A DNA stretch of 64,000 nucleotides, taken from Roseobacter sp. GTDB taxonomy: Bacteria; Pseudomonadota; Alphaproteobacteria; Rhodobacterales; Rhodobacteraceae. The position numbers were made by a program, and so were the translations under genes. Below the pieces are notes generated by a model, which worked only from the letters and a program-made list of their open reading frames with translations, was not told the DNA's origin and ran no database searches. Location of the stretch: assembly GCA_002731875.1 (NCBI GenBank), contig PCCY01000028.1:1-64000 (forward strand), given 5' to 3'. Of this stretch, positions 1 through 64,000 are shown piece by piece. How positions within the stretch are numbered: position 1 is the stretch's first letter; the number at the start of each line of letters is the position of its first letter.

Positions 1-64
1 ATCTGAAACACGGTCGTCTTTGGCAGGAAGCCGATGAACGACCCCGAAGGCAAAGGCACCAGAC

Positions 65-271
65 ATGGCTGTCCAACAGAATAAAGTTTCCAAATCGCGC
101 CGCAACAACCGCCGCGCCCACGATTCGCTTACTGCTGCGAATCCAAACGAATGCCCGAACTGCGGTGAGCTGAAGCGCCCCCACCACATTTGTGCAGCAT
201 GCGGTCACTATGACGACAACGAAGTCGTTGCTATGAACGAAGAGATCGACCTCGACGAAGACGCAGCGTAA
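65..271 (+). CDS. rpmF: 50S ribosomal protein L32
   Basis: 68-aa ORF with L32 signature [20 protein letters not shown] and CxxC...CxxC zinc motif; followed by plsX-fabH as in alphaproteobacteria. Confidence 0.97.
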
Positions 272-313
272 GCTGGTCCCGTCAACCGCAGTTCATAAGA
301 GGCATCGCACCAG

Positions 314-1390
314 ATGACGGCCACGTCCGATCAGCCTAGCGCGAGAACTCAGCGCACCCTAATCTCAGTTGATGCGATGGGGGGCGATCAGGGCCCGGCA
401 ATCGTAGTTGCCGGGTGTTCTGAGTCTGCGAGCAAGAATCCTGACATAACCTTTGTTTTGCACGGCCCGGCGGATACTTTGGAACAGTTGGTCGCCAAGC
501 GCCCTGAACTGACGGGACGCTGCATCATTCGAGATGCCCAAGGCATCGTGACGATGGATGACAAACCCAGCAACGTGGTCCGCAATGGCAAGGAAACCTC
601 GATGTGGTCGGCTATCGAATCGGTGCGCACAGGTGAGGCATCCGTTGCTGTAAGCTGCGGCAACACGGGAGCCTTGATGGCTCTGTCGATGATCCGGCTG
701 AAGAAGCTTCCCGGCGTCAATCGTCCAGCGATCGCCGTGCTTTATCCTTCAACGAATCCTCAGGGATTTAACGTTTTGCTTGATGTGGGCGCAGACGTCC
801 GTGCCGATGCCGATGACCTGCTGCGCTTTGCGCTGATGGGAAAATCCTATGCACGCAACGGCATGGACATCGAACGTCCGCGGATCGGGTTGCTGAATGT
901 AGGCACCGAGGAGCATAAAGGGCGTACCGAGCTCAAGGAGGCGCACGAGTTGATTCGTGACGCCGCCGACGATGCCGGGTTTGAGTTCGTCGGCTTCGTC
1001 GAAGGTGGCGATATCTCGGGTGACGTTGCCGATGTGATTGTAACCGACGGATTTACGGGCAATATCGCGATCAAGACCGGCGAAGGGACTGCCACGTTGA
1101 TCGGCGATGGTCTGCGCCAGGCTTTCAAGAATTCGATCTGGTCACGCATCGCTTCTGTGCTGGCCTATACATCTCTACGCCGCGTGAGCAAGCGTTTTGA
1201 CCCGCGGCGGGTCAACGGAGGCGTGTTCCTGGGGCTGAATGGGACCGTTGTTAAGTCTCATGGTGCAGCCGACGCAACGGGCGTATCCTCGGCCATCAGG
1301 CTGGCGGTACGTCTTACCGAAAGTGAATTTACCGATCGGTTGGCAGCCCGCGTCGCCGCAGCTCCCCCGATGAAAGAGGCCACGGAATGA
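314..1390 (+). CDS. plsX: Phosphate acyltransferase PlsX
   Basis: ISVDAMGGDQGP N-terminus; rpmF-plsX-fabH order. Confidence 0.97.
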   Translation: MTATSDQPSARTQRTLISVDAMGGDQGPAIVVAGCSESASKNPDITFVLHGPADTLEQLVAKRPELTGRCIIRDAQGIVTMDDKPSNVVRNGKETSMWSAIESVRTGEASVAVSCGNTGALMALSMIRLKKLPGVNRPAIAVLYPSTNPQGFNVLLDVGADVRADADDLLRFALMGKSYARNGMDIERPRIGLLNVGTEEHKGRTELKEAHELIRDAADDAGFEFVGFVEGGDISGDVADVIVTDGFTGNIAIKTGEGTATLIGDGLRQAFKNSIWSRIASVLAYTSLRRVSKRFDPRRVNGGVFLGLNGTVVKSHGAADATGVSSAIRLAVRLTESEFTDRLAARVAAAPPMKEATE

Positions 1391-2358
1391 CAATCAGAGC
1401 TGTTGTAATTGGTGCCGGACACTATTTGCCGAAACGCGTTGTCGAAAATGCTGAATTTGAGGGCAAGATCGATACCGATGATGAGTGGATCAGATCACGA
1501 TCCGGCATAGAACGACGCCATTTCGTATCCGAAGGTGAAACCACCTCGACCATGGCAACAGCGGCTGCATTGGCCGCTCTCAAGGATGCTGGAAAGACCG
1601 CTGCGGATGTTGATGCCATTATTTTGGCGACCTCTACTGCCGATCTGACCTTTCCTTCCGCAGCGACAATGGTGCAGGCACAGCTCGGCATGGAGCGCGG
1701 TTTTGCCTTTGATATTCAAGCGGTCTGTGCCGGCTTCATATTCGCCCTGGCCAATGCCAATGCTTTGATCGCTTCGGGGCAGGTCAAACGAGTGCTGATC
1801 ATCGGTGCGGAAACATTCAGCAAGATCATAGACTGGACGGATCGCACAACCAGCGTACTGTTCGGCGATGGTGCCGGTGCATTATTGCTTGAAGCCCAGG
1901 AAGGCGACGGCACGTCCAAAGACCGGGGCATCTTGTCGACTGACTTGAACTCCGATGGCCGCCTGCATGATCTCCTGTTTGCCGACGGGGGTGTGAGTAC
2001 CGGCACGACGGGGTATGTTCGCATGCAAGGCAATCAGGTGTTTCGCCATGCCGTGGAAAAACTGGCCGCCACAGCAACCACGGCTATGGAGAGGGCCGGT
2101 ATCGAATCTTCCGACATTGACTGGATCGTGCCGCATCAGGCCAATATCCGAATAATTCAAGGTACCGCCAAGAAATTGAACCTGCCGATCGAACAGGTTG
2201 TCGTGACGGTTCAAGACCACGGCAACACCTCTGCCGCCTCGATTCCGCTGGCTCTGTCGGTGGGCCAGGAACGGGGCCAAATCAAGAAAGGTGACCTTCT
2301 GGTCACCGAAGCGATTGGCGGCGGCCTGGCGTGGGGTGCCGTTGTCCTGCGATGGTAA
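1387..2358 (+). CDS. fabH: Beta-ketoacyl-ACP synthase III
   Basis: AVCAGFIFAL active-site Cys region, WIVPHQAN and HGNTSAASIPLAL motifs; 4-nt overlap with plsX. Confidence 0.97.
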   Translation: MTIRAVVIGAGHYLPKRVVENAEFEGKIDTDDEWIRSRSGIERRHFVSEGETTSTMATAAALAALKDAGKTAADVDAIILATSTADLTFPSAATMVQAQLGMERGFAFDIQAVCAGFIFALANANALIASGQVKRVLIIGAETFSKIIDWTDRTTSVLFGDGAGALLLEAQEGDGTSKDRGILSTDLNSDGRLHDLLFADGGVSTGTTGYVRMQGNQVFRHAVEKLAATATTAMERAGIESSDIDWIVPHQANIRIIQGTAKKLNLPIEQVVVTVQDHGNTSAASIPLALSVGQERGQIKKGDLLVTEAIGGGLAWGAVVLRW

Positions 2359-2455
2359 GGTGGCTTTTCTTCGCGCAAACAGCACCTTAGAACCCATTGT
2401 TGTTGACACGTGAAATCGCTGCGGCCTATGCTGCCCAAAATACATGGGGGATGGA

Positions 2456-2758
2456 ATGGCAGACACGACGTTGACCCGGATGGATCTGAGCGAAGCAGTG
2501 TTTCGTGAGGTTGGCCTTTCGCGTAATGAAAGTGCCCAACTTGTTGAAGCTGTGCTCGAATATATCTCTGATGCTTTGGTCCAAGGCGAACAAGTTAAAA
2601 TTTCATCTTTCGGTACATTTTCAGTCCGCGATAAAACGGCTCGGGTTGGTAGAAACCCCAAAACCGGTGAAGAAGTGCCGATCAATCCGCGTCGGGTTCT
2701 GACCTTTCGCCCGTCCCACCTCATGAAGGACCGGGTCGCAAACGGGAACAAGCGATAG
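2456..2758 (+). CDS. ihfA: Integration host factor subunit alpha
   Basis: HU/IHF fold, [40 protein letters not shown]; second ATG of the ORF preferred as start. Confidence 0.93.
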
Positions 2759-2762
2759 CCTG

Positions 2763-3848
2763 ATGCCCAAGTCTCCGGACGCCTTTAGGACGATTTCAGA
2801 AGTTGCGGAATGGCTTGGTATCCAAGCCCACGTGCTGCGCTTTTGGGAAAGTAAATTCACGCAGGTGAAGCCGGTAAAACGCGCCGGCGGACGGCGGTAT
2901 TACCGCCCTGCCGACATGCTGTTGCTTGGCGGCATCAAACGGCTGCTGCATGATGACGGATTAACCATCAAAGGCGTTCAAAAGGTTCTACGCGAAGAAG
3001 GCATGAGCCACGTCGCACGGCTTTCACAGCCGCTTGATGAACTGAACATGGTAAATAGTGACGTATCAGCCGATACCATTGATATGGTTGTCGTTGAACC
3101 CACTCCTTCGGAACAGGAAGGCGTGGTGCTTTCATTTGAAGCTGCGCGGGCTGATCTGCCGGCCAAATCAGCCCCCGCCCAACCTCAGCCGCCCAAGCCG
3201 GTCGACCCTGTCGCTGCACAGGATACGCCGAATGCCACATCGGTGCCGCCGGATGACAGTGGGCCTGCCCGCGACGAACCGGACATGCCGGCACCTCAAG
3301 ATCCCGAAGATCTTGCGGTTGCCGAACTGCCTGCCGCGTCCGATCAGACCACCGCCAAAGCGCCCGACACCGCCGACCGACCAGCGGATGAGCAAGCCGA
3401 TTCTTCGTCTTCCGACATGCCTGTGCAGGATGCGTCCACGCCGGAAACAACCGATACCCGGCACGAAGACCTTCCGACTTTCTTGCGGCAGCCGATGACC
3501 CAATCCCCGCCCCCGTCCAGTGACAACACGCCTGACGATGGCGCGACCAGGCCAGCCCCATCACAGGCTGATCCCGTACAAGACCAAGCAGACTCGGGGC
3601 CCGAAGACCTGGATGAAGCGGCAGCCAAGCACCAAGTCACGCCCCCCCTGCCCAAACCACGCGTCATTCCCGATCCGGTGTTCCCTGTCGAAGCTGATAT
3701 CATCGTCAAACCACATGCCTTGGCAGCTGTGTTGCAATGTCGGAGCCTATCTCCAGACACCGCCCGCGAAATCGCCCCGCTGCTGGAGCGATTGACCGCC
3801 GTGCGCGATTCGATGTCCAATGCGGAACCCGCCGCAGCTGCTGACTGA
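2763..3848 (+). CDS. MerR family transcriptional regulator with long acidic Pro-rich C-terminal region
   Basis: N-terminal MerR HTH ([40 protein letters not shown]); rest is low-complexity P/D/A-rich. Confidence 0.88.
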
Positions 3849-3918
3849 AACCACTGGTGCAGTTTGCGGCAATTCCCCCTTGCGCCCCGGCGATTATCAG
3901 GTATGAACCGCTGCATGT

Positions 3919-3995
3919 CGGGCTATGGCGCAGCCTGGTAGCGCGTCCGTCTGGGGGACGGAAGGTCGCAGGTTCGAGTCCTGCTAGCCCGACCA
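3919..3995 (+). tRNA. tRNA-Pro (GGG)
   Basis: Cloverleaf read by eye: acceptor CGGGCTA/TAGCCCG, anticodon loop CTGGGGG, GGTTCGAGTCC T-arm, encoded CCA. Confidence 0.96.
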
Positions 3996-4007
3996 ACCGA
4001 CATAAAA

Positions 4008-4041
4008 CAAACGCCCGCGCCCTTGTGGTTGCGGGTGTTTG
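4008..4041. terminator. Hairpin terminator 3' of tRNA-Pro(GGG)
   Basis: CAAACGCCCGC / GCGGGTGTTTG 11-bp stem (one G-T pair). Confidence 0.65.
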
Positions 4042-4059
4042 CATTTGAAAGGTCCAGCT

Positions 4060-5139
4060 ATGGGCGGTGTTATTCCCAACCAACACATCAACGATATGAT
4101 CAGTGCCGGTCAGATCATCGGCACCCCCGAGGTCGATCCGGCCCAGGTCCAACCCGCCAGTCTCGACCTGCGGCTTGGAACCGTCGCGTATCGCGTGCGG
4201 GCCTCGTTTCTGACCGGGCACGGCGCAAAGGTCGCTGATCGTCTAACCGAATTCGAGATGCACCGCGTTGACCTGACCAGCGGTGCGGTGTTGGAAAAGG
4301 GATGCGTCTATGTCGTACCCTTGATGGAGAGCCTTGCCCTGCCAGATGATATATCGGCGGTCGCCAATGCCAAAAGCTCGACCGGGCGGCTGGACCTGCT
4401 GACCCGTACCATCACAGACGGCGGTACGGAATTTGACCGTATCGCGCATGGCTATACCGGGCCGCTTTACGCCGAAATCTGTCCCCGGTCTTTTTCGGTG
4501 CTCGTACGTCCCGGCATGCGGTTGAACCAGATTCGCTTTTCCTCCGGCAATGCGGCGCTGGATGATGCGGCGCTGCGTGCCCTGCACACCGAAACGCCGC
4601 TTGTCGATGGCGACGCCGTGATCGATGACGGGTTGGGCTTTTCGGTCGACTTGCGGTTGCCTGGCACGACCTTGGTCGGGTACCGGGCCAAACCCCATAC
4701 CGGCGTGATTGACCTTGACAACATCGGCCACTATGCGCCCGCAGACTTTTGGGAAGAAGTTCACAGCGACAACGGGCAGATCATCCTCGACCCAGGAGCG
4801 TTTTACATCCTGGTAAGCCGCGAGGCCGTCACCATACCACCAGAATTCGCAGCCGAGATGGCCCCATATCTTGCCATGGTCGGAGAGTTCCGCGTCCACT
4901 ACGCAGGCTTTTTTGACCCGGGTTTCGGCCATGCCACAGCCGGCGGCGCAGGGTCGCGCGGTGTTCTGGAAGTGCGCTGTCACGAAGCCCCGTTCGTGCT
5001 TGAACATGGCCAGATCGTTGGACGCCTGATTTACGAGAAAATGTCCGAAATACCCACGCAGCTGTACGGCGCGGGAATTGCTTCGAACTATCAGGGGCAA
5101 GGTCTCAAGCTAAGCAAGCATTTCCTCGCGCCGGCCTGA
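4060..5139 (+). CDS. dcd: 2'-deoxycytidine 5'-triphosphate deaminase (long form)
   Basis: Two dUTPase/Dcd-like halves (VQPASLDLRLG, NAKSSTGRLDLLTR, LVSREAVTIPPEFAAEM); start moved to ATG 4060 because the ORF-track start lies in the terminator. Confidence 0.85.
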   Translation: MGGVIPNQHINDMISAGQIIGTPEVDPAQVQPASLDLRLGTVAYRVRASFLTGHGAKVADRLTEFEMHRVDLTSGAVLEKGCVYVVPLMESLALPDDISAVANAKSSTGRLDLLTRTITDGGTEFDRIAHGYTGPLYAEICPRSFSVLVRPGMRLNQIRFSSGNAALDDAALRALHTETPLVDGDAVIDDGLGFSVDLRLPGTTLVGYRAKPHTGVIDLDNIGHYAPADFWEEVHSDNGQIILDPGAFYILVSREAVTIPPEFAAEMAPYLAMVGEFRVHYAGFFDPGFGHATAGGAGSRGVLEVRCHEAPFVLEHGQIVGRLIYEKMSEIPTQLYGAGIASNYQGQGLKLSKHFLAPA

Positions 5140-5240
5140 CCCACGCGGTTCGGTCTGTTCAATTGCAAGGCCTGACGCAACCCAAACGGACTGCCGCAGG
5201 CACCGCCCGCCCGCGCAGCCGCAGACAGTAGAGACAAACC

Positions 5241-5483
5241 CTAAAACTTGTTGAGTCGGCGCATGTTCTTCATCATGTCACGCGCACGCTTGCCTTGGTC
5301 GCGTCCCATCTTGTCACGGCTTGCGTTTTCTGCGGCACTGATATCAGGACCCCCCGTGTTCCGACTACCATCGGATTTCCGCCCCTTGCCGAGCTTGGAC
5401 GCTTGGTCGAAACCTATCGAGACACCCTTGTTGATCAGCCGCCCCATAACCTGACGCATAATCATATTGATAATCTGGTTCAT
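5241..5483 (-). CDS. Small conserved hypothetical protein (80 aa)
   Basis: Plausible standalone ORF, basic C-terminus; no family recognised. Confidence 0.55.
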   Translation of the reverse strand: MNQIINMIMRQVMGRLINKGVSIGFDQASKLGKGRKSDGSRNTGGPDISAAENASRDKMGRDQGKRARDMMKNMRRLNKF

Positions 5484-5564
5484 CGTTTATCCCCGGTTGC
5501 AACGTCAAAATCACTGTCAGTGCTTAATATAGCATTCAATACGGCGTTTTTCAGGCCCTCGTCG

Positions 5565-6224
5565 TTAATCCTCGAACAATTCGCTTTGACCCTCTGTTGG
5601 CTCGGGTTCATCTTCGTCTTTGATGTCAAATGTGGGCATTGCCCCGAATGCCGGGCGATTCTCCAGCAATCCTGCCGATCGCAATTCTTTCAAACCTGGC
5701 AGGTCGCGTGGGCTTTCCAGACCAAAATGCGCCAGAAACTCTTGTGTGACAACGAAAGTCACCGGCCGCCCCGGGGTCATCTTGCGGCGTCCAAACCGGA
5801 TCCAGTCAAGTTCAAGCAGTTGGTCCAGCGTGCCGCGCGACACGGACACACCACGAATTTCTTCTATTTCTGCCCGCGTGGTCGGTTGGTGATAGGCGAT
5901 GATAGCAAGGGTTTCTATTGCCGCCCGCGACAGCTTGCGCACCTCGACAGTCTCTTTCTGCATGAGGTACCCTAAGTCGGCAGCCGTGCGCATCGCATAG
6001 GCATCTCCGACTTTCACCACCTCGACACCCCGCCCTTCGTACCGTCGGCGCAGATGGATCATCGCCTCGCCTGCATCACAACCATGCGGCATGCGTTGTT
6101 CAATATCGCGCAGGGTCACCGGATCGGCGGTCGCAAACAGAATGGCTTCCAGCATGCGTTCTTGTTCAGCCATGGGCGGCGGATCAAACAGGCTTTCCTC
6201 TTGGTCGTCATAGGCTTCAGCCAC
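5565..6224 (-). CDS. scpB: Segregation and condensation protein B
   Basis: EAILFATADPVTLRDIEQRMP, IIAYHQPTTRAEIEEIRGVS; adjacent to scpA. Confidence 0.95.
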   Translation of the reverse strand: MAEAYDDQEESLFDPPPMAEQERMLEAILFATADPVTLRDIEQRMPHGCDAGEAMIHLRRRYEGRGVEVVKVGDAYAMRTAADLGYLMQKETVEVRKLSRAAIETLAIIAYHQPTTRAEIEEIRGVSVSRGTLDQLLELDWIRFGRRKMTPGRPVTFVVTQEFLAHFGLESPRDLPGLKELRSAGLLENRPAFGAMPTFDIKDEDEPEPTEGQSELFED

Positions 6225-7011
6225 GCTGCTTCTCCCTTTTGCGCAACTCGATGGGCGCGAACAGCTCGGTTTGTCTGATCTCTATGTGCCCCTCCTTGGC
6301 CAGCTCCAGCGACGCCGCGAACGTAGAAGCGGTGGCGGAACGCAACTGCACTGGGTCAACCGACCACCCCTCGGGCAGATAACTCGTCAGGTCCGACCAA
6401 TCGCCCGCATACCCGATCAGGCCGCGCATACGATCAAGGGCTTGTTCCATCGTGAACACCTTGTCACGGTCCATGACGAAGGGCCTGAAGTCATCCCGGG
6501 TGCGGATGCGGGCATAGCCTTGCATGAGGTCCAGCAACGTCGCGGTATAGGTGATACGGCGGGTCCGCTGCACCTCGTCAGTCTGCCCACGGGCAAAAAA
6601 GTCGCGTCCCAGCTGGTCGCGCGCCATCAGCCGCGCCGCCGCGTCCCGCATGGCCTGCAATCGTTCAAGCTGAAACGCCAGGTGCGCTGCCAGTTCCTCG
6701 CCGGTCGGTCCCTCTTCATCGGGGTCAGGGGGTAGCAAAAGACGGGATTTCAAAAACGCCAACCAAGCCGCCATCACCAGATAGTCAGCAGCAAGTTCAA
6801 GCCGTAATGCCTTTGCTTTTTCGACAAACAGAAGATATTGCCGTGCCAGTTGCAGAACCGATATCCTGCGCAAGTCGACCTTTTGGGTGCGGCTTAGCGT
6901 CAGCAACAGATCCAAAGGTCCTTCGAACCCATCCACGTCGACGATCAGCGCTTCGGCAGCCAGCCTTTCGGCCACGGTACATTGATCTTCCTCGAATAGT
7001 GTTTCAGCCAT
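6217..7011 (-). CDS. scpA: Segregation and condensation protein A
   Basis: VDGFEGPLDLLLTLSRTQKVDLRRISV; start at MAETLFEED chosen. Confidence 0.94.
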   Translation of the reverse strand: MAETLFEEDQCTVAERLAAEALIVDVDGFEGPLDLLLTLSRTQKVDLRRISVLQLARQYLLFVEKAKALRLELAADYLVMAAWLAFLKSRLLLPPDPDEEGPTGEELAAHLAFQLERLQAMRDAAARLMARDQLGRDFFARGQTDEVQRTRRITYTATLLDLMQGYARIRTRDDFRPFVMDRDKVFTMEQALDRMRGLIGYAGDWSDLTSYLPEGWSVDPVQLRSATASTFAASLELAKEGHIEIRQTELFAPIELRKREKQRG

Positions 7012-8011
7012 GCACATCCTCGCCGACAAGCCTGGTCAGCCTTGCAGTCAGGGCGGGAATGTCAATATCATCAGGGACCACACGCGCAGCCAATGCACGT
7101 TCGGCCCGTGTTTGTGCGGCTTGCGTCATCTCACCCGCAGCGTCGGCGACCAGAGCGCGGTCTTTCAACGATGCATTGCAATACAACACCACATCGCATC
7201 CGGCCGCCAATGCATCGCGGGTGATATCGTCAATGCGCCCCTTTAGCGCCTGCATTGATATATCATCAGTCATGATCAGATTGTCGAACCCGATTTCATC
7301 GCGAATAACCTGCATCATCACCGGCGATAACGTTGCAGGACGTTTATCAAGAGCCTCGTACACAAGATGCGCGGTCATCGCCATCGGAAGGTCGTTCAAC
7401 GCCTTGAAAGGTGCGAAATCAGTGCCGATCAGATCGTCACGACCGGCACTGACCTGGGGCAGATCAAAATGGCTGTCCATTGTAGCACGGCCATGACCAG
7501 GCATATGCTTGACGACCGGCAAAACACCACCGGCCAACATCCCGTCTGCCGCCGCTCTTCCCAGTTTGGTGACCTTTTCCGGGTCCGTACCATAGCAACG
7601 GTTGCGCAAAAACTCGTGGGTTTGCGGACCCGCCACATCGACCATCGGCGCGCAGTTACTGTCGATACCTAGATCATGCAGCTCGTGTGCGATAAGACGA
7701 TAACGCAGATTCATCGCTTCGACGGAATTTTCACCAGCGGCCTTCACGAAATCCAGAGGTGGCGACCAGTCACGCCAAAACGGCCGGCGCAGTCGTTGCA
7801 CCCGTCCGCCTTCCTGATCGACCGTTATCACCGCATCATGGCCAGCGGCGTCGCGCAGTTCTGCACACAGCGCGCGAACCTGTTCAGGTGTGTCCACATT
7901 GCGGCTGAACAAGATGAACCCAAAAGGCTTAACTTCGCGAAAAAGCGCTTTCTCTTGCGCCGTCAATCGTAACCCCGACGCATCCAGTATCGTCGCCCCG
8001 AAGCGTGTCAC
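7004..8011 (-). CDS. nagZ: Beta-N-acetylhexosaminidase
   Basis: GFILFSRNVDTPEQ, DQEGGRVQR, KHMPGHG, MTDDISMQA; GTG start overlapping the upstream TGA (GTGA). Confidence 0.92.
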   Translation of the reverse strand: MTRFGATILDASGLRLTAQEKALFREVKPFGFILFSRNVDTPEQVRALCAELRDAAGHDAVITVDQEGGRVQRLRRPFWRDWSPPLDFVKAAGENSVEAMNLRYRLIAHELHDLGIDSNCAPMVDVAGPQTHEFLRNRCYGTDPEKVTKLGRAAADGMLAGGVLPVVKHMPGHGRATMDSHFDLPQVSAGRDDLIGTDFAPFKALNDLPMAMTAHLVYEALDKRPATLSPVMMQVIRDEIGFDNLIMTDDISMQALKGRIDDITRDALAAGCDVVLYCNASLKDRALVADAAGEMTQAAQTRAERALAARVVPDDIDIPALTARLTRLVGEDVHG

Positions 8012-9036
8012 CGGGTGACGACAGGGATGCAATCGGCGTTTTCCGCAACCAAGGCAGAACAAAAGCGTCGTGCATCCGCGATATCTTCGAAGCCATGTGC
8101 GCGCAGGCGATAGAAGGTGCGACCACCGCTGCTTGCTTCTTGGATCACTCGCGATTTGCCATCCAGATAGGCCCCGAACCGGCCATTCAGCGTATCCCAC
8201 TGCGCCCGCGCGGTCTGTGGGGTATCAAAAGCACCCAACTGCACCAGACGCGTCCCTTTTGGCAAACTATCGGCGGCAAGCTCTGTCACGGTTGCCGGCG
8301 TCGCGATCATCGGAGTGTCAGCAGGTTGAAACGATGCACGCGTCACCAGTTCGGAAGTTGCGGGGCGACGTTTAGGCCGCAGCGAACTGTGAACGCCCGG
8401 CTCTCCACCCATCGCGAGCGCAACCGCCTGCGACACCGCCAGCTCAAGCGGGTCCATATCCAGTGTTTCGCTTTCGGCAACCGGTTCGATGGTGCCTTCA
8501 CCTTCGTCTAACGGGTCAACCCCGTCGGCTATCGGGTCAACGCCGACGGGCAAAGACGCCGTGACGTCGCTAATATTCCCCGTTTGCAAAGCCGCCACCT
8601 GGATAGGTTCCGGCTTGTTCAGTGCCGGCACCTGTGGCTCAGATGCCACCATTGCGACGGCAATGGGCTGGTCTTCGTCCTCAAGATCCAGCGGCTTGGG
8701 GGCTAATATCACTTGCTCCGCAAACTGGCTGGCGGTTCCTTCCGATGCCACGGCATTGACGGATAACCCCTGATTGTCGGCAAGCTGACCGCCCGGATTC
8801 TCGGGACGAACGCGCATGTCACCGGCTGCCGCGCGAACGACGGGTATGCCCGTGACATCGCGCATCAGCAGCTTATAGCCCCACACCGCGATGCCTATGA
8901 TCAACGCGACCGACATGGCAGCTCCGGCTATATTTGCCAATTTTGACAAAGGCTTAGCCTGCACATTAAGTGTCGCGCTAGCATCGGATTCGAAAGAATA
9001 CCCCCCACCGTGGGACGGGGACGTGTAATATGCCAT
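8008..9036 (-). CDS. SPOR domain-containing protein
   Basis: N-terminal TM segment and C-terminal SPOR-like domain (VQLGAFDTPQTARAQWDTL...FYRLRAHGF). Confidence 0.85.
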   Translation of the reverse strand: MAYYTSPSHGGGYSFESDASATLNVQAKPLSKLANIAGAAMSVALIIGIAVWGYKLLMRDVTGIPVVRAAAGDMRVRPENPGGQLADNQGLSVNAVASEGTASQFAEQVILAPKPLDLEDEDQPIAVAMVASEPQVPALNKPEPIQVAALQTGNISDVTASLPVGVDPIADGVDPLDEGEGTIEPVAESETLDMDPLELAVSQAVALAMGGEPGVHSSLRPKRRPATSELVTRASFQPADTPMIATPATVTELAADSLPKGTRLVQLGAFDTPQTARAQWDTLNGRFGAYLDGKSRVIQEASSGGRTFYRLRAHGFEDIADARRFCSALVAENADCIPVVTR

Positions 9037-9110
9037 ATCTGCCTCACTGCCCACGACTAGTTCAATTGACGCAGGTCTATTTTTTAAAATGCCCGACCAG
9101 CCGGTGTGCG

Positions 9111-10853
9111 TTAACGCATCTCTTCCGCTGGTTTGACCCCCAGAATACCAAGACCTGACGCAATTACAATCGCTGTGGCTTGGGCAAGCGCGATTTTTGA
9201 CTGCGAAGTAGCAGGATCATCTTGCAGGAAACGCAACGAAGGCACGTCATTGCCTCGGTTCCATAGGCCATGGAAATCTCCGGCAAGTTCATAGAGATAA
9301 AACGCCACCCGGTGCGGTTCATTGCTTCGTGCGGCGGTTTCCACCAGACGCGGCCATTCGGCCAGTTTGGCGGCCAGCTTGAGTTCGCTCTCGTGATCCA
9401 GCCTGCCCAGATCTGCGGCTTTCAATGCACCCATATCGACCGATACACCAGCTTCGGCGGCCTTGCGCAGCACAGAGTTGACCCGCGCATGCGCATACTG
9501 AACGTAAAACACCGGGTTCTCACGGGATTGCTCCAACACTTTGGCAAAGTCGAAATCCAGCATCGCGTCATTCTTGCGTGTCAGCATGACAAAGCGCGTT
9601 ACATCGGGGCCCACCTGTTCGACGACGTCGCGCAGGGTCACGAATGTCCCTGCCCGCTTGGACATCTTGAATTCCTTGCCATCCTTGAACAGCTTGACCA
9701 ACTGCGTCAGCTTGATATCCAGCGGCACGGTACCGTCCGATAACGCGGAAACCGCAGCTTTCATCCGTTTGACATAGCCACCGTGATCTGCCCCGAACAC
9801 GTCGATCAGCATGTCGAACCCACGCTGCACCTTGTCAAAGTGGTAAGCGATGTCCGGCGCGAAGTATGTCCACCCGCCGTCGGATTTCATCACAGGCCGG
9901 TCCACGTCATCTCCATGAGCCGTAGATCTGAACAACGTCTGCTCGCGTGGCTCCCAGTCTTCGGGCTTCTTGCCCTTGGGGGGTTCAAGTACGCCCTCAT
10001 AGATCAGCCCCTTGGACTTGAGGTCCTCGATCGCGGCTTCGATCCGGCCCGAGCCATACAGCGACTTTTCCGAATAAAACACGTCCATCTCAACCCCAAG
10101 CGACGCAAGGTCGCCCCGGATCAACTTCATCATCTCGTCGGTCGAGAAATTGCGAACATCCTCAAGCCAGACAGCCTCGTCCTGGTCAAGATAGGCGTCG
10201 CCGACCTTGTCCTTCAGTGCGACGCCGACCTCGATCAGATAGTCACCGGGATAGGTTCCGTCGGGAAACGCCACCTCTTGTCCGTATGCCTCCAGATAGC
10301 GCAGGTACACAGAGCGCGCCAAAACATCGACCTGCGCACCGCCATCGTTGATGTAATACTCACGCGTCACGTCAAAGCCGGCAAAATCCAGCAAGGACGC
10401 CAGCGCATCGCCGAACACCGCACCACGGGTGTGCCCCACATGCAGCGGCCCCGTGGGATTGGCCGAAACATATTCGACGTTGACCCGCTTGCCCTGCCCC
10501 AGATCGCCACGACCGAAATCGGTGCCCTGTGCCAGAACGGCACCCACGACGCGCTGCCAGACATCCGCGCTGAGCCGCAGGTTCAAGAACCCCGGCCCCG
10601 CCACATCCGCCGCCGTGATACGCGGATCCTCGGCCAGTTTTCCCGCCAGCTTTTCCGCAATATCACGCGGCTTCATGCCAGCGGGTTTTGCCAGTACCAT
10701 CGCCGCGTTGGTCGCCATATCACCGTGCGACGCATCGCGCGGTGGCTCTACCGTGATGGCGTCAAAGTTCAGCGCCTCGGGCAGAAACCCGTCGGCAACC
10801 AGCGTCTCGAGGGTGGACAGCACAAGGCTGCGGATATCGGCAAATAGGTTCAT
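9111..10853 (-). CDS. argS: Arginine--tRNA ligase
   Basis: [41 protein letters not shown]. Confidence 0.97.
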
Positions 10854-10916
10854 AACGGAGTTCCTTCGACTTGGCCCCGTGTATCACCTGAATATCCACC
10901 CTTAATCAAGGGCAGT

Positions 10917-12059
10917 TCAGCTGTTAACAATCAGCCGCTCATGCTCTTGCAACGCAAAGCGATCGGTCATTCCCGAAATATAGTCGCTGACAATCCGCGC
11001 CATTGCGATGTTCCCGTCCGCTTCTTCAACATCCTTGCGCCACTGTTTCGGCAGTTGCTCGGGATGCGCGCAAAAATAGGGGAACAGATCCTCGACCACC
11101 CGCGTTACCTGCTGCCGCATGATCACCACGGATTCAGCGCGGTACATCCGGTCGAACAGAAACGCGCGTATCATCTTGAGATCCTCAAAGACCGGGTCTG
11201 AAAACTGGATCAACGTGCGCCCGGCCATCCGGATGTCGGTGGCCGTTTCGGGTTGCATTTCCCTCAGCCGTGTCCGCGCGACATTGATCACATCCTCAAC
11301 CAGCACACCAAAGAACCGGCGCAATGCCTCGTGACGGCGACGATAGTAATTCAAGCCCGGGTATAATCGGTCGACCTCGACAAAGTTGCCTCGCAGGATC
11401 GGCAATTCGGCCAGCTCATCCGTCGAAAACAGCTCCGCGCGCAGCCCATCATGCAAGTCATGGTGATTATACGCGACATCATCCGCGATGGCCGCCACTT
11501 GGGCTTCCGCGCTGGCAAAAGTCCCCAACTCAAGATCATGCTGGCGCTCATACGCGGCCAGGGCCCAGGGTAGGTCACCGGTCACAGGGCCATTGTGCTT
11601 GGCCAACCCCTCCAAAGTTTCCCATGTCAGGTTCAACCCGTCAAATTCGGCATAGTGACGCTCCAGATGGGTGACGATCCGGATCGCCTGCGCGTTGTGA
11701 TCAAACCCGCCATAGGGTGCCATCAACGCCTGCAAGGCATCTTCACCGGTATGACCAAAAGGAGGATGTCCCAAATCATGCGCCAGCGCGACTGCTTCGG
11801 TCAGCTCCGCATTCAACCCCAACGCACCGGAAATGGTGCGCGCCACCTGCGCGACCTCTATCGAATGGGTCAGCCGCGTGCGGTAATAATCGCCCTCATG
11901 TTCAATGAAAACCTGGGTCTTGTGCTTCAGCCGCCGAAAGGCGCTGGCGTGAATGATCCGGTCACGGTCCCGCTGAAAGCATGACCGAAATGTACTTTCC
12001 TCCTCTGGTCGCAACCGTCCCCGGGTCGCAGCCGGATCAGAGGCAAAAGGTGCGCGCAT
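10917..12059 (-). CDS. dgt: Deoxyguanosinetriphosphate triphosphohydrolase-like (HD domain)
   Basis: FQRDRDRIIHASAFRRLKHKTQVF, ALAHDLGHPPFGHTGE. Confidence 0.92.
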   Translation of the reverse strand: MRAPFASDPAATRGRLRPEEESTFRSCFQRDRDRIIHASAFRRLKHKTQVFIEHEGDYYRTRLTHSIEVAQVARTISGALGLNAELTEAVALAHDLGHPPFGHTGEDALQALMAPYGGFDHNAQAIRIVTHLERHYAEFDGLNLTWETLEGLAKHNGPVTGDLPWALAAYERQHDLELGTFASAEAQVAAIADDVAYNHHDLHDGLRAELFSTDELAELPILRGNFVEVDRLYPGLNYYRRRHEALRRFFGVLVEDVINVARTRLREMQPETATDIRMAGRTLIQFSDPVFEDLKMIRAFLFDRMYRAESVVIMRQQVTRVVEDLFPYFCAHPEQLPKQWRKDVEEADGNIAMARIVSDYISGMTDRFALQEHERLIVNS

Positions 12060-12143
12060 ATACGGTGGTCCTTGTAGCCTGTCCTGCGACTTTCTATATT
12101 GTACCCAAGACCAGATGGAAACCGATAGCACCGGAGCCTGATT

Positions 12144-12467
12144 ATGAACCTGCCCCCCAAAGTTACGTCCCGGGCTTTCGACCGGTTGGCCGAAATCGGT
12201 GCAGCGGCCGACGGCAAGGCCCTGCGCATCGCGGTAGAAGGCGGAGGCTGCTCAGGGTTTCAATACGACATCGCGCTTGACGCCCCGAAAGAAGACGACC
12301 TTGTCCTCGAAGGCTGCGGTCAGCGGGTCGTGGTCGACAGCATTTCTTTACCGTTTCTGGCCAATGCGACAATCGACTTCTCCGAAGAACTCATCGGCGC
12401 ACGGTTCATCATCGAAAACCCCAACGCCACAAGCGCTTGCGGTTGCGGCACATCTTTCTCGATGTAA
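12144..12467 (+). CDS. erpA: Iron-sulfur cluster insertion protein, HesB/IscA/ErpA family
   Basis: VEGGGCSGFQY ... NPNATSACGCGTSFSM with conserved Cys residues. Confidence 0.9.
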   Translation: MNLPPKVTSRAFDRLAEIGAAADGKALRIAVEGGGCSGFQYDIALDAPKEDDLVLEGCGQRVVVDSISLPFLANATIDFSEELIGARFIIENPNATSACGCGTSFSM

Positions 12468-12574
12468 GCCCACACGCGTTTCCCGATGCAAGCCCACACG
12501 CGTTTCTCGATGCAAGCCCACACGCGTTTCTCGATGCAAGCCCACACGTGTTTCTCGATGTAAGCCCACACGCG
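12455..12574 (+). repeat. 24-bp tandem repeat, 5 units (consensus TTTCTCGATGYAAGCCCACACGCG)
   Basis: Units at 12455, 12479, 12503, 12527, 12551; units 1 and 5 identical; array starts inside the erpA 3' end. Confidence 0.97.
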
Positions 12575-12576
12575 TT

Positions 12577-12631
12577 TTCATTTTGCCCCGCAAACTCCCG
12601 CCGGAGGCTGGCCTCATTGATAAATGAGGCC
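12577..12631 (-). repeat. Dispersed intergenic element copy 1 (hairpin + GGAGTTTnnnGGGCAAAATGAA)
   Basis: Perfect 9-bp stem GGCCTCATT/AATGAGGCC plus box shared with copy at 21702-21750. Confidence 0.7.
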
Positions 12632-13687
12632 ATTTCCGTTGTCTGCAGCGCGCGAAAACCCTTCAAAGAATGCGTCGAACCGATAGGTCGATCGCTCCGC
12701 CGCTTCCAGGATCGCTTGCCCGTCCTCGGGCATCGTCGCAATCAGGCGCGCCCGCATCTTCCCCCAATCGGCGGACCTGCCCCGACCATAATCAAACAAA
12801 GCCTGTGACAGCCCGCGCAGCGCGCCGTTTCCGGCCGCAGGCGCGTGTATAGCGACCTTGCCGGCTGGTATCGCCCTTTCAAATGCCTTGCGTCCGGTCA
12901 TCTGCGCCAACCAGCCGGACACCAGATAGGTGTGATACCCATCCGCGCTGCCCGCCATGCCGATATGCCCCATGCGACAGTCGTTGTGGGCCTGGCACAC
13001 GAAGCTTTCCCAGACCTTGTCCGGGACCTCGCCGGCCAGACGCTTTGCCGCACAAATTTCCCCCAGCAAATCGGCATCCTGGTCCAGGAAGGCCAGAAGT
13101 CCTGCATTGTCCAGACTGATATGCGCGGCATCGCTCAGACGGGGGTCTTGCTGGCCATAGTCGGCCAGGTAAAACACGATATGTGCCAATTCATACGCGG
13201 CTTTCTTGTTCGGAAGGGCAAATGTCATCGACCTTGAAATGAAGTTCTCAAGCCGGTCCTGCAACGACGGGTCGCGCCGCACACAGATGCGGCGCGCCAA
13301 CAGGCGTTCAGCTTCGGCGCGTTGCAGATCCGAAAGCTCGGCCCGAGCAAACTGGTGCCGGTCAACCCAGTGGCATAATATCGCCCCCTGGTCGCCCCTT
13401 AGGCCCAGATCCTCAAGATCAAGACAGAGCGAAAGGAAAAATCTGTAATACTGCGGAAAGAATGAAATTTTCGCCGCTAAATCCTGATAAATCTCCTCAT
13501 AGGGGGCTATAGCGTCCCGAGGTTTATCCGCGTCCATGTTTGCCAATATACCCAGCCACTCGGCGTTCTCCTTCAACCAGAATACATCATCCTTGGCGCG
13601 GCGCCCGTGGGCAAACAGGGTGCTCAGACTGGCAAAATCTATTGCCTGATCCTGCCTGCGTGACTTCAGATCAATAACATTCGTCAT
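12614..13687 (-). CDS. Uncharacterised 357-aa protein, possibly functionally linked to the upstream 63-aa peptide
   Basis: Intact ORF with SD-like AGGGAG; motifs KAAYELAHIVFYLADYG and DGYHTYLVSGW; no family assigned. Confidence 0.85.
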   Translation of the reverse strand: MTNVIDLKSRRQDQAIDFASLSTLFAHGRRAKDDVFWLKENAEWLGILANMDADKPRDAIAPYEEIYQDLAAKISFFPQYYRFFLSLCLDLEDLGLRGDQGAILCHWVDRHQFARAELSDLQRAEAERLLARRICVRRDPSLQDRLENFISRSMTFALPNKKAAYELAHIVFYLADYGQQDPRLSDAAHISLDNAGLLAFLDQDADLLGEICAAKRLAGEVPDKVWESFVCQAHNDCRMGHIGMAGSADGYHTYLVSGWLAQMTGRKAFERAIPAGKVAIHAPAAGNGALRGLSQALFDYGRGRSADWGKMRARLIATMPEDGQAILEAAERSTYRFDAFFEGFSRAADNGNGLIYQ

Positions 13688-13707
13688 GGGCTCCCTTTCA
13701 ACTGGCC

Positions 13708-13729
13708 CCCTGTGCCCGAAGGCGCAGGG
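13708..13729 (-). promoter_or_regulatory. Intergenic hairpin with cUUCGg tetraloop upstream of the 357-aa gene
   Basis: CCCTGCGCC-TTCG-GGCACAGGG on the minus strand (one C-A mismatch). Confidence 0.6.
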
Positions 13730-13783
13730 TAAGCTTTTTGGGCATCGTGTCAGTCATTTACCGGACAATGCCCGCCCTTCACC

Positions 13784-13975
13784 CTATACGGTGGACAAGG
13801 TCACCGGCTGCGAGCCCGTGGTGAAAAGCTCGGTCCCGCCACCCGATGCCATCGACGTGTTGCACGCAATCGAACCGGTGGTAAAAAGCTCCGTGTTTTC
13901 GCCGCCATGCAGCGCATCAAGTGTCTTTTGATCGGTCGAAACCGAGGTATCTTCCAGATATGCAAGCTTGTTCAT
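13784..13975 (-). CDS. 63-aa peptide with double-glycine-like leader and duplicated ELFTTGS core (putative RiPP-like precursor)
   Basis: MNKLAYLEDTSVSTDQKTLDALHGG|ENTELFTTGSIACNTSMASGGGTELFTTGSQPVTLSTV; SD-like AAGGAT upstream of ATG. Confidence 0.75.
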   Translation of the reverse strand: MNKLAYLEDTSVSTDQKTLDALHGGENTELFTTGSIACNTSMASGGGTELFTTGSQPVTLSTV

Positions 13976-14329
13976 TTCTTATCCTTCGCAGTTGGGGTTG
14001 CAGTCGCGATGACAATTTTAAATTGCGTCTACATCAATGTTTGCCCGTTAAAATTGCTCACTCAACGTGATGATGAATACAATTTTAGACAGATAAACTT
14101 ATCCACATTGAGGTCGCCGAATACGGAGCTGATCGGCAACGTTGGCTGTTGTTGTACACAGGTCAGAAAAAGTTTTTTCCACACACGCGCTGATTGCGCC
14201 ATCAGCTAACCCACTGGATTTGGTTAAAAAGGAATCACCGACTCCCACCGCTCCGGGACGAATCTGCTGCGTTGCCCTTGCCCCAAACATCACTTTGCGC
14301 GATAGCTGCGGTGCAATCAGGGGGCTGCC

Positions 14330-15112
14330 ATGAAAATCGCTACGTTCAACATCAACGGTATCAAGGCCCGTATCGCCGCGCTGCCCGAATGGCTGGACGA
14401 AGCACAGCCCGACGTCGCCATCCTGCAAGAAATCAAGTCCGTCGACGAAGGCTTCCCTCGGGAATTGTTCGAGGATCGCGGCTATAATGTTGAAACCCAC
14501 GGGCAGAAATCATTCAATGGCGTCGCGATCCTGTCAAAGCTCCCGCTCGAGGATGTGGTGCGCGGCCTGGATGGGGATGAAACCGATGAACAGGCCCGAT
14601 ATATCGAGGCCACCGTCGTGGGTGACAAGGCGTCGGTCCGCTTGTGTGGATTGTACCTGCCCAATGGCAACCCGGCACCGGGGCCAAAGTTCGACTATAA
14701 ATTAGCCTGGATTAAGCGTCTGGAACAGCGCGCACGTGCCTTGTTAGCAGACGAAACGCCGTTCCTGATGACCGGAGATTTCAACATCATCCCACAAGCA
14801 GAGGATGCCGCGTCGCCTGCGGCGTGGCGTGACGATGCCCTGTTCCGGTTTGAAACGCGCGAAGCGTGGCGCAGATTGCTTGCGCTTGGCCTGACCGACG
14901 CATTTCGGGCGCGCACCCAAGGCCCCGGACATTACAGCTTCTGGGATTATCAAGCCGGTGCCTGGAATCGCAACAACGGCATCAGGATCGACCATTTTCT
15001 GCTAAGCCCTGCGGTTGCGGACATGCTAAAAGACTGTCAGATCGACAAGGAAATTCGGGCGCGGGAAAAACCGTCGGATCATGTGCCGGTCTGGGTCGAC
15101 TTGGATTTCTAG
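14330..15112 (+). CDS. xth: Exodeoxyribonuclease III
   Basis: MKIATFNINGIKARIAALPEWL, LQEIKS, GDFNIIP, SDHVPVWVDL. Confidence 0.94.
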   Translation: MKIATFNINGIKARIAALPEWLDEAQPDVAILQEIKSVDEGFPRELFEDRGYNVETHGQKSFNGVAILSKLPLEDVVRGLDGDETDEQARYIEATVVGDKASVRLCGLYLPNGNPAPGPKFDYKLAWIKRLEQRARALLADETPFLMTGDFNIIPQAEDAASPAAWRDDALFRFETREAWRRLLALGLTDAFRARTQGPGHYSFWDYQAGAWNRNNGIRIDHFLLSPAVADMLKDCQIDKEIRAREKPSDHVPVWVDLDF

Positions 15113-15144
15113 AACCCCCGACACACCCGTCCCGGAACCGTTGC

Positions 15145-15729
15145 TCAGGCTTGAAGCTCGGCGTCCCAGTACAGGAAATCCATCCAGCTTTCGTGCAGAT
15201 GGTTGGGCGGGAACCTGCGCCCCATGTTGCGTAGTTCTTCCGCTTGGGGTTGGCGGGGTGGTTTGCGCAGATGAAACCCGGTGTGATGCAGCGCCTTCGA
15301 GCCCTTCTTGAGGTTGCACGGGCTGCACGCGGCGACCACGTTTTGCCAGCTTGTGACACCGCCCGCCGCACGCGGTACCACGTGATCAAAGGTCAGATCG
15401 CCGCGTGCCCCGCAGTATTGGCAGCGAAATTCGTCGCGCAGAAATAAATTAAAGCGCGTGAAGGCCACGCGCTTTTGAGGTTTGACATAATCTTTGAGAA
15501 CAACGACCGACGGGATTTTGATCTGCATCGACGGGCTGTGAACGTAGTCATCGTATTCGGCCACGATATCAACCCGGTCAAGCCATTTGGCCTTGATCGC
15601 TTCCTGCCAGGGCCAAAGCGACAGCGGATAATAGGACAATGGCCTGTAATCCGCATTCAGCACCAGGGCCGGTCTGTGTTTCAGCCCAGCCGGGCTTCGG
15701 GTGAATTCGGTTCTAAAATCGCCGTCCAT
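15145..15729 (-). CDS. HNH endonuclease family protein
   Basis: CQYCGARGDLTFDHVVPRAAGGVTSWQNVVAACSPCNLKKGSK HNH motif; start MDGDF chosen. Confidence 0.92.
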   Translation of the reverse strand: MDGDFRTEFTRSPAGLKHRPALVLNADYRPLSYYPLSLWPWQEAIKAKWLDRVDIVAEYDDYVHSPSMQIKIPSVVVLKDYVKPQKRVAFTRFNLFLRDEFRCQYCGARGDLTFDHVVPRAAGGVTSWQNVVAACSPCNLKKGSKALHHTGFHLRKPPRQPQAEELRNMGRRFPPNHLHESWMDFLYWDAELQA

Positions 15730-15952
15730 CGTATTGATAAGCCCCTTGCCGTTCCGCGTCCGGTCCGGCAGGACAGCCCCACCGATGGGACTGACTATAT
15801 CTCGTGGTTTGCGTCTGACAAGCCGCAAATGGATACAAGATGTCGCAGTACTGGGGACCGGGACATAACGCGGTGGTGAGGTAACACCTCACCCGTTTGA
15901 GGTACCCGCCTCGGGGGCGCAAACTTGCCCCCAATCGCCCTGTACGATGTCG

Positions 15953-16618
15953 TTACAAACTTAGTTTATCGCGCATGAACGCTAGTGCAACGCTTAGCCC
16001 GTCGGGCGCGATACCGTGGCCGGTACCCTTCATAATATGAGCAAAAACGTCGGTCCATCCGGCTTCCTGCAAAGCTTCGGCAGCTTCGGGCAGTGATTGC
16101 GGCGGTACCACGTCATCCACATCACCGTGAACCAGCAACACCGGAGGCCGCGAGATAGCATCGTCCTTCAGGCTTTCGGGTGATAACAGCCGCCCCGAAA
16201 ACGCGACGATGCCCGCCACCGCATCTTCGCGACGCGGTGCCACATGCAGCGCCATCATCGTGCCTTGGGAAAAACCGAACAGGACAACCTGTTCGGGCAA
16301 CAGATCCTCATCGACCATAAGGGCATCAAGAAACGCGTTCAGGTCCTGCGTGGCTTGCACCATCCCGCGTTCGGCTTCCTCTTCCGATGAATTATCGATC
16401 CACGGGATCGGAAACCACTGGAATCCCATCGGGGCACCGGCGCACGCTTCGGGGGCATCGGGTGCCACAAACAGCGTGTCAGGCAGGTGCTCTCCCAACG
16501 GGTCGGCCAACCCCAGCAGGTCTGCGCCGTTGGCACCATACCCATGCAAGAAGACCACCGCCGACCGCGTTTCACCCGACACTGGTTCCCGGCGCTCTGC
16601 GTTTAAAATTCGTGTCAT
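15953..16618 (-). CDS. Alpha/beta hydrolase (phospholipase/carboxylesterase family)
   Basis: VVFLHGYGANGADL, FGFSQGTMMAL, VHGDVDDVVP, GTGHGI. Confidence 0.9.
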   Translation of the reverse strand: MTRILNAERREPVSGETRSAVVFLHGYGANGADLLGLADPLGEHLPDTLFVAPDAPEACAGAPMGFQWFPIPWIDNSSEEEAERGMVQATQDLNAFLDALMVDEDLLPEQVVLFGFSQGTMMALHVAPRREDAVAGIVAFSGRLLSPESLKDDAISRPPVLLVHGDVDDVVPPQSLPEAAEALQEAGWTDVFAHIMKGTGHGIAPDGLSVALAFMRDKLSL

Positions 16619-17247
16619 GATATGCCTTCCCGTTGTTTTGCAATCCGGTAGTACGAAAACAATGTGCGGGCTGCAACCGATCGCCAAGGCGACCAGCTCT
16701 CAGCCATCGCCGCCAACTGCTTCGGCTTGGGTCGCTCTGGCAGATCAAACAGGATTCGTGATGCCTCCTGCAAGGCCAAATCGCCCTCGGCGAAAACGTC
16801 GGCGCGACCCAGTGAGAACATCGCGTAAATCTGTGCTGTCCATAACCCCACGCCCGGTACGGCCGTCAGCGTCTTGATCACATCTGCATTCGGGGCGTGG
16901 CGCAGGGCGGCATAGTCGATCCGTGCGTCTGCAAGAGCCAAGGCGTAGCGGATTTTCTGGCGGCTCAGACCGGCGCTGCGCAACCCCTCCTCGCCCGCAG
17001 CCGTGATCGCCGCTTCGTCGGTCAGACCTGCCGCGTCCATCTTGGTGCGCATCGCATTGGCCGATGCCACCGATACCTGTTGGCCGATAATCGCCCCGAT
17101 CAATGCGTCAAATCCGTCGTTGCGCAGGCGCAGTGGCAGCGGCCCGGTGGCTTCAAGGGCCGCGGCAAACTGCGTGGACCGCGCCGCCAGCCACGCCGCC
17201 CCCTCAGCGACGTCAGCATCACAGGTGATGATACGCCCGGTGGTCAT
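16615..17247 (-). CDS. DNA-3-methyladenine glycosylase II (HhH-GPD superfamily)
   Basis: ALIGAIIGQQVSVASANAMRTK, LTAVPGVGLWTAQIYAMFSLGRADVF. Confidence 0.9.
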   Translation of the reverse strand: MTTGRIITCDADVAEGAAWLAARSTQFAAALEATGPLPLRLRNDGFDALIGAIIGQQVSVASANAMRTKMDAAGLTDEAAITAAGEEGLRSAGLSRQKIRYALALADARIDYAALRHAPNADVIKTLTAVPGVGLWTAQIYAMFSLGRADVFAEGDLALQEASRILFDLPERPKPKQLAAMAESWSPWRSVAARTLFSYYRIAKQREGIS

Positions 17248-17981
17248 AGGGCATTGAGCCATGCCACTGCGGCCCGCGCGGTGGCAAGCTGCCGTGCCCC
17301 TTCCGGCGGTGGAGGGCGATCAATCACGATTGCCCGCACTCCCAGTTCCAGCGCTGCATCCAGCTTGGGCCGGCTTGGTTCACCGCCTACGTTGCGGCAC
17401 ACCAATGTATCAACGTCGAGCCGACTGAACAATGCCGCCTCCTGTGCCCGGGTGTACGGGGGACCCCCATAAACGGCTTCGGCGAACCCGGGCAGCGGGT
17501 TGCGGGTACCGGCGCGCGCCTGACGCAGGAACAGCTTGCGCCCCGTAAAGGGTGCATATTCGTCGATGGTCCCGCGCCCGGTGGCTGCGAACACCCGCGC
17601 CCCGATGGGGATCATGGCTGCGGCCTGTGCAACCGAAACGGCGCGTTCGGCAGGCGGCTTGATTGTCCAGGCGGGTCGCAGCAAACGTGCATAGGGCAGA
17701 CCTGACCACCGCGCCGCATCCTCGGCGATGAGCGAGACATCCGCATCAAAACCGTGCCCGGCATCGCAGATCGCCGTAATACCGTTGTCAGCAAGATAGC
17801 GCTGCATCTGCGCAGAACCGTCGGGGGTCCAAATCTGCGAAGGGACGCTCAGGGGGCCAAAGCTGCGCTCGACCCGGCGCAAGATCGCCTGCGCGGATAG
17901 GTTGGAACCTGACAGCGCAGAGGCAACATCATGCGCCTCGGCGCTGCCGGCAATCAGAAGAATTCTTGGCTTGCGTGTCAT
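17244..17981 (-). CDS. cobK: Cobalt-precorrin-6A reductase
   Basis: ILLIAGSAEAHDVASALSG, DAGHGFDADVS, GRKLFLR; start MTRKPRIL. Confidence 0.85.
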   Translation of the reverse strand: MTRKPRILLIAGSAEAHDVASALSGSNLSAQAILRRVERSFGPLSVPSQIWTPDGSAQMQRYLADNGITAICDAGHGFDADVSLIAEDAARWSGLPYARLLRPAWTIKPPAERAVSVAQAAAMIPIGARVFAATGRGTIDEYAPFTGRKLFLRQARAGTRNPLPGFAEAVYGGPPYTRAQEAALFSRLDVDTLVCRNVGGEPSRPKLDAALELGVRAIVIDRPPPPEGARQLATARAAVAWLNAL

Positions 17982-18056
17982 GGCGCGATGATCGTTTAGC
18001 TGTCTTGCGGGCGCAAGGGGCTTGCAGCGCCTCAAGCCGCGGTCTACGCATTCGCA

Positions 18057-19283
18057 ATGACAGCGATTGATGATACCCGCGCCAAGCGAAACGTCACCGT
18101 TCTGGTGACCGCACAGGCATTTCTTGGCAGCCAAATGCCGATGTACTTTGTCATCGGAGGATTGGCAGGCCAACAGCTTTCTCCCAATGCCTGCCTTGCA
18201 ACCTTGCCTATTTCGATGATCGTGTTCGGGTCAATGACCACCGCGCCGTGGTTGTCCACGGTGATGCAGCGGCTTGGGCGGCGCTCGGGGTTTGTCACCG
18301 GTGCTGCCGGGGGTATGACGGGGGCCGCGATCTGCGCCTATGCATTGACCGTCCAAAGCTTTGGGTTCTTTCTGCTGGGAAGCTATCTTTTGGGCATCTA
18401 TATGTCTTCACAAGGTTTCTTCCGTTTCGCGGCAACCGATACGGCGTCGGATGAATTCAGACCCAAGGCCATTTCGTATGTTATGGCAGGAGGGCTGATC
18501 TCGGCGATCATCGGCCCGCAACTCGTGGGCATGTTGACCGGGGTCAATGGGGCCGCCACGGTGATGCGGTTCTTTCCGGTTTACGTGGCGGCGATCGTAT
18601 TGAATGCAATCGGCATGGCACTGTTCGCCTTTCTCGACATTCCCAAGCCACCTGTTCCCAGCGTTGATGCGCCCAAGGGCCGCACACGCACGCAGCTATT
18701 GACCACCCCGCGCATCGCTGTCGCGGTGATCTGCGGCATGGTGTCCTATGCGCTGATGAACCTGGTGATGACGTCGACGCCCCTGGCCGTCGTCGGTTCT
18801 GGATTTGACATTGTCGACGCCTCGCACGTGGTGACAGGTCACGTACTGGCGATGTATGCGCCATCCTTTTTTACCGGCCATCTCATTGCGCGGTTCGGCG
18901 TTGAAAAGATCGTCGGTCTCGGCCTCGCCATTCTAGCGTTGGCAGGAGTGGTCGCGCTTCAGGGTGTCGACCTGAACAACTTCTATATCGCGCTGATCCT
19001 GCTTGGCGTAGGCTGGAATTTCGGTTTTATCGGTGCAACGTCGATGCTGGCTGGAGCGCATGCCCCGCACGAGCGTGGCCGCATGCAGGGCCTGAACGAT
19101 CTGCTGGTGTTTGGCGGCGTCACCTTTGCATCGCTGGCTAGCGGTGGGCTCATGAACTGTTCAGGCGGCGATCCAATCCAGGGCTGGTCCGCCGTTAACA
19201 TGGCGATGATACCATTTCTGGTGTTGGCCGGCGGGGCACTGCTCTGGCTCATGTTTCGCCGCCCCACACCCTCTCACGCGTGA
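18057..19283 (+). CDS. MFS transporter
   Basis: Around 12 hydrophobic segments, MFS-like layout. Confidence 0.88.
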   Translation: MTAIDDTRAKRNVTVLVTAQAFLGSQMPMYFVIGGLAGQQLSPNACLATLPISMIVFGSMTTAPWLSTVMQRLGRRSGFVTGAAGGMTGAAICAYALTVQSFGFFLLGSYLLGIYMSSQGFFRFAATDTASDEFRPKAISYVMAGGLISAIIGPQLVGMLTGVNGAATVMRFFPVYVAAIVLNAIGMALFAFLDIPKPPVPSVDAPKGRTRTQLLTTPRIAVAVICGMVSYALMNLVMTSTPLAVVGSGFDIVDASHVVTGHVLAMYAPSFFTGHLIARFGVEKIVGLGLAILALAGVVALQGVDLNNFYIALILLGVGWNFGFIGATSMLAGAHAPHERGRMQGLNDLLVFGGVTFASLASGGLMNCSGGDPIQGWSAVNMAMIPFLVLAGGALLWLMFRRPTPSHA

Positions 19284-19290
19284 CCGCGTC

Positions 19291-20061
19291 CTACCAGCGG
19301 CCGGAAACCGCCCGCCATGACAGCACAAAGCGGTCCAGCGGCGGCAACTGTGCCTCTCTTACGCGCGCGGGTCGCGCGATCGCAGCCCGTAAAACTCTGG
19401 CGCTGGCCGCGACGGAGTACATTGCAGGTCTTGCGGCTTTGGAAACCTTGCCACGACTGCGACGGGCGCGATCCAACCGTTTCAGCGCCCGATCGGCCAA
19501 CCTTGCGACACCCGCTTCGGTACCGTCAAGCAAGGGAACCCGCCCAAGCTCCACCAACCGCGGTATCGCAAGCAGCCAGGCGGCCACGCCTGCGCCATAA
19601 GCCGCATCGCGTACCGTAGGTTCATCCGCTTGGCCCAAACGCCGGGCTGCAACCCACATCAGGTTCCCGGCGGTCTGGTCTATATACGCGTCGAAATGTG
19701 CGTCATCTTCAAACGGATCACGGTAAATATCCCAGCGTCGCGCAGCAACCAACCCATCAAGCAACCCCGCATCGTCAGCGGTGATCGCCGCAGCAAGCGG
19801 AGTGGCGACCTCGTGGCGGCGTACCGTTTCGCCGTTGGCTATTTCCTCGCAGACATCGCGCCACCACTGCAAACGCATTTCAGCGATCATCGCTTCCTGC
19901 GTGACCCAGGGGGCACGTGCCACTTCTATGTTGAACGCATAAAGCGGAAACAACACGCGCCGCGCATTCAACGGGGCCGCCATGGTGGCACGGAATCGCA
20001 AAGAGTCCGCCCGCTCAACGAGCCCAGCACAGGCAACCAGATCGGCGTCAAATTCCATCAA
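19291..20061 (-). CDS. Squalene/phytoene synthase family protein
   Basis: LRFRATMAAPLNARRVLFPLYAFNIEVARAP, QTAGNLMWVAARRLG. Confidence 0.82.
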   Translation of the reverse strand: MMEFDADLVACAGLVERADSLRFRATMAAPLNARRVLFPLYAFNIEVARAPWVTQEAMIAEMRLQWWRDVCEEIANGETVRRHEVATPLAAAITADDAGLLDGLVAARRWDIYRDPFEDDAHFDAYIDQTAGNLMWVAARRLGQADEPTVRDAAYGAGVAAWLLAIPRLVELGRVPLLDGTEAGVARLADRALKRLDRARRSRGKVSKAARPAMYSVAASARVLRAAIARPARVREAQLPPLDRFVLSWRAVSGRW

Positions 20062-20070
20062 ATCAACTCT

Positions 20071-21687
20071 CTATCCGTTGCTGTCGCGGATCAGTTTCCA
20101 GCGGATCGCATCCAGCAGTGCCTCGAACGAGGCATCCACTATGTTCGCCGACACGCCCACCGTCGACCAGCGTCGGCCCTGCCCGTCCTCGCTGTCGATG
20201 ATGACACGGGTCACCGCCTCGGTCCCGCCTTGGGTGATGCGGACCTTGAAATCCACCAGATGCATGTCCTCCAGTAGCGCCGAATATTGCCCGAGATCCT
20301 TGACCAGCGCTTTGGAAAGCGCATTCACCGGACCGCGGTCACAGCCTTCGGCATCCATGCTCTCACTGACCGACAGACGCTTTTCACCATCTACTTTCAC
20401 GACGACAACGGCTTCCGAGAGGCTCACCATCTGGTTGTACTTGTTCTTGCGCCGTTCAACAGTGACGCGGTAGCGCTTTACCTCGAACAAGGCGGGCATC
20501 TGCCCCAGAACCTTGCGCGCCAGCAGCTCAAAGCTCGCCTGGGCGGTATCATAGGCATAGCCCTCGGCCTCGCGGGATTTGACCTCATCCAGAATCCGCG
20601 CCAACGCCGGGTCGCCTTTGGTAATCTTCAGCCCTGCACTTTCCAGACGTCGCCGCAGGTTTGACTGGCCAGCCTGGTTCGACATCGGAATGATGCGCGC
20701 ATTGCCCACCAGTGACGGCTCGATATGCTCATAGGTCGATGGATCCTTGAGGATCGCACTGGCGTGCAGCCCCGCTTTATGCGCAAAAGCCGACGACCCG
20801 ACAAAGGCCGCCTGCTTCATCGGGACACGGTTGAGAATTTCATCCAGCGACCGGCTGATCTGCGTGAGGTTGACCAACCCGTCCGGCGTGACCCCGGTCT
20901 TGAAACAGCTGGCATAGGGTTCTTTCAGCAGCAAAATCGGTATCAGCGTCGTCAGATTGGCATTTCCGCAGCGCTCGCCCAGACCATTCAGGGTGCCCTG
21001 GATCTGCCGCGCGCCGGCGTCAATGGCGGCCAGCGAACAGGCGACCGCGTTTTCGGTGTCATTATGCGTATGAATGCCCAGATGCGCGCCGGGGATTCCC
21101 GCCGCGATAACCTCTGCGGTGATGCGCCCGACCTCGGCAGGCATGGTGCCTCCGTTGGTGTCGCATAGCACGATCCAGCGCGCGCCCGCGTCATGAGCCG
21201 CCTGGATCGCGCTCAAGGCGTAATCAGGATTGGCGCGGTAGCCATCAAAGAAATGCTCCGCATCAAAAAGCGCCTCGCGCCCTTGCGCAACAACGTGCCT
21301 GACAGACCGCGCGATATTGTCGGTGTTCTCGTCCAGCGTGATCCCCAGGGCCGCCGACACGTGGAAATCATGGGTCTTGCCGACAAGGCACACGGCCTTC
21401 GTGCCCGCATTCATCACCGCGGCAAGCACATCGTCGTTTTCAGCCGAAATACCGTTGCGTTTGGTCATGCCAAACGCGGTCATGGTGGCACGCGTCGCAG
21501 GTGCTGTCTCAAAAAACGCGGAATCCGTCGGATTCGCCCCCGGCCAACCGCCTTCGATATAATCAACGCCAAGCGTGTCGAGCGCATTGGCGATGCTGAT
21601 CTTCTCGGTGGTCGAAAACTGCACCCCTTGGGTCTGCTGCCCGTCACGCAAGGTGGTGTCGTAGATATAGAGGCGCTCTTCAGTCAC
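20071..21687 (-). CDS. cimA: (R)-citramalate synthase
   Basis: LYIYDTTLRDGQQTQGVQFS, GIHTHNDTENAVACSLAAIDAGARQIQGTLNGLGERCGN; 538 aa. Confidence 0.92.
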   Translation of the reverse strand: MTEERLYIYDTTLRDGQQTQGVQFSTTEKISIANALDTLGVDYIEGGWPGANPTDSAFFETAPATRATMTAFGMTKRNGISAENDDVLAAVMNAGTKAVCLVGKTHDFHVSAALGITLDENTDNIARSVRHVVAQGREALFDAEHFFDGYRANPDYALSAIQAAHDAGARWIVLCDTNGGTMPAEVGRITAEVIAAGIPGAHLGIHTHNDTENAVACSLAAIDAGARQIQGTLNGLGERCGNANLTTLIPILLLKEPYASCFKTGVTPDGLVNLTQISRSLDEILNRVPMKQAAFVGSSAFAHKAGLHASAILKDPSTYEHIEPSLVGNARIIPMSNQAGQSNLRRRLESAGLKITKGDPALARILDEVKSREAEGYAYDTAQASFELLARKVLGQMPALFEVKRYRVTVERRKNKYNQMVSLSEAVVVVKVDGEKRLSVSESMDAEGCDRGPVNALSKALVKDLGQYSALLEDMHLVDFKVRITQGGTEAVTRVIIDSEDGQGRRWSTVGVSANIVDASFEALLDAIRWKLIRDSNG

Positions 21688-21701
21688 GTCCTACCCCCAA
21701 C

Positions 21702-21750
21702 TTCATTTTGCCCAATAAACTCCGGGGAGCGTGAGGGGCTGGCCCCTCAC
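21702..21750 (-). repeat. Dispersed intergenic element copy 2 (hairpin + GGAGTTTATTGGGCAAAATGAAG)
   Basis: GTGAGGGG/CCCCTCAC hairpin plus shared box with 12577-12631. Confidence 0.7.
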
Positions 21751-21792
21751 TCCGGCAATCGCGCACTTGCGCCGCCCCCGCCTGAGCCCACG

Positions 21793-23217
21793 TCATTTCA
21801 GCGCCTCGAGCTTCGCGGGATCAAAGTCAGCAACAAGCTCCCAGCCCGATGTGCCATCCTTCCGGTCTGTGACCCTGATGCCGGCCCCCAAAAGCCCGTC
21901 GCGGATGCGATCTGCTTCGGAAAAATTTCTTTCGCTCTTGGCCTTGGCGCGCGCACCAATCAAGTCGTTCACGGTATTTGCAACCATCACGTTAATCGGC
22001 TCGGTCATTGCCGGAATGCTGCTTTTTCGAAAATACTCAAAATCAGCAGCTGGTAGGCCAAGATATCGTGCCGAAGCAACGAATTGCTCCATGTTTCCGT
22101 CCTTGAACAGCCGGTGCAACACTGAAATCGCCCCCGGCGTATTCAGGTCTTCCGCAAGACAATCCATCACGTCGTTGTCGATATGCTTGCGATCGAATTC
22201 GCTGGCAGCAGTGTCACTGACAATCGATATCCGGTCGGGGTTATTCCATTCGCGCAGCGTCTTTTCGGCCTCGTCGCGCTTCTTGTCGGTCCAGTCCATC
22301 GGCTTGCGGTAATGGGTGCTGAGCATCACGAAACGGATCACCTCGCCCGGTACACCCTGATCCAACAAGTCGCGCACGGTGAAAAAGTTGCCGAGCGATT
22401 TGGACATCTTCTTGCCCTCGACCTGCAACATTTCGTTGTGCATCCACACATTGGCAAATTCGCTTTCAGGGTGTGCACAGCAGCTTTGGGCGATCTCATT
22501 CTCGTGATGCGGGAACATCAGGTCATTGCCGCCGCCGTGGATGTCGAAATGCGCGCCCAGCAACTCGTACGCCATGGCCGAGCATTCGATGTGCCAACCC
22601 GGACGACCCCGCCCCCACGGACTGTCCCATCCGGGCGTATCAGCGTCTGACGGTTTCCACAGAACGAAATCCATCGGGTTGCGTTTGTAGGGGGCGACTT
22701 CGACCCGAGCGCCAGCAATCATATCGTCAATCGACCGGCCAGACAGCGCACCGTATTTCTTGTAGCTTTCGACGGCGAACAGCACGTGGCCTTCGGCGGC
22801 ATAGGCATGACCCTTGGCAATCAGCCCTTCGATCATCGAGACCATCTGGGGAATATACGCGGTGGCACGCGGCATGTGGTCCGGCTCGAGAGCACCGACA
22901 GCGGCCATGTCCTCCAGAAACCACTGCGTTGTCTCAGCCGTGATCTGGCCGATCGACCGCCCGCTTTCCGCGGCGCGCGCGTTGATCTTGTCATCCACAT
23001 CGGTGAAGTTGCGCACATAGGTGACGTGATCGTTGCCATAGACATGGCGCAGCAGCCGGTTGAGCACGTCAAAAACGATGACGGGGCGCGCGTTGCCTAG
23101 ATGGGCGCGGTCATAGACTGTCGGTCCGCAGACATACATCCGCACGTTCTTGTCATCGATGGGCGTGAAAACCTCGCGCTGGCGGGTTTTGGTGTTGTGC
23201 AGCTTGATCGTGGTCAT
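21793..23217 (-). CDS. cysS: Cysteine--tRNA ligase
   Basis: [42 protein letters not shown]. Confidence 0.97.
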
Positions 23218-23447
23218 GTGGCGCGTCCTTACGCAAGGATGGCGCGGGCATGGCACAGAAATCTTGGGAAGAAAACGTTGTGAACAGGCCCGCCGGAAGG
23301 TCTTAGCAGGAAATACAGCAAATAATGAGTGTGTTCGTGTTCATACTGCTTGCGTAGCCCGAGCATGGCCCGAGGGTCAAGCCTGATTGACAAATCACCC
23401 TTGCTCTGCGCCCCTGCGTCCTTCATCTGGAATAACGGAGGCAGGCC

Positions 23448-24620
23448 ATGCAACTTTCATCACGCATAACAGATCTACTTGGTGGCGGTTCTGACGGCTG
23501 GGGTGTGTTTTTAAAGGCCCGCCGCATGATCGGTGACGGCGTATCGGTTACCGAACTGACCATCGGCGAACACGACATCCGTACCGCCGCCCCGATCTTG
23601 CAGGAAATGCACCGTGCGGCAATTGCCGGCCATACCGGCTATGCCGCCGTGCCCGGTACCGACAGCCTGCGCGACGCGGTGGCGGCACGTGTCCGTGAAC
23701 GCACCGGCGTTTCCACGACGCGCGACAATGTGCTGATCACCCCCGGCGGGCAGGCTGCCTTGTTCGCGGCGCATGTGGCTGCGTGCGACCCAGGTGACAC
23801 CGCGCTTTATATCGACCCCTACTATGCCACGTATCCCGGCACGATCCGGGGTGTCAGCGCGGTCCCACAGCGCGTTCCCGCCCGCGCCGAGGACGCGTTT
23901 CAACCCCGGCCCGAAACCATCGCCGCCGTGGCTGCCGGGGCTAAATCGCTGCTGATCAATTCGCCCAACAACCCGACCGGCGTCGTCTATTCCCGTGCCA
24001 CCTTGGAAGGTATCGCGCGGGTATGCATCGACCACGATCTTTGGTTGATTTCGGATGAAGTATACGACACGCAAGTCTGGACCGGCGAGCACGTGTCGCC
24101 ACGGGCCCTGCCTGATATGGCGCATCGTACGCTTGTCGTGGGATCCATGTCCAAGAGCCATGCAATGACCGGGTCTCGCTGTGGCTGGATCGTCGGCCCG
24201 GTCGAGGCAATTGAACACCTCACCAACCTGGCCACGCACACCACTTACGGCGTGCCGGGCTATATTCAGGACGCGGCTCTGTTCGCCCTGTCGCAAGGCC
24301 CCGAATTCGAAGCGGAAATAGCCGCCCCGTTCGCGCGCCGCCGCCAGCTCGCCCGAGGGATCCTTGCCGGTCAGAACGCTGTTTCGCTCGTCCCCGCGGA
24401 TGGTGCAATGTATCTGATGCTCGATATCCGCAGCACCGGCATGACGGGCGAAGAATTTGCCAATGCGCTGTTGGATCAACACCATATCGCGGTCATGCCG
24501 GGCGAAAGCTTTGGTGACGCCGCTGCGGGTCACATCCGTGTGGCGATGACGATCGAAGACGGCGAATTCGGCAACGCTGTCAGCACATTATGCAAATTTG
24601 CTGAAGAGCTCGCCGCATAG
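23448..24620 (+). CDS. PLP-dependent aminotransferase (class I/II)
   Basis: NSPNNPTGVVYSRATLEGIA, SDEVYD, SMSKSHAMTGSRCGW. Confidence 0.93.
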   Translation: MQLSSRITDLLGGGSDGWGVFLKARRMIGDGVSVTELTIGEHDIRTAAPILQEMHRAAIAGHTGYAAVPGTDSLRDAVAARVRERTGVSTTRDNVLITPGGQAALFAAHVAACDPGDTALYIDPYYATYPGTIRGVSAVPQRVPARAEDAFQPRPETIAAVAAGAKSLLINSPNNPTGVVYSRATLEGIARVCIDHDLWLISDEVYDTQVWTGEHVSPRALPDMAHRTLVVGSMSKSHAMTGSRCGWIVGPVEAIEHLTNLATHTTYGVPGYIQDAALFALSQGPEFEAEIAAPFARRRQLARGILAGQNAVSLVPADGAMYLMLDIRSTGMTGEEFANALLDQHHIAVMPGESFGDAAAGHIRVAMTIEDGEFGNAVSTLCKFAEELAA

Positions 24621-24623
24621 GAA

Positions 24624-24652
24624 AAGGCCAGGTGCTAACAGCTCCTGGCCTT
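24624..24652. terminator. Terminator hairpin between convergent genes
   Basis: AAGGCCAGG/CCTGGCCTT stem with inner GCT/AGC; TTTTCC follows on the minus strand. Confidence 0.75.
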
Positions 24653-24765
24653 GGCCCTTTCGGGTGCATCACACTGTCCGATCACGTGACAACGTATCAT
24701 CATGTGACTGTCTGGCTCGGAAATGTCGTTGAAGACATCCCCGAGCTTGCAATGCTACATGCGCT

Positions 24766-25362
24766 TTAGAAGCGGTAGGAGCCACGCAGGTTGAACGTTG
24801 TCACGTCAAGATCTGCACCGGCAGTGTTGTTGATGTCGGTGAACTTGTTTTCCAACAGTTCGGCACCCACGGTGTAACGGTCGGTGACTTTGTATGCCAT
24901 ACCGATACCATAGAACGCGCCATCTTCGTTGCCAAAGGATGTGTCGGCACGAGCATAACCACCGGTTGCGTATACCAGTGTGTTACCAAGATCATAGCCA
25001 GCTTTCAGTTTGGCACGTGACATGGAATCAAGCTGAGCAACACCGTTGTTCAGGTCCATGTTGGTCTTGTCATAATCAAGTTCGCCACCCAGCACGAAGC
25101 GACCGAAGTCATAGTCGTAACCGGCGTGGAAACCATACGAACCGTTGTTACCGTCCAGGGCACCCGGACCGTCCGCATCGGAATAGCCCAACTGCAAACC
25201 AGTGTAGAAACCGGTCCAGTCACTACCCAAATCTGGCGCAGGCATTGGGGCCATCATTACAGGCTCAACCACTGGCTCGGCAAGGCTGCCGGCATAAGCG
25301 CCGCCAGCAAATGCGGTGGAGGCCAGAACTGCGGCGGAGGCGAATTTCATAGTGCGTTTCAT
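24766..25362 (-). CDS. Outer membrane beta-barrel protein
   Basis: Signal peptide MKRTMKFASAAVLASTAFAGGAYAGS, alternating beta pattern, C-terminal FNLRGSYRF. Confidence 0.88.
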   Translation of the reverse strand: MKRTMKFASAAVLASTAFAGGAYAGSLAEPVVEPVMMAPMPAPDLGSDWTGFYTGLQLGYSDADGPGALDGNNGSYGFHAGYDYDFGRFVLGGELDYDKTNMDLNNGVAQLDSMSRAKLKAGYDLGNTLVYATGGYARADTSFGNEDGAFYGIGMAYKVTDRYTVGAELLENKFTDINNTAGADLDVTTFNLRGSYRF

Positions 25363-25757
25363 TATCATAACTCCTCGATAAAAACGTATCCGAGCGGGCG
25401 TTTCCCACTTCATCGACACAACGCTGCACCTAGGATCTGGTTGCGATTTAGCCCAATCACAGATTGGTGATCGGAATATTGTTGCCGATTTGCGTCACCG
25501 CTTTTTGGGTGTCGATAGCGTCAAAGGCAATCATGGCAGGTCGTTAAAGGCTTTTACGTCGCAAACAGGATAGAAGCGCCGAATTTATTTTCGCAGCATT
25601 GGAACCATCAAGGAGGGTGCCGTATGGAAACAAAGCGTTGCATAGCTATCTGCGTTGCCCGAACCATCGGCGCAGAACGAGGTCGCGCAGCACGGGGTGC
25701 ACCTCTCCAAGGGACTGGAATGTAGCTTTTCAACCTTCCCAACCTTGGATCTATCCC

Positions 25758-27296
25758 ATGACCATTCTTACTCCTCATCGCTCAGGTGGTCGCGCCGCCC
25801 GCCGTGCTGCGCGTGCCGCCCCATTAGCCGATCACCTGCGCCCGGTGCGCCCGGGACAGTCTGGCGGCACTTACACTCCGTTGACCCAGGCCGGCATGGA
25901 CCGGATCCATCAAGCCGCGCTCGATGCGCTGGAGCAGATCGGGCTTGCCGACGCACCGCCATCCGGCATCGCCCATATGACGCGCGCAGGTGCCATCCTT
26001 GGTGATGACGGCCGGGTGCGATTCCCCCGGGCGCTGATCGAAGACGCCATTGCCAAGGCCAACCGGTCTGTCACCCTGCATGCACGTGACCCCAGACATG
26101 ACCTGCACCTTAGCGGCACCAAGGTTCATTACGGTACCGCCGGTGCAGCTGTGCATCTGGTTGATGTGGACGGACGAACCTATCGGGAATGCGGGGTGCA
26201 GGATCTTCATGACGCCGCGCGGATCTGCGACCAGCTCGACAATCTGCACTTTGTTCAGCGCCCCATGGTGTGCCGCGATATTCCCGATAACCTCGAGATG
26301 GACCTGAACACGATCTATGCCTGCTGTGCCGGTACCACCAAACACGTCGGTGTTTCTTTTACGGAACCCTCTTTCGTGCCGCATGGCCTCGAGATGCTGC
26401 ATATGATCGCCGGCGGCGAGGACAAATGGCGTGAACGACCTTTTGTGTCGAACTCGAACTGTTTTGTTGTACCGCCGATGAAATTCGCCACAGAAAGCTG
26501 CCTGGTGATGGAGGCATTGATCGAAGGCGGCATGCCGATCCTGTTGCTTTCGGCTGGTCAGGCCGGTGCGACCGCCCCTGCCCCCATCGCCGGTGCGATC
26601 GTTCAAGCCGTCGCCGAATGTCTTGCCGGGCTGGTTTATGTCAACGCGATCAAACCCGGTCACCCCGCGATCTTTGGTACCTGGCCCTTTGTCAGCGACC
26701 TGCGCACCGGTGCCATGTCAGGGGGATCTGGCGAACAGGCCCTGCTGACGGCCGGTTGTGCCCAGATGCACCACTACTACGATCTGCCCGGCGGGGCGGC
26801 GGCGGGAATCGCGGACGCCAAACTGCCGGACATGCAGGCAGGATGGGAACAGGCGATGTCGAATGTCATGGCCGGCATGTCGGGCTTGAACATGGTCTAC
26901 GAGGCAGCGGGCATGCACGCGTCGTTGTTGGGGTTTTGTCTCGAATCGCTGATTTTGGGCGATGATCTGATCGGACAGGCGTTGCGCTGCGTACGCGGCA
27001 TCGAAGTCACCGAGGACAGCGTCAGCCTGGAAGTGATGCGAGCGACGTGCATCGGCGGTCCGGGTCACTATCTGGGATCGGACCAGACGCTGAACCTGAT
27101 GCAGACCGAATACATCTATCCCGCGCTCGGTGATCGCACCTCGCCCAAGGAATGGGCCGAACTGGGCAAGCCCGACCTGATTGCAAAGGCAAAGGCCCGC
27201 AAGGAACAGATCTTGTCAGAGCGGTCAGCAGCGAGGTTCGACCCGCAGACAGACCAGATGATCCGTGATCGGTTCAACATTCATCTGCCTGCATAA
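25758..27296 (+). CDS. Trimethylamine methyltransferase (MttB) family protein, non-pyrrolysine type
   Basis: MttB-family layout (PLTQAGMDRIHQAALDALEQIG, GGSGEQALLTAGCAQMHHYYDLPGG); uninterrupted by TAG; start at MTILTPHRSGG. Confidence 0.85.
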   Translation: MTILTPHRSGGRAARRAARAAPLADHLRPVRPGQSGGTYTPLTQAGMDRIHQAALDALEQIGLADAPPSGIAHMTRAGAILGDDGRVRFPRALIEDAIAKANRSVTLHARDPRHDLHLSGTKVHYGTAGAAVHLVDVDGRTYRECGVQDLHDAARICDQLDNLHFVQRPMVCRDIPDNLEMDLNTIYACCAGTTKHVGVSFTEPSFVPHGLEMLHMIAGGEDKWRERPFVSNSNCFVVPPMKFATESCLVMEALIEGGMPILLLSAGQAGATAPAPIAGAIVQAVAECLAGLVYVNAIKPGHPAIFGTWPFVSDLRTGAMSGGSGEQALLTAGCAQMHHYYDLPGGAAAGIADAKLPDMQAGWEQAMSNVMAGMSGLNMVYEAAGMHASLLGFCLESLILGDDLIGQALRCVRGIEVTEDSVSLEVMRATCIGGPGHYLGSDQTLNLMQTEYIYPALGDRTSPKEWAELGKPDLIAKAKARKEQILSERSAARFDPQTDQMIRDRFNIHLPA

Positions 27297-27357
27297 AACA
27301 ATGCACCACCCTGTGGCCTTCATCTGTTGATGTGCTAAATTCCCGGCCACAGGGGTC

Positions 27358-28752
27358 ATGACCCCAAGCATGACGCAAGGGTTGCCAGTGATCTCGTTTA
27401 TTACCACCCACATCGAAGTCGTAGGTCTTATCTTTCTGACTTTGTTCGTGGCCTTCATTCTTTTGCAGCAGCGCCGCAGCCCACAATCTACTGTCGCATG
27501 GATATTGTTTCTTATCATGCTGCCGTATGTTGCGGCCCCATTGTTTCTGGGTCTCGGGTTTCGCAAGCAGGGAAACCGGTATGAGCCGGTATTGTTCACC
27601 ACGAAAGAAGAGCCGCCCACACCCGTTCACGCGCTTGATGCGACCTTTCAGCACTTCATGATGCCCCCTGCTCTCGAGGCTCAAAGGCTAACTTTGCTTG
27701 ACACGCCGCAACTGGCGTTTCAGGCGGCCCTGGACACGATCGACAGTGCGGAACACAGCATTGATGTGCTTTTCTATATCATCGCGAATGACGGTACCGC
27801 CAAACATTTCGTCCAAGCGTTGACCGACAAGGCCAGAAAAGGCGTTCATGTCCGATTGCTCATGGACCGTCTGGGGACGCTGCGAGGTCCACACGAGGCA
27901 TTGAAGGCACTGAAGGCCGCAGGCGGAGAGGTTTTGTTTTTCTCGCCGATCCTGCAATTGCCGGGCACAGGCCATCTGAACCTGCGCAACCATCGTAAGA
28001 TGATCATCGCCGATAATGCGCGGGCTTTCTCCGGCGGTATGAATGTCGCGGACCACTACATGACCCATACGCCAAAACCGGGGCATTGGGTGGACCTCGC
28101 GTTCACCCTCGAAGGGCTTTCGGTGCAGTCCTTTTGCGATGTGTTCCGGTCCGATTGGGAAGTCGCCTCGGGCACGCCGACGCCACAGGTTGTCACCCCA
28201 GCCCCCAAGACAGGCGGAAACGCTACGGTGCAGCTTGTTCCTTCCGGGCCCGACATTGCCGAAGACCCGCTGCATGACGGACTGATCCGCGCCATCCACC
28301 TGGCGGAATCGCGCATCTGGATCGCGACCCCCTATTTCGTCCCGACCGAGGCATTGGCCAATGCCCTGCGTATCGCATCACGCCGTGGTGTGGATGTTCG
28401 GATAATCGTGCCTCAGAAATCCAATCAGCGGATCGCCGATTTCGCGCGCGGGGGGTTTTTGCGTGACGTTCAGGAAGCCGGGGCAGAGATTCACTTTTTC
28501 AAACCGTCGATGATCCACGCCAAGGCCGCGTTGATCGACGATGTCGGCATCGTCGGCACCGCCAACTTTGACGTGCGCAGCATGCTTCTCAACTTTGAGG
28601 TGATGCTGTTCCTTTATGACGCACCGAGCGTGACGACGCTGACGGAATGGTTTCTGGAGCGGCAAGGCGATTGCCACAACGTCGTACGCAACGTCACCTT
28701 GATCAGACGCTTGGCCGAAGGCGTCTTTCGCATCGGAGCACCAGTCTTGTGA
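27358..28752 (+). CDS. cls: Cardiolipin synthase / phospholipase D-like
   Basis: Two PLD motifs: LRNHRKMIIAD and IHAKAALIDD; N-terminal TM segments. Confidence 0.92.
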   Translation: MTPSMTQGLPVISFITTHIEVVGLIFLTLFVAFILLQQRRSPQSTVAWILFLIMLPYVAAPLFLGLGFRKQGNRYEPVLFTTKEEPPTPVHALDATFQHFMMPPALEAQRLTLLDTPQLAFQAALDTIDSAEHSIDVLFYIIANDGTAKHFVQALTDKARKGVHVRLLMDRLGTLRGPHEALKALKAAGGEVLFFSPILQLPGTGHLNLRNHRKMIIADNARAFSGGMNVADHYMTHTPKPGHWVDLAFTLEGLSVQSFCDVFRSDWEVASGTPTPQVVTPAPKTGGNATVQLVPSGPDIAEDPLHDGLIRAIHLAESRIWIATPYFVPTEALANALRIASRRGVDVRIIVPQKSNQRIADFARGGFLRDVQEAGAEIHFFKPSMIHAKAALIDDVGIVGTANFDVRSMLLNFEVMLFLYDAPSVTTLTEWFLERQGDCHNVVRNVTLIRRLAEGVFRIGAPVL

Positions 28753-29453
28753 CCCAGCCACCGCTTCGCATCGCCAGCTATAACATGCGCAAGGCCAAGG
28801 GGACGGACCGGCAACGCGACCCCTATCGCACCATGCGTATCGTGCGTGAACTGGCCGCCGATATTGTCGTGTTGCAAGAGGCCGATATGCGACTGGGGGC
28901 CCGTCCTTCCGCATTGCCGGTGGATGCACTAACGGCTGAGACCGGGTTGGTCGCCGTCCCTGTTCCCAGTCCGGTTAGCATAGGTTGGCACGGTAACGCT
29001 GTGCTGCTGAACCCAAAGGCAGAGATCGTGGAAGTTCAACACCTGGACCTGCCAGGCGCAGAGCCGCGCGGTGCCATGGTCGTTGATGTCGACATCACCG
29101 GGACGCCCTTGCGTATCATCGCAACCCATCTGGGCCTGATGCGCCGGTCCCGCCGTGCCCAGCTTTCGGCACTTATTGCCCACCTCGACGAACGATCGAC
29201 CCGCCCGACCCTGATCGCCGGGGACATGAACGAATGGTCTTTGAATGTTGGGCTCGGACGGCTGGCGCATCACTTTACGATCCACGCTCCGGGTAAGAGC
29301 TTTCACGCCCGCCTGCCCCTTGCCGCGTTGGACCGGATCGCGATAGACGATGCGCTAAAGCTGGTGGGCGGCGGCGTCTTCGATACACCCGAAGCGCAAC
29401 GGGCCTCGGATCACCTTCCGATATGGCTGGATTTCCAACACGCGTCAGACTGA
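28749..29453 (+). CDS. Endonuclease/exonuclease/phosphatase family protein
   Basis: LRIASYNMRKAKGTDRQRDP, VLQEAD, LIAGDMNEW, ASDHLPIWLDF; GTG start overlapping cls stop. Confidence 0.88.
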   Translation: MTQPPLRIASYNMRKAKGTDRQRDPYRTMRIVRELAADIVVLQEADMRLGARPSALPVDALTAETGLVAVPVPSPVSIGWHGNAVLLNPKAEIVEVQHLDLPGAEPRGAMVVDVDITGTPLRIIATHLGLMRRSRRAQLSALIAHLDERSTRPTLIAGDMNEWSLNVGLGRLAHHFTIHAPGKSFHARLPLAALDRIAIDDALKLVGGGVFDTPEAQRASDHLPIWLDFQHASD

Positions 29454-30725
29454 GTTCTTGTGCCGCCGCACGACACTGCCGGGGCGCCCAGGCAAGCTAA
29501 GCGTCGCATCAGACCGTGGGCCACGTGCGATAACTTTGCCATTGGCGATAACGCACAGACGGTTGGCCCGCAGGCGCAGCGCTTCGATGGGGTCACCGGC
29601 GTCCAGCACCACCAGCGACGCCTTCGCCCCTACGTGAAGACCATAGTCGTGCAGCCCCATCGTGCGCGCATTGGCGTTGGTGACCATGTCGAAACATGTA
29701 CGCATTTCATCCGGGCTGGTCATTTGCGCCACGTGCAGCCCCATGAACGCCACGTCGAGCATGTCAGCCGTACCCAATGAATACCACGGGTCAAGAACGC
29801 AGTCCTGCCCCCAGCCGACGTTGATCCCCATCGCCAGCATTTCCTTGACCCTCGTCAACCCGCGGCGCTTGGGGAATGTATCGTGACGCCCCTGTAAAAC
29901 GATGTTGATCAGGGGGTTTGGAACAACGTTGATCTGTGCTTCGGCAATCAACGGCAACAGCTTGGACACGTAATAATTATCCATCGAATGCATGGATGTC
30001 AGGTGTGACCCCGTAACCCGACCGTGCAGCCCCAGGCGCGAGGTTTCAGCCGCCAGAGTTTCAATGTGGCGCGACAAAGGGTCATCGCTTTCGTCGCAAT
30101 GCATATCAACCATAAGGCCACGGGCTTCGGCGATTTCGCACAGTTCGCGCACCGATGCCGCACCGTCAGCCATTGTGCGCTCAAAATGCGGGATACCGCC
30201 CACGACGTCGACGCCCATATCCAACGCACGGATGGTATTGTCGCGCGCGGTCGGATCACGATAGAATCCGTCTTGCGGAAACGCCACCAACTGCAAGTCG
30301 ATATAATCGCTTACCTGCTCGCGAACGTGTAGCAGCGCCTCGACCCCCAAAAGCCGGTCATCGCAGGTGTCGACATGCGACCGTATCGCCAACAGCCCCA
30401 TGGATGCCGCCCAATCGCAATAATCCAGCGCTCTTGCGACGACCTCATCCTGGGTCATCACCTGTTTCAGTTCGCCCCACAGGCCGATCCCTTCCAGCAA
30501 CGTACCCGATGCGTTGATACGGGGCGTGCCATAGGACAGGGTAGCATCCATGTGAAAATGCGGATCGACAAACGGCGGGCTGACCAGATCACCGCCGGCA
30601 TCAATGACTTCAGCGGCCTCAGCATCGCCGAGCGCGTCAATAGCGCGGATCTTGCCGCCAGACATGCCAATATCGGCCACGCGCCCGTCGGGTAGCGTCC
30701 CCCCCTTGACGATCAGGTCAAACAT
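29445..30725 (-). CDS. Amidohydrolase family protein (cytosine deaminase-like)
   Basis: FVDPHFHMDATLSYG, RSHVDTCD, VDMHCDESDDP, GWGQDCVLDPWY. Confidence 0.85.
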   Translation of the reverse strand: MFDLIVKGGTLPDGRVADIGMSGGKIRAIDALGDAEAAEVIDAGGDLVSPPFVDPHFHMDATLSYGTPRINASGTLLEGIGLWGELKQVMTQDEVVARALDYCDWAASMGLLAIRSHVDTCDDRLLGVEALLHVREQVSDYIDLQLVAFPQDGFYRDPTARDNTIRALDMGVDVVGGIPHFERTMADGAASVRELCEIAEARGLMVDMHCDESDDPLSRHIETLAAETSRLGLHGRVTGSHLTSMHSMDNYYVSKLLPLIAEAQINVVPNPLINIVLQGRHDTFPKRRGLTRVKEMLAMGINVGWGQDCVLDPWYSLGTADMLDVAFMGLHVAQMTSPDEMRTCFDMVTNANARTMGLHDYGLHVGAKASLVVLDAGDPIEALRLRANRLCVIANGKVIARGPRSDATLSLPGRPGSVVRRHKNSV

Positions 30726-31669
30726 CAGCGCTCTCCTTTGTTGAACGGTATCATCAGGGCCGCAGGAACCTGTGCGCGGCGCGACACAAGAATCAAAGCG
30801 ACAATCGACAGAATATACGGTGTCATCAGAAATATCTGATATGGGATATCGGCACCAAGGCTGGTTTGCTGGACCCGGATCTGCAACGCATCGAAACCGG
30901 CAAACAACACCGCGCCGAGCAGCGCCTTGCCGGGTTTCCACGACCCGAATACCACCAACGCAATCGCCACCCAACCCCGGCCATTCACCATTTCGAAAAA
31001 GAAACTGTCAAACGCCGACATGGTTAAAAATGCGCCCCCCATCGCCATGAAGCCGCTGCCGACAATCACCGCGCCCATGCGGATGCCCGTAACAGAAAGC
31101 CCCTGCGCGGCCACCGCCGCGGGGCTTTCGCCGGCGGCGCGCACCGCCAGCCCCAACGGGGTGCGGTACAGCATGATGCCGGTCGCCGCGACCAATGCAA
31201 ACGCCAGATAGGTAAACGGGGTCTGCGAGAACAAGGCCTGTCCCAGCACCGGAATGTCGGACAGGATCGGGATCTCGTAGGCTTGGAACGCGGCGATCTT
31301 GGGCGGGCTGGTTACCTGCGGCAACGCAAGCCGATACGCAAAATAGGTCGATGATGTCGCAAGCAGGGTCACACCCAGGCCCACCACGTGCTGCGATAGC
31401 CCGAACGGCACCGTCAAGGCGGCATGCAGCAACCCAAACAGCATCCCCACCACCATCGCCACCGCGACGCCCATCCATAGCCCGGTACCGGAATACACCG
31501 CCATCCAACCCGCGAATGCGCCCGCCACCATGATCCCTTCGATGCCGAGGTTCAAAACCCCGGCGCGTTCGCAGATTAATTCGCCCATGGTTGCGAGGAT
31601 AAGCGGTGTGGCTATGCGGATGACCGCCGCCCAAAAGCTGGCGGAAATGAGGATATCGACGATTTCCAT
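30725..31669 (-). CDS. ABC transporter permease (BMP-type nucleoside/purine uptake)
   Basis: GELICERAGVLNLGIEGIMVAGAFAGW. Confidence 0.9.
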   Translation of the reverse strand: MEIVDILISASFWAAVIRIATPLILATMGELICERAGVLNLGIEGIMVAGAFAGWMAVYSGTGLWMGVAVAMVVGMLFGLLHAALTVPFGLSQHVVGLGVTLLATSSTYFAYRLALPQVTSPPKIAAFQAYEIPILSDIPVLGQALFSQTPFTYLAFALVAATGIMLYRTPLGLAVRAAGESPAAVAAQGLSVTGIRMGAVIVGSGFMAMGGAFLTMSAFDSFFFEMVNGRGWVAIALVVFGSWKPGKALLGAVLFAGFDALQIRVQQTSLGADIPYQIFLMTPYILSIVALILVSRRAQVPAALMIPFNKGER

Positions 31670-32718
31670 TATTCTCTCCGCACCCGAAATCGCGTCAGCA
31701 TGATTGCAAGCACCATCAGCAACAGCGCCGTTGCCAGCATCATGTCAGCAAGGTAGGTCGGCACCGCGGCGGCGCGGCTCATGCTGTCGGCTCCTACGAA
31801 GATACCGGCCACGAACATCGCGGTAACGATCACCCCCAAGGGATTTAGCAGCGCCAGCATCGCGACGATAATGCCGGTGTAGCCAAACCCCGGAGACAGA
31901 TCGAGCGTCAGACTGCCCTTCAGCCCCGCCACTTCGCTGAACCCCGCCAGGGCCGCAAGTCCACCCGATAGCAAGGCCGTCTTGACCAGAACCCTGTTCA
32001 CCGGGATGCCCGCGAAAGCCGCCGCCGCGCGGTTCAGCCCCACGGCGCGCATTTCATAGCCTAAAGTGCTGCGCGTCTGGATCACCCACACCGCCACGGC
32101 ACAAAGGATCGCCAAGCCGAACCCCCAATGCAGTCTCAGTCCTTCAAACATCCGCGGCAAGCGCGCGTCCGCAATCAACCGCGCCGACTTGGGCCACCCC
32201 ATTCCCATCGGGTCTTTTAACGGCCCCTCAAGCAACATCGAGATGAACAGTAAGAAAATGAAATTTAGCAACAAAGTGGTCACGACTTCGTCTACACCGA
32301 AACGGGTTTTCAAGATTGCAGGGACCAGCAGAACCAGCGCCCCGGCCAGAACAGCACCGAGCGCCAGCGTCGGGATCAATGCGAAACCGGGCCAGGGTAA
32401 GGCACCCGTCCCCAATACAACAGTCACAAGCGCACCCGCATATAATTGTGCCTCGGCCCCGATATTCCAAAACCGGGCACGAAACGCGACCGCAACAGCG
32501 AGGCCGGTGAAAATCAGTGGCGTTGCCCTGTTCAGCGTTTCCAGCAGGGCGAACTTCGTTCCGAAGGCCCCTTTGATGATCAAACCCAGCACCGCAAAAG
32601 GATCTGCGCCCGCGATCATTGCAAGTAACGAAGCAATCACCACGGTTGCCGCAATGGCCAGTGCCGGCGGGACGACGCTGCGCGCAAACGAAGGGTTGGC
32701 GATCGGTTCAAGACGCAT
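31669..32718 (-). CDS. ABC transporter permease (BMP-type)
   Basis: NIGAEAQLYAGAL, GPLKDPMGMGWPKSARL, multi-TM. Confidence 0.9.
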   Translation of the reverse strand: MRLEPIANPSFARSVVPPALAIAATVVIASLLAMIAGADPFAVLGLIIKGAFGTKFALLETLNRATPLIFTGLAVAVAFRARFWNIGAEAQLYAGALVTVVLGTGALPWPGFALIPTLALGAVLAGALVLLVPAILKTRFGVDEVVTTLLLNFIFLLFISMLLEGPLKDPMGMGWPKSARLIADARLPRMFEGLRLHWGFGLAILCAVAVWVIQTRSTLGYEMRAVGLNRAAAAFAGIPVNRVLVKTALLSGGLAALAGFSEVAGLKGSLTLDLSPGFGYTGIIVAMLALLNPLGVIVTAMFVAGIFVGADSMSRAAAVPTYLADMMLATALLLMVLAIMLTRFRVRRE

Positions 32719-34249
32719 GTGTCACCTGTTCGTCAAACCCTTGCCCTGCCATCCAGCCGCCCAGTTCGGATGGCGATTTGGTACCGCGAAGAAACTCCGG
32801 CGATAAGCGCCCCCCTGAAATGACATGAATGACATCTGACAGCCGCATGATTTCGTCCAAATCTTCGGATATCAGCAACACCGCCGCGCCACGATCGCGT
32901 GCAGCCAGAAGTTGGCTATGCACATAATTCACCGCTCCGATATCAAGACCACGCACCGGCTGATTGGCAAGGACGATATCAGGTGCCGCTTCAAGCACGC
33001 GACCGAGTATCAGCTTTTGCATGTTGCCGCCGGAAAGCAGCCTGATACGGGTGTCTGGACCCGGACAACGAACATCGTATTTATCAATTATATCAACGGC
33101 AAAGGCGCGGGCTTTCTTCCAGTACATCCACCCAGATTTGCTGAAGTCATCCGAGTTGTAGCATTCGAGAATAGCATTTTCAGTGAGACTGAAATCCGCG
33201 ATTGTACCGGTCTTGTGCCGATCTTCGGGAATGCGGGCGATGCCCTTGTTGACCGCATCGCGGGCAGACCAGTTTTTCACGGGGTCCCCATGGTGTTCAA
33301 TCGTCCCTTCGGCAGGTGTGCACAGACCTGCCACCAGATCAGCCAGTGCAGCCTGCCCATTGCCCGACACACCGGCCAGCCCCACAATCTGCCCCGCTTT
33401 CAGGTTCAGCGAAACCCGTTTGAGACCAGGTATGCTTCCTATGTTTGGGGTGCTGACATTTTTTATTGAAAACAGGTCTCTACCAGGTGTAGCGACGGCG
33501 ATATCGGGGGCGACCGCACCGGTTCCCATCATCAAGGTTGCCAGCGCTTCCTTATCGGTGTCGGCTGTATCAACCTCGGCGACCAGCTTGCCGTGGCGCA
33601 ACACGGATACGCGGTCTGAGATAGCCATGACCTCGTGTAGTTTGTGCGAAATGAAAACAATCGATAAACCATTCGCAATTGCAAGCCGGAGCGTTGCAAA
33701 CAGATCGTCAGTCTCTTGCGGCGTCAGCACCGCTGTCGGTTCGTCCAAGATCAAAATCTTGACGTCGCGGTACAACGCCTTGAGGATCTCAACGCGTTGA
33801 CGCTCTCCGACCGTCAGGTTGGCGACGCGGGCTTCAAGGTCCACTTTAAGATTAAAATCGTCTGATATCTTTTTGATTTTTTTAGTTATTTCAGAGTTTT
33901 TCATGCTAAGCGCGAACAACGGCTGCGCCCCGAGAGAGATGTTTTCCTTAACCGTCATGTTATCGGCAAGAGTGAAATGCTGATGTACCATTCCCACACC
34001 CGCATCCAGCGCAGCGCGCGAATTCCCCGGAGGCAGGACACGTCCGAAAACCTCTACCGTTCCGCTGTCCGCCGTGTACTGGCCGAACAGGATATTCATC
34101 AAGGTGGTCTTGCCCGCGCCGTTTTCACCCAGCAGGGCGACGACCTCACCACGACGCAAAGACAAGCTGATTGCATCGTTTGCAATCAGCTTGCCAAAGC
34201 GCTTGGTAATGGCATCGAGACGAAGAACAACGTCCGCTGTGTCTCGCAT
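32708..34249 (-). CDS. ABC transporter ATP-binding protein, duplicated cassette
   Basis: GENGAGKTTLMNILFG, LILDEPTAVLTPQE; second half LLSGGNMQKLILGR. Confidence 0.93.
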   Translation of the reverse strand: MRDTADVVLRLDAITKRFGKLIANDAISLSLRRGEVVALLGENGAGKTTLMNILFGQYTADSGTVEVFGRVLPPGNSRAALDAGVGMVHQHFTLADNMTVKENISLGAQPLFALSMKNSEITKKIKKISDDFNLKVDLEARVANLTVGERQRVEILKALYRDVKILILDEPTAVLTPQETDDLFATLRLAIANGLSIVFISHKLHEVMAISDRVSVLRHGKLVAEVDTADTDKEALATLMMGTGAVAPDIAVATPGRDLFSIKNVSTPNIGSIPGLKRVSLNLKAGQIVGLAGVSGNGQAALADLVAGLCTPAEGTIEHHGDPVKNWSARDAVNKGIARIPEDRHKTGTIADFSLTENAILECYNSDDFSKSGWMYWKKARAFAVDIIDKYDVRCPGPDTRIRLLSGGNMQKLILGRVLEAAPDIVLANQPVRGLDIGAVNYVHSQLLAARDRGAAVLLISEDLDEIMRLSDVIHVISGGRLSPEFLRGTKSPSELGGWMAGQGFDEQVTHAS

Positions 34250-34253
34250 CGGG

Positions 34254-35270
34254 TTAGGACGATGCAGGTTCAGCGTCGTTGATCTCGACCGTGTAATCAC
34301 CTGACATGATCTCGGCCTCGCGTTTTTTGACCAGATCCATCGCTTCGGCCGGAATCTTTCCGTCAAAGGTACCCAGCGGGGCCAGTACATTGCCCCCTTC
34401 ATTCATGAACGAATAGACGCCGTAGTCAGCAGCTTTGAAAGTACCCGCTTTTACTTCGGCAATTGCCTTGTCCAGGGTAGGTTCAAAATTCCAGATCGCC
34501 GACGCCACGACGGTTTCGGGATATTCGCTTTGCGTGTCGATGACGTTACCGATCGCCAGCACCCCTTTTTCCTTGGCGGCATCAGACACACCAAACCGTT
34601 CAGCATAAAGCATGTCAGCGCCGTTTTCGACCATCGCGAACGCCGTTTCCTTGGCTTTCGGCGGATCGAACCAAGAGCCGATGAAGCTGACCTGGAACTT
34701 GATGTCAGGGTTCATCTCTTTCGCCCCCGCCATGAACGCATTCATCAACCGGTTCACCTCGGGGATAGGAAAGCCGCCGACCATGCCGATATTGCCGGTC
34801 TTGCTCATCGATCCGGCGATAATGCCAGACAGGTACGATGCGTCCTGAATGTAGTTGTCAAACACGGCAAAATTCGGCAACGCGGCGTCTTCTTTAAAGC
34901 TCGACCCCATGAGGAAAGCCACCTCAGGATACTCCGCAGCGACTTCGCGTGCTTCTGCTTCCGCACCAAAAACTTCGCCCACAATCAGCTTGTTACCCGC
35001 TTCCGCATATTCCCGCAGCACGCGGGCGTAGTCGGTGTTACTGACGTTTTCAGAATAGACGTAAGCAATGTCGCCGCGCTCCTGGGCTGTCATCGCTGCC
35101 TTGTGAATCCGGCTGACCCACTGCTGTTCTACCGGCACGGTATAAACCCCAGCAACCTTGATTGGTTCAGCGGCCAGTACGGCGGAACCGAACGCAGTCG
35201 CAAGCAGCGCTGTAGTGGCAGTTGTCGCCAGAAAGCGGCGTCTGTTGATAGAACCTTGAAGAATTTTCAT
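34254..35270 (-). CDS. BMP family ABC transporter substrate-binding protein
   Basis: Signal peptide; VAGVYTVPVEQQWVSRIHKAA, GNIGMVGGFPIPEVNRLMNAFMAGAKEMNP. Confidence 0.92.
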   Translation of the reverse strand: MKILQGSINRRRFLATTATTALLATAFGSAVLAAEPIKVAGVYTVPVEQQWVSRIHKAAMTAQERGDIAYVYSENVSNTDYARVLREYAEAGNKLIVGEVFGAEAEAREVAAEYPEVAFLMGSSFKEDAALPNFAVFDNYIQDASYLSGIIAGSMSKTGNIGMVGGFPIPEVNRLMNAFMAGAKEMNPDIKFQVSFIGSWFDPPKAKETAFAMVENGADMLYAERFGVSDAAKEKGVLAIGNVIDTQSEYPETVVASAIWNFEPTLDKAIAEVKAGTFKAADYGVYSFMNEGGNVLAPLGTFDGKIPAEAMDLVKKREAEIMSGDYTVEINDAEPASS

Positions 35271-35557
35271 GTTTTTCGACCCCCTTATTGATTGTTATTG
35301 ACCATAACGTGCTTTGATTTACCGCAACGGGTCAAGCTGTCTTTTACCAAATGGTCAAGATACAGGACTCTTGACGCTCAACTGGCAGTGCCGCTTGGAA
35401 TAGCGCATAAGTTTTAATCACACCGGGGTTTATTCCTATGTCCCTGATAAATCAACACTAAGACAGGCATTTTGCCCATGATTGCCCCCGACACCGGTCG
35501 CTGATGTGGCTCTTCTGGAACAGCCCCCAGAGGGTGGCGTATCCCCCAGCATCGCGC

Positions 35558-35586
35558 AAAAAAAAGGAGAGCCGAGGCTCTCCCTT
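35558..35586 (-). terminator. Intrinsic terminator downstream of nrdJ
   Basis: Minus strand GGAGAGCCTCGGCTCTCC followed by TTTTTTTT. Confidence 0.9.
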
Positions 35587-35714
35587 GAGGTTTCACTATT
35601 CAGGCCAGATATTGTTATCTGCTCGATATTGTCGTCGCCTGCGGCCAAAATAGCGTCAAAGGGCGAGCGCACCCGCCCCGTGTAAGGTGCCCGACCCGAA
35701 AGCCGGGCGTGTTG

Positions 35715-38700
35715 TCAGCTACAACCCGAAGTCCCGCCACAGGTGTTGCACTTCATGCATGTACCGTTGCGCACCAGCGTGTAGTTACCACATTCCCCGC
35801 ACGCTTCGCCCTCATAGCCCTGCATCTTGGCCTTGGTACGGGCATCAATGCCGACTGATCCACTGGACACCGCGGTAGACGACCCGATCGCCGCCGCGAC
35901 CGCTTGCGATGCCATCTGAGGGGCGATTTTCTCGAGGGTGGCGAGGTTGCTGTCGCCCTGCCCGCCCTGAAGCAACACCAGCTCTTGCGGCATGCGATTG
36001 CGCAAGTAACCCGTCGAGCTGATCTGCTTCAACACTTCCAGCGAACGGGTGGCAGCAGTTTCGGAGATCTCTGCGACGTTACGGACGCCGTCTTCTTCAC
36101 CACGGCCAATGCTGTCGAACGATGCGCCTTCGGGCTGCACATGCGCCAGATCGGTGCGGTCAAGATAGGACACGGCCAGTTCGCGGAAGATATAGTCAAG
36201 GATGGACGTTGCATTCTTGATACTGTCGTTGCCCTGCACCATGCCAGCCGGTTCAAACTTGGTGAAGGTGAACGCGTCGACGAATTCCTCGAGCGGCACG
36301 CCGTATTGCAGGCCCACGGACACCGCGATGGCAAAGTTGTTCATCATCGCCCGGAAGCCCGCGCCTTCCTTGTGCATGTCGATGAAAATCTCACCCAGCT
36401 TGCCTTCTTCGTATTCGCCGGTACGCAGATAGACCTTGTGGCCGCCAACGATCGCCTTTTGGGTATAGCCCTTGCGGCGCTGAGGCATCTTTTCGCGGTG
36501 CGATTTGACGATCTCTTTGACGATGACCTTCTCGACGATCTTTTCAGCCAGAACCACGGCCTTGTCGTGGATGCTGCCCTGTTCAAGAGTTTCAGCTGCT
36601 TCATCGTCATCTTCAACCAAAGCAGAGGCCAAAGGCTGCGACAATTTCGATCCGTCGCGGTACAAAGCGTTGGCTTTGACACCTAATGACCACGAAAGTT
36701 CATAGGCCTTCTGGCAGTCTTCGATCGTCGCGTCATTCGGCATGTTGATCGTCTTGGAGATAGCCCCCGAGATGAACGACTGTGCGGCGGCCATCATGTA
36801 GATGTGGCTGTTCACCGACAGATACCGCTTACCTTTTTTACCGCACGGGTTGGCGCAGTCAAAGATGCTGTAGTGCTCTTGCTTGAGGTGCGGCGCGCCT
36901 TCCAGCGTCATCGTGCCACAAACGTGGTCGTTTGCCGCGTTGATGTCCTTCTTGGAAAAGCCCAGCGACTTCAACAGGTCGAACGTGGGGTCGTTAAGCT
37001 TGTCAGCCGGGATACCCAACACCTGAGTGCAGAATTCCTCGCCGAGGGTCCATTGGTTGAAGACGAACCGGATATCGAACGCTTGCGCCAGTGCAGCGTC
37101 GACTTTTGCCAATTCATTGGCACCAAAGCCGTGGCCGACCAATGTGGTATGGTTGATGCCCGGTGCATTGCCGATAGACCCGTGTCCAACCGCATAGGCG
37201 ACGATCTCTTCGATCTGAGCCGAGCCATACCCAAGCTTTTCCAAAGCGGCGGGAACGGATTGGTTTATGATCTTGAAGTATCCGCCACCGGCAAGCTTCT
37301 TGAACTTCACCAGCGCAAAATCAGGCTCGATTCCCGTGGTGTCACAATCCATGACCAGCCCGATGGTACCGGTCGGCGCGATAACCGAAACCTGTGCGTT
37401 GCGATAGCCGTGCAGTTCACCAAGGCGCAAAGCTTCGTCCCACGTGGTCGTTGCGACCTTGATCAGATCGCCCTGTGGACAACTGGCGTGATCCAGAGGA
37501 ACAGGCTTTACCGCCAGGGCTTCATAGCCATCGGATTTCCCATAGGCTGCGTTGCGATGGTTGCGGATGACGCGCAGCATGTGGTCGGCGTTCTTGGCGT
37601 GGCCCGGGAAGGCCCCCAATTCACCCGCCATTTCGGCGGACGTGGCATAGGAGACACCGGTCATGATCGCAGTCAGGGCACCACAAAGCGCGCGGCCTTC
37701 ATCACTGTCATAGCTAAAGCCCATGTTCATCAGCAGACCGCCGATGTTGGCATAGCCCAGACCCAATGTGCGGAAGTCATAGGACCGCTGCGCGATTTCC
37801 TTGGACGGGAACTGCGCCATCATCACCGAGATTTCGAGCGTTACGGTCCACAGACGGCTGGCGTGCATATAGTCTTCGACCATGAACGCGCCATCCTTGA
37901 GGAAGGTCAGCAGGTTCATCGACGCAAGGTTACAGGCCGTGTCGTCAAGGAACATGTATTCGGAACAAGGGTTTGACCCACGGATCGCACCGTCCTCGGG
38001 GCATGTGTGCCATTCGTTTACCGTATCGTGGTACTGGATGCCGGGGTCGGCACAGGCCCATGCGGCGTGGCCAACCTGGTCCCACAGATCACGGGCACGA
38101 ATGGTTTTCGACACGCGCCCTGTGGTGCGGTCCAGCAATTCCCAATCCGCGTCTTTTTCGACGGCATGCAGGAACGCGTTGGTCACCCGGATTGAGTTGT
38201 TTGAGTTCTGGCCCGAGACCGAGGAATAGGCTTCGGAATCCCAGTCTGTGTCATAGGTCGGAAATTCAATCGAGGTGTGGCCCTGCTTGGCATAATCCAG
38301 CACACGCTTGACGTAAGTCTCGGGGATTGCGCATTTTTTTGCATCCTTGATCGCGGCCTTCAGCTGGTCGTTCTTGGCGGGATCATAGGCGTCGGCCTCT
38401 GCGCCGTCCCATGCCTTGATCGCGGCGAACAGCTTGTTCAGCTCGCGTTCATGCATCTTGGAACCCGCCACGATCGACGCGACCTTTTGTTCTTCGATGA
38501 CCTTCCAGTTAATGAAATCCTCGATATCGGGGTGGTCCGCATCGACGATGACCATCTTGGCCGCGCGCCGTGTGGTACCGCCCGATTTGATGGCACCGGC
38601 AGCTCGGTCACCGATCTTGAGAAACCCCATCAGGCCCGAAGATTTACCGCCCCCCGACAGGCTTTCGCCCGCGGCGCGCAGGCTGGAGAAGTTGGTGCCG

Positions 38701-39368
38701 GTACCGGAACCGTATTTGAACAGGCGGGCTTCGCGGACCCAGAGATCCATGATGCCGCCATCGCTGACCAGATCATCCGCGACAGATTGAATGAAACATG
38801 CGTGTGGTTGCGGATGCTCATACGATGACGTGGAGCGGGTTAGTTCGCCGGTCTTGTAGTCGACGTAATAATGGCCCTGCGCCGGCCCGTCGATCCCGTA
38901 TGCCCAGTGCAGACCGGTGTTGAACCACTGGGGGCTGTTGGGTGCGCCGCTCTGCGAGGCGAGGATATAACGCATTTCGTCGTAGTAAGCCTGGGCGTCA
39001 GCTTCGGTGGTGAAATAGCCCCCCTTCCAGCCCCAATAGGCCCAGGCACCGGCCAAGCGGTCGAACACCTGCTTGGATGACGTTTCGCCGCCCATGGTGG
39101 CACCGTCTGCGGGTACAGAACGCCACAGGAATTCCGGGACACCCTTTTCCTTTACCTTCTTGGTCGCCGACGGCACGCCCGCTTTGCGAAAGTATTTCTG
39201 AGCGATCACATCCGATGCGACCTGGCTCCAGCTTGAAGGCACTTCGACGTTATCGAGATGAAAAACCACCGATCCATCCGGGTTGCGGATTTCAGAGATC
39301 GTGCTGACAAAATCAAGATCTGCATAAGCATCTTGTCCGGAAGTGGTAAATTTTCTTTCGATCTTCAT
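35715..39368 (-). CDS. nrdJ: Vitamin B12-dependent (class II) ribonucleotide reductase
   Basis: Around 1217 aa; [42 protein letters not shown]-terminal [28 protein letters not shown]. Confidence 0.96.
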
Positions 39369-39553
39369 ATCAGCTGCCCCATTTGTTTTCAGCTCTTCAT
39401 AACAGTGGGCTACGTCTGGCCTCGCAGACCGCCCCGATGACGTCGACACACAGCGCCAAAAGGATCACCGGATCAGGTATCAATCTGAACTGTCCGACGC
39501 TCTGAAACACCGAGCCAGTTCTTGGTATCTGATGGTTCGCCCCGTAGCGCATC

Positions 39554-39600
39554 ACACTATATATAGTATCAACGCCGCCGACTTACACAAACTGACGTAT
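39554..39600. promoter_or_regulatory. Tandem NrdR-box-like sites upstream of nrdJ
   Basis: ACACTATATATAGTAT at 39554-39569 fits the NrdR consensus acaCwAtATaTwGtgt; degenerate ACACAAACTGACGTAT at 39585-39600, 31 bp start to start. Confidence 0.75.
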
Positions 39601-39747
39601 ATTCACTGCTTCGGTCAACGGCTTTATTCTCAAATTTTGGGAAGTTGGCGCTTGACCGATGCAGCATTTTTTGAGGCACGCGGGAAAGCGGTGATTCAAT
39701 CGCCTGATATACACAATGCACGGATTGGAAGCTGGGATTTATCCTGT

Positions 39748-39756
39748 TGTGGATAA
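39748..39756 (-). promoter_or_regulatory. DnaA-box sequence (TTATCCACA on the minus strand) upstream of nrdJ
   Basis: Plus-strand TGTGGATAA; 8/9 relatives at 39805 (ATATCCACA) and 39832 (TGGGGATAA). Confidence 0.5.
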
Positions 39757-39997
39757 GTCAACAAACTCGCGGGTTTAGATAGGTGGGTTGATGCGTTGGA
39801 CGAGATATCCACAATTTACCTCACAAGAGACTGGGGATAATCTTTGGTCGAAGCGCAACGAGAAAAAAATCTGCGACCCCAAGATGTAGTGCGCGAATTA
39901 TATGCAGAAGCTAAACTTGGATGCCATGAAAACACAGATATAGCGTTCTGATCCGCATAAATGCAGATCAGTAACACTATATGTGGTTGGTCTTAAA

Positions 39998-40074
39998 TGG
40001 TCGGGGCGAGAAGATTCGAACTTCCGACCCCCTGTACCCAAAACAGGTGCGCTACCAGGCTGCGCCACGCCCCG
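39998..40074 (-). tRNA. tRNA-Pro (UGG)
   Basis: CGGGGCG...CGCCCCG acceptor, anticodon loop TTTGGGT, encoded CCA. Confidence 0.96.
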
Positions 40075-40137
40075 ACTGCGGCCTCTTTAGCTAGAAGCGA
40101 TCTGATTGAAAAGCCCTAACTTCACGAAAATCGCAGA

Positions 40138-40644
40138 TTAACACGGCCAAGCAGGATTACGCCCCGCAAACGCCGGATGGCGCAGCTGCGTCCCCGGTGA
40201 AATTCCTATCCGCCGCGCCAGACCGCCGTTGATTTCCAACACACCAAGCAGGTTGTCCCCGCCCGGGATCGGCGTTTCGTCACCGGGAATGGCGTTTTCG
40301 TGAACACGCTGCACGACGCCCCTAGAATCAATGAAAAGCAGGTCGAGCGGGATCAGCGTGTTTCGCATCCAGAAGCTAAGTGTCTGAGGGCTGTCATAGA
40401 CAAACAGCATACCGGCGCTGCCGGGTAGGCTTTCACGGAACATCAGGCCACGGGCACGTTCGTCCGCATCATCAGCGATCTCGACCGAAAAACGGGCTTG
40501 CCCCCAATCGCCACGCAGGGAGACCGACTGTTGCTCGCACACCGCCGCCGCGACCGGAACGGCGAGCCAACTTGAAAGTATGAAACACGCTGAAAGGACT
40601 AGTTTTCGCCCTGCTCTGCATTTTGTATTGTTACGGTTTCCCAT
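40138..40644 (-). CDS. DUF192 domain-containing protein, secreted
   Basis: FSVEIADDADERARGLMFRESLPGSAGMLFVYDSPQTLSFWMRNTLIPLDLLFID; signal peptide. Confidence 0.9.
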   Translation of the reverse strand: MGNRNNTKCRAGRKLVLSACFILSSWLAVPVAAAVCEQQSVSLRGDWGQARFSVEIADDADERARGLMFRESLPGSAGMLFVYDSPQTLSFWMRNTLIPLDLLFIDSRGVVQRVHENAIPGDETPIPGGDNLLGVLEINGGLARRIGISPGTQLRHPAFAGRNPAWPC

Positions 40645-41147
40645 GCATGTACCTCTGCGGCCATATGACCGCGTTCACCCATTATCACACGCAACGCCAA
40701 TGCTTCTCCGGGTTGAAGATCGGATAGGCCCGACTGGCGCAGCACTTCTATATGCAAGAATATATCATCGTTCCGCCCAAAGGCATTGGCAAATCCGAAC
40801 CCTTTGGATTTATCGAACCATTTGACCCGAGCAGGCTCGATCGGTATCGCGGCAACCACGTCGGGGTCCACACCGACAATATCCGACAACACTTGTGACT
40901 GAGAAGATTGGGCAGGATGCACAGCGTGTACCTGCGTCGCTTGCACCCCCCTTTCGGTCTTGTGGGCAGAAAGCTCTATGCGGGCCCCGTCGGCAACTGA
41001 ACTTTGCCCGTAGTTACGTAATACGTTAACATGTAAAAGTATGTCAGGCCCGCCACCGTCAGAGACAACGAACCCAAACCCCTTTGAAGGGTCGAACCAT
41101 TTCACCACACCTGAAATCACGGCGGTATCGTTTTCTAATTCTGACAC
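40599..41147 (-). CDS. Cold shock protein with two CSD domains
   Basis: VKWFDPSKGFGFVVSDGG and VKWFDKSKGFGFANAFG. Confidence 0.94.
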   Translation of the reverse strand: MSELENDTAVISGVVKWFDPSKGFGFVVSDGGGPDILLHVNVLRNYGQSSVADGARIELSAHKTERGVQATQVHAVHPAQSSQSQVLSDIVGVDPDVVAAIPIEPARVKWFDKSKGFGFANAFGRNDDIFLHIEVLRQSGLSDLQPGEALALRVIMGERGHMAAEVHAWETVTIQNAEQGEN

Positions 41148-41203
41148 AAATGTACCTTGGCGCTATCTAGTATTTCAAATTCGGCAGGAATGCCGCGTAT
41201 TAC

Positions 41204-41809
41204 TTACGGGTTTAATCGTGTTATCGTCCAGTTTGTGCGTTCATCCAGCCGGCGCCAGACAAAGCGGTCATGAAGACGAAACTCTCCGTCTGCCCAAAAC
41301 TCAATCTCAAGCGGCGCTATCCGGTACCCGCCCCAGAACGGTGGCCTGTCGGGATCGGTGCCCTGCCTGGCGGTAACTTTTGCGACTTCGGCCATCAGAG
41401 CCGAACGGCTTGAAAGCGGCTTTGACTGGTCCGATGCCCATGCTCCCAAACGGCTTTTCAGGGACCGTGATCGATAATACGCGTCGGCTTTCGGCCCGTC
41501 TTCTTTAGTGATCAAGCCGCGCACCCGCACCTGACGGCGCAACGACTTCCAGTGCATGACAAATGCCGCTTTGCCCGCACGGTCAAGTTCCTGCGCCTTC
41601 GCGCTGGTGTAGTTGGTATAGAAGACAAAGGCGTCTGCCTCGATCTCCTTGAGCAGCACCATCCGCGCGTTCGGCATCCCGCTTTCGTCCACGGTGGACA
41701 AGGCTATGGCATTGGGATCATTGATCTCGGCCAGTGCCGCTTCGTCCAACCACCTTTGCGAAATCTCGAATGGGTTGTCGCCGGCAAATATTCCTTTGCG
41801 CGCGTCCAT
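41204..41809 (-). CDS. pdxH: Pyridoxamine 5'-phosphate oxidase
   Basis: [43 protein letters not shown] ... [20 protein letters not shown]; start MDARKG. Confidence 0.95.
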
Positions 41810-42041
41810 GATGCGTTTCAGCCTACCCTCTTTTGATGTTAGATCGGTCAATTGTAGAAAGTGCCTACAATAAATGACACAGACAAATACTAAATGACAC
41901 AGGCAAACAACGCAAAATAGCACATTTTGACAAATTGCACCTCTGAATTGCAGATGTGCATCTAACGGAGCAGTCTTGATGCCCACCAGGCAATAGATTA
42001 GACCACATCCTAGGCCAATAAATATAGTCGAAGGAATAGAG

Positions 42042-42848
42042 ATGGCAAATGACCTGATGGCGGGAAAACGTGGGCTTATCATGGGCCTTGCCAACGACAA
42101 GTCGATTGCCTGGGGCATCGCGCGCAGTCTTGCTGATGCAGGTGCCGAGCTTGCCTTCTCTTATCAGGGCGACGCCCTGAAAAGACGCGTTGATCCGTTG
42201 GCTGCTCAATTAGGCAGCAACCTGGTGCTGCCCTGCGACGTCGGATCGGAAGAATCGATTGATGCGTTGTTCGAAACGTTGAAGGAAAGCTGGGAAAGTC
42301 TGGATTTTATCGTTCACGCCATCGGGTTTTCGGACAAGAATGAGCTGCGCGGCCGCTATGTCGACACCACGCGGGCCAATTTTGCGATGTCTATGGATAT
42401 CTCGGTCTATTCGTTCACGGCGGTCATGCAGCGCGCCGAAAAGATGATGACGAATGGTGGCAGCGCGCTGACCCTGACCTATTACGGTGCGGAAAAGGTC
42501 ATGCCACATTACAACGTCATGGGCCTGGCAAAGGCGGCGCTGGAGGCGTCGGTGAAATATCTGGCCGAAGACCTTGGCAAGGATGGGATCCGGGTCAACG
42601 CGATAAGTGCCGGGCCGATCAAGACCTTGGCCGCCTCGGGGATCGGCGACTTTCGCTATATCATGAAGTGGAACGAATATAATTCACCGCTGCGGCGCAA
42701 CGTGACGATCGACGATGTCGGCAAATCCGCCTTGTTCCTGCTCAGCGATCTGGGGTCCGGCACCACCGGAGAGAACCTGCATGTCGACGCAGGATATCAT
42801 GTTGTCGGCATGAAAGCTGTAGACGCGCCCGATATGGCCAAGGAGTAA
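42042..42848 (+). CDS. fabI: Enoyl-[acyl-carrier-protein] reductase (NADH)
   Basis: [68 protein letters not shown]. Confidence 0.96.
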
Positions 42849-42852
42849 CGTC

Positions 42853-43365
42853 ATGAGCAAGGATGCCTCGAGGTTGCCCCACGAGAAGGGCTTTCACATC
42901 AGTTGGGACCAGATACACCGTGACAGCCGGGCGCTGGCCTGGCGGCTTGACGGCATGGGCCCCGACAATGGCGGATGGCGCGCCGTGGTCGCGATCACCC
43001 GCGGCGGCATGGCCCCCGCAATGATCGCCGCGCGCGAGCTCGACATAAGAACCGTCGATACCATTTCGATCAAGTCATATGACCACCAGGATCAGTCGGA
43101 AGCGGTCGTTCTCAAGTCGCCAGATCGGGAACTTATGGGCGATGGAACCGGCATTCTGGTGATTGATGACCTTGTCGATTCAGGTAAGACGCTTGAAGTC
43201 GTGCGCCGGATGTATCCCAACGCGCATCTGGCGACTGTCTATGCCAAACCCAAGGGACGGCCGCAGGTCGATACCTTTATCACCGAGGTCAGTCAGGACA
43301 CCTGGATATTCTTTCCATGGGACATGGCGTTGCAATATGTAGAACCCTACCGCGGCAAGGACTGA
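42853..43365 (+). CDS. gpt: Xanthine phosphoribosyltransferase
   Basis: [53 protein letters not shown]. Confidence 0.9.
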
Positions 43366-43497
43366 CGCAGTATCAAAAAAGATTTGTGCCTTCGGCGAGG
43401 ATTTCAGACCATTTGGAAGCCGGGGCTGTTCCGCTTTTCCATGTGATGCTGCATTGAGTGTCGCTGATATGTGCCAGTCTTTAGGAGGACCCACCGA

Positions 43498-44664
43498 ATG
43501 TCGACGCGTACCGCTGCAACTTTCTCTCCGCCCGTAATGGAAGCGCGTCGGTGGCTGGCGGGGGTCGTTTTTCCGGATGACCGCCCCTTGATCAACGTCA
43601 GCCAGGCGGCCCCGGTCGAGCCTCCGCCTCGGGAGATGCGGCAAGTCATGGCGGATATTGCGCTTAACCGCGATGACGCGCATCTTTATGGTCCGGTGTT
43701 GGGGTTGCCGGAGCTGCGCAGTGAACTGGCGTCGCAGATTTCCGCGCATTATGCGGGCCCCGTGCGCGCCGCGCAGACCGCGATTACTTCGGGGTGCAAT
43801 CAGGCGTTCGCGGCGGCAGTCGCCAGCTTATGTTCAGAGGGCGACGAGATCATCATACCGACGCCGTGGTACTTCAACCACAAGATGTGGTTGGACATGT
43901 CGGGCGTGGCCGCGGTACCGTTGCCCGCGGGAGCGGGCATGCTGCCCGATCCCGAACAGGCCGCGGCGCTGATCACTCGCCGGACCCGCGCCATAGCGCT
44001 TGTCACCCCGAACAATCCCACCGGTGCAGAATACCCTGAAGGGTTGGTGCAGGCATTTGTCGATCTGGCGCGGGACCGCGGCATCGCGCTTATCCTGGAT
44101 GAAACCTATCGGGATTTCGACAGCCGATCGGGGCCGCCCCATCGCCTGTTCCAGGACCCTGACTGGGACGATAATCTGATACACCTTTATTCGTTCTCCA
44201 AGGCCTATCGCTTGACCGGGCACCGGGTCGGCGCGATTGCTGCTTCGGAAACGCGGTTGGCCGAGGTCGAAAAATTCCTTGATACGGTCGCCATATGCCC
44301 CAGCCAGATCGGCCAGCATGCCGCACTTTGGGGGATGCAAAACCTAGGCCGGTGGCTGGCGGGCGAACGCCAAGAGATTTTAGCCCGCCGCCAAGCCATC
44401 ACCGACAATATGCCCGCGCTCACCGCCAATGGCTGGAAACTGTTGGGCTTGGGCGGCTATTTCGCCTATGTCGAGCATCCGTTTCCCGAAAGCTCGGGAG
44501 AACTGGCACCGCGCATGGTCCGTGATGCGGGTGTGTTGTCCCTGCCCGGCACCATGTTCACCCCCGTAGGGGACGTAACCGGCCAACGTCAGTTGCGCTT
44601 GGCATTCGCCAATCTGGATGTCGCCGGCATAGGGGTGCTGTTTGATCGTCTGTCACAGCTTTAA
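43498..44664 (+). CDS. PLP-dependent aminotransferase
   Basis: LINVSQAAPVEPPP, TPNNPTGAEYPEGLVQ, YSFSKAYRLTGHRVGAI. Confidence 0.92.
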   Translation: MSTRTAATFSPPVMEARRWLAGVVFPDDRPLINVSQAAPVEPPPREMRQVMADIALNRDDAHLYGPVLGLPELRSELASQISAHYAGPVRAAQTAITSGCNQAFAAAVASLCSEGDEIIIPTPWYFNHKMWLDMSGVAAVPLPAGAGMLPDPEQAAALITRRTRAIALVTPNNPTGAEYPEGLVQAFVDLARDRGIALILDETYRDFDSRSGPPHRLFQDPDWDDNLIHLYSFSKAYRLTGHRVGAIAASETRLAEVEKFLDTVAICPSQIGQHAALWGMQNLGRWLAGERQEILARRQAITDNMPALTANGWKLLGLGGYFAYVEHPFPESSGELAPRMVRDAGVLSLPGTMFTPVGDVTGQRQLRLAFANLDVAGIGVLFDRLSQL

Positions 44665-44730
44665 CCGGCTCTTGCCCCTGTGCGGCGCACCGCATAGACA
44701 GGTCCAAACGTGCGTGTAAGGGATAAGACA

Positions 44731-46575
44731 ATGAAAGCCAAAGGTAACAGCATCACGAAAACCGCAGTCTGGGGGCTGATGGGCCTTTTGGTGTTGGGTC
44801 TGGGTGGCTTTGGCGCAGTGAGTTTCACCGGCAACATACGCACCGTTGGCACCGTCGGCGACAAGCCGATTTCGGTCGATCAGTATGCACGAGAGCTGCA
44901 ACAGCAAATCCGCGCCATCGAAGCACAGACCAACGAGCCGTTGAGCTTTCAACAAGCGCAGACCATCGGCCTTGACCGCGCCGTGTTGCAGCGGCTTGTG
45001 CGGTTGCGGGCTTTGGATAACGAGGCCGATCAAATGGGCCTGTCGATCGGCGATGAGAACCTGCGCGAACGGATCGTGGAAATATCGTCCTTTCAGGGAA
45101 TCGACGGAAAGTTTGACCGCGAGGGATATCGCTATGCGCTTCAGCAAGCAGGGCTGAGCGAAGCCGCCTTCGAGATATCCTTGCGCGAGGAAGCCGGGCG
45201 CGCGCTGTTGCAGCAAGCGATCACCGCTGGCGTCGACATGCCGTCGGTGTATGCCAACACCCTGATCAACTATGTCGCTGAAAAGCGCAGTTTTACCTGG
45301 GCCAAACTGACGCAGGATGATTTGACCACGCCGCTTGGCGAGCCGACCGACGAAGAGCTCAAGACCTACTACGACGATAACGCCGGGATGTTCATGCTTC
45401 CGGCAAGCAAATCCATCACCTATGTCACGTTGTCACCGCAAGATTTGCTGGACGAGGTGGAGGTCAGCGACGAAGAACTGCGACAGGCCTATGACGATCG
45501 TTCCTCAGAGTACAACCAACCCGAGCGTCGGTTGGTAGAGCGATTGGTTTTCCAGAATCAGGAGGCAGCGGATCAGGCAGCCGCAGCCCTTGAGGTCGGA
45601 GGCACTACGTTTGAAACCCTGGTCGAGGAGCGCGGTCTGGCGCTTGCAGATATCGACATGGGGGACGTCAGCAAAGACGAACTCGGGGCGGCAGGAGACA
45701 GCGTTTTCGCAGCTCAGGTAACTGATATCGTCGGGCCTGTGCCTACCAACCTGGGACCGGCCCTGTTTCGGGTAAATGGTGTATTACCTGCGCTGGAGAC
45801 CTCGTTCGAGGAGGCGCGCCCGACGTTGCAGCAAGATCTGGCCGCAGACCGTGCCGGACGCCTGGTCGAGGTCAAGGCCCGCGAACTTGATGACCAGCTT
45901 GCAGGGGGTGCCAGCCTTGAGCAGATCGCCGAGGACAGCAAGATGACCCTTCACACCATAGAGTGGACCCAGGACAGCACCGAGGATATTGCCGCCTATG
46001 CGGGGTTCCGCGAAGCGGCCGCGGGGCTGAAGGAAAGCGACTTTCCGAAAATCAGCCAGCTGGATGACGGCAGCATCTATGCGATGCGCCTTGATGGCAC
46101 CAAGCCCGAACGTCCGAACCCGTTCGAAGACGCTCGGGATCTGGTCAAAGCCGACTGGATGGCAGACCAGCTTATCGCGGCGTTGACCGCCCAAGCCAAA
46201 ACGCTGCAAAAGCAGCTGGTCGATGGGGCCGATTTCGAAGCTGTCGGTCTGACACCCACAATCACCGAGGGACAGACCCGCGACGCGTTCATCGAGGGTG
46301 CGCCCGAAGCTTTCATGTCCGAGGTATTCAAGGCAACGCCGGGTGACGTTCAGGTGGTCGAGGGTGACGACAGCGTGGTTCTGGTGCGGCTTGATGATAT
46401 TTCTCAGCCGGATGAGAACGCCAAGACGCAGCAGCTTCTTGAACAGTTGGGTACCCAATTGAACACCCAGCTCGCCGATGATGTATTTGCGCTTTATGCG
46501 GCGGATGTCGTGCGCCGATCCAGCCCGCAGATTGATCAGCAAGCGATCAACGCGGTTCATGTGAATTTCCCATAA
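44731..46575 (+). CDS. Peptidylprolyl isomerase PpiD-like (SurA N-terminal domain)
   Basis: N-terminal TM anchor, VGDKPISVDQYARELQQQIRAIEAQ; about 614 aa. Confidence 0.87.
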   Translation: MKAKGNSITKTAVWGLMGLLVLGLGGFGAVSFTGNIRTVGTVGDKPISVDQYARELQQQIRAIEAQTNEPLSFQQAQTIGLDRAVLQRLVRLRALDNEADQMGLSIGDENLRERIVEISSFQGIDGKFDREGYRYALQQAGLSEAAFEISLREEAGRALLQQAITAGVDMPSVYANTLINYVAEKRSFTWAKLTQDDLTTPLGEPTDEELKTYYDDNAGMFMLPASKSITYVTLSPQDLLDEVEVSDEELRQAYDDRSSEYNQPERRLVERLVFQNQEAADQAAAALEVGGTTFETLVEERGLALADIDMGDVSKDELGAAGDSVFAAQVTDIVGPVPTNLGPALFRVNGVLPALETSFEEARPTLQQDLAADRAGRLVEVKARELDDQLAGGASLEQIAEDSKMTLHTIEWTQDSTEDIAAYAGFREAAAGLKESDFPKISQLDDGSIYAMRLDGTKPERPNPFEDARDLVKADWMADQLIAALTAQAKTLQKQLVDGADFEAVGLTPTITEGQTRDAFIEGAPEAFMSEVFKATPGDVQVVEGDDSVVLVRLDDISQPDENAKTQQLLEQLGTQLNTQLADDVFALYAADVVRRSSPQIDQQAINAVHVNFP

Positions 46576-46587
46576 GCTAGGCTGCCC

Positions 46588-48102
46588 ATGACCCTGACCC
46601 CCGATTTTGACAGCTTTGCCGCAGGGTATGCAGCGGGCAAGAACCAGATTGTCTATACCCGGCTGGCCGCAGATCTGGACACGCCGGTGTCCTTGATGCT
46701 CAAGCTGACCGGTGCTGCGCAGAATGCCTTTGTGCTGGAATCCGTGACGGGCGGCGAGGTTCGTGGACGCTATTCTATCATCGGCATGAAACCGGACCTG
46801 ATCTGGCGCTGTCGCGGCACCGCATCGGCGGTTAACCGTGCCGCACGATATGATGCCGACGCCTTTGAAGATGCACCAGGCGATCCGTTGGATGCCTTGC
46901 GTGCCTTGATCGCGGAATCGCGGATCGATCTTCCCGGTGACCTGCCTCAGGCCGCGGCCGGTCTGTTTGGCTATCTGGGGTATGACATGATCCGGCTGAT
47001 CGAACACCTGCCGAATGTGAACCCCGATCCATTGGGGTTGCCCGATGCCATGATGGTGCGCCCGTCGGTCATTGCCGTGTTGGACGGGGTAAAGGGCGAG
47101 GTCACGATCGTGTCCCCCGCCTGGGTGTCTGACGGTCAATCCGCCAAAGCTGCTTATGCGCAGGCCGCAGAGCGCGTGATGGACGCGGTACGCGATCTCG
47201 AACGGTCGATGCCGGGTGCCAGTCGTGATTTGGGCGAAGCACATGAAGAATCGTCGCCGGTAAGCAACTTTACCCGCGAGGAATATAAATCGGCAGTCGA
47301 AAAGGCGCGAGAGTATATAGTCGCGGGTGACATATTTCAGGTGGTCCCCTCGCAACGATGGGCGCAGGGGTTTTCGCAACCACCTTTCGCACTTTACCGC
47401 AGCCTTCGGCGGACCAACCCGTCGCCCTTCATGTTTTATTTCAACTTCGGCGATTTTCACGTGGTCGGGGCCAGTCCGGAAATCCTGGTGCGGGTGTTTG
47501 GCAACGAAATAACCATTCGCCCCGTGGCAGGCACACGCCGCCGCGGAGCCACCCCCGAAGAAGACCGCGCGCTTGAAGCAGACCTCCTGGCGGACCAGAA
47601 AGAACTGGCGGAGCACCTTATGCTGCTGGACCTCGGTCGTAACGACGTCGGCCGCGTCGCCAAGATCGGCACCGTACGCCCGACCGAAGAATTCATCGTC
47701 GAACGCTATAGCCACGTCATGCATATTGTATCGAACGTGGTGGGCGAACTGCGTGAAGACCGCGATGCGTTGGATGCGTTCTTTGCCGGTATGCCAGCCG
47801 GAACGGTTTCAGGTGCCCCCAAGGTCCGGGCGATGGAAATTATCGACGAGCTTGAGCCGGAAAAGCGCGGGCTCTATGGCGGCGGCGTCGGGTACTTCAG
47901 TGCTGGCGGCGACATGGACATGTGCATCGCTTTGCGCACCGCCGTGATCAAGGACAATACCTTGTATATTCAGGCAGGTGGTGGCGTTGTTTACGACAGT
48001 GACCCCGAAGCCGAATACATGGAAACGGTCCATAAATCCGATGCGATCCGCCGTGCCGCGGCTGATGCTGCGCGGTTTGCCGGCCAAGGGAACACCTCAT
48101 AA
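46588..48102 (+). CDS. trpE: Anthranilate synthase component I
   Basis: NPSPFMFYFNFGDFHVVGASPEILVRV, RPVAGTRRRGATPEED, HIVSNVVGELREDRDALDAFFAGMPAGTVSGAPKVRAME. Confidence 0.97.
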   Translation: MTLTPDFDSFAAGYAAGKNQIVYTRLAADLDTPVSLMLKLTGAAQNAFVLESVTGGEVRGRYSIIGMKPDLIWRCRGTASAVNRAARYDADAFEDAPGDPLDALRALIAESRIDLPGDLPQAAAGLFGYLGYDMIRLIEHLPNVNPDPLGLPDAMMVRPSVIAVLDGVKGEVTIVSPAWVSDGQSAKAAYAQAAERVMDAVRDLERSMPGASRDLGEAHEESSPVSNFTREEYKSAVEKAREYIVAGDIFQVVPSQRWAQGFSQPPFALYRSLRRTNPSPFMFYFNFGDFHVVGASPEILVRVFGNEITIRPVAGTRRRGATPEEDRALEADLLADQKELAEHLMLLDLGRNDVGRVAKIGTVRPTEEFIVERYSHVMHIVSNVVGELREDRDALDAFFAGMPAGTVSGAPKVRAMEIIDELEPEKRGLYGGGVGYFSAGGDMDMCIALRTAVIKDNTLYIQAGGGVVYDSDPEAEYMETVHKSDAIRRAAADAARFAGQGNTS

Positions 48103-49142
48103 TGCCCAACCAAGCCCCTTTTGAAATTTCGGATCAAAAGGTTGTTCCGGGGACAAGGGCGCAGATCGACCTCCCGATTTCCACTCTGCCCGATCATACA
48201 CCTGTCGGCCTGTCGCTAGAGGTCGTTCACGGCAAACGCCAGGGCCCGACGATGTTTGTCAGTGCCGCTGTGCATGGCGACGAATTGATCGGAGTCGAAA
48301 TCGTCCGCCGGCTGTTGCGCGCCCCCCAGCTCAAATCATTACGAGGCACGCTGCTGGTGATACCGGTGGTCAACTCGTTCGGGTTTCTGAACCGGTCGCG
48401 CTATCTGCCCGACCGGCGCGATTTGAACCGGTGTTTTCCGGGGCATCCGTCTGGGTCACTGGGATCTCGACTGGCGCATATCTTTCTGAACGAAGTCGTG
48501 CTGCGTTGCGATTTCGGCATCGACCTGCATTCGGCAGCGATCCACCGCACCAACCTGCCTCAGGTGCGCATTTCACCCTCTGATCCAGTGACGCGCCGTA
48601 TGGCAATCAACTTTGCCGCACCGGTGGTGCTGACATCGCCGCTGCGCGATGGATCGTTGCGCGCCGTCGCGGCGGCCAAGGGAACACCGGTTTTGCTGTA
48701 CGAAGCGGGTGAAGGGCTGCGGTTCGATGAAATGGCCGTGCGGGCCGGCGTGGCAGGTATTCTGCGGGTGATGCGGGCCGAAGACATGTTGCCCGCCAAA
48801 GGTATCGCGTCGTCGCGCCGTCAGCCCCATGTCTGCTCGAGCTCCAGTTGGTTGCGTGCCCCCGTTGGAGGTCTCTTGCGTACCTTTCGCGCTGAAGGCG
48901 AAACAGTCGCGGCCGGCGACGCACTGGCCACTGTATCCGACCCGTTTGGAAAGACAGAAACGGACATCGTTGCACCGCATGACGGCATCCTGATCGGTCG
49001 TGCCATTCTGCCGGTGGTCAACGAGGGTGACGCGGTGTTTCACCTGGCCAAGTTGTTACCACGGGCCGTGGCAAATACCGTAGAGGACATGATCACGCAG
49101 CTTGAAAGCGATCCCCTTTTTGACGAGGACGAGATTATCTAG
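48102..49142 (+). CDS. Succinylglutamate desuccinylase/aspartoacylase family protein
   Basis: FVSAAVHGDELIGVEIVRRLL, RDLNRCFPG, GIDLHSAAIHRTNLPQVR. Confidence 0.9.
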   Translation: MPNQAPFEISDQKVVPGTRAQIDLPISTLPDHTPVGLSLEVVHGKRQGPTMFVSAAVHGDELIGVEIVRRLLRAPQLKSLRGTLLVIPVVNSFGFLNRSRYLPDRRDLNRCFPGHPSGSLGSRLAHIFLNEVVLRCDFGIDLHSAAIHRTNLPQVRISPSDPVTRRMAINFAAPVVLTSPLRDGSLRAVAAAKGTPVLLYEAGEGLRFDEMAVRAGVAGILRVMRAEDMLPAKGIASSRRQPHVCSSSSWLRAPVGGLLRTFRAEGETVAAGDALATVSDPFGKTETDIVAPHDGILIGRAILPVVNEGDAVFHLAKLLPRAVANTVEDMITQLESDPLFDEDEII

Positions 49143-49160
49143 CGGTTCGCAACGTCTGCT

Positions 49161-50975
49161 TCATTCAGTCATCTGGCTTTGCAACACCGCTGAAATCGGT
49201 GCCAGCGCAACCTGGCTTGCCCGATCCTGCAAGCCCCAAACCAGTAGCGCAGAGATCGTTTCGGGACGCATCCGTCCCAGCATGATCACCGATCCTTCTA
49301 TGCCTGCCTTGAATGCTGCCTGGTCCAAAAAGCGGCGGATTACCGTCGGCGTCTGATCCTTGCTGTCAAAGTCCCGAAAGATCGCCGCGGCGGGTACGCC
49401 GTTCTTGACTGCCAGCTTGGGCATGGTGTTCAGCCCCTTGTCCTGCGTGACAAGCCCGTATCCGCCCTGCTCAAGGATCGCCGTGACCTGATCTGCGACT
49501 TCGCGGTTCGGCTGAAGGCCCGTGCGGTTTCCTTCCAGCACGCCGACGACTTCGGGCATTCGGGCGAACGCGACCCCTAACGTCGTTTCCGCATCGGCGG
49601 GCCGGGCGCCTTCAGGCAAATCGACCATTGCCAAGACCTCGAAACCCTCGTCGCGATAAATGCGCATGCGCTCTGCCGCGTCCGGAAGGGACACGTCAAC
49701 GGCAAAGCTGATCGAATAGGGAAAACTGCGCAGTGCGGCAATTCCTACCTCGCCCCCATCAAGGTCGCTGCCGGAGTCCATCAACAAGATGCCCATCAGC
49801 GGTTTGTCTTCGGGATTGGCGAAGGGTTGGCTGTAGCGTTTGATCGCGCGCGCCCCACCTGCGGTCGCTTGCGGCGTGACGGTCGGCGCGGTCTCGGCTG
49901 ACAAAGCCGTTGGCAGGCGGTTGACCGTCACCCCGGTGTCGCGGTCCGATGTGATCGAAGCCGGTGCACCGATGGTCGGGCGTCCTTGGGTATCCACCGG
50001 GTCGGGCGCAACAGTCGGGGCGCGAAGCGCGCCGTCATCGGCCAGGTTTGCACGGTCGGACACGGGCGCGTCTACTGCTACACCAGGCGAAGCGTCAGGT
50101 GTAGCGTCACGCGCCGGGACAGGTGCCGCGGGTTCTGTCAGAACTGCCACGGCGTCAGGTGCAGAAGGTTCCATCGGGGCGAGTGCCATCGGGTTGGGCA
50201 AGACGGGGGCGTCCGAGCCAATGACGGGCAAGTTGGTTTCGGGCGCGCTCGACGGCGTCGGGCGTTCGATGTTGCGCGTCGCGTCGGGTAATACTCTGGG
50301 GGCGGTAACCTGCGGCTGCATGGCCGTGTCAGGTGCAACTGCAACGGTCCCCTGCGGTGTCACCATGTTGCCTGGTGGGGCCACCTTTGAACTGCGAACC
50401 GCCGTTTTTTCCGTCAGATCGTCAGACATCAATTCCTGAGTAAGCGTATCAAGCGGCGGCACCGAGGCTTCGGGTGCTTCTTGCGACGCATCTATATCGT
50501 TTGCAATCGCTGCAACGACCTCGCTTTGCGTGGTTTCGGCAACCTGGTTTGAAATTTCCTCGGGGGCCTGCGCGTTTTCCGCAGGCGCGCGATCACCGGA
50601 AGGAGCGTCGGGGGCTATAGTTACGGCGGGGTTGACAGGTTCAGCGGTTTCCTCGGATGCAGCTTGCTCGGCGGCGGCCGCAGGCGCGACGGGTTTGATC
50701 GGTTCGTCGTCTGCCGCAGGCGTGGCAGGTTCGACCGGTTCGGCAGGTTGGACCGGTTCGGCGGGTTTTACCGGTTCGGCGGGTTTTACCGGTTCGGCGG
50801 GTTTTACCGGGACAATCGGGTCTGACACGTCGCGATCGGTTCGGACAGGACCGTCGGCTTTCACCTCGGCTTGTTCCAGCGTCGGGCCCATCGGTATCAA
50901 AAACGACACAAAACCGGCCACGACAACACTGAAGACGCCACCAATCAGGATGCCAGCAATGAATCCGCGTGCCAT
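49161..50975 (-). CDS. Divergent polysaccharide deacetylase family protein with Pro/Glu-rich repeat linker
   Basis: PLMGILLMDSGSDLDGGEVGIAALRSFPYSISFAVD, GYGLVTQDKGLNT; N-terminal TM; VKPAEP repeats. Confidence 0.82.
   Translation of the reverse strand: MARGFIAGILIGGVFSVVVAGFVSFLIPMGPTLEQAEVKADGPVRTDRDVSDPIVPVKPAEPVKPAEPVKPAEPVQPAEPVEPATPAADDEPIKPVAPAAAAEQAASEETAEPVNPAVTIAPDAPSGDRAPAENAQAPEEISNQVAETTQSEVVAAIANDIDASQEAPEASVPPLDTLTQELMSDDLTEKTAVRSSKVAPPGNMVTPQGTVAVAPDTAMQPQVTAPRVLPDATRNIERPTPSSAPETNLPVIGSDAPVLPNPMALAPMEPSAPDAVAVLTEPAAPVPARDATPDASPGVAVDAPVSDRANLADDGALRAPTVAPDPVDTQGRPTIGAPASITSDRDTGVTVNRLPTALSAETAPTVTPQATAGGARAIKRYSQPFANPEDKPLMGILLMDSGSDLDGGEVGIAALRSFPYSISFAVDVSLPDAAERMRIYRDEGFEVLAMVDLPEGARPADAETTLGVAFARMPEVVGVLEGNRTGLQPNREVADQVTAILEQGGYGLVTQDKGLNTMPKLAVKNGVPAAAIFRDFDSKDQTPTVIRRFLDQAAFKAGIEGSVIMLGRMRPETISALLVWGLQDRASQVALAPISAVLQSQMTE
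50749..50812 (-). repeat. 18-bp in-frame tandem repeat encoding VKPAEP
   Basis: GGCGGGTTTTACCGGTTC repeated with perfect copies inside the deacetylase CDS. Confidence 0.9.
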
Positions 50976-51134
50976 ATTATGATCGCTCCTGTTTTTGTTC
51001 CGGATTGCGTGGCTCTGGGGCCACCTGCCCTTGACGATGGGTCTTAAGCCTGAACATGTACTGCCCAACGTTATACCGCGTTTTTGCGCAGTTCCTCTAG
51101 CCCTAAACCCAGCCTCAATACAAAGAATTACCAA

Positions 51135-51716
51135 ATGCTGCTGCTGATAGATAATTACGACAGTTTCACCTATAACCTCGTTCACTATCTGGGCGACCTG
51201 GGGGCCGAGGTCGACATCCGCCGCAATGACGCAATCGACGTGCAGGCGGCGATGGCGCTGAACCCTGCGGGTATCATTCTATCGCCGGGGCCATGCGACC
51301 CTGACCAGGCGGGTATCTGTCTGGCCCTGACGGCGGCTGCGGCAGAAACGCATACCCCTTTGTTAGGAGTTTGCCTGGGGCATCAGACGCTGGGGCAAGC
51401 TTTTGGTGGCAAGGTCGTTCGGGCCAATGATATCGTGCATGGCAAGATGGGCCAGATGCACCACAAGGGCCGTGGCATTTTTGCGGGCCTCCCCTCACCC
51501 TTCGCGGCGACGCGCTATCATTCACTGGTTGTCGACCGCGCCACCCTGCCTGACTGCCTCGAGGTCACGGCAGAACTTGAAGACGGTACGATTATGGGAT
51601 TGCAGCACCGTGACCTGCCGTTGCACGGGGTGCAGTTCCACCCTGAATCGATCCGATCCGAACACGGGCACAAGATGCTGCAAAACTTTCTGAACGATAT
51701 AAAGGTGCCGGCATGA
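51135..51716 (+). CDS. trpG: Anthranilate synthase component II (glutamine amidotransferase)
   Basis: [51 protein letters not shown]. Confidence 0.97.
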
Positions 51717-52732
51717 GCGACGCATTGAAACCGCTGATTGATGCCGCGGCCAACGGCCCATTGAGTCGCGCGCAGGCTGAAGATGCGTTCGAGATTCTAT
51801 TTGATGGCGAAGCCACCCCCAGCCAGATTGGCGGTTTCCTGATGGCCCTGCGCACCCGTGGCGAGACAGTGGACGAATATGCCGCCGCCGCCCATGTCAT
51901 GCGTGCCAAATGCCATCCGGTTGTCGCCCCTGATGGTGCCATGGACATCGTCGGCACCGGAGGCGACGGAAAAGGCACGCTGAACATTTCAACCGCAACC
52001 GCGTTCGTCGTCGCCGGTGCGGGGGTCGTTGTTGCCAAGCACGGCAACCGGAACCTGAGCTCGAAGTCCGGCACTGCCGATGCGATGACCCAGATGGGGA
52101 TCAAGGTGATGGTTGGCCCGAAAGTGGTCGAGGCTGCGCTGCGCGAGGCTGGCATCGGCTTCATGATGGCCCCGATGCATCACCCCGCCATCGCGCATGT
52201 GATGCCAACCCGGTCCGAACTGGGCACCCGAACCATCTTCAACATCCTCGGGCCGCTGACCAATCCTGCAAGCGTTAAGCGCCAGCTGACCGGGGCCTAC
52301 CGCCGCGATCTGATACGCCCTATGGCAGAAACGCTGGGTACACTAGGGTCCGAAAAAGCGTGGTTGGTGCACGGGTCCGACGGTACGGATGAACTGACCA
52401 TCGCGGGCGTAAGCTGGGTGGCGGCGTTGAACCCCGACGGGACGGTCACCGAGATGGAAATCCACCCCGAAGATGCCGGCCTGCCGGTTCATCCGTTTGA
52501 AGACATCATAGGCGGCAACCCCGAGGAAAACGCCCGTGCCCTCGGTGCCTTGCTTGATGGCACTGCGTCGGCCTACCGTGATGCGGTGCTGTTGAATTTA
52601 GCCGCCGCCTTGGTCATTGCCGATGCCGTCCCGAATCTGAAGGCAGGTGTCGAAATGGCCCGCCACAGCATCGACAGTGGTGCCGCTCGTGACAAGGTCA
52701 CCCAAGTCGCGCGCATCACCCAGACTGCATGA
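51713..52732 (+). CDS. trpD: Anthranilate phosphoribosyltransferase
   Basis: [46 protein letters not shown]. Confidence 0.97.
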
Positions 52733-53397
52733 CCGCGCTTGATCTGTCCCGGCTTGGTGCCTGGCGCGATCTGCCCTTTTTTGACGACACGCTTCCCGCC
52801 ATCCAAGCCGCATTGGCAAAGGATGAGCGCATGTTCCTGCCCCCTGCACCTCAGGTTTTCGCGGCGTTGGAGCATACCCAGCCCGATGACGTTCAAGTGG
52901 TCATCCTGGGTCAAGACCCCTATCCCACGCCCGGCCATGCCCACGGGCTTGCATTTTCGGCCTCTGCCGACACCGCCCCGCTACCGCGTTCTTTGTGCAA
53001 TATTTTCAAAGAGATGCGAGACGACATTGGCGTCGCGCCTCAACATGCCGATCTTCGGTTCTGGGCGGATCAAGGCGTGCTTTTGCTGAACGCCGCGTTG
53101 ACCGTCCCCGCGGGTCAGGCCGGTGGCCATGCCCAATTGGGATGGCAGGGCCTGACGGCACAGGTACTTGCACGGCTGGCTGACCGCCCCCGTGCCTACC
53201 TACTATGGGGAAGGCCAGCCCAAAAGGCGGCTAAGGCCGTGGATGGCACCGTCAACTTCAAGCTTGAAACCCCGCACCCTTCGCCACTATCCGCACGCCG
53301 CGGCTTTTTTGGTTCGCGTCCGTTTTCCCGTACGAATGACTGGTTGCATGCCCAAGGCCAAAACTGCATAGAATGGGCAACCCCGGAGACAACATGA
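52729..53397 (+). CDS. ung: Uracil-DNA glycosylase
   Basis: [43 protein letters not shown] overlaps at both ends. Confidence 0.95.
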
Positions 53398-54218
53398 CTG
53401 ACACTTCAGACGGCACCATCCTAGACAAGATCAAAGCATACAAACTGGAAGAAATCGCCGCCGACAAAGCCGCGAAACCGCTTGAGGCGGTCGAGGCAGA
53501 CGCCCGCGCTGCATCACCGGTCCGCCCTTTTTCGGACGCTCTCTTTGACGCTTCGCGAGAAGGCTATGGGCTGATCGCGGAAGTCAAGAAGGCCAGCCCG
53601 TCAAAGGGACTTATTCGCGCGGATTTCGACCCGGCTGCAATCGCCTCCGCTTATGCGGCCGGAGGGGCGACCTGCTTGTCCGTCCTCACCGATACACCCA
53701 GCTTTCAGGGGTCTAAAAAATATCTGACCGCCGCCCGCGATGCCTGCTCTTTGCCGGTTTTGCGCAAGGATTTTATGTATGACACCTATCAGGTCGCCGA
53801 AGCCCGCGCGCTTGGGGCTGATTGCATCTTGATCATCATGGCCTCGGTCAGCGACGAACAGGCGATCGAACTTGAAGATGCCGCCGCGTATTGGGGCATG
53901 GATGCGTTGATCGAGGTCCACGACAAGGCGGAACTTGATCGGGCAGGTCTTTTGAAAAGCCGGATGATCGGTATAAACAATCGCAACCTCAGGACCTTCG
54001 AGACCACTCTGGACACCACACGCGCACTGTCGAAACACGTGGATGTAGAAAAGATGATTGTGTCGGAAAGTGGTCTCAACACCCCTGCCGACCTGGCAGA
54101 GATGGCCAAATACGGGGCGCGTGTCTTTCTGATCGGCGAAAGCCTGATGCGTCAGACCAACATCGAAACCGCCACGCGGAACCTGCTGACCAATCCACTT
54201 CGTCCCGGAGGCATGTAA
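53394..54218 (+). CDS. trpC: Indole-3-glycerol phosphate synthase
   Basis: [56 protein letters not shown]. Confidence 0.97.
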
Positions 54219-54692
54219 ATGGCGCTGACGCATTTTGACGGAAAGGGCGACGCGCACATGGTCGATGTATCCGACAAGGCCGTGACATCGCGCATAGCCG
54301 TTGCCGAAAACTACATAAAGATGCGGCCGGAAACTTTTGATATCATTGCGGAAGGAAAATCCAAAAAGGGCGACGTGCTGGGCGTTGCCCGTTTGGCCGG
54401 GATCATGGCTGCCAAACGCACGGCCGATCTGATACCGCTGTGCCATCCGTTACCGATCACCAAGGTGTCAATTGAACTGACCCCCGACCCGGAATTACCC
54501 GGTTTCCGCATTGAGGCCACCGTCAAGACCACCGGTCAGACCGGCGTCGAGATGGAAGCACTGACAGCCGCCTCCGTCACGGCGCTGACGGTTTACGACA
54601 TGGCCAAGGCAGTGGACAAGGCGATGGAGATCGGCGGTCTGCGCGTGGTCTTGAAGGACGGCGGCAAATCCGGGCGCTTTGTTGCAGCATGA
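54219..54692 (+). CDS. moaC: Cyclic pyranopterin monophosphate synthase
   Basis: [65 protein letters not shown]. Confidence 0.97.
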
Positions 54693-55861
54693 TTTCTGTA
54701 AACGACGCCCTGGCACAGCTTTTCGATCTTGTATCCCCGAACCACGTCGAGACCGTTCCGTTGCGCAAGGCCGCCAGCCGGGTGTTGGCCCGCGATGTGG
54801 TGGCGGCCCGTTCTCAGCCGCCTTTCGCGGTATCGTCAATGGATGGATATGCCTTGCGACAAGCCGAGGTCGAGCCGGACGCGATGTTCAAAGTCATTGG
54901 CGAAGCCGCCGCCGGGCACCGGTTCGAGGGCACCGTAAAAGCAGGCCAAGCCGTTCGGATCTTCACCGGTGCCCCGGTGCCAGACGGGGCCGATTTCGTG
55001 GTGATCCAGGAAGATACGACCCGGCGCGGTGATTTATTGATGCTGGGTCACGACATCGACGGCAAGACCAACATCCGTCCGGCTGGCGGCGATTTCACCC
55101 AAGGTGACGTGATGCCGGCCCCGCGCCGTTTGCGCCCCTCTGATATTGCGCTGCTTGCCTCCATGAATATCGCTGACGTCCCTGTGCACGCTGCACCTCG
55201 GGTCGCGATTATCGCCACCGGAGACGAACTTGTTCAACCTGGCGAAACCCCAGGTCCGGATCAGATAATAGCTTCTAACACTTATGGATTGGCAGCGTTG
55301 CTTGAACAGGCCGGTGCACGGTGCCGGATGATTCCGATTGCCCGCGATACCGTGGCCTCGCTGACACAGGCGTTCACGATGGCTCAGGACGCCGATCTGA
55401 TTATCACCATTGGCGGCGCATCGGTGGGCGATCACGATCTCGTCGCGCCTGTCGCGGCGGAAATGGGTATGGAGCAATCCTTTTACAAGGTTGCAATGCG
55501 CCCTGGCAAACCCCTGATGGCGGGAAAACTGCGGGATGTGCCAATGATCGGCCTGCCCGGCAACCCGGTGTCCGCGATGGTCTGTGGTGTGGTGTTTGTG
55601 GTACCTGTTGTGCACAAGATGCTGGGTTTGCCCGCTGCGGCAGCGCCGCGTGTCAGCTTGCCCCTGGGGGTTGATCTACGTCCCAATGGACCGCGTGAAC
55701 ATTATATGCGGGCAAGGTATGACGGGGGCATAGTACATCCGGAAAGCAACCAGGACAGTTCACTGTTGGGTGTTCTGTCGCGCGCCGATGTGCTGGTTGT
55801 GCGTCCCCCCGACGACCCCGCGCGCATGGCCGGAGAGATGATCGACTGCATCCGCCTATGA
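54689..55861 (+). CDS. moeA: Molybdopterin molybdenumtransferase
   Basis: [52 protein letters not shown]. Confidence 0.96.
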
Positions 55862-55878
55862 TAGTTGACACAAAACGG

Positions 55879-55893
55879 GAACAACTATAGAAC
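55879..55893 (+). promoter_or_regulatory. LexA operator (GAAC-N7-GAAC)
   Basis: GAACAACTATAGAAC, 34 bp upstream of the lexA ATG; alphaproteobacterial LexA direct-repeat consensus; TTGACA at 55865-55870. Confidence 0.85.
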
Positions 55894-55926
55894 AAACCCT
55901 AATTGATAATCACAGGGACCGTTTGC

Positions 55927-56625
55927 ATGCTGACCAAAAAACAACTCGATCTGCTGGCTTTCATTCATAAACGCGTTCAGCGTGATGGTGTCCCCCCCAG
56001 TTTTGACGAGATGAAGGAAGCATTGGATCTGCGATCAAAATCCGGGATTCACCGGCTTATTACCGCCCTGGAGGAGCGCGGGTTCATCCGCCGATTGGCG
56101 CATCGGGCTCGGGCTATCGAAGTGGTGAAACTTCCCGATTCACTGGGCGGGCATTCCGAAGCAGGCTTTACGCCGCGGGTGATTGATGGCGACCGCCCCG
56201 ACGCGCCCCCGCCTCTCTCTGCCGCCCCGGTGTCCGCTGCATCTTATGAACTGCCTGTGATGGGGCGGATCGCTGCGGGTGTGCCGATTGAAGCGATAAG
56301 CACGATGACCCGATCGGTCGCCGTTCCAGGGGATATGATCAGCGGTAAGGGCGAACATTACGCGCTTGAGGTCAAAGGCGATTCGATGATCGATGCGGGG
56401 ATCAATGACGGTGACGTTGTGGTGATCCGCGAAACGTCAGTCGCCCAGGATGGCGAAATCGTCGTGGCATTGGTCGACGATCACGAAGCGACGCTTAAGC
56501 GGTTCAAGCGGCATGGATCCTCCATCGCGCTCGAAGCTGCCAACCCGGCCTACGAAACACGGGTGTTTCCATCGGACAAGGTCAAGGTCCAGGGACGTTT
56601 GGTTGGCTTGATTCGGACCTACTGA
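55927..56625 (+). CDS. lexA: LexA repressor
   Basis: [58 protein letters not shown]. Confidence 0.97.
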
Positions 56626-58664
56626 ACCTCGGCATCCGGCCAATTGGTCCATCGTCGTGTGCCCGTCATCTGACGGGCAGTGCGCATGCCTATTCCGTCA
56701 TTTGCCACAAATAGCGCGACGGCCCCGGTGGTACCCAGCCGCCTGGGGTCGAAAAGATCGCAATCGCCTGTCGGGGGCGTTTCCACGACGGTTGACGTGA
56801 CAACGATCTGACCCTCGTGACAGGCTGTGAACCGGGCCAAGGCACGTTTCCCTGACAGATGAACGATCTCTTTCCCCGCCAGCAGATCCCGATCAGACCA
56901 ACCTGCTGCCGCTTGCGCTTGATCGGAACTGTCCCCATCGTTTTCCAACCAGTTAAGCGCGATGAACCCTGCCCCTTTCGGTTTGCTTAACACGCGCCCT
57001 TCGGGTGACATCAATCCGACGATACTGCCATTGTCTGCAATCAGCAAAGCCGGTCGCTCGGTCTCTTGCCACAGGAAGAACCCCGCCACGACCATGCCCA
57101 ACCCCGCATAGCGCAGTTTTCCCTGCCAGAGCAGCAGCCAAAGAAACCCCATCGCGAGCAGAGGCAGAACCCACGGGCCGGGGGCCTTTACGCGGCTCTG
57201 AGAACCATCGATCTGTGCAATGAATTCGGCGACCCCCAAAATCCAGCGCAGGCCCATTCCCATAACCCAAAACGCCAGATGATCGAGCCCCAAGGGGGCC
57301 AGGCCAAGCGCCGCCACCGCTGCCGGCATCACCATCAACCCCATCAAGGGTACCGACAGAAGATTCGCGACCAGGCCGTAATGAGCGATCGTATTGAAAT
57401 GTGCCGCGCCGACAGGCGCAGTGAACACCCCGGCCACCGCCGATGACAGGAAAGTCGCAGTGACCGGTGCCAGCCATCCTGGCCCAAGCGTCCGGCCAGC
57501 ATTGCGTAGCCATCCGAACACGGCAACCAATGCTGTCGTCGCTGCAAATGACATCTGAAAACCGGGGCCGGTCAATGCTTCGGGGCGCAACGTCAACACG
57601 ATGATAGCAGCGATCGCCACTGCACGCAGGGTCAGCGCTCTGCGTCCGATCACCAACGCGCCCAGTGCGACCAGCACCATGATGAAGGCTCTCTCTGTCG
57701 CGACATTACCCCCTGACAGCGCCAGGTAAACTCCGGCTGCCCCCATGGCACCTATCGCAGCTATACTGCGGGTCGGCCAATGCAAGGCGACCCAGGGAAC
57801 CAGACAAAGGGCCGTGCGTAGCGCGCCGAACACCACTGCGCTGAGAAGGCCCATATGCAGCCCTGATATGGCCAGAAGGTGCGCCAGGTTGCTGGCGCGA
57901 AGGTTGCTGAGCCCGGCTTGGCTCATTGCGCTGCGGTCGCCGGTGGTGATGGCCGTCGCAAACCCACCGACATCGCCGGGCAAAACCGATTGAATCCTTG
58001 CGGAAGCCGCCATGCGCAGGCGAAATATCGCGAGACCGGCGTGCCCCGCCGACGCAGGCGCTGCGCCTAGTACCGGGTTGCGTGTATAGCCCACCGCCCC
58101 CAGTCCGGCAAACCAGGCGTAGCGTTGAAAATCAAAGCCGCCCGGCTCGACCGGCCCGCTGGGAGGGGACAGATGCCCTGTGGTCATCACCCGCAACCCG
58201 GGCGCGGCTGCGATACTGTGGCTTTGGTCGCCATGAAGTGAAATCCGTACCTTGTTTGGCGTATGCTCGGGTGCCACACGGGCCAGAACCACACGGTCCA
58301 ACGTCAGACGCAAGGCGTCGGACTGACTGCGATCAATGGCCACAACGCGGCCGTCAATGGGTCCGTAATAGCGCCAACCCAGCACCGGTGCCGCAACCGA
58401 GTGAGCGCGCCAGGCTGCGACATTAAACCCTACCAGCACAAGCGCGACAGCTACGATCAAGGGCGAAGCGGCCTCCGGCATAAATCGTGACGCAAGACCA
58501 ACGCAAAAAGCGACTGTCGCAGTGCCAAGGAGCTGCATGTTTGAAGGTTCAGCCCCCAGGGCAAAATACGACCCGATGCCGACGGCCAGACATACCGGCA
58601 CCCAACCCACAAGGTGGCCACGCTGCTGTTGCATCATCTGCGCAAGGCCAAGCCTCAGGCCCAT
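56619..58664 (-). CDS. comEC: ComEC/Rec2 family competence protein
   Basis: [39 protein letters not shown]; multi-TM. Confidence 0.92.
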
Positions 58665-58790
58665 ACTTGCCCCCGATCATCGCACTGGATAGATAGTGGG
58701 TGACGCTATCCCAACGCTGGTTAGCAAAAGATAAACGGCACATCGTTTCGCGCGTTAGCCGACATTCCCGTTGAAAGGACCAACAGATTT

Positions 58791-60191
58791 ATGACATCGC
58801 CTGTCGTCACCCGTTTCGCCCCATCACCGACCGGCTATCTGCACATTGGTGGCGCACGCACAGCGCTTTTCAACTGGCTTTACGCGCGGGGGCGCGGCGG
58901 GAAATTCCTTCTCCGGATCGAGGATACCGACCGGCTGCGCCACACACCCGAGGCGACCGACGCGATTCTGAAAGGCATGGCCTGGTTGGGGCTGGACCAT
59001 GACGGAGATATCGTCAGCCAGTTTGACAACGCGCCGCGCCACGCCGAGGTCGCGCTTGAACTGCTTGCGTCAGGGAAAGCCTATAAATGCTTCGCGACCC
59101 AAGACGAGATCGCTGCGTTTCGTGATGCGGCCAAGGCCGAGGGGCGCAGCACGCTGTACCGTTCGCCCTGGCGTGATGCGCCCCCGCACACCCATCCGGA
59201 TGCGCCGTATGCGGTGCGGATCAAAGCACCGCTGACGGGCGATACCGTTATTCGGGATCAGGTACAGGGTGACGTAAAAATAAGCAATGAACAGCTTGAT
59301 GACATGGTTTTGCTCCGGTCCGATGGCACACCGGTTTATATGTTGGCCGTCGTTGTCGATGATCATGACATGGGGGTGACCCATGTGATCAGGGGGGATG
59401 ACCACCTGAATAACGCGGCAAGACAGATGATGATCTATGATGCAATGGGATGGGATGTGCCGACATGGGCGCACATCCCCCTTATTCACGGATCTGACGG
59501 CAAGAAGCTTTCCAAGCGGCATGGAGCCTTGGGCGCTCAGGAATATCAGGCGATGGGCTATCCGGCAGCGGGCATGCGCAATTATCTTGCCCGCTTGGGA
59601 TGGAGCCATGGCGATGATGAATTCTTTACCGACGCGCAGGCGCAAGAGTGGTTCGACCTTGATGGAATTCGCAAGAGCCCTGCACAATTCGATCTGAAGA
59701 AGCTCGAGAATATTTGCGGACAGCATATGGCGATCAGCGATGATGCCGCATTGCGGCACGAAATCGAGCAATATCTGGATGCGGCGGATCTTCCACCTCT
59801 GACAAAAGATCAGGGCGACGGTCTGGAAAGGGCAATGTATTGCCTCAAGGATCGTGCGAAAACATTTCCCGATCTTCTTGAAAAAGCACAGTTTATCCTA
59901 TCCAGCAGACCGATTGTGCCCGACGAGAAGGCTGCTCGGAATCTTGATAATGTATCCCGTAGTATACTGACAGAATTGACGTCGCAGTTGCAGAATGTTA
60001 CGTGGGACAGAGAAACGCTGGAAGAGGCGCTGAACGGCTTTGCCGCAGAACATGACACCAAATTTGGCAAATTGGCGGGGCCGCTGCGTGCAGCGTTGGC
60101 TGGACGGGCAGCAACCCCATCGGTTTTTGACATGATGCTGGTGCTAGGGCGCGAAGAAAGCCTTGCTAGGCTGAACGATGCAGCTATCTGA
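58791..60191 (+). CDS. gltX: Glutamate--tRNA ligase
   Basis: [38 protein letters not shown]. Confidence 0.97.
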
Positions 60192-60302
60192 ATTATGCTT
60201 CGGCACATTTACAGATAGCGCAACAAACACACGGCATGGACCAATTCAGGGCCATGCCAGACGGCGGCAGACTGCACGCTGCATATGACAGGAAGGGACT
60301 TC

Positions 60303-61598
60303 ATGGCCGAAAGTACAAAATCCGCAACGTTGACCATTGACGGCAAGAGCTTTGAGTTGCCTATCTATTCGCCGACGGTTGGCCCGGAAGTGGTAGACAT
60401 CCGCAAGCTGTATGCCCAAGCCAATGTTTTTACATATGACCCCGGCTTTACATCAACTGCGGCATGCGACAGCACAATTACCTTCATCGACGGTGACGAA
60501 GGTGTCTTGCTGCATCGCGGCTACCCGATTGAGCAACTGGCAGGCAAATCGCATTATCTAGAGGTCTGCTATCTGCTTTTGTATGGTGAATTGCCGTCGC
60601 CCACCCAGTTGGAAGAGTTTGAAGCTCTGGTCACCAACCATACCATGATCCACGAACAGATGATTAATTTCTTCCGTGGTTTCCGCCGTGACGCACATCC
60701 GATGGCCATCATGGTTGGCGTCGTCGGTGCGATGTCTGCATTTTATCACGACAGCACCGATATCAACGATGCACACCAACGCGAGGTCGCGACGATCCGT
60801 CTGATCGCCAAGATGCCTACGATCGCTGCGATGGCCTATAAATACACCATCGGTCAGCCATTCATCTATCCGCGCAACGATGTCGATTATGCGGGTAACT
60901 TCCTGCGCATGTGTTTTGCCGTACCCGCCGAGGAATACGTCGTCGACCCGATCCTGAGCCGCGCGATGGACCGGATCTTCACGCTTCACGCCGATCACGA
61001 GCAAAACGCATCGACATCTACGGTACGCCTTGCATCTTCGTCCGGTGCCAACCCCTTCGCCTGTATCGCTGCTGGGATCGCCTGCCTTTGGGGTCCGGCG
61101 CATGGCGGTGCAAACCAGGCCTGCCTTGAGATGCTCAAGGAAATCGGAACGCCTGATCGTATTCCGGAATTCATCGCCCGTGCAAAAGACAAGAACGACC
61201 CGTTCCGTCTGATGGGCTTCGGTCACCGCGTGTACAAGAATTTCGACCCGCGCGCGACCGTGATGAAGGAAAGCGCAGACGAAGTGCTCGAGCTGTTGGG
61301 CGTCGAAAACAACCCCGTGCTGCAAGTCGCGAAAGAGCTCGAGAAACAAGCCCTGCAAGACCCGTATTTTGCGGACAAGAAGCTGTTCCCGAATGTTGAT
61401 TTCTATTCGGGTATCATCTTGGAAGCCATGGGTTTCCCCACGTCGATGTTTACACCGATCTTCGCGCTGGCGCGGACGGTCGGCTGGATTTCGCAATGGA
61501 AAGAGCAAATCAGCGATCCGCAGCTGAAAATCGGGCGCCCGCGTCAATTGTATCTCGGCGAGACCAGCCGCGACTACGTCGATATTGAAAACCGCTGA
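60303..61598 (+). CDS. gltA: Citrate synthase
   Basis: [73 protein letters not shown]. Confidence 0.97.
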
Positions 61599-61616
61599 TC
61601 GCCAGATCGCAACGGA

Positions 61617-61648
61617 ACGCCTCGCGATTATGCGGGGCGTTTTTTTTT
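61617..61648 (+). terminator. Intrinsic terminator downstream of gltA
   Basis: ACGCCTCGC-GATTAT-GCGGGGCGT then eight Ts. Confidence 0.92.
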
Positions 61649-61961
61649 GCAAGCCGTGCTAAAGTGCTTGCGCAGGCGTCAGGCCATCTTCCCCAAGGCT
61701 GTGTGGCAAAGAATCATTTGTGACGGGGCACCGTCATCAAAAGCCCCTTTGATCAGCCACTGTTTCGTGGTTCGGTTTCCAAAAATCCCGCCCAGCGGTG
61801 TGACCTTGGGGAAATTACAATAATGTTTCCACTTGCTCTACAATGTTCCAAAAACATTGACGCCCCCCGGTTAAAAAGCCCAAATATTTCACTAGTTACT
61901 GTGAATGGTGCCACTGGCCAAAGCCTGTGCCTTTTATCGACTGAGCAAGGAGATTACCGTG

Positions 61962-62255
61962 ATGGCTACACGAGATACCAGCCTGGAATGGGAAACTGCG
62001 ACCAGCCTTGCATCTGAACACGCCCGTGAACAGATTTCTCCGATGGGGTCTTTGGTCCACGATTCACGGCGCAACTGTGACCAGGTGGCGGTCGTTTACA
62101 ACAAGGGAGAGACCCCGCCCCACATCACCGTGACACAAATTTCGCGGTCAGTGCACACCGTCCACGCCGACGGCGTCGCAGTTGCCATCGTTGCGGGTGC
62201 GTCGCGACCGACGCTGGAACCGGCTGACGTGCTTTTGATTGAACGTTCCGTCTGA
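61962..62255 (+). CDS. Hypothetical protein (97 aa)
   Basis: ATG with AAGGAG SD at 61947-61952; MATRDTSLEWETATSLASEHARE...DVLLIERSV; no family recognised. Confidence 0.65.
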   Translation: MATRDTSLEWETATSLASEHAREQISPMGSLVHDSRRNCDQVAVVYNKGETPPHITVTQISRSVHTVHADGVAVAIVAGASRPTLEPADVLLIERSV

Positions 62256-62263
62256 CGAAACGT

Positions 62264-63043
62264 TTAACGCCCTTCGAAACGGGCGGGGCGCTTTTGCATA
62301 AAGGCCATTACCCCTTCCTTGAAGTCTCGTGTCTGGCCGCTTTTTCCCTGCTCGCGGGCTTCCAGGGTCAGTTGATCCTCCAGGCTGTTGCCCCAGCTTG
62401 CACGGATGGCGTGTTTGGTCGCGGCGTAAGCCGCTGTGGGGCCCATAGCAAGATGCATCGCGCGGTCGCGCCAATGGGTGGCAAAGGTATCGTCGGGCAC
62501 AGCCTCCCAAATCATCCCCCATTCATCGGCTTTGCGGGCACTGATCTTGTCGGCGAACAGAGCCGCCCCCATTGCCTTTGCCGCGCCCATTTGCCGTGGC
62601 AGCATATAGGTGCCTCCAGCATCGGGAATAAGCCCTATGCGGGCAAACGCCTGAAGAAAGTACGCTTTCTCGGAAGCGATAACGACGTCGGTGGCCAACG
62701 CAAGATTCGCACCGGCACCGGCGGCCGCACCATTTACCGCAGCAATGGTCGGCACGGGGCAGTTGACAATGGCCCTCAGCATCGGGGCGTATTCATCCCG
62801 AAGCGTCCGTTCGAGGTTCATCGCACCCGCCGAACCGCTGTCACCCAGATCCTGGCCTGAACAAAATGCCGACCCCGCCCCTGTAACCACGACGCAGCGC
62901 GCCAGCTTTGCCCCTTGGGTAAAAGCATGTTCTATTTCCGCGCGCATCTGCGTGGTCAAGGCATTCATCTGTTCGGGGCGGTTCAAGGTAACAACCGCCA
63001 ATCCATCCGCGACATCAAAGATGAGAGTTTGGTAATCCATCAT
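62264..63043 (-). CDS. Enoyl-CoA hydratase/isomerase family protein (PaaG-like)
   Basis: VVVTGAGSAFCSGQDLGD, AAVNGAAAGAGANLALATDVVIASEKAYFLQAFARIGLIPDAGGTYMLPR. Confidence 0.9.
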   Translation of the reverse strand: MMDYQTLIFDVADGLAVVTLNRPEQMNALTTQMRAEIEHAFTQGAKLARCVVVTGAGSAFCSGQDLGDSGSAGAMNLERTLRDEYAPMLRAIVNCPVPTIAAVNGAAAGAGANLALATDVVIASEKAYFLQAFARIGLIPDAGGTYMLPRQMGAAKAMGAALFADKISARKADEWGMIWEAVPDDTFATHWRDRAMHLAMGPTAAYAATKHAIRASWGNSLEDQLTLEAREQGKSGQTRDFKEGVMAFMQKRPARFEGR

Positions 63044-63113
63044 GCAGGTCCGTTTCAGCTAGGTTTTGCCGTAGTCTAGACGAGCCGCTGGTCAGGGCCA
63101 GTGAAACCGCGCG

Positions 63114-63566
63114 TTACCCGTTCAGAATTTTATCCAAACGGGTTTGCTCTTCAGCGCTCAGAGGCGTTTGGTCTGGCGTTTTCGCATGAGCCCGTCCCCG
63201 CACATAGAGCAGGCTTGCACCCCCTGCCAGCAGCAGCATCAAAGGCCCTGCCCCCCACAGCAACCAGGTTGATCCGGTCGCTGGCGGACTCAGCAGCACA
63301 TATTCACCGTAACGGTCCACGATATATCCCACGGCTTGGGTATCGCTGTCGCCGGCCACCAGACGTTCGCGCAACAGGATGCGCAAATCACGCGCAAGGC
63401 TGGCGTTGCTCTCATCAATGCTTTCGTTGCGGCAAACAAGGCACCTGAGGCCCTTGGAGAGGTTTCGTGCGCGTTGTTCAAGCACCGGGTCAGACAGGAT
63501 TTCGTCAGGCTGTACCGCCCAAGCCGGCGTAACCAGCAACATCAACGCAAGTACCAGCCCCCTCAT
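63114..63566 (-). CDS. ccmH: Cytochrome c-type biogenesis protein CcmH
   Basis: Signal peptide; LRCLVCRNESIDESNASLARDLRILLRERL, VDRYGEYVLLSPP. Confidence 0.94.
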   Translation of the reverse strand: MRGLVLALMLLVTPAWAVQPDEILSDPVLEQRARNLSKGLRCLVCRNESIDESNASLARDLRILLRERLVAGDSDTQAVGYIVDRYGEYVLLSPPATGSTWLLWGAGPLMLLLAGGASLLYVRGRAHAKTPDQTPLSAEEQTRLDKILNG

Positions 63567-64000
63567 TCTGCCGGCACCGCACGAGAGGGTTTCGCCGCCC
63601 CTGCGGCCACGCGATAGCGACGGTCGGTCAGGCTCATCAAACCGCCGAGCGCCATAAGCGCGCAACCGATCCATATCCAGTTCGTCAGTGGTTTGATGTA
63701 GGTGCGTACCACCCATCCACCAGCATCTTGTTCGTCGCCAATCACCACATAGACATCCCGCGCCAGATTATAATCGATCGCTGCCTCGGTCGTTGGCATC
63801 TGAGCCACCGGATAAAACCGTTTCTCCGGCCGCAGCTGAGAGATCTCTTTTCCATCCTCAAAAAGCGTGACACTGCCGATTGTGGTCATGTAATTGGGCC
63901 CCTGTTGACGGGTCACATCATCCAGCTGGATCGTATAGCGCCCCACGTCGTAGGATTCACCCAGTTTGACAGCGCGAATATCGTCGGTGTTCCACGCGGT
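63563..64000 (-). CDS. ccmF: Cytochrome c-type biogenesis protein CcmF, C-terminal part (truncated by window edge)
   Basis: ORF continues to the window end (AWNTDDIRAVKLGESYDVGRYTIQLDDV); LTNWIWIGCALMALGGLMSLTDRRYR. Confidence 0.9.
   Translation of the reverse strand, partial: TAWNTDDIRAVKLGESYDVGRYTIQLDDVTRQQGPNYMTTIGSVTLFEDGKEISQLRPEKRFYPVAQMPTTEAAIDYNLARDVYVVIGDEQDAGGWVVRTYIKPLTNWIWIGCALMALGGLMSLTDRRYRVAAGAAKPSRAVPAE

Follow-up and report, generated by a model that had tools for sequence, protein, structure and literature searches.

Closest described systems

Cyanobactin- and orbitide-type RiPP precursors and the yeast alpha-factor precursor carry several near-identical short cores between recognition or spacer segments. 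Among enzymes, the DUF6895 family (Pfam ID PF21836) has a member with a reported role in lasso-peptide epimerization (Shi et al., ACS Catal 2026, 16:1757, as cited in PMC13352647). MslH, the epimerase of the lasso peptide MS-271, combines acid/base catalysis with two His/Asp pairs, a calcineurin-like fold, and Ca(II) (PMC10406935).

The locus analyzed here, in a 64,000-nucleotide stretch of Roseobacter sp. DNA (the window), pairs a small repeat peptide with a protein of the DUF6902 family (Pfam ID PF21843). Unlike the cyanobactin and orbitide types, it has no recognized YcaO, ATP-grasp, or subtilisin-like gene, and it differs from these and from alpha-factor in its five-residue cores and its unrelated putative maturase. 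DUF6902 is related in sequence to the family of the reported lasso epimerase, although it is far diverged and has a Pfam entry of its own. In contrast to the lasso system, it is accompanied by a multicore precursor, with no lasso cyclase or B protein recognized nearby. The His/Asp pairs of MslH are comparable in principle to H169 and H252 of DUF6902 with D206 and E210 (PMC10406935), but no sequence relation to MslH was detected and the predicted fold is nearly all-alpha rather than calcineurin-like. Searches of open-licence PMC articles found no paper dealing with DUF6902, the core motif strings, or a Roseobacter RiPP of this kind. The cassette looks like an undescribed type of ribosomal modified peptide, possibly with D-amino acids.

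The gene pair in the window

The repeat peptide (63 aa, two units) is encoded on the minus strand at positions 13784 to 13975, and the 357-aa DUF6902 protein, a proposed maturase, on the same strand at positions 12614 to 13687. An earlier note on this DNA, made from the letters alone, had described both open reading frames as codirectional and the heptapeptide ELFTTGS as occurring twice in the peptide, 20 aa apart, and was correct on each point. Unit 1, GENTEL-FTTGS, occupies positions 13871 to 13903 (core FTTGS at 13871 to 13885), and unit 2, GGGTEL-FTTGS, positions 13811 to 13843 (core at 13811 to 13825), both on the minus strand. Both fit the family unit G-x5-F-x4, with its spacing of 20 to 21 aa. 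Against L031, the nearest relative, dN is 0.022 and dS 0.595 for the peptide (dN/dS of about 0.04), and the corresponding values for the DUF6902 protein, which is 88% identical, are 0.065 and 0.749. Because dN is far below dS, both are constrained genes; synonymous change dominates in the peptide, whereas the earlier note would have taken the lack of such drift as evidence against its proposal.

The 96-nucleotide intercistronic gap (positions 13688 to 13783, minus strand) contains a GC-rich stem-loop at positions 13708 to 13729, with a folding z of −1.7. Over 102 distinct intercistronic gaps the mean folding z is −1.0, and the signal is strong in several Sulfitobacter-type relatives; support for the stem-loop is weak overall, and it may tune expression. 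At the other end of the DUF6902 gene, a palindromic stem (positions 12609 to 12632, no strand assigned) is a possible terminator, with a site count not above the shuffled expectation. A 24-bp tandem repeat in 5.1 copies, TTTCTCGATGCAAGCCCACACGCG, extends over positions 12455 to 12577, from the end of erpA toward the DUF6902 gene.

Positions 4486 to 22486 of the window have an inverted, 100% identical 18-kb second copy on another contig of the same assembly (C35, positions 9000 to 27000). Positions 40000 to 42000, unlike these locus-bearing 18 kb, have no second copy in the assembly. The C35 copy of DUF6902 was taken to reflect either redundancy in the assembly or a large duplication of very recent date, and it was treated as nonindependent.

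The DUF6902 protein

The 357-aa protein, in which the earlier note recognized no family, in fact gives a full-length match to DUF6902 (residues 1 to 347, E value of 9e-127, 423 bits against a cut-off of 27). It does not belong to an unrelated housekeeping family, the outcome that would have spoken against the proposed pairing. The DUF6895 profile is matched more weakly (E value of 1.5e-16, 61.1 bits against a cut-off of 23.8); this score above the cut-off, together with the Y-x3-H, D-x3-E, and Y-H motifs held in common with aligned DUF6895 proteins, places the protein in the DUF6895 superfamily. Profile comparisons with NCBIfam and PHROGs gave nothing significant, and a sequence search for solved structures gave nothing meaningful. 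The AlphaFold2 model is nearly all-alpha (pLDDT of 91.2, pTM of 0.89). Foldseek found no significant relative of the model in the PDB (best E value, 0.31); its weak matches include TPR-like repeat proteins.

Six residues are invariant or nearly so in the DUF6902 alignment and are present also in the aligned DUF6895 proteins: Y165 and H169 of the Y-x3-H motif (His169 codon at positions 13181 to 13183), D206 and E210 of the D-x3-E motif (codons at 13058 to 13072), and the Y251-H252 pair (codons at 12932 to 12937), all encoded on the minus strand. The DUF6895 sequences in this alignment come from Alphaproteobacteria, other Pseudomonadota, Bacilli, and Streptomycetaceae, and one DUF6902 row, L105, ends at an in-frame stop. 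Cys212 is invariant in DUF6902 and is not conserved in DUF6895.

The stop in L105, a metagenome-assembled genome, lies near codon 43 (KEVA*LLNILE) of an open reading frame starting at position 4386. With the rest of the frame intact, it may be a sequencing error or early decay, and L105 was excluded from both the structural alignment and the tree. A search of plasmids found no DUF6902, and a different query of plasmids found DUF6895 relatives.

Co-occurrence and genomic context

A codirectional repeat-peptide open reading frame lies immediately upstream of DUF6902 in 110 of 110 loci (median gap, 65 nucleotides), a set composed of the best 80 of 302 relatives, which is biased toward close ones, and 30 loci from a broader genome search, also ranked by score. 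The two frames are thus conserved together, as the earlier note had required of its proposal. DUF6902 is found in 38 of 121 sampled Rhodobacteraceae genomes and in 4 of 299 genomes across the phylum, all four from Rhodobacteraceae; at the genus level, about one-third of the marine Rhodobacteraceae sampled have the peptide and enzyme genes at a single fixed site in the chromosome. A precursor search matches 33 of the 121 genomes, every one of them DUF6902 positive (Fisher P value of 1e-24), and gave no match in the 83 DUF6902-negative genomes. Inspection of the five unmatched positives reveals a peptide of at least two units in four: the window genome, G042 (two copies of YIAGL), G073 (10 copies of FTTSM), and G101 (two copies of MMCCS). 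No repeat peptide was found on inspection of the fifth, G039, so that the peptide is present in 37 of 38 DUF6902-positive genomes. Conservation of a short precursor gene together with an adjacent candidate modifying enzyme is the arrangement expected of a RiPP locus.

In most loci, the cassette is inserted between exoIII and erpA-dgt-argS. The erpA neighborhoods of 16 DUF6902-negative relatives, 13 of which have exoIII near erpA, contain no match to DUF6902, the repeat frame, or EamA; the absence of both genes there indicates all-or-none occurrence of the cassette. In 59 of 110 loci, the gene directly downstream of DUF6902 encodes an EamA-type transporter (assigned from a PF00892 match of one representative). 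Export, which the earlier note expected to be unconventional or encoded elsewhere, thus need not be so in about half of the relatives, although the window, like its Sulfitobacter relatives, has no EamA gene beside DUF6902.

The conserved neighbors identified, namely, ExoIII, ErpA, Dgt, ArgS, and the EamA transporter, include no enzyme of an established RiPP class, no recognized dedicated protease, and no recognized C39 transporter beside the cassette. Lasso B (protease/RRE) and C (cyclase) proteins are not recognized among the conserved neighbor families in up to 6 kb on either side where contigs allowed. The cassette appears to be a widespread and previously undescribed peptide system of ecologically important marine bacteria, outside the established RiPP enzyme classes.

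Architecture of the repeat precursor

The precursor unit has the form G-[DE]-x-x-[EQ]-[ML]-F-x-x-x-x and recurs nearly always every 20 or 21 aa, with 1 to 20 copies counted per precursor in the 110 DUF6902 loci. Many precursors are tiny (63 to 100 aa, with two to four units). The last counted core forms the C terminus in 80 of 111 precursors; the window peptide differs in having 8 residues beyond it. A known Pfam family for the precursor was considered and rejected, as none of five precursors searched reached the cut-off of any family.

The letters LHGG in the window peptide recall the double-glycine leaders of C39-exported peptides, and the earlier note had accordingly proposed such a leader, with Leu at −7 and −4 and Gly at −2 and −1. 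Alignment of 109 first units rules this out. The segment LHG leads into unit 1, whose first residue is the second G, and a G opens every unit of the precursors, unlike the situation in double-glycine peptides. Position −2 is Gly in only 11 of 109 relatives (D, E, T, S, A, or C in the others), position −7 is Leu in only 5 of 109, and −4 alone among the leader positions is usually hydrophobic. Because the second G belongs to the unit and position −2 varies, the segment is not a double-glycine leader.

The variant precursor of L176 (genome G101), about 350 to 60 nucleotides upstream of a DUF6902 start at position 4011, contains the units GDHVDQMMCCS and GDQVQAMMCCS; its MMCCS core replaces the near-invariant Phe and gains two Cys residues. 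Contigs seem to be broken inside the repeat precursor in L014, L021, and L177 (G027 and G054), which implies that the gene will often be split or missed in draft assemblies.

Evolution of the cores

Cores within a precursor are far more alike than cores drawn at random. The mean diversity at positions F+1 to F+4 is 0.109, against 0.500 when units, called without any filter on core residues, are dealt randomly among precursors (500 shuffles; minimum, 0.466). Between precursors, core types include FSSGS, FTSGS, FTTSC, FTTSM, FTSWS, FVSWS, FCSAS, FISGS, FTSGL, and FPSWS. On a quick maximum-likelihood tree of the enzyme (LG+G4), the five-residue core is estimated to have changed at least 44 times and the F itself once. 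Position F and F+2, a small polar residue, are the most constant; F+1 takes many different residues (S, T, C, V, P, I, and M), and a few lineages have another residue in place of F (YIAGL in G042 and MMCCS in G101).

Codon inspection shows that core copies within one precursor use differing synonymous codons. Synonymous divergence among copies is similar in cores (pS of 0.56) and linkers (0.63), which rules out recent DNA duplication as the sole cause of identical cores. In contrast, pN/pS is 0.20 (CI, 0.17 to 0.24) at core positions F+1 to F+4 and 0.79 (CI, 0.74 to 0.83) at linker positions +3 to +8. With a low core pN/pS and a pS like that of the linkers, the cores appear to be kept alike mainly by selection at the amino acid level, and selection on the core is distinct from that on the linkers, as expected for a RiPP.

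Between the closely related L085 and L076, F+1 is Ser in all units of one and Thr in all units of the other, and in the last unit the remaining four core codons are identical. The simplest reading is that each lineage makes a single uniform product. Some precursors nevertheless mix two cores (FTTGS and FTTSC in L036; FSTSS and FSSGS in L104). This is an unusual mode of repeat evolution, in which copies are held identical by selection, the linkers drift, and the whole set is switched between relatives.

A genus without the peptide

A natural experiment is offered by one genus, in which four genomes (L181 to L184) encode an intact DUF6902-like open reading frame of 371 to 385 aa; in G039, this frame occupies the usual chromosomal site. 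No repeat peptide was found upstream of it in any of the four (0 of 4). In these proteins Y165, H169, D206, E210, Y251, and H252 are all replaced and W37, E117, G178, and R29 are kept, although the four represent one lineage and one event, and such diverged sequences align less certainly than the others. The parallel loss of residues and peptide suggests that the six residues act on the peptide.

Proposed function and alternatives

Taken as a whole, the cassette probably encodes a RiPP-like precursor with several cores and a maturase dedicated to it, for which a peptide epimerase is the likeliest identity. The repeat peptide would very probably be the precursor and DUF6902 its maturase; whether DUF6902 epimerizes a core residue is a tentative assignment, with the chances falling somewhat short of even. 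The earlier proposal of a precursor with a modification or partner protein is strongly supported by the co-conservation in all 110 loci, the matched presence and absence, and the purifying selection, and further by the relationship to the family of the reported DUF6895 epimerase and the loss of invariant residues where the peptide is missing. These data point strongly to the peptide as the likely substrate of DUF6902, moderately to epimerization as its likeliest chemistry, and weakly to the proteolysis, export, and biological role suggested below.

In the proposed mechanism, the precursor would begin with a short N-terminal leader and continue as a series of tandem units. In each unit a recognition segment, G[DE]xx[EQ][ML], would precede a core of five residues, usually of the form F-x-[ST]-x-x (FTTGS in the window). 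The all-alpha DUF6902 would bind every unit and modify its core by means of Y165/H169, D206/E210, and Y251/H252. The likeliest chemistry would be L-to-D epimerization at the C-alpha atom of a core residue through acid/base catalysis, in view of the DUF6895 relationship, the two invariant His residues, and the two carboxylates. Such backbone chemistry fits the variety of residues accepted at F+1 (S, T, C, V, P, I, or M). Since DUF6902 and DUF6895 are distant (E value of 1e-16), the chemistry may have changed between them. General proteases might then free many identical short peptides, which the downstream EamA-type transporter, where present, might export.

The same residues could serve a different chemistry: a metal (e.g., Fe) could be held in a 2-His/carboxylate site made up of H169, H252, D206, and E210, and the core Phe or the Ser, Thr, or Cys would be oxidized or cross-linked, in agreement with F and F+2 (a small polar residue) being the most constant core positions. 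This version of a precursor-maturase pair is somewhat unlikely, given that DUF6895, the sole characterized relative family, is reported as an epimerase in the citation in PMC13352647, and that the wide variation of F+1 and the replacement of F in G042 and G101 are easier to reconcile with chemistry at the backbone than with a reaction specific to Phe.

That DUF6902 is a peptidase or transpeptidase, cutting the precursor into short peptides with no other modification, is an improbable reading. The uniform cores, the many precursors that end exactly at the last core, as if at a processing site, and the lack of another recognized protease in the conserved neighborhood would suit it, but DUF6902 matches no peptidase family or fold and is related to what the same citation gives as an epimerase family, and its invariant Cys212 is not conserved in DUF6895. 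It is highly improbable that the repeat protein is itself a polymer with a structural, adhesive, or ligand-binding role and that DUF6902 is its helical chaperone or partner, as the low-complexity repeats and the weak TPR-like Foldseek matches could suggest, because many precursors are so small, selection is focused on the five-residue core while linkers drift, and catalytic-looking residues, whose loss is not expected of a scaffold, are lost in the peptide-free genus.

Within the precursor-maturase reading, a more specific idea, which we regard as unlikely, is that the cassette makes a lineage-specific, multicopy short peptide signal, a bacterial counterpart of pheromone precursors, with a core D-residue set by an all-alpha, two-histidine epimerase. 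With the cassette at a fixed chromosomal site in many roseobacters, coordinated replacement of all cores between close relatives would create different signal types. At the level of the protein family, these comparisons provide DUF6902, a Pfam domain of unknown function, with a likely substrate and candidate residues for its active site.

Peptide genes adjoining DUF6895

Small peptide genes adjoin DUF6895 genes as well. Small open reading frames precede them in L127, L128, L130, L148, L149, L150, L152, and L153, other phyla included. By eye, most of these frames have a segment resembling "L..SGI.N...T..QLL," and several have a later aromatic stretch, such as GPWF, GPWY, or NYVYKG. If DUF6902 is indeed an epimerase, the superfamily, which is present also in Bacilli, Streptomyces, and other Pseudomonadota, might be a broad source of D-amino-acid peptides. 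The DUF6895-type genes of L148, L149, L150, L152, and L153 are carried on plasmids (hosts: Pseudalkalibacillus, Streptomyces, Bacillus thuringiensis, and Kitasatospora), where a small gene annotated as a hypothetical peptide precedes each of them. Two of these loci, L152 and L153, also have a type I polyketide synthase gene near the DUF6895-type gene.
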